Shown: in pieces, positions 1 to 33,197 of the stretch
Numbering within the stretch: position 1 is the first letter of the stretch
Layout of the letters: the number at the start of each line of letters is the position of its first letter
IMG/VR virus record: IMGVR_UViG_3300046477_000067
Location: 1-33,197 of that record
Origin: a virus
Reading direction: 5' to 3' (one strand)
Length of the DNA stretch: 33,197 nucleotides
Translations under genes and position numbers: made by a program
Notes under the pieces: model-generated
What the model saw: the letters and a program-made list of their open reading frames with translations, nothing else
The model's database searches: none
What the model was told of the DNA's origin: nothing

Positions 1-2067
1 TTTGACGAATTTCTTATTCAACTCCGGGGCGTAGTCGTTGGCGTCGATGACGTGCATACCCATCGAGGTCTTGCCTTCGTTAAGCGCGAGATCGGTGCGG
101 TGCTCGTCAAGTTGTTCGTCGGTTGGACGTGTCGGGTAGTCGAGTTGCCCGTGATGCACCAATTGATCGACGGCGTTCGCACCTGGCGCTTCGTCGGCCG
201 CAATCCGCAGCGGGTAGCGTTCGAACATCGATTCGGGCGACAGCCCAGCGCGGGCGCCGGCTGCGGTGTAGCTGTCGCGCACGAGCGCGGCGTACACCTT
301 GTTCACGTCCGGCCGGAAACGGTTCGCCTGCGTCAACTGGTCGAGCACGTTGTCGTGCACCTTCTGCGCGCTCGCCGCGATCGCGTCTTCGTTCTGCTTG
401 TCCGCGACGACGCCTTCAGCAGCTTGCTTGAACGTGTCGACGTGCGACTGATAGAACTCCTGCGCCTGCAACTGCGTCATGCCGTCCGGGTCGGTCTTCA
501 GGTGCGGCATGATCGCGTCTTGCATCGGGCCGCCCGCGATGTGCGTCGCGAAGTCTTCGACCGGGATCTGCACGTCGCCGCCCGTCGACAGCGCTGTCGG
601 CAACTGCTCGGCGACGCGCGGCATCGTGGCTTCGACGTCGCTAATCTTGACGCCCGACTGCTGCAGCGCGTTCGCGAGCGTGGCGCCGTCGACATAGACG
701 TTTTGCACCGGGCCGTTCTCGTTCGCTTGCGCTACGAAATCCTTGAACGCTTGCGGGTCGCGCGTGCGCAGTTTGGAGTTTGCCGCTGACGTCGCGAGAT
801 CCGACAGCGTTGCCGCGTCAGCCGTTGCCGTCGACGCCTTCGCCGCGTCGGTCATCCAGCCGCCGGCCGCGCGCCCGGCACCGTGCAGTGCGAATACGGT
901 GTTCAACCCGTAGTCGAAAACCTTCTGTGCGGTCGAGCGCTCGTCGAACGGGTTCGTACCGCCGATCGCGTCCATCATCGCGTTGACGCCGACCGCTCGC
1001 GCGATCGTCTGCACGACCGTGCTGTCAGGCAGGATGCGCCCGGCTGCGCCGAAGACGCCGCCCATCTCGGCGCCGTGCGTGGCAGCCATGCCGAGCGTAG
1101 TCAGCGCGGCTTCGGGGCTGCTCTGGTTCAGTGCATCGCCGGTCGCGGTGAGCGCCGTCGCGAGCCCGAGCGTCGACGCCTGCGCGCCGACATCCTTCGC
1201 CGTCGCCTTCAGGAACGACTCGCCCGCCGTGTGCTCAAGCAGCGCGGCGCCGCCCTTCTCAACCGCGCCAGCGGCAAGCTTCAACGGTGCGCCGATCATG
1301 AAGCCGAGCAGGTTACCCGCGCCGCTCGCAACGCCACCAGCCGTCGTCTGTGCCGGGCCGTTGACGTCAGGCGCGAGCCCGGCGAGCGACGAATTCTCGA
1401 AGCCCTGCGCGAACTGCGTCGGGATTTCCGACATGCCGCCCACGGCGTCGCGCATCGAGCCGACGGGGATGTTGTTCTGCTTCGCGTAGTTCTGAATGAA
1501 CGCCTGCGCGGCGCCCGCGCCCTGCGCGTTGCCTTCGGCTGCGTCGAGCCCGAGCAGGTTGCGGCCCCAATTCGAGATCCGCTCGCGGTACGACAGCGGC
1601 GTATTGTCGGGCTGAAAATAACCCGTCGTGCCAGGTGCGAGCGGCACGGTGTTGCCCGCCGGCCCGAGATTCGCCGTCGACTGCTCGACCGACTGCAAGC
1701 CGGGGATGTCGTCGTGCGCGATCTTGGCGTTATTCAGGTTCTGGTAAAACGCGGCGGTCGTCGGGTATTGCTTGGCGAGCGCTTGCCAGTCGGTCGACGC
1801 CACGGCCGCGCGCTGCTTGACCTGATCAGGGAATGCGCGAACGCTGTCGATCGGCGTGCCGGTCTGCTTGGCGAGCTGCGCGAGCGACGCTTCGAGGTCG
1901 GGATTCGCGCCGATCGATAGCGAGACGTTGCTCTGTGCGGTCTGCGCCGTGTTCGCGAGATAGGCCGCAGCCGGGCTGTCGACAGGCGCCGCAGGGGTTG
2001 CCGGCGCGGCGTCAGGCGTGAACGGGTTCGGCGTGGTGCCAGTCGTCGGAACGGTCAAGTCGGGCAT
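1..2067 (-). CDS. Giant internal virion (DNA-ejection) protein, N-terminal part only
   Basis: An open minus-strand frame runs from an ATG at 2067 to the window edge: 689 codons with no stop seen, so the C-terminus lies outside. It begins MPDLTVPTTG and continues with a Pro/Ala-rich leader. Gly/Ala-rich, partly hydrophobic stretches follow around residues 220-300, then a more polar region. The start overlaps the stop of the transglycosylase gene upstream (ATGA), which implies translational coupling. By position, last in an 11-12-13-14-transglycosylase order, it corresponds to the large ejection protein of T7-like virions, or to the giant virion proteins of Burkholderia podoviruses such as Bcep22. 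No catalytic motif is visible in the part present. The role is inferred from length, composition and synteny. Confidence 0.75.
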   Translation of the reverse strand, partial: MPDLTVPTTGTTPNPFTPDAAPATPAAPVDSPAAAYLANTAQTAQSNVSLSIGANPDLEASLAQLAKQTGTPIDSVRAFPDQVKQRAAVASTDWQALAKQYPTTAAFYQNLNNAKIAHDDIPGLQSVEQSTANLGPAGNTVPLAPGTTGYFQPDNTPLSYRERISNWGRNLLGLDAAEGNAQGAGAAQAFIQNYAKQNNIPVGSMRDAVGGMSEIPTQFAQGFENSSLAGLAPDVNGPAQTTAGGVASGAGNLLGFMIGAPLKLAAGAVEKGGAALLEHTAGESFLKATAKDVGAQASTLGLATALTATGDALNQSSPEAALTTLGMAATHGAEMGGVFGAAGRILPDSTVVQTIARAVGVNAMMDAIGGTNPFDERSTAQKVFDYGLNTVFALHGAGRAAGGWMTDAAKASTATADAATLSDLATSAANSKLRTRDPQAFKDFVAQANENGPVQNVYVDGATLANALQQSGVKISDVEATMPRVAEQLPTALSTGGDVQIPVEDFATHIAGGPMQDAIMPHLKTDPDGMTQLQAQEFYQSHVDTFKQAAEGVVADKQNEDAIAASAQKVHDNVLDQLTQANRFRPDVNKVYAALVRDSYTAAGARAGLSPESMFERYPLRIAADEAPGANAVDQLVHHGQLDYPTRPTDEQLDEHRTDLALNEGKTSMGMHVIDANDYAPELNKKFVK

Positions 2068-4256
2068 CAGTTCGCGCTCATTTTTTGTTGCGAGGTTTTG
2101 AAGTGCCAGTAGGCGCCGAGCAACTGGCCCGGCGTCGGCGACGGGACGCCGTTCGCCTTGAAGTCGGCTTTCAGCTTCGGCAGCACGTCATCGGGGATCT
2201 GGTTCGGCGTCATCGACATCATATTGAATGTCGTGTCGGGGCGATTCATCGAGAAGGCGCCGAAGTCGAGTTTATTTTGGAACGTGACCGATTTCGCGAA
2301 CAGACCGTCGATGTGGTTCTCGATGTCCGATTCGGTGAACTTCTTCCCGGCTTCCTTCTGCGCGTCGAGAATGCTTTGCGTCACGTACTGGCGAATCGCG
2401 CCGACTTGCGATACGCCGTCCGGGTCCGAGTTGAAGCCGACCGACTTCGGGTACGGGTTGATGCCCATCGTCTGCAGGCGCTGCGTCAGCGTCTCGTTCA
2501 TCGCGCGCAGGTTCACCGAGCCCGGCGCGTTCGTGCCGGTGTTGTTGATCAGGTCGGCGCGGATCTGCGACAGGTGCTTGAAGTCGTCCACCGAGAAGTT
2601 CGGCGCTTGCGTCTGCCACTGGTCCGCCGTCATGCTCGACAGCATTTTCGGGTTCGTGATGAACGTCTGGTAAAGCGCGGTGTCCGTCGCGTTCGTGCCT
2701 TTAGCCATCGACTCCGAGAACTTCATGACGCCTTCAAGGTCAGCCGGGTTCAGCGCCGCGAGATCCGCAGGGTTGACCGATGAGATTTTTCCGCGATTCT
2801 GCGACAGCGTGCGGTACACCTGGGCGACGTTGGACGTGTCTTTCTGTGCGATCGCGGCGGTCTGCTCGTCGTATTGCTGCCCGGCGAGCGTTACGGCCTG
2901 CGCCATCCATTCGGGTTTCTGCTGCAGGATCGGATCGGCGCGGACCTGATTGATCACGTCGAGTTTCGACGGGCGTTGCGCGACGGCAGTTCCTGACTGG
3001 TATTGCTGCACGTTCTTCTGCACGTACGCCTGGGTTTCCTGCGGCATGTTCGCGAGCCACGCGCCCGGCGTGCCTGCGGCGTTGGCTTTCGCCACGGCCG
3101 CGTCGAGCGTACCGGGCCCGGCGTTGTACGCCGCCCACGCCTTCGCCGGATCGGCGTACTTCTGCACCATCGCCGTGAGATAGTCGCGCCCGACGCGCGC
3201 GCGCTCGGCGGGGCTGTTGTCTTGCGCCGGCGTCACGCCGAAACCCGGATCGGTGTTCGTGGTCGGCATGACCTGCATCGAGCCCTGCGCACCTTTCGGC
3301 GACGTGACGGTCGAGCCGTCCGGGTTCGTCTCGCGGTTACCTGATTCGCTCTGCGCGGTGATCGCGACCATGCGGTCGATCGGGCTGTTCGACAGCGCCG
3401 GGCCGACGGCCGTCATGACGCGCGACACGGTGTTCTGCGCGGCTTGCGTGCCGAGAAAACTGTTCATCTTGCCGTTGACTTTGAGGATGTCATCGGCCGT
3501 CATCTGGTCGCTGTACTTCTTCAGCAACCCGTTTGCGTAGGTCGTTTGCCCCTGCTGCAGTGCGGTGTCGATCGCGCCGGTGAGCGCGTTGCTCGTCATC
3601 GTGCGTTGGTTCGCCTCGATCTCGGTCGCCGCCAAGCCGTTGATCTGGCCGGCTTGATACACGGCGGCCTTGATTGACTGCAGCCCGTTGTCGATCTGCT
3701 CGGGGTTGTTGAACGCGAGCCCGACCTGATCGCTCGCGAGCTTGATCGTGCCGTTCTGCGTCGACAGCGCGTATTGCTTGAACTGCTGGCCTTCCCACTG
3801 CGTCGTCGCGCCGTGGAACTGCGTCGTGATGTCCGTCGCCTGCTGCGCGAACAGGCGCTGCTGCGCCGGGTTCGACAGCGAACTCGCGAGCGTCGACGCG
3901 GTGTCGTTCAGCTTGCCGGTGTATTCGTCGGCCAGGCTCATGCCGCTGTCGCGCTGGATCGCCTTGACGCCAGTCTGTGACGTGACACCCGTTTGCGGGT
4001 TGTACATCAGGTCTTGCTGCTGCGTCTTCAGTTGGTTCAGCGCGTCGTTCACCCGCGTCTGATTCGCGAGATTCTGCGCGTCGATCGCCATCTGCGATTG
4101 CGCGTTAGCGGCTTGCCCGAGCGCGTCGCCGGCTTGCGAAAGCTGCTGCGTTCCCTGATTCAGCAACCCGGCGGTGACCGCCGTCGTCGACTGCGTGTCG
4201 GGGTTGGCGGTCGGTGTTACCTGCTGCGAAGGATCGAGCGACGGAACTACGGGCAT
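2067..4256 (-). CDS. Internal virion protein with lytic transglycosylase (SLT) domain
   Basis: 729 residues. An SLT-type lysozyme fold spans about residues 293-415. It shows the catalytic Glu (E304 in SESGN), the GSMQVMPTT motif near 325-333 and the AYNAGPG motif near 376-382. The first 290 residues are Gln/Asn/Ala-rich and probably helical; the C-terminal 300 residues have no recognised domain. In podoviruses such proteins are packaged in the capsid core and ejected to open peptidoglycan during DNA entry, so this is an infection enzyme rather than the lysis endolysin. The ATG at 4256 sits beside the stop of the upstream gp14-like gene, and the stop overlaps the start of the giant ejection protein. 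Confidence 0.88.
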   Translation of the reverse strand: MPVVPSLDPSQQVTPTANPDTQSTTAVTAGLLNQGTQQLSQAGDALGQAANAQSQMAIDAQNLANQTRVNDALNQLKTQQQDLMYNPQTGVTSQTGVKAIQRDSGMSLADEYTGKLNDTASTLASSLSNPAQQRLFAQQATDITTQFHGATTQWEGQQFKQYALSTQNGTIKLASDQVGLAFNNPEQIDNGLQSIKAAVYQAGQINGLAATEIEANQRTMTSNALTGAIDTALQQGQTTYANGLLKKYSDQMTADDILKVNGKMNSFLGTQAAQNTVSRVMTAVGPALSNSPIDRMVAITAQSESGNRETNPDGSTVTSPKGAQGSMQVMPTTNTDPGFGVTPAQDNSPAERARVGRDYLTAMVQKYADPAKAWAAYNAGPGTLDAAVAKANAAGTPGAWLANMPQETQAYVQKNVQQYQSGTAVAQRPSKLDVINQVRADPILQQKPEWMAQAVTLAGQQYDEQTAAIAQKDTSNVAQVYRTLSQNRGKISSVNPADLAALNPADLEGVMKFSESMAKGTNATDTALYQTFITNPKMLSSMTADQWQTQAPNFSVDDFKHLSQIRADLINNTGTNAPGSVNLRAMNETLTQRLQTMGINPYPKSVGFNSDPDGVSQVGAIRQYVTQSILDAQKEAGKKFTESDIENHIDGLFAKSVTFQNKLDFGAFSMNRPDTTFNMMSMTPNQIPDDVLPKLKADFKANGVPSPTPGQLLGAYWHFKTSQQKMSAN

Positions 4257-4892
4257 TTATACGACCCCTGCACGTTGATTGCGATACCAGTTAGACGCGA
4301 CGCCCGACGCGCTCGTGAGCAGCGACGTTGCGCCGGCCAGCGCCGGGCTGACTGCTGACGCGGCCGCGCCGTATTGGCCCGCCGCGCGCACGTCGTTGTC
4401 TTCCTGCTGGTTGTAACCCATCGCCGCGCGCGCGGCGTTGGCCGTGATCGTGGCGACGTTCTGATCGGTGACGAACTTCGTCGACGCCTGCACGTTCGTG
4501 GCCGTCCCGGCCGCGTTCACGTCGATGCCGTTCGCCGCCATCGCTGCGCGCTGCGACGCGATGGTCTGCGCGCCTTTCGTCTCGGTGTTGGCGACTGACG
4601 CCGCGCCACTGGTGTAGGCGCTCGCGGCGGCCTGCTCGGCGATCAGCGCGTTCGTGCGCGCGGTTTCGGCTTGCGCGTTGTCGGCCGTGATCGTGTTGTG
4701 CGCGGTGCCGACCGCGCCCATGAACGACATTGCGCCACCGGCCGCGCCGAGCGCGAGCGTGGCGTTGCCGGGCGTGAGCACGTCGGGCATTGCCGCAGCA
4801 GGCGACGAGCCGCCGAAGCCGTATGGTGCGCCGCTGCCCGTAGTGGCCGACGCTGCGCCGCTCAATCCGCTCATCAGTGTGGGCGTGCACAT
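4257..4892 (-). CDS. Internal virion protein, T7 gp14-like
   Basis: 211 residues, very rich in Ala, Gly, Thr and Ser. An N-terminal Gly/Ala segment (about residues 45-65, including LGAAGGAMSFMGAVG) could insert into a membrane. A long low-complexity helical region follows (QAETARTNALIAEQAAASAY). This composition and layout match the T7 gp14 family of core proteins, which form an outer-membrane pore during ejection. Position supports it: the gene lies directly between the gp13-like gene and the transglycosylase, as in T7. The start ATG at 4892 shares bases with the stop of the preceding gene (TAATG). Confidence 0.7.
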   Translation of the reverse strand: MCTPTLMSGLSGAASATTGSGAPYGFGGSSPAAAMPDVLTPGNATLALGAAGGAMSFMGAVGTAHNTITADNAQAETARTNALIAEQAAASAYTSGAASVANTETKGAQTIASQRAAMAANGIDVNAAGTATNVQASTKFVTDQNVATITANAARAAMGYNQQEDNDVRAAGQYGAAASAVSPALAGATSLLTSASGVASNWYRNQRAGVV

Positions 4893-5350
4893 TATCGTTT
4901 CATCCCGAAGCGGTGGAACGGCATGCCGAAAGCCCCATAGGGTTCGGTTTCTGCGTTCACCGTGAAGCCGAGACGCGCGAGCCAGTAGACCGACTTCAGG
5001 CTGCGCGCGTCAACATAGTTCAGCAGAGTGGCGTATTTAGCGTTCATTAAGTGAACGTAGCGCCGACCGAGTTTCGTGAGTTGCTTCGGCGCGCGCTCAA
5101 GCGCGGGCGTCCCGAGCATCCACGGCACGCCGATGTCGGCCGCCGGCGTCACCCCAAAGAGCCCCGCCGGCTCGCCGTCGACTTCGATCGTCCACAGCAT
5201 GGCCGACATATCGGCGCCGGTACGCAGCACGGCGAGCGCGTCGCGGTGCCCAGCCGATGCGTGGATCTCGTCGACGTCAGCCGTGCGCAGCCCGGCAGCG
5301 ATTGTTTCGATGTCACCGGGCCGTACTTCGCGCACGATAAGCTTTGCCAA
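4892..5350 (-). CDS. T7 gp13-like internal virion protein (DUF2833, GNAT-like fold)
   Basis: 152 residues. The start reads MAKLIVREVRPGDIETIAAGL and the end reads WLARLGFTVNAETEPYGAFGMPFHRF, a pattern typical of the gp13/DUF2833 family. These proteins resemble GNAT acetyltransferases but serve in virion assembly. The core LWTIEVDGEPAGLFGV looks like the GNAT beta-strand region. The start is a TTG at 5350 with a G-rich stretch (GGGGG) upstream; no ATG gives a better start. It sits between the nozzle gene and the gp14-like gene in T7 order. One copy of the late-region repeat core TAAGTGAACG lies within the gene at 5048-5057. Confidence 0.75.
   Translation of the reverse strand: MAKLIVREVRPGDIETIAAGLRTADVDEIHASAGHRDALAVLRTGADMSAMLWTIEVDGEPAGLFGVTPAADIGVPWMLGTPALERAPKQLTKLGRRYVHLMNAKYATLLNYVDARSLKSVYWLARLGFTVNAETEPYGAFGMPFHRFGMKR
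5048..5057 (-). repeat. Late-region repeat, partial copy (10-bp core)
   Basis: Plus strand TAAGTGAACG, minus strand CGTTCACTTA. It matches the first ten bases of the 12-mer found exactly at 11190-11201, 16074-16085 and 18231-18242. Here it lies inside a coding region (codons for Val-His-Leu) and is part of an imperfect palindrome, CGTTCA-TTAAG-TGAACG, at 5041-5057. Its relation to the exact copies is uncertain. Confidence 0.4.
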
Positions 5351-5351
5351 A

Positions 5352-7619
5352 TCAACCCCCGATAGATGCTTCGATCGTCATCGACGCCACGATCAGCGGC
5401 AAAGGATCGCTCTGACGAATGCACACCGAGCCGTCTTGCTGCCACGACGGCGTGAGCGTGATCTCGATCTCGCCCGTCACCATCGATGGCGGCGTGCCGT
5501 ACGGTTCGTTCGTGCGCTGCTTGAACTGTGTCAACTTCGAGAAGTTCGGCCCGGCGAAGACGCCCGACGAGTTGTGTACGCGCAGCCAAACCTTGTTGAT
5601 GTTCTTCACGCGACCTTGGCCGTAACCTTCGGTCGCAAACGAAAACGGTAGCGTCTGCAGATCCGCCGTGATCGGGAGCCCGACGACCGCCGTGCTGACC
5701 GCGTGCGACAGCGACACGGCGCCGTTCGTGACGACTTGTTGCGGCGCGACCGCGCCGTCGGCCAGGATGCTCACCGTCTTGCCTTCGAGATGGTGAAGGC
5801 CGACGACCGACGTCATTCCGTTACCGAACACCTGCACGCCGCAGTCGACGAAGAAGCTGTCGGTGAGCTTGTCGACCTGGCGCGTGTGCATGCGCTCGAC
5901 GTAGCGCACCTGACGCCCGTTTACTGTGCGGTTGACGATCGCGTAGAGCACCGATTCGGGCCCTTCGGTCACGACGCACACCGATTCGAATTTGCCGTCT
6001 GTGTCGTGGTGATGCCATGCCGACACCTTGTGCGTCGGGGAATACGTCAGCCCGAGCAGCGTACCGTCAGACGATACGCACCACACGATCGGGTAAGGCG
6101 CCTTCGCGTACGCCATGTCGACGATCATCTTGAAGTCGAACAGGTGCGGCGCCATCAGGCTGATGTCTTGCGTGACATAGCCGCCGGCGTAATAGTTGTA
6201 CGTCATCTCGCCGACGTGACCGCCCATCGCGAACGCATAAAGCAGCGAGTTGCTGACCGTCACCGGCACGACGTTCGACGCGCCGTTATAACCCTGCGGC
6301 TGCACCGACACCGTGCTCGGCGTGATCGCCTGCGTCGCCGATCCGTTCGCCGTGACAGCCCATTCTGAACTCGACGTCAGCAGCACCAGCTCGGACAGCG
6401 GCACGATGTGCCGGATCGTGTTCGACTCGCGCGCGGCAATGCGGTAATTCAGCGCGTCGGTATCGCGTGACGGCAGCGACGCAGAGAGGTTCGACTCGGT
6501 GCCGATGCGCGTCATCCACGTCGTTTGCGGCAAGGTGATCGTGCCCGCGAACACGCGGCGCTGCTGGTGATAGCCGACCGCGCCGGGGTAATTGCTGACG
6601 CCCGAAAACGGGCTCGACAGGTCGGGCGGCGTCGTGCCGGTGTCGGGCGTGATGTTGTTGTCGATGATCGTCAGGTCTTTCGTCTGACCGATGAACGAGA
6701 AACTGCCCTGAAACTTCCGGTAGACGTTGTACCGACCCGCGCCGGTCGCGGCGCCCCATGTGATCGTATTGTAGTAACCCGCGAGCGTGAGATCGTTGAC
6801 GCAACCGGCGACAGTGGCCGCCGGGGATTCTTCGTTCGTGCCGGCCGCGAGCGACGTCACGACGTAGGAATACGCGACAAGGGTCGGCGTGCCAGTCGTG
6901 CCGAGCGTCGCGACTGCGGCGACACCGGGCGGCGCGGGCACGGTCGACACGAAGCTGATCGTTGTCAGCGTCCAGTTCGTCGCGCCGAGCCGGCGCAATT
7001 CCATCGGCGGGTAATTGGGGTGCGTGATCGTGAGCACGTCGGCCGACTGCACGTAATGCAGGTCGAACAGATCCACTTCGGCGTACGGTGTCGAGATCTG
7101 GTACACCCTCGCGACTGAGCCACCCGGGCCGATGATTCGTGTCATGTCGATCGCGACTCCCGCCGGGTCGACGAGTGCGAACGCCGTCGTGCTCGCGCCG
7201 ATGATAATGCCCCACATCGGCGTGCCAGCGGCGTTCGCCACGTACACCCAATCCCCATTCGAATAGCCGTGCGGCACGGGCGTCGTGACGAGAAACGGGG
7301 CGATCGTTGCGACTTGACCGGCTTCAAGCAGCGTCGCGCCGTTCGTGTGAAAACGGATATAACCGACGCCGAATTCGAGCACCATCGTTTGCGTCGTGCT
7401 GTACGAGAACGGGATAAGCCGCGTTTTCAGCACGCTTTCGAACGTCTCAAGCACGAACGCCGTGCCGGCGCGGTTCGTCGCCGGGCCGTGCGGCAGGGTG
7501 ATGAAGTTGCGGCAGGTCGCGAGCCCGGTCTGAAACTGGTCGAGGTCGACGCGGCCGAACAGTTCCGGCGTGATTTCACCGGCGGCGAACGAGCGGGATA
7601 GGTTGCGGACGTTCGGCAT
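5352..7619 (-). CDS. Tail nozzle / tail tubular protein B-like (T7 gp12 counterpart)
   Basis: 755 residues from the ATG at 7619. An in-frame ATG six codons earlier (7637) lies inside the upstream gene; the later one is preferred because it forms a TAATG junction with that gene's stop and begins MPNVRNLSRSFAAGEITPELFGRVD. That opening (leader, GEITPELFGR, then LATCRNFITLPHGPATNRAGT) is characteristic of podovirus nozzle or stabilisation proteins that close the tail tube. The rest is beta-rich, with repeated fibronectin-like segments near residues 235-330. Placement between the gp11-like adaptor and the gp13-like protein supports the call. Confidence 0.85.
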   Translation of the reverse strand: MPNVRNLSRSFAAGEITPELFGRVDLDQFQTGLATCRNFITLPHGPATNRAGTAFVLETFESVLKTRLIPFSYSTTQTMVLEFGVGYIRFHTNGATLLEAGQVATIAPFLVTTPVPHGYSNGDWVYVANAAGTPMWGIIIGASTTAFALVDPAGVAIDMTRIIGPGGSVARVYQISTPYAEVDLFDLHYVQSADVLTITHPNYPPMELRRLGATNWTLTTISFVSTVPAPPGVAAVATLGTTGTPTLVAYSYVVTSLAAGTNEESPAATVAGCVNDLTLAGYYNTITWGAATGAGRYNVYRKFQGSFSFIGQTKDLTIIDNNITPDTGTTPPDLSSPFSGVSNYPGAVGYHQQRRVFAGTITLPQTTWMTRIGTESNLSASLPSRDTDALNYRIAARESNTIRHIVPLSELVLLTSSSEWAVTANGSATQAITPSTVSVQPQGYNGASNVVPVTVSNSLLYAFAMGGHVGEMTYNYYAGGYVTQDISLMAPHLFDFKMIVDMAYAKAPYPIVWCVSSDGTLLGLTYSPTHKVSAWHHHDTDGKFESVCVVTEGPESVLYAIVNRTVNGRQVRYVERMHTRQVDKLTDSFFVDCGVQVFGNGMTSVVGLHHLEGKTVSILADGAVAPQQVVTNGAVSLSHAVSTAVVGLPITADLQTLPFSFATEGYGQGRVKNINKVWLRVHNSSGVFAGPNFSKLTQFKQRTNEPYGTPPSMVTGEIEITLTPSWQQDGSVCIRQSDPLPLIVASMTIEASIGG

Positions 7620-8284
7620 TATCGGTTCGTGATCCACGAGGCGTTGCGTTGTGACTGCGCGTGCGAGCGTCGGCGGTTGTTCGCGTCGCTGGCCTTGGCC
7701 TGCGCCAGGCTGGTCAGGTAAGCCGTCATCGCCGATTTCGCCATCGCGGCGCCGGTATCACCCTTGATCACCGGGCCGGCGAGATACGCGGCGAGTAGCC
7801 ACGAAACCGTGTCGACAACCTGCGCTGGGAACTTCGTGGTGTCGGTGATACCCGCGACGTAGCGCACCTGCGCGTTTTCGAGGTTCGTGTAAATCACCGA
7901 GATGCCGCTGGAATTGACTTCCATCTCGTACGGCACCGGCTCATTCGGGAACGCCGATCCTTGCCAGTTGCAGCCGCGCTCGTCAGTCGGGTAGAGCGTC
8001 AGCGCGACCGGGTTGACGAGATCGATGATGTTGCGGCAGTTGTTCGGCGCCATGTACACGTACAGGAAGCCGGGCGGCGGGGTGTCGGTGAGTAGCGCGA
8101 GCGTCGCGCGCTGCGTCGCGAATCCCCATTCGTGCGCTTCGAGCACGATGTCTCGCGCGATCGGATAGAAGCGTTGGCAGTGTTCGGCCTGCGCGCTGCC
8201 TTCCGGCGGGTTGATGCTCGACACCGTGGCGTCGTCGCCGAGATGCCCGAGCGCTAGATTGCAGATGTCAATTTCCGATGCCAA
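7619..8284 (-). CDS. Tail adaptor / tail tubular protein A-like (T7 gp11 counterpart)
   Basis: 221 residues from a TTG at 8284. The sequence begins LASEIDICNLALGHLGDDATVSSI, the typical opening of gp11-type adaptors that ring the portal. The TTG is chosen because AGGAG lies seven bases upstream and the adaptor homology begins exactly there. A longer reading from 8332 would add sixteen residues that run back through the terminator hairpin at 8302-8329 and look non-coding. The Arg/Gln/Ser-rich C-terminus (NNRRRSHAQSQRNAS) is probably a flexible tail. The stop overlaps the nozzle gene start. Confidence 0.85.
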   Translation of the reverse strand: MASEIDICNLALGHLGDDATVSSINPPEGSAQAEHCQRFYPIARDIVLEAHEWGFATQRATLALLTDTPPPGFLYVYMAPNNCRNIIDLVNPVALTLYPTDERGCNWQGSAFPNEPVPYEMEVNSSGISVIYTNLENAQVRYVAGITDTTKFPAQVVDTVSWLLAAYLAGPVIKGDTGAAMAKSAMTAYLTSLAQAKASDANNRRRSHAQSQRNASWITNR

Positions 8285-8301
8285 GGCCCTTCTCCTAAAA
8301 C

Positions 8302-8329
8302 AAAACGGGAACCCGCGGGCTCCCGTTTT
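8302..8329 (-). terminator. Hairpin with T tract, likely intrinsic terminator or mRNA-processing stem
   Basis: AAAACGGGA at 8302-8310 pairs with TCCCGTTTT at 8321-8329 around a self-complementary CCCGCGGG core. On the minus strand the stem is followed by TTTTGTTTTAGG, a T-rich exit. It separates the head genes from the tail genes and ends just before the adaptor ribosome-binding site. It may attenuate rather than fully stop transcription, because no obvious promoter follows it. Confidence 0.7.
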
Positions 8330-8351
8330 CACTCACCTATGCGCGAGCCGC

Positions 8352-8582
8352 TTATGCCAGATCGTGCGCAGGATTGGGCGGCATCGCGCCGATCGGGTTG
8401 TTGCCGGTCGTGCCCGTCACTTCACCTTTCTTCGCGCCGCGCTTCGTCGGTGCGCCTTTGCCGTCGAGACGCTCCATCCACGTTTCCGAGAACAGGCTTT
8501 CGCTTGCGATCTCGAACTCGTCGCCCGGCTCGCGAAAGTGGCCGTACACGCCCTTCTCGATCGCGATAACTTTGATGCCCAT
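8352..8582 (-). CDS. Small head-associated hypothetical protein
   Basis: 76 residues. The N-terminal half (MGIKVIAIEKGVYGHFREPGDEFEI) looks like a small beta-barrel. The C-terminal half is basic and Gly/Pro-rich (GAPTKRGAKKGEVTGT). Small proteins with this opening are common beside capsid genes in podoviruses and siphoviruses; their role is not known to me. It stands alone between two hairpins, after the cement protein gene. A GAGGG-TTAGGA purine stretch precedes the ATG at 8582. Confidence 0.7.
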   Translation of the reverse strand: MGIKVIAIEKGVYGHFREPGDEFEIASESLFSETWMERLDGKGAPTKRGAKKGEVTGTTGNNPIGAMPPNPAHDLA

Positions 8583-8599
8583 GTCCTAACCCTCGAAAA

Positions 8600-8617
8600 G
8601 CCCGGCCTAAGCCGGGC
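8600..8617 (-). terminator. GC-rich hairpin after the cement gene
   Basis: GCCCGGC at 8600-8606 pairs with GCCGGGC at 8611-8617 around a four-base loop. On the minus strand a short CTTTTC follows, so it is at best a weak terminator. It lies between the cement protein stop and the next small gene, where it could set the high ratio of capsid and cement transcripts to downstream genes. Confidence 0.5.
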
Positions 8618-8624
8618 GCCCCTA

Positions 8625-9080
8625 TTACGAGACGGTGTAACCCTTCGCGTAATCGGTCGTACCGTTGAGCGTCTGCAGGTCTTCGACCAGGCCGGCGGTG
8701 ATCGAGCCGGCAGTCGCGGACGAGCCGCCGACCGTGTAGATCAGACCGACGTAGCGGCGATACTTGCCGTACGGGAGATCGATCTGAATCAGTCGCGCCT
8801 TAGCCAGCAACGCGGCGAGCAGGATCGCGCCGGTCGTGTAGTGCGTGATCACGTTGGTCGTGAGCGCGGCGTCGTCGGCCGACACCAGCGCGATCGTCAG
8901 CGACGTCAACGTGGCGAAGTTGACCGAGCCGACTTGCGCGAACAGGCTGATGTCTTGCCCGTCGCCAATGCCCGACTTGGTGTTGTAACCGCCCGGCAGG
9001 GTGTCGATCACGTTCGTCGAGTTCGCCGTGGCCGTAATGGCCTGCGAATCCGAGAACAAGGATTGTTGATCCATGATCAT
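8625..9080 (-). CDS. Capsid cement protein, Bbp16-like
   Basis: 151 residues: MIMDQQSLFSDSQAITATANSTNVIDTLPGG, then a beta-rich body with IQIDLPYGKYRRYVGLIYTVGG and a terminal EDLQTLNGTTDYAKGYTVS. This is the pattern of the Bbp16 family, the jelly-roll cement protein that trimerises on the outside of the BPP-1 capsid. It follows the major capsid gene, as in BPP-1. The ATG at 9080 has AAAGGAG nine bases upstream, a strong site suited to a high-copy structural protein. An in-frame ATG two codons later is possible. Confidence 0.85.
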   Translation of the reverse strand: MIMDQQSLFSDSQAITATANSTNVIDTLPGGYNTKSGIGDGQDISLFAQVGSVNFATLTSLTIALVSADDAALTTNVITHYTTGAILLAALLAKARLIQIDLPYGKYRRYVGLIYTVGGSSATAGSITAGLVEDLQTLNGTTDYAKGYTVS

Positions 9081-9138
9081 GATGTGCTACTCCTTTGTTC
9101 GTTTGCAGAGCGGACCGAAGCCCGCGCAGTGGATTCGC

Positions 9139-10161
9139 TTAGACGACTCGCGTTTCGGTCGACAGCAGCGCGTCGACGATGCGGATCGGGATGCCGAGGA
9201 ACGACGTCGTGATCTGGCCTTGCGCTTCCGACACGCTCAGTGCGTTCTGCGACTTGTTCAGCGCCTGGACGCGCAGCATTTCGCCGACCGTGCGGTTGAC
9301 GTAGAACACCGGGCGACCCATGCCCTGACGCGGAATACGCGCGGTCATGCGGATCATCGTCTGGATCAGGTCGACCGGCGACGTGCCGTTGACGCCCGGG
9401 AACGTCGGCGCCGTTGCGATCGTCGTCAGATCCGACACGTTGATGTTCGCTGCGCGCACGACATAGCGCCAATCCTTCAGCGCGATACCGCACTTCCACT
9501 GCCAGCGGTCAGCCACGGCGCGGAAACGGTTGTTGCTCGCGTCGAACGCGTCGATCGTGCCCAAGTCTTCGTGGAACACGCCGGCTTTCGAGCCCTTCGG
9601 GAAAATGCCGGTGACGGTCTGATCGCCCCAATTCATCAGCCAGATCGAGCAGTTGTTAGAACCGGTGCCGCCGCAATCGATGATGTTGTTCGCGTTGCCT
9701 GCGCCCGAGATCGTGCCGTAGCGCGTCGCGAGACCGGTGAAGCGTTCCGGGTTGACCGACACGTCGCCGTAGAACAGGGTCGACGCCATCGTTTCGTTCA
9801 TCGCTTCGAGGAACGAGCTGGCTTCGGACAGGCGGAACGCAGCCGTGTTGCCATTCAGGTTCGCGACGTCAACGTCGATTTCATTGCGTGCTTCGAGCAT
9901 GCCCGTTGCTTCGTCAACCTGTGCGCGCGTCGACTTGCTCGGCGGCACGCCACCGTACAGCTTGCGCCACACGACAGTCGGCAGACCCGTGCGCACGGTC
10001 GTGCGGTGACCGGTCGGCAAATTGCCTTCGGCCCACACGGCATCGAGCAGGATCTCGTTCGTCTGGTTCAGCAGTTCGATCACGTCGGCGGTCGCGCCGG
10101 ACGGGTCGAGCGATTTCGCTACGTCGAGCAGCGTCGGATTCTTTGTACCAAGTACGGCCAT
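9139..10161 (-). CDS. Major capsid protein, BPP-1-like (HK97-type fold)
   Basis: 340 residues: MAVLGTKNPTLLDVAKSLDPSGATADVIELLNQ at the start, SKSTRAQVDEATGMLEARNEIDVDVANLNG near residues 75-105, and GMGRPVFYVNRTVGEMLRVQALNKSQN near 285-310. These are hallmarks of the capsid proteins of BPP-1 and related podoviruses. It lies between scaffold and cement genes. AGGGG precedes the ATG at 10161. No protease gene is seen nearby and no cleavage region is obvious at the N-terminus, which suggests assembly on the scaffold without maturation cleavage. Confidence 0.9.
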   Translation of the reverse strand: MAVLGTKNPTLLDVAKSLDPSGATADVIELLNQTNEILLDAVWAEGNLPTGHRTTVRTGLPTVVWRKLYGGVPPSKSTRAQVDEATGMLEARNEIDVDVANLNGNTAAFRLSEASSFLEAMNETMASTLFYGDVSVNPERFTGLATRYGTISGAGNANNIIDCGGTGSNNCSIWLMNWGDQTVTGIFPKGSKAGVFHEDLGTIDAFDASNNRFRAVADRWQWKCGIALKDWRYVVRAANINVSDLTTIATAPTFPGVNGTSPVDLIQTMIRMTARIPRQGMGRPVFYVNRTVGEMLRVQALNKSQNALSVSEAQGQITTSFLGIPIRIVDALLSTETRVV

Positions 10162-10174
10162 GATTTACGCCCCT

Positions 10175-10831
10175 TTATTTCATGTTCGGATAGAGGCGGT
10201 TCTCAAGCGGCGTCTTGGCGCGGTCACTCTGCCCCGCGTCGCCGCTGATAATGCGCCCGTCTTCACTGATTGCCTTGCCGGCCCGGACCATGAACCGAAC
10301 AACTTCGGGATGGTTGCCAAGGCCGCTTTGATTCAGCAGCGCTTTCAACGCAGGAGAGCCGAACTTGTCGAGCGCTTGCTTTGCCACGGCCAGGTTCTCG
10401 GGCAGCTTGTCCCCGCCGATTTCCTTGTCAGAGGTTGTTTCCTCCGCCCACTTGGCCGTCGCCGCTTTCTGCTGCTCGGCAACCTGAGCCGCAAACCCTT
10501 GCGCCTGCTTGGCGCCGAGATCCGCGAGCTTCTGTGCTTCTTCCTGCGTCAAGCCCTTCTCTTTGGCGAACGCCTTCAACTCGTCCAGTGCTTCACCCTT
10601 CAGGTCAACGCCTTCGGGCAACTTGAACTCGTATTCGACGGGCGCAGTTTCGGCGGGCTTCTCGGCCGGCTTGGCTGCTTCGCCTTCGGCGGGCTTCGCC
10701 GTTGCTTCCGTTGCCTGCGTGGCTTCGGTCGCGGGTGTTGCTGCTTGGCTCTGCGATGCGTCGACGGGCGTCGCCGTCGTGCTGGTCGCTTCAGCCGGTG
10801 CCGCTTGGCTTTCAGTGGAGAGGTCAGCCAT
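10175..10831 (-). CDS. Scaffolding protein
   Basis: 218 residues in three parts: an Ala/Thr/Pro-rich acidic leader (residues 1-70), a helical Lys/Glu/Ala/Gln-rich middle likely to form coiled coil (about 75-140), and a C-terminal part, DKFGSPALKALLNQSGLGNHPEVVRFMVRAGK, resembling the capsid-binding end of podovirus scaffolds. It is immediately upstream of the major capsid gene. It overlaps the preceding Bbp19-like gene by eight bases, with its AAAGGA site inside that gene's end. The acidic, low-complexity composition and position are the basis of the call. Confidence 0.82.
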   Translation of the reverse strand: MADLSTESQAAPAEATSTTATPVDASQSQAATPATEATQATEATAKPAEGEAAKPAEKPAETAPVEYEFKLPEGVDLKGEALDELKAFAKEKGLTQEEAQKLADLGAKQAQGFAAQVAEQQKAATAKWAEETTSDKEIGGDKLPENLAVAKQALDKFGSPALKALLNQSGLGNHPEVVRFMVRAGKAISEDGRIISGDAGQSDRAKTPLENRLYPNMK

Positions 10832-11159
10832 TTGGTTTTTCCTTTACCTGCGCTTCGTTCGCCATCTGCGCGTAGAGCAGGGCGCCGCCTTCGATCGAAT
10901 GGATCTGTGCGACCAGCCGTAGCGCAATGCTGCGTTTGCCTTCGTTGAAAATCGACCAGTTCGTGTTGCCGTCGAATGACTGCTGGTACAGCCTTGCGTC
11001 GCCGAGCAGGCGCCACATGAAACGACGGCCACGTTTGCCGCTCATGAGCCAACGCACGTCATCCAACTCGATCGCCATCTCGAAGCGTGATTGCTCGCGG
11101 GATGTCGCGCGCTGCTCGTCTAGCGCGGTCAGATCGGTCGGGTTGAAGTCGTCGCTCAT
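10824..11159 (-). CDS. Bbp19-like phage protein
   Basis: 111 residues: MSDDFNPTDLTALDEQRATSREQSRFEMAIELDDVRWLMSGKRGRRFMWRLLGDARLYQQSFDGN and an end with IHSIEGGALLYAQMANEAQ. This matches the Bbp19 family found beside the scaffold in BPP-1-type phages. The function is unknown; the position suggests a head-assembly role. Start at 11159 overlaps the stop of the 43-residue Cys-rich gene by ATGA. The upstream TTATATT at about 11169-11175 resembles a -10 box, but no convincing -35 box accompanies it. Confidence 0.8.
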   Translation of the reverse strand: MSDDFNPTDLTALDEQRATSREQSRFEMAIELDDVRWLMSGKRGRRFMWRLLGDARLYQQSFDGNTNWSIFNEGKRSIALRLVAQIHSIEGGALLYAQMANEAQVKEKPNG

Positions 11160-11287
11160 CGTGTGCGGAATATAAGGGCGCGGTTTGGCGGTAAGTGAAC
11201 GCTGCCGGCGAAGTGCTTCTCGCTCGGCTCACAGCAGCGCGGCCCGTACATCTTTCGGGCGCACCACCAGCACCGGGCGGGGTTCAT
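11156..11287 (-). CDS. Hidden 43-residue Cys-rich (possible zinc-binding) head-module protein
   Basis: An ATG at 11287 opens a 44-codon frame, MNPARCWWCARKMYGPRCCEPSEK..., ending in FRTR-stop. Both ends use ATGA overlaps: its start shares bases with the capsid staple stop and its stop shares bases with the Bbp19-like start. That double coupling is the main evidence that this short frame is real. The CxxC plus CC arrangement in the first 20 residues could hold a metal ion. It also carries one exact copy of the 12-bp late repeat. No family is recognised. Confidence 0.7.
   Translation of the reverse strand: MNPARCWWCARKMYGPRCCEPSEKHFAGSVHLPPNRALIFRTR
11190..11201 (-). repeat. Late-region 12-bp repeat, copy 1
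   Basis: Exact CGTTCACTTACC on the minus strand, about 30 bases before the Bbp19-like start and inside the small Cys-rich gene. The reading frame here (GTT CAC TTA CCG) differs from the phase used inside the large terminase copy, so the amino acid sequence does not explain the conservation. Confidence 0.6.
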
Positions 11288-11598
11288 CCGTAGATGCGGT
11301 TCGCGAGCGGCTTCGGCTCGCTGTTACCGTTTGCGAGTTCCATGTCGGTGATCTGCAACGACATGCTGTTTTCGGCGCCGTCCTGGTTCTCGTACTGCGA
11401 CACGCTGCACACTTCGACGAGCGCGGTGAGTTGCATGACCGTGCCGACCGGTGGCAGATCGGTGATGCCGAGCTTCGCGAGCGTCTCGTCGTCGAGTTGG
11501 ATCGTGAGCCCGTACGGGTACGCCGGCTGATCGTCGTCATCGCAGCCGAGCATCGTCTCGCCCTTGGCTTCGGCCGCGCTGAGTTTCATCGAGATCAT
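11284..11598 (-). CDS. Capsid staple-like small head protein
   Basis: 104 residues from the ATG at 11598, which overlaps the tail-spike stop (ATGA); an ATG three codons later (11589) gives the family-like opening MKLSAAEAKGETMLG. The middle YPYGLTIQLDDETLAKLGITDLPPVGTVMQLTALVEVCSVSQYE and the ending MSLQITDMEL are typical of small phage proteins called capsid staple proteins, encoded near the major capsid gene. Such proteins are thought to stabilise the capsid. The annotation is by resemblance, and the exact start is open. Confidence 0.75.
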   Translation of the reverse strand: MISMKLSAAEAKGETMLGCDDDDQPAYPYGLTIQLDDETLAKLGITDLPPVGTVMQLTALVEVCSVSQYENQDGAENSMSLQITDMELANGNSEPKPLANRIYG

Positions 11599-13628
11599 GA
11601 CGCCGCCAAGAGTGAAGTGAAGCCCCACGGCGCCGACTGCTCGCCGATCTGGATGTTCAGCCCGAGAGACGGGCCGTAGGTGTTCGCGCCGCTGTGGAAC
11701 AGGCGCAGCGTGCCGTCGCCAATGTCGACCACGAACGAGTCGAAGACCTGCAGGTTTTCCCACGCATACGTGCCTGGCGTTCCGGCTGCGATGCGCCACG
11801 CCCAAGTCTGGCCGCCGTCGAGCGAGATGCCTTGCCCGATGTAGCGCCCGATAGGCGGGTTGCCGGTCTGTGTTTGCGGAACGTAGTCGAACGAGATCAG
11901 GTATTGCTGGCCTTCCTGTCCCGGCGGGACGTAGATCGACGGCTCGCCCGCCGAGTCGTTGCGGAACAAGCCCACGGGCGGCAGCGCGGCGGGGATAACA
12001 CCAGTCTGGTCGACCCAAGTCGCACCGAGGTCGCTCGACGTGAGCATGCCGAATCGCTTCACGCCATCGCCGCCGAGTCCGCAGCACCACATCTCGATGA
12101 CGTTGCTACCCTGTCGGACACGCAGCATCGGATCGAAAACGCCCTGATTACGCCAGAAGTTATTCGAAGCCGGCACGGTCGCGCTGCAGATCAAGCCTTG
12201 CTTGGCCCACGTGTGAAGGTTGCTGCTCGTCGCCCAGCGGATCGTCGTGCCGTTGTTGGATACGTACGCTTGGTATGTCACGCCGGCGATCTGCACGGCG
12301 CCGCCATTGAACGAGTAGTAGCCGTCTGTCGCATCTGCGAGCTGCACCGGGTTCGCCGGGTCAGCGGTCCACGGTCCATCGATGCTAGGCGCAGTCCACA
12401 GCCCGAGATTCAGGATGTTCGAATTTGCCGCGTTCCCGTTCGTCACGTGTGCGGCGGCCGTGTATCCAGACAGCAACATGGCCCATCGACCGTTCACGGC
12501 GTCATAGAACGGCATCGGGTTCGCGATGTCCGTCGCGTCCCATGTGCCGGCCGAACCAAGCGGAATCACCGGCGCGCCGCTACTTGCCGCGCGCTTGGTG
12601 AACGAAGGCCAGTTGTAATTCGCGCCACCGAACGTCGCTACCTTCACCGGGCCGAATGTGGCTGTGCCGCCCGACGGGCCGTTGACGCCCATGTAAATGC
12701 CGCACTTGGTCGCCGTCTGGTTGAACGTAGACACCAACGACGAGATCTGAACGCCGTTAATCCAGACCGTGATATTCGGCCCGATGCAATCAATGCGCAC
12801 AGCGGTTACGGCGTTGTTAACCACCGTCCCATCGGCGATGTACATCTGGTCAAACTGCGTGCCGCCCTGCTTGTTGTAGAGCGTGACGCGGTTGTATCGG
12901 GGATCGACCTGGATTCCCCAGTAATTGTTCGCATCCACGTAACGGAACATCAGAACGGCGATAACGCACAGATTGTTGTCTGGCGAATACGACGACATGG
13001 CGCATGAGGCGGTGAAATCCGACACGCCCGCGTCGAACACGTTGGAGTTCCCGTTCGCCTGAATCGTTGTAACGGCCTTGCCGCTGCCGTTCAGCGTGAA
13101 CGCTCCGGCGGCGTTCGCGGCCCACGTCTTCGTGCCGATGTTCGTCGCACGAGACTCGACCGCCGTGCCATTGGTCCCGACGAAATCGTCTTCGACCAGG
13201 ATCGGCGACTGCAGAGCCGTGGCGCGCACCATCGCGGCGAACGTCTTGCCGCCGTCGAATGAGATCGCCTCGATCACGTCGAAACCCGCAGCCGACAGCG
13301 TGGGCACGGTGCCGCCCGGCCAGGTGAACGATGACGGCCATGTAACCGTGAGCCCGTTCGCGGCGATGAAAATCTGAAACGATTGCGAGTTCGCCGGGTT
13401 GACGAGCGAAAGCGTCACGGCGCCAATCAGGTTCAGCTTGAATCGCGATGCCGTCGACAGGTTCAGCGCGATCGCGCCGGTTGCGAGTACGTTAACCTGC
13501 GCGGCCGTGCCGCCCGAGACGTACGGCCGCAGGCTGGTCGCGGGGAAGTTCACGAGTTGGCCGCCTTGACGCACCGTAACCAGATCGGCGTCAAGCAACG
13601 GGCTCGTCGACATCGTGTATTCGCTCAT
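11595..13628 (-). CDS. Tail spike / receptor-binding protein with glycosidase-like beta-propeller
   Basis: 677 residues in three apparent parts. Residues 1-135 are a virion-anchor and beta region like those of tail fibres (MSTSPLLDADLVTVRQGGQLVNF, TVTWPSSFTWPGGTVPTLSA). Residues about 140-335 look like a concanavalin/LamG-type jelly roll (VEDDFVGTNGTAVESR ... YWGIQVDPRYNRVTLYNK). Residues about 345-677 have repeated blades (WDATDIANPMPFYDAVNGRWAML, GGAVQIAGVTYQAYVSNNG, GVFDPMLRVRQGSNVIEMWCCG) resembling the five-bladed propeller of GH43/GH32 glycosidases. It may bind or cut a surface sugar. The ATG at 13628 overlaps the portal stop. Its place between portal and staple is unusual for a tail gene. 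Confidence 0.72.
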   Translation of the reverse strand: MSEYTMSTSPLLDADLVTVRQGGQLVNFPATSLRPYVSGGTAAQVNVLATGAIALNLSTASRFKLNLIGAVTLSLVNPANSQSFQIFIAANGLTVTWPSSFTWPGGTVPTLSAAGFDVIEAISFDGGKTFAAMVRATALQSPILVEDDFVGTNGTAVESRATNIGTKTWAANAAGAFTLNGSGKAVTTIQANGNSNVFDAGVSDFTASCAMSSYSPDNNLCVIAVLMFRYVDANNYWGIQVDPRYNRVTLYNKQGGTQFDQMYIADGTVVNNAVTAVRIDCIGPNITVWINGVQISSLVSTFNQTATKCGIYMGVNGPSGGTATFGPVKVATFGGANYNWPSFTKRAASSGAPVIPLGSAGTWDATDIANPMPFYDAVNGRWAMLLSGYTAAAHVTNGNAANSNILNLGLWTAPSIDGPWTADPANPVQLADATDGYYSFNGGAVQIAGVTYQAYVSNNGTTIRWATSSNLHTWAKQGLICSATVPASNNFWRNQGVFDPMLRVRQGSNVIEMWCCGLGGDGVKRFGMLTSSDLGATWVDQTGVIPAALPPVGLFRNDSAGEPSIYVPPGQEGQQYLISFDYVPQTQTGNPPIGRYIGQGISLDGGQTWAWRIAAGTPGTYAWENLQVFDSFVVDIGDGTLRLFHSGANTYGPSLGLNIQIGEQSAPWGFTSLLAAS

Positions 13629-15445
13629 TGGGAGTTGTACCCGGTGAGGTTGTTCATGACGTCCGACAGCGCGTTGCTGCCCCCGCCCTGCGTCGGTGCT
13701 TGCGCCGCAGTCTTCGCGGTTTCGGCCGCCTGCTGCATCGCGGCTTGCTGCTGCGCCTGCTGCGCGGCCTTGGCGCGCGCCTGGCGTTGCTGGTCGCGTT
13801 GATCCGGGTCGATGTTCAGGGCCGGGTCGGTGCCGAGCATGTCGGCGTAACCCTCGTACCAGCCGTCGACGTCGAAGTTGTCGAGCACGGTGACGGGCTG
13901 CTGCGCGGTCATCTGCAACTGCACGATGCCGCCCATCGCCATCGTCAACTTGTCGACCGAGTTCGTGCCGATCTGCTTTTGCGCTTGCGCCAGGATCGAG
14001 ACGAACTCGACCTGCAACTGAACGCCGCCGAGTTCCGGCGGGGGCGGCGGGAGCAAGCCGGCTTCGACCAGAATGTCGAACGCGGAGTCGACGAGCGGCT
14101 TGAGCAGTTCGTCGTGCAGGCGCTCGATCACCGGCCCGAGCATGAGCATCTTCTCTTCGTGCAACTCGGCGACTTCGGTCGCCGTCATGTTCGCGTTCGT
14201 GTTGTTCGCGAGCATGAGGAACAGGTCTTCGTAGAACGCGCTACGAATGCGGCCGCGCACGTCTTCGATATCCTGCAGCAGATACTGCAGCGGCAATTGC
14301 ACTTCGAATGCGGTGCGAATGCCGCCGCCTTGCTGCACGCTGTCGACGTAGGAAATCCCGCCCGGCAGCGTATCCATGTCGTGATTCTTCAGCGACGTCG
14401 GCACCTGGATCGGCGGCTTCGTCATGAAATCGATAGCCTGACCCTTGCGCAGTTGCTCGTGCTGCAGCTGGCGGATGTCGCCGAGCGCGTCCATCGCGGG
14501 GCTGTTGCCGTAGATGTCACCGCCGAATGTCGACCAGCGCGGCGCGACAACGCGGAACTTCTTAAAGCCCGAGATCGAGAGCGTCGCCTGCGATCCGCCG
14601 GTCGTGCCCATGTTCGAGGTTTGCTGCGAGTCGGACGAACCGCCGATTTCGAGGTATGTCGACGTCCACGCCATGTTGCGCGCGTCAGACTTGCTCGGGT
14701 CGCGGTCTTCGTTCGGCTCGATCGCGTGGATCACCGTGCGCCAGACGTCAAGGTTGCCCATGTCGTACATGCGCCGCGTGTCTTCGCTGCAGTTCTCGTA
14801 TCCGAATTCCTTGACGAGCTGCGCGACCGTCTTCTGGAACTCGCGATACAGCGTGTCGACTTCGCCGCGGTGATTCGTCGAGATCGCGTATTCCCCGGCG
14901 GTCAGCGGATACATGCGGATTACATCGTTGTAATCGTGCATGATGATCGACACGGCCGTGCCGAACGCGCCGATTTCCTCGTACATCTGGTGCAGCGACC
15001 GGTACACGTTCGACCGGTTGAACACGTCGAGAATGAGTTTCGTGACGTCGGCGCACCAGACCTTAACCGCCTGCTTTTTGTTCAGATCCGCGTACGGAGT
15101 CTTGAGCACGATCCACGGCCGAGCCGGCGACGTCGCCCCGGCCATCAGCCCGGCGCCGAGCACGCGCAGCGATTTCGTGGCAGTGCTGTCGAAAATGTTC
15201 TGATTGCGCCGGTTGCCGCGATTGCGGTCTTCGACGAAGAAGCGCCCGGCGCGGGGCAGCAACACGTTGGAAATGTCTTTCCACTCGGCGATCCACGACG
15301 AACGCTCATTCTTCAGCGCGTACCAGCGTTGGAGAATGAGCGTCTTACGCGTCACGATCGGCTTGGCGTTGCCGCCATTCTGGCTCGGCTTCGCGGCTGT
15401 CGTGTCCGGCGCGGCGGTCTGGTCGTCCGCGAGAAGCGTCGCCAT
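13625..15445 (-). CDS. Portal (head-tail connector) protein, podovirus type
   Basis: 606 residues from the ATG at 15445 (MATLLADDQTAAPDTTAAKP); an upstream in-frame extension to 15589 lies inside the previous gene and is rejected. Key stretches are WKDISNVLLPRAGRF, STATKSLRVLGAGLMAGATSPARPWIVL, YEEIGAFGTAVSIIMHDYNDVIRMYPL, GDIYGNSPAMDALGDIRQLQHEQLRKGQAIDFMTKPPI and ANMTATEVAELHEEKMLMLGPVIERL. These belong to the head-tail connector family of T7- and BPP-1-like podoviruses. The C-terminal Gln/Ala-rich tail (QQRQARAKAAQQAQQQAAM) is probably the barrel. Its start overlaps the stop of the small Cys-containing gene (TAATG). Confidence 0.93.
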   Translation of the reverse strand: MATLLADDQTAAPDTTAAKPSQNGGNAKPIVTRKTLILQRWYALKNERSSWIAEWKDISNVLLPRAGRFFVEDRNRGNRRNQNIFDSTATKSLRVLGAGLMAGATSPARPWIVLKTPYADLNKKQAVKVWCADVTKLILDVFNRSNVYRSLHQMYEEIGAFGTAVSIIMHDYNDVIRMYPLTAGEYAISTNHRGEVDTLYREFQKTVAQLVKEFGYENCSEDTRRMYDMGNLDVWRTVIHAIEPNEDRDPSKSDARNMAWTSTYLEIGGSSDSQQTSNMGTTGGSQATLSISGFKKFRVVAPRWSTFGGDIYGNSPAMDALGDIRQLQHEQLRKGQAIDFMTKPPIQVPTSLKNHDMDTLPGGISYVDSVQQGGGIRTAFEVQLPLQYLLQDIEDVRGRIRSAFYEDLFLMLANNTNANMTATEVAELHEEKMLMLGPVIERLHDELLKPLVDSAFDILVEAGLLPPPPPELGGVQLQVEFVSILAQAQKQIGTNSVDKLTMAMGGIVQLQMTAQQPVTVLDNFDVDGWYEGYADMLGTDPALNIDPDQRDQQRQARAKAAQQAQQQAAMQQAAETAKTAAQAPTQGGGSNALSDVMNNLTGYNSQ

Positions 15446-15660
15446 TACGAAAGACCGCCGAATCGGACGGTGGTTACGTGCGGATTGGCGGGGCCGAGAT
15501 CCTGCACGCGGACATAGCGCCCGTCGACGACTTTGACGTTGCGCATCGCGCAGGGGCAAGCAGGCTGCCCGTTCTGCGGACCGATGCAATTACACGCGGG
15601 GCATGCGGCGTCAGTGGTGACGGCTTGGCGAAAAATGTTCTCGAAGTCGTACACGGTCAA
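15445..15660 (-). CDS. Small Cys-rich hypothetical protein upstream of portal
   Basis: 71 residues with a Cys cluster (CPACNCIGPQNGQPACPC, residues about 20-37) that could bind zinc, then a short basic beta-rich end (VKVVDGRYVRVQDLGPANPHV). The start is a TTG at 15660 overlapping the stop of the preceding gene (TTGA), and the stop overlaps the portal ATG. The overlaps at both ends argue that it is translated. No family is recognised. Confidence 0.65.
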   Translation of the reverse strand: MTVYDFENIFRQAVTTDAACPACNCIGPQNGQPACPCAMRNVKVVDGRYVRVQDLGPANPHVTTVRFGGLS

Positions 15661-15986
15661 CTCCCGAGCAGCGTGTTGCTACCAAGGCCGGTTGCGCCGC
15701 CCAGGTTGAGCGAGTTGTTGCTGACGCCACCGGCGCCGGTCAGCAGCGTCGACGCCGGGCCGCTGTTCACGCCTGCGGTCGCCGGGCCGTTGGTCGAGTT
15801 CACGCTCGACGTGTCGGCAGCCGTGGCTTTCTGCGCGGTGCCGGCGGCTGTCTTAGCGGCTGCGGCGTCCTGCGCGGCCTTGTCGGCCTGCTGGCCTTGC
15901 GAAATGCTGCTCATGTGCGCAGCGACACCGGTGCCGACAGCGCTGATCGCAGCAACGGCCAGCGGGATAAGCAGGGGTCCGCACAT
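15657..15986 (-). CDS. Hypothetical Ala/Ser/Gly-rich protein with N-terminal hydrophobic segment
   Basis: 109 residues from the ATG at 15986, which has AGGA six bases upstream; the TTG two codons earlier is less likely. It opens MCGPLLIPLAVAAISAVGTGVAAH, a membrane-like or signal-like segment, then becomes low complexity (KAAQDAAAAKTAAGTAQKATAADTSS). Its N-terminus (MCGP...AVAAISAVGTG) resembles the opening of the gp14-like protein, so it may be a second core or membrane-active virion component. This is inference only. Confidence 0.6.
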   Translation of the reverse strand: MCGPLLIPLAVAAISAVGTGVAAHMSSISQGQQADKAAQDAAAAKTAAGTAQKATAADTSSVNSTNGPATAGVNSGPASTLLTGAGGVSNNSLNLGGATGLGSNTLLGS

Positions 15987-15995
15987 GGTCAATCC

Positions 15996-17555
15996 TCACG
16001 AATACGGGTTGTGCTCGGCGCGAGTGCGCGACGGCATCTGATATGCGTAGGGATCGTATTCGGCGTGGCGTTCGGTAAGTGAACGTTGCATGTCGTGCAC
16101 CTTCGGTGTGTCGATCAGCGCGAGCACGTACGCCGATGCCCAATCGGGTGACCGTTTGATGCGTTTCTCGATGTCGTCGCGCGACTCGACTTGCACCGTC
16201 TTACCCTGCACGCGCCACTTCGGCGCGCAGAGATCAGCCGCGAGTCGCTTGTCGGGCGGCAGCGCGATACCGTTGTTCGCGTTCGGATCGAGCGCTTCAC
16301 GCATGCGCCACCACAGTTCTGTGCGCAGGTTGAAGAAGCGCAGCCGCCCCGACTTGTCGAGCCCGCGCGCGGCTTCCGACACGTTGACGCCGTAGACCTG
16401 GATGCGCGACGTGTTCAGGAAGTCGTACGGCGACGAGCCAACGCCGATCACGTCGATGTGGATCGGCGCGTTGTCGCGCAGTGCGGCGAGCGTGTAGCCT
16501 GCCACGGTCGGGCCGTCTGGCGTCGCGCTACCGGGATGCACGATCGCCTTGTCGAACCACATACCGTGACGGCGCGCAATCACCGTGTTGTCGCGGCCGC
16601 CGCGCGCCACGTCGACGCCGAGCGAATCCATTGGCGGCTTGACGGCGGGTTCGATCCAGCGCGCCATTGCTGCGTCAACCCATTCGGTCGGGATCAACTG
16701 CATTGCGTCGTCTTCCATGCCTGCCTCGAATGAGCCGTAGAGCATCTGCGAGCGCAGCGGCTCGGGCAGCGCCTGAAGCTGCGACACGTAGTTCGTGCCG
16801 ACCAGGTGCGGGTTATCGGTCACGCGCGACGGGATGAACGTTCGCGAGCGCGGGATCACGATCTCGCCCTTGTATTCGAACGGCTCGGGGCTCTCGACTT
16901 CCTTGTCGTGCCCGTCGATCGTGACGAACCAGCGCAACTCGCCAGGCACGGCGCGCTTGCCGGGGTATTTGCGATCGAGCCACGGCGCGAAGAACTCGAT
17001 CAGCCAGCGGCCTTCAGCGCTCGACGGCGGGTTGAACGTGAGCAGCGTCTGACACTTCTGGCTCGGGTCGGTCGTCCGGTTCCACGCCATCAGGAAGCGG
17101 ATCTGGAACTCGGGGATCTCGGCGGCTTCGTCGTAGATGATCAGATCGTGCGGGCGGCCGCGATACTTCTGCTCGTCGCCCATGTTCGGCACTGAGCCGA
17201 ATTCGACCTGCACGTCGGGCAAGCGCCAGATCGCATCCTTGCTCGACCAGCCGTCACGGTTGCCGAGCAGTTCGCTCATGCGGTCGACCATGCCGACGTG
17301 CTCGGTGCCGTTCTTTCGAACCACGATGCACTTCTGATGCTGCGTCAGTGCCTTCCCAATGGCGAGGTCGGTCTTACCCCCGCCTGCTGCCCCGCCGAAG
17401 CCAATGACGTCCGCCTGAGACGTGTAGGCGATGGTTTGCGGACCCTTGAGTGGTTCCCATATCGGCGGCGTGAAGTCAGCGAGCAGCCGATCGAACTCGG
17501 CGCGCTCGGCTTCGGTCATGTACGGCCGAAGCGCTTCGTAGTCGGCGGGGCTCAT
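15996..17555 (-). CDS. terL: Terminase large subunit
   Basis: 519 residues from the ATG at 17555 (MSPADYEALRPYMTEAERAEF), chosen because it overlaps the preceding gene's stop (ATGA). The longer frame to 17642 lies inside that gene. The ATPase has Walker A GGAAGGGKTD (about 54-63) and Walker B LIIYDEAAE (about 138-146). The nuclease half shows GVDVARGGRDNTVIA with D315, and DVIGVGSSPYDFL further on. It is the packaging motor that cuts and pumps DNA through the portal. One exact copy of the late 12-bp repeat is inside its 3' end. Confidence 0.95.
   Translation of the reverse strand: MSPADYEALRPYMTEAERAEFDRLLADFTPPIWEPLKGPQTIAYTSQADVIGFGGAAGGGKTDLAIGKALTQHQKCIVVRKNGTEHVGMVDRMSELLGNRDGWSSKDAIWRLPDVQVEFGSVPNMGDEQKYRGRPHDLIIYDEAAEIPEFQIRFLMAWNRTTDPSQKCQTLLTFNPPSSAEGRWLIEFFAPWLDRKYPGKRAVPGELRWFVTIDGHDKEVESPEPFEYKGEIVIPRSRTFIPSRVTDNPHLVGTNYVSQLQALPEPLRSQMLYGSFEAGMEDDAMQLIPTEWVDAAMARWIEPAVKPPMDSLGVDVARGGRDNTVIARRHGMWFDKAIVHPGSATPDGPTVAGYTLAALRDNAPIHIDVIGVGSSPYDFLNTSRIQVYGVNVSEAARGLDKSGRLRFFNLRTELWWRMREALDPNANNGIALPPDKRLAADLCAPKWRVQGKTVQVESRDDIEKRIKRSPDWASAYVLALIDTPKVHDMQRSLTERHAEYDPYAYQMPSRTRAEHNPYS
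16074..16085 (-). repeat. Late-region 12-bp repeat, copy 2
   Basis: Exact CGTTCACTTACC on the minus strand inside the 3' end of the large terminase gene (codons Arg-Ser-Leu-Thr), about 88 bases before the start of the next gene. The position suits a promoter or regulatory site for the genes from 15986 downward, but no -10 box is evident. Confidence 0.55.
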
Positions 17556-17725
17556 TGCACGAGTTGCGGGTCGGTGTTCACGATCGTGCTGCGCATGTAC
17601 GCGCATCGGTACACGACCCAGACGCGCGTATAGGGCCACCACGGCCTTACGGCTTCCCAGTCGTCACGCAGGGGCGTCGACAGGACAACGGCGCCCGCCT
17701 GGCGCCTATAGCAGATCGCTGCCAT
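17552..17725 (-). CDS. Small hypothetical protein between terminase subunits
   Basis: 57 residues, MAAICYRRQAGAVVLSTPLRDDWEAVRPWWPYTRVWVVYRCAYMRS..., rich in Trp, Tyr and Arg. The ATG at 17725 has AGGA five bases upstream, inside the end of the small terminase gene, and the stop overlaps the large terminase start (ATGA). A longer frame to 17800 would overlap the small terminase more and lacks a site. It may be a small packaging accessory; no family is recognised. Confidence 0.65.
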   Translation of the reverse strand: MAAICYRRQAGAVVLSTPLRDDWEAVRPWWPYTRVWVVYRCAYMRSTIVNTDPQLVQ

Positions 17726-18203
17726 CGTCTTCCTGTTCGGCTTTGCGCTTCGCGGCGAGCGCGGCGAGCGCTTGGAGTTTGGCTTGACGTTCTTCGGCAC
17801 TGAGGTTCAGCGAGTCGCCACCGGTCGTCACGTCGATCTTGTCGCCGTACTTCTTCGGCGCCCACTTCGCGAGCAGCTTCAGCCGCGTGTCGACCTGAAG
17901 ACGGCGATGCCCGAGCATGTCGTCGCGGATCTCTTTGTAGCCATCCGCACTTTCCTCGCGGCGCACGCCTTCGACTGGCGTGTCGGCAATGTCGAGCGCC
18001 TCTTCGGCGATGGCGTCATAGCCAAGCTCACGCGCCTGCGCGATGCGTGCGGCAAACTGTGGATGGCTCACGCGCCAGTCGTAGACCGTGCGCCACGCCG
18101 GCATTCCAGCTTCGCGGCAAATAGCGCGCAGAGTTTCGCCGTTTGCGATTCGATCGCAAATCTCGTCAGCGATGGATTGGGAGTAGGAAGAATGTCGGGC
18201 CAT
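17706..18203 (-). CDS. terS: Terminase small subunit
   Basis: 165 residues. An N-terminal helix-turn-helix (SIADEICDRIANGETLRAICREAGMPAWRTVYDWRVSHPQFAARIAQAREL) is followed by a middle helical region (EIRDDMLGHRRLQVDTRLKLLAKWAPKKYGDKIDV) and a Lys/Glu/Ala-rich tail. This is the common small terminase layout that recognises the packaging site and hands DNA to the large subunit. It directly precedes the large subunit with one small gene between. An exact late repeat (18231-18242) lies in the short gap before it. Confidence 0.88.
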   Translation of the reverse strand: MARHSSYSQSIADEICDRIANGETLRAICREAGMPAWRTVYDWRVSHPQFAARIAQARELGYDAIAEEALDIADTPVEGVRREESADGYKEIRDDMLGHRRLQVDTRLKLLAKWAPKKYGDKIDVTTGGDSLNLSAEERQAKLQALAALAAKRKAEQEDDGSDLL

Positions 18204-18230
18204 GCGCGCATGTTGCGCGAGCCCGTTAGG

Positions 18231-18242
18231 GGTAAGTGAACG
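18231..18242 (-). repeat. Late-region 12-bp repeat, copy 3, upstream of terminase
   Basis: Exact CGTTCACTTACC on the minus strand, directly after the stop of the HTH gene and 27 bases before the small terminase ATG. This is the only exact copy in a true intergenic gap. Placement before the packaging operon fits a late control element or packaging-site component; neither is shown. Confidence 0.6.
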
Positions 18243-18464
18243 TCACTTCCAGCGAACTGCGGTCTGTGCGCGCTGCACGAAGTTGCAGATGTTCCACGCC
18301 ATGCCAAGGCTGATCTCGAACTTCTCGGCGAGCGCCCGGTAACTCATGCCGCCGTCATGCAGTTGTCGAATCAGTTCCACCTCATGGTTCGACAGCTTGG
18401 CGCGCTGGTGATCTTCCCCGACGCGTAGCCCGCGCTCATTTACCCCGACCAGTCGTTTTTTCAT
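18243..18464 (-). CDS. Small helix-turn-helix DNA-binding protein
   Basis: 73 residues: MKKRLVGVNERGLRVGEDHQRAKLSNHEVELIRQLHDGGMSYRALAEKFEISLGMAWNICNFVQRAQT. The stretch from about residue 24 to 62 is an HTH (AKLSNHEVELIRQLHDGGMSYRALAEKF) of the kind found in phage regulators and in the DNA-binding ends of homing endonucleases. It is the first gene of the virion module, so it could regulate late genes or assist packaging-site recognition. The start ATG at 18464 has a G-rich stretch upstream. Function is inferred. Confidence 0.75.
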   Translation of the reverse strand: MKKRLVGVNERGLRVGEDHQRAKLSNHEVELIRQLHDGGMSYRALAEKFEISLGMAWNICNFVQRAQTAVRWK

Positions 18465-18717
18465 ACGGCCCCCGCGAGCGCGTTGTAATTTGCGAATACG
18501 TAATTTCCTGCGTGTTCATGGGTGTTACCCGTTACCCATTGCTACCCTTGAAATCCCTATGTGTGGAAAATAAATACAAGGTATATGTAAGGTATATATA
18601 TCTCCCTTTTCCCCTCTCTCCACCTACTAATATAAAAACAAGGGTAACTAGGGTAACTAGGGTAGGCGCCTTACTGGATAAGGCTTTAAGCGCTACCCTT
18701 ACCGTTACCCATACCCG
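18465..18717. other. AT-rich intergenic region with GTTACCC repeats; candidate replication origin
   Basis: About 250 bases without a credible gene between the primase-helicase stop and the HTH gene. It holds GTTACCC at 18524-18530, 18531-18537, 18704-18710 and 18717-18723 (the last reaching into the primase stop), and the reverse GGGTAAC at 18642-18648 and 18651-18657, with several shorter CTACCC/GGGTAG variants. Between the two clusters is an AT-rich stretch (TATATGTAAGGTATATATA and neighbours). Iterated heptamers flanking an AT-rich block next to a primase-helicase gene resemble an origin. Alternatives are a regulator-binding array or a terminator formed by the inverted copies. Confidence 0.5.
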
Positions 18718-20934
18718 TTACCCTAGGTCGTTTTCATCAGACTCGACCCAAACTTTGCGCAGCGTCCCGTTGACACGGCGAACCGTCTTCTCGAAGCCAA
18801 GGGTAACCAGCAGCCTGCCGACCCGCGTTTCGTGAGCGCGTTGAATATCGCGCGTAGAAAAATTCAGCGCCCCGACCAGCACATCGTGAAGACGGAACGG
18901 GCTATTTCGGCGCGGCGAATCGTCATCGAACTCGGGTTCATTGAGCCAATGCTCGACGCTTTCCGCCCACGTATCGGTGACCGTGTGCTCGGCATGCGCG
19001 TCGCCGGCCAATGCCTGCGCCTCAGACCACATGACCCCGTTCGCGCCGAACTTGAGCCGTGCCTCTGCCCACAACTGCAGCTGGTCAGCCGCGATGGCGT
19101 CCCGGTCGACGTACGTCGCGTTGACCGGGAGCCACCGCCGGTTGCCTGTCTCGTCGCCGAGGAACTCTTCCTGATTGGTCGTGCCGATGAACACAAGGCG
19201 CCGTGGGAACAACTGGGCGAACTCTTTGAACTTCGGCACCCATTGTTCATGCGTGCGCGTCACGAACGCCTTGACCGTTTCGAGATCCCGCGTCTGCAGA
19301 CCGCGCAGCTCGGCGATCTCACCGACCAGCTTGCCGCGCATCGTGCGGGCGAGGTTGTCATCCTTCTCACCGAGCGAGACTTCGACGAAGTGCTCAATCG
19401 ACGGCACCATCGCGGCGATCCCTGACGACTTGCCGATACCCTGCGGCCCGACCAGAATCGGCACCATGTCGGCCTTGACGCCCGGCTGCAGTACGCGCCC
19501 GGCCATCGCCGACCACAGGTAGAGCGACACAGCGCGCGTGTACGGCGTGTCGTCGACACCGAAATACCGTGTCAGGAACGTCTCGACGCGCGGCACGCCG
19601 TCGTGCGCCGGCAGCCCGTTGAGCCAGGTGACCGCCGAGTCGAACTTGTTTTCGTCGCCGGCATGGACCACGGCGTCGCGCATGATGTCTTTCGACACCG
19701 GCTTAAACCCGCGCTGCTCGAGCGTGATGCGCAGCCGGAAGTAATCGGGATCGGTGAACGAGCGCCACTCGACCGCGCCGCGCGGCGTCCACATCAGTTC
19801 ATCGCGGAACGCGTCGTAACCGATCAGCCAGTCGACCATCGCCGGTGACGCGAGCGACTTCTGCACGTTCTCGACCGTCGGCAGGATCGAGCCTTTCGAG
19901 TCACGGCGCAGGGTCGGCATCTCGGGCAGCGCGTTCGGCTCGGGCACCACCACATCGAAATCCCCACTCACGTCTTCCTGCCACCCGTACGCGTCGCGCG
20001 CCAGGAACAGGATCGAGCGCGCGGTGATCGGTGCCCGGTTCGCGTCGTCCGACTTGCCAGCGAACGGCCAGACGCGCTCTTCGAGAAACGCCTGCGCGTA
20101 CTTGCTTGACCTGGCCGAGAACTCATGCGCGAGCGCGAGCCCTTCGCTGCTACCCTGCGTCGCATGGTGCAGCGCGAAAATCACATTGCGCCACGCGTCG
20201 TAATCGAGTTCGTCATCGCCCGAGTTCGGGATCGCATCGAGCGCCGACTTGAGCGTTTCCAGTTCGACCGACACTTCGCCGACTGCCGGCGCGACCGGCT
20301 GCTCGCGCTCGAGCAGAGGGATTGCACTCGATACGGGCCACTCCATACCGGCGGCGTATTCTTTCTCGAGATCCTCGAGTTCGAAGCCGTCGAGCGGCAC
20401 CGACTTGCCGGCCAGCGGCAGCACGACCATGTTCCCGAACCCGTCGACAGGCACGCTGTTTTGCTTAGGCGACAGTTCAACCTCTCGAGCCGAGACGCCT
20501 TTCGTACCTTCGGACAAGCCGCACGCCTCGAGCACCGAGCGCAGCGCCTGGCGCACGCTGTAGGCGTCTTGGGGCGCGTCCCATAGCAAATAGATGTGGA
20601 TGCCGTGGCCGCCGCTCGAGCGAAACGGGATCGGCCGCAAGTCTCGAGACTCGAGCGCGGTCATGATCTCGAGCGCGACCGCCTGCATCTCATGCCACGG
20701 CGTCTCACCCTTGTGGCTGTCCAGATCAAAGATCGCGACTCGAGTCTCGCTCGAGCCCGGCTGGATCTGCGCCGCGCCGTATGCTGGTCCACCGTTGACG
20801 TGGTGCGCGAGCTTGGCCGGCGTCAACGCCTGCTTGATGTGCGACAGCTTGCCGTCGTGCTTTTTCCAGCAGTGCGACGTCACGACGCGCGAGACGATCG
20901 GCGCGAGCGCGTCGACGAGAATTTGGTTGCTCAT
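18718..20934 (-). CDS. Primase-helicase: AEP (TOTE-like) primase fused to VirE-type P-loop helicase
   Basis: 738 residues. Residues about 20-180 form an archaeo-eukaryotic-type primase, with the metal pair D70 and D72 (IFDLDSH), SSGGHGIHIYLLW near 106-118, and EVELSPKQ with E153, then GNMVVLPL. Residues about 228-290 resemble PriCT-2. Residues about 420-610 are a VirE-like superfamily 3-type ATPase: Walker A GPQGIGKSS (496-504), acidic VGEIAEL (E539) and sensor GTTNQEEFLGDETGNRRW (584-601). It should unwind and prime phage DNA. The start overlaps the methyltransferase-like stop (ATGA). The primase part contains an unusual cluster of CTCGAG sites. Confidence 0.9.
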   Translation of the reverse strand: MSNQILVDALAPIVSRVVTSHCWKKHDGKLSHIKQALTPAKLAHHVNGGPAYGAAQIQPGSSETRVAIFDLDSHKGETPWHEMQAVALEIMTALESRDLRPIPFRSSGGHGIHIYLLWDAPQDAYSVRQALRSVLEACGLSEGTKGVSAREVELSPKQNSVPVDGFGNMVVLPLAGKSVPLDGFELEDLEKEYAAGMEWPVSSAIPLLEREQPVAPAVGEVSVELETLKSALDAIPNSGDDELDYDAWRNVIFALHHATQGSSEGLALAHEFSARSSKYAQAFLEERVWPFAGKSDDANRAPITARSILFLARDAYGWQEDVSGDFDVVVPEPNALPEMPTLRRDSKGSILPTVENVQKSLASPAMVDWLIGYDAFRDELMWTPRGAVEWRSFTDPDYFRLRITLEQRGFKPVSKDIMRDAVVHAGDENKFDSAVTWLNGLPAHDGVPRVETFLTRYFGVDDTPYTRAVSLYLWSAMAGRVLQPGVKADMVPILVGPQGIGKSSGIAAMVPSIEHFVEVSLGEKDDNLARTMRGKLVGEIAELRGLQTRDLETVKAFVTRTHEQWVPKFKEFAQLFPRRLVFIGTTNQEEFLGDETGNRRWLPVNATYVDRDAIAADQLQLWAEARLKFGANGVMWSEAQALAGDAHAEHTVTDTWAESVEHWLNEPEFDDDSPRRNSPFRLHDVLVGALNFSTRDIQRAHETRVGRLLVTLGFEKTVRRVNGTLRKVWVESDENDLG
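20308..20755. repeat. Cluster of eleven CTCGAG hexamers in the primase domain
   Basis: CTCGAG begins at 20308, 20365, 20374, 20484, 20527, 20615, 20643, 20650, 20668, 20739 and 20750. Chance would give about 0.1 in 450 bases. Relative to the codons, six are in one phase, three in a second and two in the third, so neither a peptide repeat nor one codon pair explains it. On reading the rest of the window I noticed only one other copy (19717). The cluster matches residues 60-209 of the protein, the primase catalytic domain. Confidence 0.85.
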
Positions 20935-21557
20935 GCGAGGCTCGCTGCAAAGTTGTTGGCTTCAAACACCGCGCGCGTGAATCCCATCGGTGTTGCGCTT
21001 CGGAAGTCGGCGCGGTCGTCTGACGGCGGCGCGGCGTGGATGCGGTTATCAGGCTTCGGCAGCCCGTCGAGCGCGTTGCGTTCCGGCATGACGAAGCCGC
21101 CGCCCGTCCACAGGCATGTTTGCTTCGTGTAGTTGTCGTCGGGCTCGAACGCGGTGTAATGCCAGGGGTGGAAGTTGTGGTCCGGCTTGCGCCAGTAGGT
21201 CGAGATGGTCGACACAGGGTTTTCGATCAGGTACGGCGCACCGCTCGCTTCGCAGAATTCAGCCGCCGCCGCGAACATCTCGATTGATTGCGCGAGCAGC
21301 CGCAAGCCCTTGCCTTTGAACCAGCGCGCGCCGCTCACGGCCAGATGCGTACACGGCGGGAAAGCGAAGACGAACGCGATGTCGCCGTGTACGTCGAGCG
21401 TTTCAGATAGAGCGTCCCAATGCGCGTACGTGATATTGCCTTCGCGGCGCGTGCCGACGTGCTGAATGTCGTAACAGATGCAGGCGTACCCGGCTTCGGC
21501 CCAAGGCCGCACGGCGTTACCTGTCTTGTCGAACAGCGAGATGACTGAGCCGAGCAT
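20931..21557 (-). CDS. DNA cytosine methyltransferase-like phage protein
   Basis: 208 residues. It opens MLGSVISLFDKTGNAVRPWAEAGY, like the SAM-binding motif I region (LF...G) of cytosine-5 methyltransferases. It continues with FAFPPCTHLAVSGARWF (motif IV PPC) and PYLIENPVST (motif VI ENP). The rest is shorter than a full methyltransferase, with no clear target-recognition domain, so it may modify DNA non-specifically or have drifted. AGGAC lies eight bases before the ATG at 21557. It follows the Cro-like gene and overlaps the primase start, so it is an early leftward gene, possibly protecting phage DNA from restriction. Confidence 0.78.
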   Translation of the reverse strand: MLGSVISLFDKTGNAVRPWAEAGYACICYDIQHVGTRREGNITYAHWDALSETLDVHGDIAFVFAFPPCTHLAVSGARWFKGKGLRLLAQSIEMFAAAAEFCEASGAPYLIENPVSTISTYWRKPDHNFHPWHYTAFEPDDNYTKQTCLWTGGGFVMPERNALDGLPKPDNRIHAAPPSDDRADFRSATPMGFTRAVFEANNFAASLA

Positions 21558-21639
21558 CGCTTTTTGTCCTTTTTATGAACGAGCAAAACCCCGGCTAGAG
21601 GCGATCCACTAGCGCGAATTTTGACGATTGTTCGGTTTG

Positions 21640-21658
21640 TGTTAGGCTTTACCCAACA
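21640..21658. promoter_or_regulatory. Operator-like site at the end of the cro-like gene
   Basis: TGTTAGGCTTTACCCAACA fits the dyad TGTTnGG-N5-CCnAACA shared by the immunity operators, although the right arm is CCCAACA rather than CCGAACA. It overlaps the stop of the Cro-like gene and precedes the methyltransferase-like gene by about 80 bases. A further half site (TGTTCGG) is at 21629-21635. Whether it is bound is unknown. Confidence 0.55.
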
Positions 21659-21878
21659 GGTGCGAAGGCAAGCCGTCCGTTTTGTTCGGATAAATGCCCG
21701 GCGCGAGCTGGTGAGGGGTGACTTCCCAGCCGGTGAGTTCGGCGAGTTGCAGCACGCGGGCGTCGGGGATGCGGCCTTTCTTGACCCATTCCCACACCGA
21801 CACCCGGCCGATGTTCAGCGCACGCGCCACCTTCGCCCCACCACCGGCCTTGTCAATTGCTTTTTCGATGATCGACAC
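21642..21878 (-). CDS. Cro-like transcriptional regulator
   Basis: 78 residues from a GTG at 21878: MSIIEKAIDKAGGGAKVARALNIGRVSVWEWVKKGRIPDARVLQLAELTGWEVTPHQLAPGIYP. The HTH (GGAKVARALNIGRVSVWEWVKKGRIP) is the YdaS/Cro type that opposes a prophage repressor. It is transcribed divergently from the repressor gene across paired operators. Its promoter (TTGACT, 18-base spacer, TATGAT) has an operator in the spacer. It likely heads the leftward early operon that includes the methyltransferase-like and primase-helicase genes. Confidence 0.85.
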   Translation of the reverse strand: MSIIEKAIDKAGGGAKVARALNIGRVSVWEWVKKGRIPDARVLQLAELTGWEVTPHQLAPGIYPNKTDGLPSHLLGKA

Positions 21879-21896
21879 AGGCGTGTTCCATATAAA

Positions 21897-21915
21897 TGTT
21901 AGGGGATACCGAACA
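21897..21915 (+). promoter_or_regulatory. Repressor operator 1 (immunity region)
   Basis: TGTTAGGGGATACCGAACA, a full match to the consensus TGTYAGG-N5-CCGAACA. It lies between the divergent repressor and Cro-like genes, just downstream of the leftward -10 box on the Cro side, where bound protein would block transcript elongation or initiation. Confidence 0.8.
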
Positions 21916-21944
21916 TCATAGTTCGGCTACCCCTAACAAGTCAA
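21915..21944 (-). promoter_or_regulatory. Leftward early promoter for the cro-like operon
   Basis: On the minus strand, -35 TTGACT (21939-21944), an 18-base spacer and -10 TATGAT (21915-21920). The spacer is almost entirely operator 2, so repressor would exclude RNA polymerase. No equally clear promoter is seen for the repressor gene on the plus strand; a weak one may depend on activation by the bound repressor. Confidence 0.8.
21920..21938 (-). promoter_or_regulatory. Repressor operator 2 (immunity region)
   Basis: Minus strand TGTTAGGGGTAGCCGAACT, differing from operator 1 at four positions and set head-to-head with it four bases away. The close pairing would allow cooperative binding of two repressor dimers over the leftward promoter. 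Confidence 0.8.
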
Positions 21945-21963
21945 CATATGAAAGGAGGGTTGC

Positions 21964-22665
21964 GTGAAATTGGGCGATCGGATACACGAACTGCGTGAGG
22001 CGAAAGGGCTGACCGGAACGCAGCTCGGAAAGCTGGCGATCGATCCCGCCAACGGCAAGGGCGTCGGGCGCGGCGCCGTTTCAGATTGGGAACGACACGA
22101 GTCGCGCCCTGATAACGCAAGACTGCCCGCGATTGCAACGGCTCTAGGAGTAACAGTTGATTACTTGTTAAGCGGGCACAACACCCCGCATATCAGCGAA
22201 TCGAATATTCCACATACTGGTAATATTCCCGCAAGCGAGATTGTAAGAAGAATCCCCGCCGCAGGGATGGTCCCCCTGATAACCTGGGACCAAGCAGCGC
22301 AGTGGAGTGGGAAAGTGGATATGTCGCAGGTTAGTGAGTGGATCCCGTGCCATCTCGCGCACGGACCGAACGCTTATTATCTGGAAATCGTCGGCGATAG
22401 CATGTTCGACCCGTCAGACGCCCGGTCCTTCAAGGAAGGCCACCTGATCGGGATCGACCCCGACCGCGCGGCCGGGCACCGCAGCTTTGTGGTCGTGCAA
22501 GACGGCGACGAAGCGCCGATACTGCGCCAGCTTCTAATAGAAGGCGACTCGCGCACACTGAAAGCGCTGAACCCCGAGTGGCCGAACCGCTTCGCCGCGA
22601 TGCGCGCGGATCACAGGATTCTCGGCGTAGTCTTCTACCGGATGGAAAAAGGACTACCGTACTGA
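21964..22665 (+). CDS. CI-like prophage repressor (HTH + LexA/S24 domain), probably not self-cleaving
   Basis: 233 residues from a GTG at 21964 with AAAGGAGG five bases upstream. The HTH is at about residues 4-68 (LREAKGLTGTQLGKLAI...GRGAVSDWERHESRP). The S24 fold is at about 102-230 and keeps the nucleophile motif GDSM (S146). Two features of self-cleavage are altered. The usual scissile Ala-Gly in PLISWVQAGEW is PLITWDQAAQW here (111-112 Ala-Ala). The usual catalytic Lys of FKQL is Arg (R188 in ILRQL). An Ala-Gly exists nearby at 100-101. The protein likely binds the shared 19-bp operators and keeps lysogeny. A terminator follows at 22691-22716. Confidence 0.9.
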   Translation: MKLGDRIHELREAKGLTGTQLGKLAIDPANGKGVGRGAVSDWERHESRPDNARLPAIATALGVTVDYLLSGHNTPHISESNIPHTGNIPASEIVRRIPAAGMVPLITWDQAAQWSGKVDMSQVSEWIPCHLAHGPNAYYLEIVGDSMFDPSDARSFKEGHLIGIDPDRAAGHRSFVVVQDGDEAPILRQLLIEGDSRTLKALNPEWPNRFAAMRADHRILGVVFYRMEKGLPY

Positions 22666-22690
22666 TCTAACACCAAACCCCGCAAAACGA

Positions 22691-22716
22691 TACCCGCCTT
22701 CGAGCGGGTATTTTTT
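22691..22716 (+). terminator. Intrinsic terminator of the repressor gene
   Basis: TACCCGC (22691-22697) pairs with GCGGGTA (22704-22710) around a six-base loop, followed by six T. It lies 26 bases after the repressor stop and insulates the rightward early promoter that begins 23 bases later. Confidence 0.9.
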
Positions 22717-22738
22717 CGTCTTTTTTGTTAGGCAACGC

Positions 22739-22767
22739 TTGACAAGTGTTCGGCGCTAGCCTACATT
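22739..22767 (+). promoter_or_regulatory. Rightward early promoter
   Basis: TTGACA (22739-22744), a 17-base spacer and TACATT (22762-22767). The -35 box is a perfect consensus. An operator fills the spacer and another lies just downstream; a half operator, TGTTAGG, at 22726-22732 precedes the -35. This promoter should drive the operon from 22818 onward and be shut by the repressor. Confidence 0.85.
22747..22765 (-). promoter_or_regulatory. Repressor operator in the rightward promoter spacer
   Basis: On the minus strand, TGTAGGCTAGCGCCGAACA; the arms TGTnGG and CCGAACA match the operator consensus with one change in the left arm. It sits between the -35 and -10 boxes and overlaps the latter. 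Confidence 0.75.
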
Positions 22768-22770
22768 ACA

Positions 22771-22789
22771 TGTCAGGCGTTACCGAACA
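22771..22789 (+). promoter_or_regulatory. Repressor operator downstream of the rightward promoter
   Basis: TGTCAGGCGTTACCGAACA, a full consensus match four bases beyond the -10 box, over the expected transcription start. Together with the spacer operator it mirrors the paired arrangement in the immunity region. Confidence 0.8.
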
Positions 22790-22817
22790 AGACAGCGCCA
22801 CAAACCGGGAGACAACC

Positions 22818-22979
22818 ATGGCACGAATCCGCAGCGGTATGAGCAACGACGCGCAAGACATCCTCGAACTGATGCGCCTGGCAGTCGGCGGCGCGGGCAC
22901 GTTGACGCAGCACCTGCTGCGCGAATACGCGGCTCGGATCATCGCCTCGGGCATCCGCAGCGATCTCGGCGGCTGCTGA
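22818..22979 (+). CDS. Small hypothetical early protein
   Basis: 53 residues: MARIRSGMSNDAQDILELMRLAVGGAGTLTQHLLREYAARIIASGI. The ATG at 22818 has GGGAGA six bases upstream; a longer frame from 22746 would run through the promoter and operators and is rejected. It is largely helical, possibly DNA-binding or dimeric, and is the first gene of the rightward early operon. Such first genes are often antirepressors or host-takeover proteins, but nothing here identifies one. Confidence 0.7.
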   Translation: MARIRSGMSNDAQDILELMRLAVGGAGTLTQHLLREYAARIIASGIRSDLGGC

Positions 22980-22980
22980 A

Positions 22981-23052
22981 GTGGGCGGTATCTACATCGG
23001 CGCCGGCATGGTTGTCGTCCTTTGGATTGTCCTTTCACCATTTTTTAACTAG
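22981..23052 (+). CDS. Candidate 23-residue membrane peptide
   Basis: A GTG at 22981, one base after the stop of the preceding gene, opens a 23-codon frame ending in TAG: (M)GGIYIGAGMVVVLWIVLSPFFN. Nearly all residues are hydrophobic, giving one membrane segment. The following gene's AGGAG overlaps its stop. The tight coupling supports translation, but the frame is short and could be chance. Confidence 0.4.
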   Translation: MGGIYIGAGMVVVLWIVLSPFFN

Positions 23053-23061
23053 GAGCATTTC

Positions 23062-23625
23062 ATGAGTCTCGAAGCCGCACTGCTCGAACACAGCACCGTC
23101 ATGCGCGAACTGATCGCCGTATTCAACCAGGTCGCAAACATCCAGATCGCACCGCAAGCCGACGCAGCGCCCGCCGTCAAGGCTGTCGTGAAGGCGCAGA
23201 AGGAACTCGCGGAGAAAGAAGCCGCAAAAAAGCCGGAAGCGGCACCGATCGATACCCCGAGTGGCGAAGCGTCGACACCGGCCCCGGCGACCGAATCCGC
23301 GAAGGTCGAAGCGCCCGCCGTTGAGCTGCAGCCGTGGCACGAGAAGACCGCCAAGCTGTACAGCGAACTCGCGACGGCAAAGCCGACGCTCGACAACGTG
23401 CGCAAGGCCGTGCTCGGCATCAACTCGCTGCTCGGGCAACCCGCCGGCCGCGAGCAGGCAACCGCGCTGCTCGGTCGCTTCGGCGCCAAGGCCGTGACGT
23501 TCAAGCCGGAAATGCCGGACAAGCCGGGCTTGAACGCCGACCAGTTCCCGGCCGTGTTCGAGATGGCGCTCGAAGTGCTGGCCGGCCATCTTGACGTGAC
23601 CGCATCGATGGAAGGTGCAGCGTGA
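23062..23625 (+). CDS. Hypothetical early protein with helical ends and Ala/Pro/Glu linker
   Basis: 187 residues. An N-terminal helical part (MSLEAALLEHSTVMRELIAVFNQVANIQ) precedes a charged and Ala/Pro-rich linker (about 38-88). A C-terminal globular part (about 90-187) reads YSELATAKPTLDNVRKAVLGINSLLGQPAGREQATALLGRFGAKAV. The repeated helices of the last part recall small DNA-binding accessory proteins of phage recombination operons, but no family is recognised. AGGAG lies six bases before the ATG at 23062. It precedes the DUF2800 nuclease gene, with a 29-codon frame between. Confidence 0.75.
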   Translation: MSLEAALLEHSTVMRELIAVFNQVANIQIAPQADAAPAVKAVVKAQKELAEKEAAKKPEAAPIDTPSGEASTPAPATESAKVEAPAVELQPWHEKTAKLYSELATAKPTLDNVRKAVLGINSLLGQPAGREQATALLGRFGAKAVTFKPEMPDKPGLNADQFPAVFEMALEVLAGHLDVTASMEGAA

Positions 23626-23711
23626 CCCAAGACGAAATCCTGTGGCTCGCGTTGGGTATCCGCCGACGCGACTGGACTCAACCGACGCCCGCACCGAAGG
23701 AGCAATCATGA
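23622..23711 (+). CDS. Candidate 29-residue coupled small protein
   Basis: A GTG at 23622 overlaps the preceding stop (GTGA) and its stop overlaps the next ATG (ATGA). The frame reads (M)TQDEILWLALGIRRRDWTQPTPAPKEQS. Start and stop overlaps at both ends match the style of this operon, which makes translation likely. It contains the next gene's AAGGAG site, so translational coupling may be its main role. Confidence 0.5.
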   Translation: MTQDEILWLALGIRRRDWTQPTPAPKEQS

Positions 23712-25000
23712 GCGACGTTATTGTGGAACGCGCCCACGCGCTGTTCTCGCCGTCGTCGGCCGCGACCTGGATCAACTGCAAGGCGTCGACCGCCGCGCAG
23801 CTCGGCCAGCCCGACGACAGCAGTGAGTTCGCCGACGACGGCAGCGCGTCGCACGAGTTGGCGAAGTGGTGTCTCGACGCCGGCCACGACGCAGCGGCGT
23901 ACATCGGCCGCGTGATCAAGATCGGCGATCGCGAGTTCGATGTCGACGACGAACGCGCTGAGTACGTGCAGCTTTACCTCGACGACATCCGCAGCCGCAA
24001 AGCTGCGTACGAGTTGACCGGCGCCGCGGTGCAGATGTTGGTCGAGCAGCGCCTGTCGATCGAGCATATTACCGGAGAGAAAGGCGCGAAGGGCACGAGC
24101 GACTGCGTGCTGATCGCATCCTGGGACGACGGCCGCGCCGAGATCTGCGTTTCTGATCTTAAGTACGGCCGTGGCGTGCCGGTCTTCGCTGAGAAAAACT
24201 ACCAGGGAATGATCTACGCGCACGCCGCACTGCACGAGCACAGCGACTTTTTCGACTTCACGAACGTGCGCATCGTGATCCACCAGGTGCGGCTGTCGGA
24301 GAAGCCGAGCGAATGGGAAATCACCCCCGCCGCGCTCACCGAGTGGATCTCGACGGTCGCGAAGCCGGCAGCCGAGCAGGCGATGCTGTACGTCGAGTCG
24401 GTCGACTTCGTGCCGCTCGCGCTGTCCGACTTCGTGCCCGGCGAAAAGCAATGCAAGTTTTGCAAGGCCAAGGCCGTATGCCCGGCGCTGGCGAAGCATG
24501 TCGAGGAAACGATCGGCGCTGACTTCGACGACATCGCCGATATGACGTCGAACGGGATCGCAACGGTCGTCGACCTGCTCGACAGCGAAGAACTCGGCAA
24601 GGTCTACCCGGCGCTGCCCCTGATCGAGATGTTCGGCAAGGCGGTGTTGGCGCGGATCGAAGCCGAACTGCTCAACGGCGGCACGGTTCCCGGCACGAAG
24701 CTGGTCCAAGGCCGTAAGGGCGCACGCAAGTGGTCGAGCACCGACGAAGCCGAAGCACTGCTCAAGTCGATGCGCCTGAAGGCCGACGAAATGTATTCGT
24801 TCAAGGTGATCAGCCCGACGCAAGCAGAGAAGCTGCTCGCGAAGGATTCGCCGCGGCGCTGGAAGAAGGCCGAAGCGCTGATCGTGCAGCCGAACGGCTC
24901 GCCGTCCGTCGCACCCGAGTCGGACAAGCGCCCCGCGCTCGTCATCGTCCCGGTCGCGGAAGACTTCGAAGTTGTCGACGACGGGGACGATCTGTCATGA
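23708..25000 (+). CDS. DUF2800 family nuclease (RecB/Cas4-like, probable Fe-S cluster)
   Basis: 430 residues from the ATG at 23708 (AAGGAG upstream); the longer frame from 23615 adds no homology. PD-(D/E)XK nuclease signatures are H50 (SHELA), D132 (GTSDCVL), D150 and K152 (VSDLKYG), and Q166-x3-Y170 (NYQGMIY). One Cys near the N-terminus (C24, WINCKAS) plus three near the middle (C249, C252, C258 in CKFCKAKAVCP) fit the four-Cys iron-sulphur clasp of Cas4 and AddB. It is usually encoded with DUF2815 and a phage polymerase, as here, suggesting end processing or recombination during phage replication. Confidence 0.88.
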   Translation: MSDVIVERAHALFSPSSAATWINCKASTAAQLGQPDDSSEFADDGSASHELAKWCLDAGHDAAAYIGRVIKIGDREFDVDDERAEYVQLYLDDIRSRKAAYELTGAAVQMLVEQRLSIEHITGEKGAKGTSDCVLIASWDDGRAEICVSDLKYGRGVPVFAEKNYQGMIYAHAALHEHSDFFDFTNVRIVIHQVRLSEKPSEWEITPAALTEWISTVAKPAAEQAMLYVESVDFVPLALSDFVPGEKQCKFCKAKAVCPALAKHVEETIGADFDDIADMTSNGIATVVDLLDSEELGKVYPALPLIEMFGKAVLARIEAELLNGGTVPGTKLVQGRKGARKWSSTDEAEALLKSMRLKADEMYSFKVISPTQAEKLLAKDSPRRWKKAEALIVQPNGSPSVAPESDKRPALVIVPVAEDFEVVDDGDDLS

Positions 25001-25251
25001 CAAACCGCGACCTGATCGAGATCCTGGTCGGCCACGGTCGACAACGAGCCGAAGCCGTAAAGATGGTGAAAGCGTTCGAAGCTGAAGTCGAGCGGCGCGT
25101 GCTGAACACGAAAGAGCGCCGGGAAACGATCGCGATCCACGCGCTGCAGGGTTTGCTCGCGGCCGACTATTACATCGGGCAGCCGGTCGTCGCAGCGGAA
25201 ACCGCGCTGATGCACGCCGACACGCTGATCGCTGAACTGGACAAGCCATGA
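24997..25251 (+). CDS. Hypothetical helical early protein
   Basis: 84 residues: MTNRDLIEILVGHGRQRAEAVKMVKAFEAEVERRVLNTKERRETIAIHALQGLLAADYYIGQPVVAAETALMHADTLIAELDKP. Mostly alpha-helical, with no recognised motif. The ATG at 24997 overlaps the nuclease stop and its stop overlaps the next start (both ATGA), so it is translated with its neighbours. A longer frame from 24730 lies inside the nuclease gene and is rejected. Confidence 0.75.
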   Translation: MTNRDLIEILVGHGRQRAEAVKMVKAFEAEVERRVLNTKERRETIAIHALQGLLAADYYIGQPVVAAETALMHADTLIAELDKP

Positions 25252-25451
25252 AAACACGTCGATCTATGAAGCGCACCAAATGGCTACCCGCGCTTACGAA
25301 CCCGGTTCACAGGGGTGTTTATGAAGTCCGCATTCAGTGGGCGGACGGCACTGCGGACTTCGAGAAAGTTGAATGGGACGGGCGCAAGTGGCTCGGCTGG
25401 CCGATGTTCCACGACGACAGATGGCGCGGACTTGTGGAGCCGCCGAAATGA
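25248..25451 (+). CDS. Small hypothetical protein, Trp-rich
   Basis: 67 residues: a basic N-terminus (MKTRRSMKRTKW), then a compact beta-type core with several Trp (VYEVRIQWADGTADFEKVEWDGRKWLGWPMFHDDRWRGL). The pattern of a short barrel with repeated W/D suggests a small nucleic-acid- or protein-binding fold; this is not assigned. Start and stop overlap neighbouring genes by ATGA. Confidence 0.7.
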   Translation: MKTRRSMKRTKWLPALTNPVHRGVYEVRIQWADGTADFEKVEWDGRKWLGWPMFHDDRWRGLVEPPK

Positions 25452-25639
25452 ACGCCCGCGACCCGATCACACAACCGAATGGACTGAGCGCGTGCTTGCC
25501 GCCCGACGCGCGAGAGATGTTGGCCCGGGCGGCGAGAGAAGCAAGACTGATTGATAACCCGGCCGCGCGCAACGCTCACCTTCAGACAGCAATCGCCCGC
25601 GTCCAATCGAAATATCCAACGTTCTTTAAAGAGGTTTGA
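25448..25639 (+). CDS. Small hypothetical early protein
   Basis: 63 residues: MNARDPITQPNGLSACLPPDAREMLARAAREARLIDNPAARNAHLQTAIARVQSKYPTFFKEV. The C-terminal two thirds is helical and positively charged. It starts by ATGA overlap and ends two bases before the DUF2815 ATG, carrying that gene's AAAGAGG site. A longer frame from 25373 overlaps the previous gene and is rejected. No family is recognised. Confidence 0.7.
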   Translation: MNARDPITQPNGLSACLPPDAREMLARAAREARLIDNPAARNAHLQTAIARVQSKYPTFFKEV

Positions 25640-25641
25640 CA

Positions 25642-26235
25642 ATGGCAATCGTTCAACTCCAATCCGCCCGGCTGTCGTTCCCCGATCTGTTCGAAGCGAA
25701 ACAGTACGAAGGTCAAGGCCCGTTCTCGTACCGCGCCGCGTTCCTGCAGGAAGAAGACCAGCCGGTGATGTTCAAGCAGACCGACGGTACGTGGAAGAAA
25801 ACCACGATGCAGAAGGTCATCGCGCAAATCGCCGCCGATGCGTGGAAGACGAAGGCCGACGCGACGCTCAAGTCGCTCGCCGGCAACCCGCAAAAGTGCT
25901 GCTGGTATGACGGCAGCCTGAAAGAGTACGACGGGTACGAAGGTAACTTCGTGCTGTCGGCGTCGCGCAACCAGGACAAGGGCCGCCCGATCATCATCGA
26001 CCGCGACAAGTCGCCGCTGACGGTCAGCGACGGCAAGCCGTACGCAGGTTGCTACGTCAACGCCACGGTCGAGATTTGGGCGCAAGACAACAAGTTCGGC
26101 AAGGGCATCCGCGCCACGCTGCGCGGCGTTCAGTTCGTCAAGGATGGCGACGCCTTCAGCGCTGGCTCGCCGGTGACCGACGACGAGTTCGAATCGATCG
26201 CAGCGCCGGAAGAAGCCACCGACGAACTCGGCTAA
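25642..26235 (+). CDS. DUF2815 family, probable single-stranded-DNA-binding protein
   Basis: 197 residues from the ATG at 25642 with GAGG eight bases upstream. It begins MAIVQLQSARLSFPDLFEAK and contains GPFSYRAAFLQ, NPQKCCWYDGSLKEYDGYEG, SRNQDKGRPIIIDRDKSPL, GKPYAGCYVNATVEIWAQDNKFGKGIRATLRGVQFVKDGDAF, and an acidic tail (DDEFESIAAPEEATDELG). This matches DUF2815, a beta-barrel family encoded beside phage polymerases. The acidic tail is what single-strand-binding proteins use to contact partners. The role in coating replicating phage DNA is by family context. Confidence 0.85.
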   Translation: MAIVQLQSARLSFPDLFEAKQYEGQGPFSYRAAFLQEEDQPVMFKQTDGTWKKTTMQKVIAQIAADAWKTKADATLKSLAGNPQKCCWYDGSLKEYDGYEGNFVLSASRNQDKGRPIIIDRDKSPLTVSDGKPYAGCYVNATVEIWAQDNKFGKGIRATLRGVQFVKDGDAFSAGSPVTDDEFESIAAPEEATDELG

Positions 26236-26301
26236 AGATCGCGCAGGGAGCCCGGCGCCACCCTTCGGCGCGGGGTAACTATCACACAGAGGAATCGCAT
26301 C

Positions 26302-27318
26302 ATGGCAAAGATCAAAAGCAAGATCACCGGCGACGAATTCGACGCACCGGCCGCAGACTTCACGAACGAGCCCGACTTCGAAGTGACCGACGCGGGAAAC
26401 GAATTGACCGATGGCGCTGTGTCGGCGACGGCCCCGTCGGTCACATCTGGCACGACCGAATCCACAACCGATACGTCGTCAGCGGCGCCCGCGGCCCCGA
26501 GCGATGCACCGGTTGACTCGGGAAACGTCGAAGCGTCGTCGCCTGCTGGTTTGATGAGTGGCGACGCTTCTCCCTCCACGACTGGTGTCGCTGACTTGGG
26601 AAACGTGGATGCGTCAGATTCGTCTGGTTCGACGAATTCGCAACCGTCGACGCCGACGCCTGGCACCGACTTGGCGGTTGACGCGGGAAACGCGGCCCCG
26701 GTCGAGCCCTCACCGTCAACGAGCGCTGGTGCAAGTTCTGTCGACGCATCATCGGCGGTCAGTTCTGCCGTGGATGCTGGGACGGCTCAGGTTGGTGACG
26801 CGGGAAACCCTGCGCCTGCAGCCAGTACGGCCGATGTCGCGCCCACTGGTGACGCGGGAAACGTTGCTGCGGCGGGTACCTCTACGGCTGCACCCGCTTC
26901 GGATGCGCCGCCCGTCCCAAACGTGGACTCGTCGACCGAATCCTCGCCGGTATCCGTCGACGCCTCGCCCGCACCGGCAACCGCTGACGTGGGAAACGTC
27001 GATGCAAGCACCGCCCCTTCGGTCAGTGCTACGCCTGCGAGTGTCGCCGATTCCGCAGCGGCTGACGCCGCGACGCCGGTCGCTGTCGTCGCAACCCCGT
27101 CGACCGACTCGGTGAGCGCATCGCCGACTGGTGGCCCCACGGCAGGTGACGGCTCGACGCTCGACGCGAAGGACAAGCACGAAGTGCTGTCGATCCTCGA
27201 ATCGGGACTGGTGTCCGAACTGGCCGACATCGTGCAGTGGACTGAGCAACTGCAGCACGCAGCCGACGCTTTCTTCACGGCGCTGCACTCGCGCATCGAC
27301 GTAGAAGCCGCGCAGTAA
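26302..27318 (+). CDS. Ala/Ser/Asp-rich repeat protein with seven D-x-G-N motifs
   Basis: 338 residues in three parts: a short ordered head (MAKIKSKITGDEFDAPAADFTNEPDFEVTDAG), a very low-complexity region (about 30-285) dominated by Ala, Ser, Thr, Pro, Val and Asp, and a helical tail (DKHEVLSILESGLVSELADIVQWTEQLQHAADAFFTALHSRIDVEAAQ). Seven D-x-G-N motifs punctuate the middle. Composition suggests an extended, disordered linker between two binding ends. The tail may be the conserved functional unit. AGAGGA precedes the ATG at 26302. It has no recognised family, and why an early operon carries it is unknown. Confidence 0.75.
   Translation: MAKIKSKITGDEFDAPAADFTNEPDFEVTDAGNELTDGAVSATAPSVTSGTTESTTDTSSAAPAAPSDAPVDSGNVEASSPAGLMSGDASPSTTGVADLGNVDASDSSGSTNSQPSTPTPGTDLAVDAGNAAPVEPSPSTSAGASSVDASSAVSSAVDAGTAQVGDAGNPAPAASTADVAPTGDAGNVAAAGTSTAAPASDAPPVPNVDSSTESSPVSVDASPAPATADVGNVDASTAPSVSATPASVADSAAADAATPVAVVATPSTDSVSASPTGGPTAGDGSTLDAKDKHEVLSILESGLVSELADIVQWTEQLQHAADAFFTALHSRIDVEAAQ
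26389..26997 (+). repeat. Seven in-frame 12-bp repeats GACNNGGGAAAC
   Basis: Copies at 26389, 26515, 26593, 26680, 26797, 26851 and 26986 (12 bases each), four of them exactly GACGCGGGAAAC. Spacings (126, 78, 87, 117, 54 and 135) are all multiples of three. The Gly codon is GGA every time, although this genome favours GGC, and the Asn codon is always AAC. That indicates either recent duplication of a short unit or selection on the DNA sequence itself. Confidence 0.9.
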
Positions 27319-27324
27319 AAGCCG

Positions 27325-27423
27325 CGCCCGGTGTCCCCGCACCGGGCGTTGCTGAAAGGATCGGTCACGCGGCGGTCGGCGCCGCAGATCACACCCGGGC
27401 CGATCCTTTCAGCAACGATTTTT
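27325..27423 (+). terminator. Double hairpin with T tract after the repeat-protein gene
   Basis: Hairpin one is CGCCCGGTG at 27325-27333 with CACCGGGCG at 27340-27348. Hairpin two is a perfect 17-base stem, GTTGCTGAAAGGATCGG at 27348-27364 with CCGATCCTTTCAGCAAC at 27400-27416, a 35-base loop, then GATTTTT to 27423. It begins six bases after the stop codon. It looks like a strong terminator or attenuator, yet the polymerase gene lies downstream, so partial read-through, antitermination or a stable small RNA must be considered. Confidence 0.75.
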
Positions 27424-27598
27424 AGCGGGTCGTTCACTCCGAGTCGCGCCGGCAGCGCGGATACAAAGCCTTGAATCGCTAACTGCCGTCGCCCGCAAAG
27501 AGCTTCAACGACGGCAGCATGCGCAAACCGCGAACGACGTAAGAATTGAGCGGAAATTCAAGGCACTGCCGTTTTAGGACACCTAACCGGAACTCAAC
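27424..27598. other. Non-coding gap before the membrane peptide and polymerase genes
   Basis: About 175 bases with no gene I can support. It holds a 9-base inverted repeat (CTGCCGTCG at 27483-27491 with CGACGGCAG at 27509-27517). It also holds AAAGCCTTG at about 27466-27474, which matches part of the attachment-site arm repeat, perhaps by chance. No clear promoter is seen. Confidence 0.4.
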
Positions 27599-27745
27599 AT
27601 GACAGTCGATCTTTTCCTCGTCGCCGTTCTCGTCGCGCAAGTCGGCGTGCTGGTCGGCGCCTACGCGCGCCGCAACGTGTTCGCCGGCCTGCTCGGCGGG
27701 TTCGTGTCTTTCATCGCCGTGATCGGTATTGGAGCGTTTGTATGA
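27599..27745 (+). CDS. 48-residue small membrane protein
   Basis: ATG at 27599: MTVDLFLVAVLVAQVGVLVGAYARRNVFAGLLGGFVSFIAVIGIGAFV. There are two membrane segments (about 5-21 and 28-48) joined by a basic ARRN turn, so the ends probably face the same side. The stop overlaps the next ATG (ATGA). The site before the start is weak (GGAAC). A holin-like role is conceivable from topology, but placement in the early operon argues against it. Confidence 0.6.
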   Translation: MTVDLFLVAVLVAQVGVLVGAYARRNVFAGLLGGFVSFIAVIGIGAFV

Positions 27746-27999
27746 ACTACGGAAGCTGGGCTGACGAAGAACTGCGTCGCGCGCTTGGCGCAAACCCCGA
27801 CGACGCTGACGCTACGGTCGAAGCCGCGCGGCGGTTCGCGACGGTAGTCGAGCCTGATCAGAACGAGATCGACGAACTGGACCGACAGATCAGGTCGCTC
27901 GAATCCGAGAACGACGACCTGCACGTCGAGATCACCGAACTCAACGATAAGGTTGACGCGCTCGAAGCCGAACTGAACGAGTTGAAAGACACGGCATGA
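27742..27999 (+). CDS. Coiled-coil early protein
   Basis: 85 residues. The N-terminal part (MNYGSWADEELRRALGANPDDADATVEAARRFATVV) is helical. The C-terminal half is a regular coiled coil (LDRQIRSLESENDDLHVEITELNDKVDALEAELNELK) with about six heptads. It overlaps the membrane peptide upstream and the DNA polymerase downstream (both ATGA). The coupling to the polymerase suggests an oligomeric accessory of replication; this is inferred. Confidence 0.8.
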   Translation: MNYGSWADEELRRALGANPDDADATVEAARRFATVVEPDQNEIDELDRQIRSLESENDDLHVEITELNDKVDALEAELNELKDTA

Positions 28000-29786
28000 C
28001 CAAAAAATCACCTGTCGTTTTCGACTGCGAGGTCTACACGAACTATTTCCTTGTCATGTTCCGCAACATCGAGACAGGGAAAACCGTGTACTTCGAGCAG
28101 TTCGACGGCCACCCGTTCGAGGGTGAGCGCGTCATGCGCATCCTGACTCAATACCCGGTCGTCAGTTTCAACGGCAACGGGTTCGACGTGCCGCTGCTCG
28201 CGCTCGCCTGCAAAGGCGCGACGAACGCCGCGATCAAAGCCGGGTGCGATGCGATCATTCTGAACAACGTGCGCTACTGGCAATTCGAAAAGCAGTTCAA
28301 TGTGCGCGTGCCGAAAATGGATCACATCGATCTGATCGAAGTCGCGCCCGGTATCGCGAGTCTCAAGATCTACGGCGGCCGCCTGCACTGCCAGCGCATG
28401 CAAGACCTGCCGATCGAGCCGTCGGCGCTGATCTCCGAGTCGGATCGGGAAAGGCTGCGCGAGTATTGCGGCAACGACTTGCAGACGACCATCGATCTTT
28501 ACAACAAACTCAAGCCGCAGATCGATCTGCGCGCTCGCATGTCCGACGAATACGAGATCGAACTGCGCAGCAAATCCGACGCGCAAGTCGCCGAAGCCGT
28601 CATCAAAAAGAGCATGTCGAAGCTTCTCGGCCACGACGTCGAGCGGCCGCTCGTCGAGCCCGGCACGGTGTTCAAGTACCGCACGCCGGGCTACATCCAG
28701 TTCACCACGCCGAGAATGCAGGAAACGCTCGCGATGGTGCAGCGCGCCGACTTCGTGGTGTCGAGCGCCGGCAAAGTCGACATGCCGACCGAGTTGAAAG
28801 AAGCCGTGATCCCGATCGGCGGGTCGCGATACAAGATGGGCATCGGCGGGCTGCACTCGACCGAATCGACGATCGCGCACTTCGCCGACGCCGACACGAT
28901 CCTTGTCGACCGCGACGTCACGAGCTATTACCCGGCGATCATCCTGCAGGGACTCTACCCGAAGCATATGGGCGAGTCGTTCCTGAAGGTTTACCGCGGC
29001 ATCGTCGAGCGGCGCCTCGCCGCCAAGCGCAACGGCGATAAGGTCGTGGCCGACAGTCTCAAGATCACGATCAACGGCTCGTTCGGCAAGTTCGGCAGCA
29101 AGTGGTCGGCGCTCTACTCGCCGGATCTGCTGATCCAGACGACGATCACCGGCCAGCTCGCGTTGCTCATGCTGATCGAAAGCCTTGAGGCGAACGGTAT
29201 CGCGGTCGTCAGCGCGAACACCGACGGCCTTGTCATCAAGTGCCCGCGCTCGCGCGAGCTCGATATGGACTGGCTCGTATTCGAATGGGAAATGGCGACG
29301 GGGTTCGACACCGAGGCGACGCACTACGCGGCGCTCTACTCGCGCGACGTGAACAATTACATCGCGCTGCGCGAAGACGGCAAAGGCTACAAATCGAAAG
29401 GCGCTTACACCCCGGCCGGGCTGCAGAAGAACCCGACAAACGAGATCTGCACCGAGGCAGCCGTCGCGTTCCTGCGCAAGGGTACGCCGGTCGAGCAGAC
29501 GATCGGCGCCTGCGACGACATCCGCAAGTTCGTCACGATCCGCCAGGTGAAAGGCGGCGCGCATAAAGACGGTGTGTTCCTTGGCAAGGCCGTGCGCTGG
29601 TACTACGCGCGCGGCGTCGAAGGCGTGATCCAGTACAAGCTGAACGGCTACACCGTCGCGCGATCCGAAGGCGCCAAGCCCCTGATGGAACTCCCGGCGG
29701 CCGTTCCCGACGACGTGGATCTCGATTGGTACATCCGGGAAGCCGGCGAAATCCTGACGTCAGTCGGGTACAACGAATTTATTTAA
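27996..29786 (+). CDS. Family B DNA polymerase with 3'-5' exonuclease
   Basis: 596 residues, short for the family. Exonuclease motifs are D10 and E12 (FDCEVY), D64 in NGNGFDVPL, and Y157-x3-D161 (YCGND). Polymerase motif A is DVTSYYPAII with D307, motif B is KITINGSFGKFG (356-367), and motif C is SANTDGLVIK with D410. The canonical motif C is YGDTDS; here the first Asp is Asn (N408) and Tyr is absent, while the key second Asp is kept. It should copy the phage genome with the primase-helicase encoded on the other strand. It starts by ATGA overlap with the coiled-coil gene and is the last gene before the 29.8 kb promoter. Confidence 0.93.
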   Translation: MTKKSPVVFDCEVYTNYFLVMFRNIETGKTVYFEQFDGHPFEGERVMRILTQYPVVSFNGNGFDVPLLALACKGATNAAIKAGCDAIILNNVRYWQFEKQFNVRVPKMDHIDLIEVAPGIASLKIYGGRLHCQRMQDLPIEPSALISESDRERLREYCGNDLQTTIDLYNKLKPQIDLRARMSDEYEIELRSKSDAQVAEAVIKKSMSKLLGHDVERPLVEPGTVFKYRTPGYIQFTTPRMQETLAMVQRADFVVSSAGKVDMPTELKEAVIPIGGSRYKMGIGGLHSTESTIAHFADADTILVDRDVTSYYPAIILQGLYPKHMGESFLKVYRGIVERRLAAKRNGDKVVADSLKITINGSFGKFGSKWSALYSPDLLIQTTITGQLALLMLIESLEANGIAVVSANTDGLVIKCPRSRELDMDWLVFEWEMATGFDTEATHYAALYSRDVNNYIALREDGKGYKSKGAYTPAGLQKNPTNEICTEAAVAFLRKGTPVEQTIGACDDIRKFVTIRQVKGGAHKDGVFLGKAVRWYYARGVEGVIQYKLNGYTVARSEGAKPLMELPAAVPDDVDLDWYIREAGEILTSVGYNEFI

Positions 29787-29793
29787 AAAGTAC

Positions 29794-29822
29794 TTGTCAG
29801 GCGCTGCCGAACATCCTATAGT
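29794..29822 (+). promoter_or_regulatory. Operator-covered promoter of the lipoprotein operon
   Basis: TTGTCA (29794-29799), a 17-base spacer and TATAGT (29817-29822). The operator at 29795-29813 covers the -35 box and spacer. It lies eight bases after the polymerase stop, so the downstream genes have their own repressor-controlled start besides read-through. Confidence 0.85.
29795..29813 (+). promoter_or_regulatory. Distal repressor operator A
   Basis: TGTCAGGCGCTGCCGAACA. It is nearly identical to the operator at 22771-22789, differing only in the N5 centre, and lies 7.9 kb from the repressor gene. Confidence 0.85.
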
Positions 29823-29829
29823 TGAGTCG

Positions 29830-29848
29830 TGTTAGGTAACACCGAACA
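29830..29848 (+). promoter_or_regulatory. Distal repressor operator B
   Basis: TGTTAGGTAACACCGAACA, a full consensus match 7 bases after the -10 box, on the expected transcription start. It is followed by TTAGGAG and the GTG of the lipoprotein gene. Confidence 0.85.
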
Positions 29849-29866
29849 AGACCTTAGGAGATCACC

Positions 29867-30205
29867 GTGAAAAAACTTCTGTTAGCAGCCGCTCTCGCCG
29901 CAGCCCTTTCGGGTTGCGCGACGAAGCAATTTGTTCAAGCCGGCCAGGTCACCGACTTCGAAAAGACCACGATGTCGTGCCGCGAGATCGATCTCGAAAT
30001 CGCGAAGACGCAAGGCCAGCAGCACGCCATCGACAAGCAAGCCGAGTTCTCAGGGCTCGACGTGCTGGCGATACTCGGCGACTTCGGGATCGGCAACGCC
30101 ATCGCCCACACCGCCGCGCAAAAGACCGTCGACGAACGTATGGCGGATCTCAACAACCTGCGCGGCATCAAGGGCTGCGCGATCACCACGACAGGTGCGC
30201 TGTGA
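29867..30205 (+). CDS. Phage lipoprotein under immunity-repressor control
   Basis: 112 residues from a GTG at 29867 with TTAGGAG upstream. A typical signal peptide, MKKLLLAAALAAALSGC, has a lipobox LSGC with the lipid-bearing C17. The mature part is small and helical, with three more Cys (CREID, and KGC near the end), so a disulphide is possible. It should be anchored to an envelope membrane. Expression from a promoter blocked by repressor means it is made in early infection or induction, which would suit superinfection exclusion or envelope modification. This is inferred; the family is not recognised. Confidence 0.82.
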   Translation: MKKLLLAAALAAALSGCATKQFVQAGQVTDFEKTTMSCREIDLEIAKTQGQQHAIDKQAEFSGLDVLAILGDFGIGNAIAHTAAQKTVDERMADLNNLRGIKGCAITTTGAL

Positions 30206-30378
30206 AATATTTCAAACGCTGGTTACTCAAGCGCGAGCTGCGCCAACTCAAGCGCGAACTCGACTACACGTTCGCCGTGCGGCGCGAGACGATCCGCCGC
30301 GAGACGAAGCTGCGCCGGCAGGCTGAGGCGATTTCGGCTGATCTCATGCGCATGGAAATTGGCGGGCGTCGTGCTTAA
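30202..30378 (+). CDS. Small basic helical protein
   Basis: 58 residues from a GTG at 30202 overlapping the lipoprotein stop (GTGA): (M)KYFKRWLLKRELRQLKRELDYTFAVRRETIRRETKLRRQAEAISADLMRMEIGGRRA. It is a strongly basic, continuous helix, likely coiled coil or RNA/DNA-binding. A longer frame from 29914 lies out of frame inside the lipoprotein gene and is rejected. The function is unknown. Confidence 0.65.
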   Translation: MKYFKRWLLKRELRQLKRELDYTFAVRRETIRRETKLRRQAEAISADLMRMEIGGRRA

Positions 30379-30490
30379 TTTCCTCATCGCCTGCGCGATC
30401 TTCTGGTTCGCAAAGATCCTGGTCGGCGCGCTGGTGTTCGGCGGTCTGCTCGGGATCGGCGCTTTCGTGTCTTGGGTGCGCCGTGCTTGA
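30371..30490 (+). CDS. 39-residue membrane peptide
   Basis: GTG at 30371, inside the end of the previous gene: (M)LNFLIACAIFWFAKILVGALVFGGLLGIGAFVSWVRRA. One long or two short membrane segments precede a basic end (WVRRA), consistent with a cytoplasmic C-terminus. Its stop lies eight bases into the next gene. Overlap at both ends supports it. Confidence 0.6.
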   Translation: MLNFLIACAIFWFAKILVGALVFGGLLGIGAFVSWVRRA

Positions 30491-30770
30491 ACGTGACGTC
30501 GAAGCCTACCTCAAAGATCGCATGAAAGCGATCGGCGGGCGGGCGTACAAGTTCACGAGCCCGGGCCGGCGGAACGTGCTCGACGACATCTGCATTTTCC
30601 CCGGTGGCGCGATCGCCTTCGCCGAGTGCAAGGCGCCCGGCAAGAAGCCGAGCGCTGCGCAAATGCGCGAGCACGACCGGTTTCGCGAACTCGGCTGCGC
30701 GGTGTACGGCTGCATCGACTCGAAAGAAGCCGTCGACCGAATGATTGAAGAAATGGCCCCATTGATATGA
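30483..30770 (+). CDS. VRR-NUC domain nuclease
   Basis: 95 residues from a GTG at 30483. It has the compact VRR-NUC pattern: a helix with acidic residue (MLERDVEAYLKDRMKAIGG), then FTSPGRRNVLDDICIFPGG (D34), FAECKAPGKKPSAAQ (E48, K50, Q60), and a C-terminal helix (SKEAVDRMIEEM). This is a PD-(D/E)XK nuclease of phage and FAN1-like type that acts on branched or structured DNA. In phages of this replication type it accompanies a VirE helicase, DUF2800 and DUF2815, as here. It overlaps genes at both ends. Confidence 0.88.
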   Translation: MLERDVEAYLKDRMKAIGGRAYKFTSPGRRNVLDDICIFPGGAIAFAECKAPGKKPSAAQMREHDRFRELGCAVYGCIDSKEAVDRMIEEMAPLI

Positions 30771-31102
30771 CCGCACAAATACACATCAAACCCGAAGACA
30801 TCGAGCGCGTGCTCGAAAACGGGCGCCGCATGACGCGTCAACAAATAAGGCTGCGGCTCGGGCTGACGTACAACAGCGCACTGGACAGAACGCTGCCAGC
30901 GATGCTCGCGGCGGGACGCGTGTTCCGCGCACGGGAAGACGTCGACCACGACTCGGCGCACGCGCACTACGTCTATTACACGAGCGCCCCGGCGCCGGTC
31001 GCCGCGCCCTACCCGACCGTCCTGATGACGGGCGACCTGTCCGAGTATTGCCGGGAGATGAATCGATTTTCCGCGTTGCGCACGTCCAGGAGAGCAGCGT
31101 GA
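30767..31102 (+). CDS. Hypothetical protein with possible winged-helix N-terminus
   Basis: 111 residues. Residues about 6-60 (IKPEDIERVLENGRRMTRQQIRLRLGLTYNSALDRTLPAMLAAGRVFRARE) look like a winged helix-turn-helix with a wing ending in HAHYVYYT. The rest is Pro/Ala-rich and ends in a basic tail. It may be a small regulator. It overlaps the nuclease stop (ATGA) and the next GTG (GTGA). Confidence 0.7.
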   Translation: MTAQIHIKPEDIERVLENGRRMTRQQIRLRLGLTYNSALDRTLPAMLAAGRVFRAREDVDHDSAHAHYVYYTSAPAPVAAPYPTVLMTGDLSEYCREMNRFSALRTSRRAA

Positions 31103-31224
31103 ACCGCGAGATCACCCCGGCCGACGTCGACAACATCGACACGCTGAATTACATCATCCGCATTGCGTCGGGCGTTCTGTTTCTTTCGGTCGCCGGCATT
31201 GCCCATATCGTGGGGTTTCTGTGA
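31099..31224 (+). CDS. 41-residue small membrane protein
   Basis: GTG at 31099: (M)NREITPADVDNIDTLNYIIRIASGVLFLSVAGIAHIVGFL. There is an acidic N-terminal half and one C-terminal membrane segment (about 20-41). The start overlaps the previous stop (GTGA) and the stop overlaps the next GTG (GTGA). Confidence 0.6.
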   Translation: MNREITPADVDNIDTLNYIIRIASGVLFLSVAGIAHIVGFL

Positions 31225-31436
31225 AACTCATGACTGAAGACGAACTCGTGCGCGTCACCGGCAAGCGTCGCCACTCGAAGCAAGCCGAATGGTTCAAGCT
31301 GACGTTCGGTGTCGACGTCGTGCGAGCTGGTGACGGCAAGCTGATCGTCACCTGGCAGACGTTCGAAGCATTGAACGCAAAGAAGAACGGCCTTGGCGCG
31401 AGCGCGCCGGCTGCGGTTGAACTCTGTTTTGATTGA
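31221..31436 (+). CDS. DUF4224 family protein, excisionase-like
   Basis: 71 residues from a GTG at 31221: MKLMTEDELVRVTGKRRHSKQAEWFKLTFGVDVVRAGDGKLIVTWQTFEALNAKKNG. This matches DUF4224, small DNA-binding proteins encoded next to tyrosine integrases. The HTH-like part (MTEDELVRVTGKRRHSKQAEWFKLTFGVDV) suggests it may bind the attachment site as a recombination directionality factor. Its stop is two bases before the integrase ATG. Confidence 0.82.
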   Translation: MKLMTEDELVRVTGKRRHSKQAEWFKLTFGVDVVRAGDGKLIVTWQTFEALNAKKNGLGASAPAAVELCFD

Positions 31437-31438
31437 TC

Positions 31439-32524
31439 ATGGTCGAGCGCAAAAAAGCCAAATATCCGCGCGTGTATCAGAAGCATGGCGCCTGGTATTG
31501 GTCCGAGCCCGTCTCGGGAAAATGGATTCGTTTGTGCGCGCTGACTGATAGCGAGACGACACTCGTCGAACGACTCGCAGCTGAGCGTAAGAAGGTCGAG
31601 CGGCCCGAAGGCGTCGGCGACATGCGCCCGCTAATCGATCAGTACGTGCGCGAGCGCAAACATCAGCACAAAGAGAAAGCATGGCCGAAGTACGGCGAGT
31701 ACGCCGGTAAGGGGTTCAGAAACGTGAACGTCGCTGACGTCAAGCCGACGCACGTCACGAACTGGCTGAAGGTGAAGTACGCCGACAAGCTGTCGATGCA
31801 GCGCGTCATGCGCGCGTTCCTGTCAGGCTTCTTTCAGTGGTGCGTCGACAACGGCCGCCGCGACACGAACCCCTGCGGCGAAGTGAAGCTGAAGAAGCCG
31901 AAGGCGCGCAAGACGTATATCACCGACGAGCACTTCGCGCGCATCCGCGACGCGATGCTGATCTACACCTACACGACCGGCGCGGGCAAGACGATCACCG
32001 GCCGTGTGAACACCGGCCCGATGATGCAGTGCTTCGTCGACCTGTGCTTCCTGACCGCGCAGCGCTCGACGGATATCCGCGCGCTGACGTGGAGCCAGGT
32101 CGACCGCGCGGCGGGCGTGATCCACTTCGTACCGAGCAAGACGGAAGACAGCAGCGGCGCGGCCGTCGACTTCACAATCACGCCCGAGATCGCCGCAGTG
32201 CTCGACCGGGTGCGCGAGATCGACGGCGTGCAGCGTATCGGCGAGACGCCAGTGATCCACGCGCTCGACGGCAAGCCGTACGGCGCCACGGCCGTGCGCT
32301 CGGCGTGGGATCGCGCATGTGAGCGCGCCGCGCTGACGGCTGAGAATTACACTGTGAAAGATATTCGCGCGAAAGCGCTCACCGACGCAGAGCGCGCCGG
32401 GTACGACATCGAGGCGTTGAAAATCGCGGCCGCACACAGCGACACGAAGACGACGCAGATCTATTTGAAGCAGCGCGAAGTGCCGGTATCAGATGTCCGG
32501 CTGCGCATACCTAGGAGCGCGTGA
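31439..32524 (+). CDS. int: Tyrosine-family phage integrase
   Basis: 361 residues from the ATG at 31439; an upstream TTG (31433) is possible. An N-terminal AP2-like arm-binding part (RVYQKHGAWYWSEPVSGKW) and a core-binding part (IDQYVRERKHQHKEKAWPKYGEYAGKGFRNV) precede the catalytic part, with R209 (AQRSTDIRALTW), K234 (PSKT), R310 (VKDIRAKALTDA), H333 (AAAHSD) and nucleophile Y342 (IYLKQ). The usual HxxR is KDIR, as in many phage integrases of this group. A loop (TYTTGAGKTITGRVNTG, about 177-193) looks inserted. It lies beside the attachment site it should use. Confidence 0.93.
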   Translation: MVERKKAKYPRVYQKHGAWYWSEPVSGKWIRLCALTDSETTLVERLAAERKKVERPEGVGDMRPLIDQYVRERKHQHKEKAWPKYGEYAGKGFRNVNVADVKPTHVTNWLKVKYADKLSMQRVMRAFLSGFFQWCVDNGRRDTNPCGEVKLKKPKARKTYITDEHFARIRDAMLIYTYTTGAGKTITGRVNTGPMMQCFVDLCFLTAQRSTDIRALTWSQVDRAAGVIHFVPSKTEDSSGAAVDFTITPEIAAVLDRVREIDGVQRIGETPVIHALDGKPYGATAVRSAWDRACERAALTAENYTVKDIRAKALTDAERAGYDIEALKIAAAHSDTKTTQIYLKQREVPVSDVRLRIPRSA

Positions 32525-32757
32525 TGGGTGAGTACGCAGATTACCTTATCGACCAGATGATCGACAACGGTAGTTATTTCCGCGCGCGCCGCAACACATG
32601 GTGCGTCACTTGCAAGAACTGCGGGATGGCCGGCTTGAAGTGGCGCGAAGAATCTGAAGGATGGCGCCTGTTCGAAAACGAGCGCGTCGAGCACAACCGA
32701 CTCAAGCAGCACGTATGCAACCCGCCGTCGGAAGATGACTTCGACGTGATCGGCTAG
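32524..32757 (+). CDS. Small Cys/His protein downstream of integrase
   Basis: 77 residues from the ATG at 32524 (AGGAG six bases upstream; the GTG one codon earlier is less likely): MGEYADYLIDQMIDNGSYFRARRNTWCVTCKNCGMAGLKW..., ending NRLKQHVCNPPSEDDFDVIG. CVTCKNC plus a later H and C (QHVC) could bind zinc. It lies between the integrase and the attachment site and overlaps the integrase stop. The function is unknown; a role with the integrase is only positional. Confidence 0.7.
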   Translation: MGEYADYLIDQMIDNGSYFRARRNTWCVTCKNCGMAGLKWREESEGWRLFENERVEHNRLKQHVCNPPSEDDFDVIG

Positions 32758-32766
32758 CCAAATTTA

Positions 32767-33007
32767 TTAGACAGCCGTTAGACATTGCATTAGACACCTT
32801 AAACCGCGTTACCTGCAAAGCCTTGTAAATACTGGTCGGAGCGAAAGGATTCGAACCTTCGACCCTCTGATCCCAAATCAGCATGGTCGAGACAGGGGTA
32901 AGCCAATCAGTATAAGGCTTTGCGCGGAGCGGTGTCTAATCGATTGCATAGAAAACAGGCACGAAGACATAAGGCTTTGCGCCCGATTGAACCGCAGTTA
33001 TTAGACA
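32767..33007. other. attP: Phage attachment site (attP) with arm-type repeats on both sides
   Basis: A tRNA-Pro 3' fragment (32833-32880) forms the core. The 10-mer AAGGCTTTGC occurs at 32815-32824 (reverse), 32914-32923 and 32971-32980. The 7-mer TTAGACA occurs at 32767, 32778 and 32790, reversed at 32933-32939, and again at 33001-33007. Repeats on both sides of the core, next to an integrase gene, are the classic layout of integrase and excision-protein arm sites. Which repeat is bound by which protein is not known from sequence. Confidence 0.82.
32833..32880 (-). other. 3' half of tRNA-Pro(UGG), attachment core
   Basis: Read on the minus strand it runs from the anticodon arm (loop TTTGGGA, anticodon TGG at 32875-32873) through the variable loop and T arm (GGTTCGAATCC) to the acceptor 3' strand CGCTCCG, discriminator A and encoded CCA (32833-32835). 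The D arm and 5' acceptor strand are missing; the bases upstream (above 32881) do not resemble a tRNA. It is therefore not a working gene but the segment that restores a host tRNA-Pro gene on integration. Confidence 0.88.
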
Positions 33008-33017
33008 GGTGACGCCC

Positions 33018-33197
33018 ATGTCCATCAACCTGAATCACCTAGTTTCCGAGTGGGTGCGCAAGCACGGCGTCAAATTGACGGCAACTGCGCACGCGGATCT
33101 GCAGGGCGAAATTGCTATGCTCCTTCAAGCGAATGGCGTGCCGCCCCAATGCGAGCACGTCATGACGCGCTACATTCGCGACTGCTCGATGTGCGAA
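33018..33197 (+). CDS. Hypothetical protein, N-terminal part only
   Basis: An ATG at 33018 opens a frame to the window edge: MSINLNHLVSEWVRKHGVKLTATAHADLQGEIAMLLQANGVPPQCEHVMTRYIRDCSMCE, 60 residues with no stop. It is helical at first, then has three Cys (C-x11-C-x2-C) near the edge that may continue as a metal site. It lies 11 bases after the last attachment arm repeat, on the far side of the core from the integrase. No family is recognised. Confidence 0.55.
   Translation, partial: MSINLNHLVSEWVRKHGVKLTATAHADLQGEIAMLLQANGVPPQCEHVMTRYIRDCSMCE

Follow-up and report, generated by a model that had tools for sequence, protein, structure and literature searches.

CGTTCACTTACC, a 12-bp sequence, recurs in the virion gene region of the virus contig IMGVR_UViG_3300046477_000067, which raises the question of what this motif does there. 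A first-pass annotation of the DNA had offered several readings: a late promoter or activator site, an antitermination or RNA-processing signal, or part of the packaging signal. The window analysed here is the entire contig record of 33,197 bases, which, judged from comparison with relatives, is probably a fragment of a ~45-kb genome. Its genes also include a protease, a major head protein and tail proteins, and the layout matches that of Bordetella phage BPP-1. The features concerned are the following.

18243..18464, minus strand: gene of a 73-aa helix-turn-helix (HTH) protein orthologous to Bbp27 of BPP-1 and proposed as the activator that acts at the boxes
18231..18242, minus strand: box 1, CGTTCACTTACC, exact copy directly after the HTH gene stop codon; predicted terS promoter, 15 nt to the -10; switches in relatives
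18210..18215, minus strand: -10 hexamer CAACAT of the predicted terS promoter, at 15-nt spacing and 6 nt 5' of the terS ATG (18203); predicted leaderless start
17706..18203, minus strand: small terminase (terS), phrog_1482 (E 1e-40), first gene after the HTH gene
15996..17642, minus strand: large terminase (terL), phrog_979 and phrog_2; contains box 2
16074..16085, minus strand: box 2, CGTTCACTTACC, exact copy within the terL 3' end; conserved and switching in relatives
16053..16058, minus strand: -10 hexamer TACGAT of the predicted terL-end promoter
13625..15589, minus strand: head-tail adaptor (portal), phrog_332 (E 1.8e-162), downstream of box 2
11190..11201, minus strand: box 3, CGTTCACTTACC, exact copy; predicted promoter of the Bbp19-like gene
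11169..11174, minus strand: -10 hexamer TATATT of box 3, 9 nt 5' of the Bbp19-like ATG (11159)
10824..11159, minus strand: Bbp19-like gene, phrog_528, bbp19 ortholog by position, downstream of box 3
4892..5350, minus strand: internal virion protein gene, phrog_308 (E 1.4e-35); contains box 4
5046..5057, minus strand: box 4, CGTTCACTTAAT (two mismatches), within the gene of the internal virion protein; in relatives it changes along with the other boxes
5025..5030, minus strand: -10-like hexamer CACTCT for box 4, weak (2/6 match to a -10)

A repeated motif on the late strand

The three exact minus-strand copies claimed by the first-pass annotation lie at the correct coordinates, and the fourth copy matches CGTTCACTTACC at 10/12 positions. 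Using a third-order Markov model of the window, we computed an expected count of 0.0023 for CGTTCACTTACC, as compared with the three exact copies observed. Eighteen 12-mers occur at least three times in the window, among which CGTTCACTTACC has the lowest expectation, and a triple as rare was found in 0/60 simulated windows. Thus, the earlier estimate of well under one copy by chance held, and a chance repeat in a G+C-rich genome is ruled out by the Markov expectation and the simulations. All copies, including box 4, lie on the strand of the virion (late) genes and point with transcription, as had been proposed. Box 4 is not a chance match either, because the orthologous site reads CGTAACCTTAAT in the phages with CGTAACC boxes and AGTACGCTTACC in the phage with CGTACGC boxes; the 10-base copy in the annotation was therefore genuine, its site switching with the other boxes in relatives. 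Full-length relatives carry a fifth site 5' of the tail-fibre gene.

The annotation had further held that the encoded protein does not explain the motif. Consistent with this, two of the exact copies are intergenic, and, by codon reading, the box switch at box 4 turns YVHLM into YVTLM, so that coding constraint was rejected as the cause. An apparent extra copy, CGTTCACGTACA within ATCCCGTTCACGTACAGCATC, belongs to a conserved coding stretch (IPFTYSITQT) that genomes with other boxes share. On the plus strand, the near-copies at 18433 and 25721 are unsupported, as a scan for the genome's own box core together with a -10 element found none on the plus strand.

Box, 15-nt spacer and -10 element

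Every copy in the window is followed after exactly 15 nt by a -10-like hexamer of the form NAnnnT. The hexamers in the window and its relatives (TATATT, TATTCT, TACGAT, CACGAT, CAACAT, and GAAAAT) share A at position 2 and T at position 6, and in the alignment an ATG lies 6-9 nt beyond the hexamer at many sites. Two copies had been noted shortly before the starts of the small terminase and Bbp19-like genes, and their -10 elements indeed end 6 and 9 nt before the respective ATGs. We scanned 22 related genomes or contigs (756 kb), each with its own box core. The results showed 98 late-strand sites, 91 of which have NAnnnT at a spacing of 15, while any other spacing from 9 to 23 accounted for 0-4 sites each. 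When both core and hexamer were required, 91 sites were found on the late strand as against one on the other strand, and cores taken from foreign lineages gave one site in 70 genome-by-core tests.

A sigma70 -35 hexamer sought 16-18 bp upstream of the -10 at the window sites matched TTGACA at only 0-1/6 positions. The fixed 15-nt spacing to the -10 and the absent -35 hexamer therefore point to a promoter whose -35 region is a phage-specific box spanning roughly -38 to -27; the full pattern is [A/C/G]GTNNNC[A/T]TA[A/C]C - 15 bp - NAnnnT - 6 to 9 nt - ATG, the ATG being replaced at some sites by an internal position in a late gene. These sites thus show the -10-like element, the poor or absent -35 and the box near -35 to -30 of phage-activated sigma70 promoters. 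The predicted promoter at box 2 would serve the portal/connector section of the late operon. Because the distance from the -10 to the first ATG is 6-9 nt in 51/91 sites, the terS and Bbp19-like mRNAs would be leaderless, and the same distance suggests that most late mRNAs from these promoters, with their predicted start sites, are leaderless as well.

The 73-aa HTH protein is conserved in these phages; its gene lies directly before terS and closes a leftward operon that also contains replication genes. Relatives of this gene, presumably in prophages, were found in Paraburkholderia, Caballeronia and Burkholderia genomes. For Pfam HTH_7 (the resolvase HTH), the window protein scored 22.3 bits, just under the cut-off of 23.8, which two orthologs passed (29.4 and 27.1 bits). 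The phrog endonuclease label and the Pfam MRP-L20 label were taken as generic HTH similarity. The AlphaFold2 model has helices at residues 26-37, 42-49 and 53-60, with high confidence only at about 31-60. In a search of small folds, the Hin DNA-binding domain was close (TM 0.74 by target length), with no match reaching E 0.001. The protein can be described as a homeodomain-like HTH with a conserved basic N-terminal arm, GLRVGxDHQRAKL.

Taken together, the motif is very probably the upstream element of phage late promoters, at which the 73-aa protein would bind the box and let host sigma70 RNA polymerase start. An unlikely reading, though the most probable of the others, is an alternative sigma or sigma-like factor, with the 73-aa protein acting like sigma region 4 within the holoenzyme instead of as a separate activator. 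The box at -38 to -27 does take the place of a -35 element, and Sigma70_r4 matched two orthologs below its cut-off (13.4-15.5 bits against 24.1; E 0.012 and 0.057); none was among the matches listed for the window protein. However, the protein has only 73 residues and no match to sigma region 2, its best matches are HTHs of the resolvase/Hin type, and the -10 resembles that of host sigma70.

Lineage-specific boxes and the recognition helix

The first-pass annotation had made the case for the motif depend in part on its conservation in related phages. The sites proved to be conserved, while the sequence did not: it switches coherently between lineages. In relatives without CGTTCAC, these sites hold another box (CGTAACC, CGTACGC, GGTGCGC, or AGTTTCC), uniform within each genome. 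For example, in G005, G007 and G016 the box is CGTAACCATACC at the terL end and 5' of both the Bbp19-like and the tail-fibre genes; their internal virion gene carries CGTAACCTTAAT, and those contigs that extend to terS have CGTAACCATACG at that site. The box of G010 is CGTACGCATACC, and that of G006 mostly [A/C]GCGCACATACC. More distant phages have GGTGCGC, GGTGCCC, AGTTTCC, GGTGTGC, GGTACCC, CGTGCGT and GGTATGC. In short contigs of the whole set, the box assignment sometimes depends on one or two sites. The variable triplet is the same at the terS, terL-end and Bbp19-like sites of one genome, except in G006, which departs by one base at the terL-end box, and in L027/L108, where the terS box has ACA and the remaining boxes AAC, a discordance suggestive of a recombination breakpoint. 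When the six box labels were placed on a portal tree (22 rows, with many weak forks), 9 changes were needed, as compared with a shuffled mean of 11.1; therefore, the specificity has probably changed repeatedly. The same search recognised no box in Vibrio phage 199E37-1 or Serratia phage Otaku, both of which have other genome types.

We then compared the columns of the HTH protein with the box triplet by mutual information in 43 genomes, unsupervised and without structural input. The top columns were residues 57, 58, 54 and 55 (z 11.3, 9.8, 7.9 and 5.6; first seen with 37 genomes), the triplets having been assigned by us from recurrent sites ahead of the statistics and the scores being only partly corrected for shared ancestry. 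All four residues fall within the modelled recognition helix (53-60). Among pairs of proteins less than 60% identical outside this helix, the triplet was shared in 28/37 pairs with the same residues 57 and 58 and in 35/758 pairs in which these residues differ.

The correspondences can be read as a code. VCYIC or VSYIC goes with TCA, VQDIC with ACG, both SRMQxWRIC and the distant TRMHAYRIC with AAC, SKGYxSK with TTC, VRDI with GCG (in proteins less than 50% identical), and AKI with GCC in BPP-1, ctEw122 and L032. This code is imperfect: at residues 57 and 58, AK is shared by GCC and GTG boxes, and RD, otherwise paired with GCG, accompanies GTG in L144. Two predictions for genomes outside the sample, made in advance, held: in L166 a GCG box was found first and the helix was then read as VRDI, while in L167 and Jess A the helix VRDI was read first and GTGCG boxes were then found, L167 having three such sites on the late strand. 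Read directly from the DNA and its translation are the sites with their spacing, strand and conservation, their uniformity within a genome, and this helix covariation. The covariation is strong, if indirect, support for the earlier guess that the 73-residue protein would bind the motif.

It is very unlikely that the box is real but read by another phage protein, its specificity tracking the HTH protein by linkage. The HTH gene is indeed linked to the terminase genes, so that neighbours share history; however, the four top columns lie in one helix, they predict the triplet in 29/35 hard cases as against 15/35 for the rest of the protein, and the pattern recurs in proteins less than 50% identical.

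A candidate late activator and its relatives

The reading of the motif as a late promoter or activator site is thus strongly supported by the 15-nt spacing to the -10, the conserved orthologous sites and the helix covariation, with the 73-aa protein most likely the late activator. This protein would be produced from the leftward early/middle operon that ends in its gene, just before terS, and would then bind the box and recruit or activate host sigma70 RNA polymerase at promoters lacking a -35, thereby turning on the terminase, connector, capsid, internal virion and tail-fibre genes. Its recognition helix (residues 53-60) may read the variable triplet, while the constant TA[A/C]C half might, as a guess, be read by the conserved basic arm or by RNA polymerase. 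Lineages would differ in the triplet, all boxes of one genome switching with the helix. Since the box is asymmetric and the protein a single small HTH, a monomer is suggested. From these patterns we infer that the protein binds the box and activates rather than represses, where the transcripts start, and that most of these mRNAs are leaderless.

Promoters with -35-replacing phage activators are already known, as are lineage-specific asymmetric sites with a monomeric reader (cluster A). With T4 MotA, host sigma70 RNA polymerase is brought to promoters in which a box centred at -30 replaces the -35 (PMC6024815). The present sites resemble these middle promoters (MotA/AsiA) in having a box in place of the -35 element, but differ in that the proposed reader is a 73-aa resolvase-type HTH, that the box varies by lineage and that late rather than middle genes are concerned. 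No AsiA or MotA homolog was identified, and the PDB sequence and fold matches listed for the HTH protein were to resolvases, transposases and other HTH proteins, with no MotA among them. In phage Mu, one small activator, C, controls several late promoters whose -10 and -35 elements depart from consensus (PMC4461284), an arrangement like that proposed here. In contrast to the single asymmetric box and invariant 15-bp spacing of the present sites, consistent with a monomer, Mu C works as a dimer whose site either precedes or overlaps the -35, and Mu promoter architecture varies. Overall, the system would work like MotA or C promoters, while by the sequence and fold searches its protein does not appear to belong to the MotA family. 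The HTH protein is similar to the Hin recombinase DNA-binding domain in its three-helix fold and HTH_7 similarity, but lacks the catalytic domain, standing alone with its basic N-terminal arm.

Promoter anatomy and gene order also lead us to prefer an activator over a repressor, just as over a sigma-like factor. That the boxes are operators or stoperators, at which the protein blocks initiation or elongation at prophage late genes, is very unlikely. The stoperators of cluster A mycobacteriophages are likewise asymmetric 13-bp sites in one orientation with transcription, lineage-specific and matched to a monomeric binding protein (PMC6550527, PMC9283540); they are repressor sites, up to 30 per genome, with a two-domain reader (183 residues in L5). 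Whereas a stoperator system has 20-30 sites genome-wide, also at the early promoter, only 3-6 sites per genome were found here, at late genes and built into promoters. Nearly all have a -10 at one spacing and no -35, neither of which a repressor site needs; moreover, the HTH gene ends an operon with replication genes, and BPP-1 encodes a separate cI. The start-associated sequences of cluster K mycobacteriophages are short repeats at gene starts, mostly in one orientation, for which no cognate HTH protein or -10 spacing rule was noted (PMC3203893). An RNA-level signal in the late transcripts (antitermination, processing or translation) is highly improbable: every copy lies on the late-gene coding strand, but the rigid -10 spacing and the covariation with DNA-recognition-helix residues would be left unexplained, and the antitermination, RNA-processing and packaging options of the annotation found no support.

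At the fifth predicted promoter, 5' of the tail-fibre gene in full-length relatives, an RNA hairpin (-20.7 and -21.4 kcal/mol; z of about -5.2 and -5.5) lies immediately next to the -10, and both the Shine-Dalgarno sequence and the start codon fall within its right arm. RNA initiated ~7 nt beyond the -10 would lack the left arm and fold at only -3.0 and -2.5 kcal/mol; thus, read-through RNA would be shut and promoter-derived RNA open, as is known for T4 gene e.

BPP-1, the phage in which diversity-generating retroelements (DGRs) were discovered, independently carries four exact copies of GGTGCCCGTGCC, on the late strand only and with the same 15-nt spacing; its HTH ortholog Bbp27 has the RefSeq label endonuclease. 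The box corresponding to the tail-fibre site, upstream of the tail-fibre gene leading into the DGR cassette mtd-avd-TR-brt, precedes bbp9, with its -10 inside a terminator-like hairpin. The experimental DGR donor plasmids of one study use the Bvg-regulated Pfha promoter (PMC3240598). In the open-access literature, we found no prior description of this activator family or its boxes, nor of BPP-1 late promoters, Bbp27 or leaderless phage late genes. BPP-1 hereby gains a candidate late activator and four candidate promoters, one leading into the DGR region.

These patterns strongly suggest that the virion genes are switched on by the HTH protein, every virus lineage possessing a private version of the switch. 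About a dozen natural DNA specificities would be read by a 73-aa protein, which offers a compact system for the protein-DNA recognition code and possible use for orthogonal promoters, and raises the question of how a phage alters a regulator and several dispersed sites together. For the BPP-1-like podoviruses, a large group, we lean somewhat towards a picture in which the triplet code of a single-HTH late activator can evolve, the helix having switched repeatedly in concert with four to five dispersed boxes; late-promoter specificities would be mutually insulated among co-resident prophages, late mRNAs would be leaderless, and an RNA hairpin would enclose the tail-fibre start site, leaving transcripts of the activated promoter as the only translatable ones.

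Late boxes and gene annotation in BPP-1

In Bordetella phage BPP-1 (L086, NC_005357.1; region 26283-26318), the promoter box lies downstream of the annotated start of the small terminase gene bbp26, whose start is instead predicted to be the ATG shortly 3' of the AAAACT -10 hexamer. Bbp27, the ortholog of the 73-aa HTH protein of the window, is labelled 'endonuclease' in RefSeq, which is probably wrong. Another late box (6174-6185) precedes bbp9; the -10 downstream of it falls within a terminator-like hairpin, and the mtd-avd-TR-brt DGR cassette is also located downstream of this box.

Probable promoter sites and genome composition in relatives

Probable late-promoter sites in related phage genomes or contigs

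G004:36405, G008:42366, G005:24762, G002:15766 (coordinates with virion genes on +), tail-fibre promoter
L027/L108: 2979, 4963, 8642, boxes

The predicted start of the tail-fibre promoter lies inside a hairpin in G004, G008, G005 and G002, and this hairpin otherwise masks the ribosome site and the start codon. L027/L108 is a mosaic genome; its small terminase box carries CGTACACATACG, whereas the remaining boxes carry CGTAACCATACC. Limnohabitans phage DC33 (L088, PQ492659.1) is placed in Inoviridae by the GenBank taxonomy, despite the presence of BPP-1-like podovirus genes.

Other genes of the window

11595-13628, -, 677-aa gene with a weak resemblance to virion-structural/tail-fibre proteins
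20931-21557, -, DNA methyltransferase gene
26302-27318, +, 338-aa low-complexity protein, rich in Ser, Ala and Asp, in which DAGN/DVGN units recur

Among the assembled relatives searched, no homolog of the methyltransferase gene was found except in G003, and the 677-aa gene, which sits between the portal and Bbp19-like genes, was present only in this near-identical relative. The repeated TGACGCGGGAAACG in the window comes from the gene encoding the low-complexity protein.
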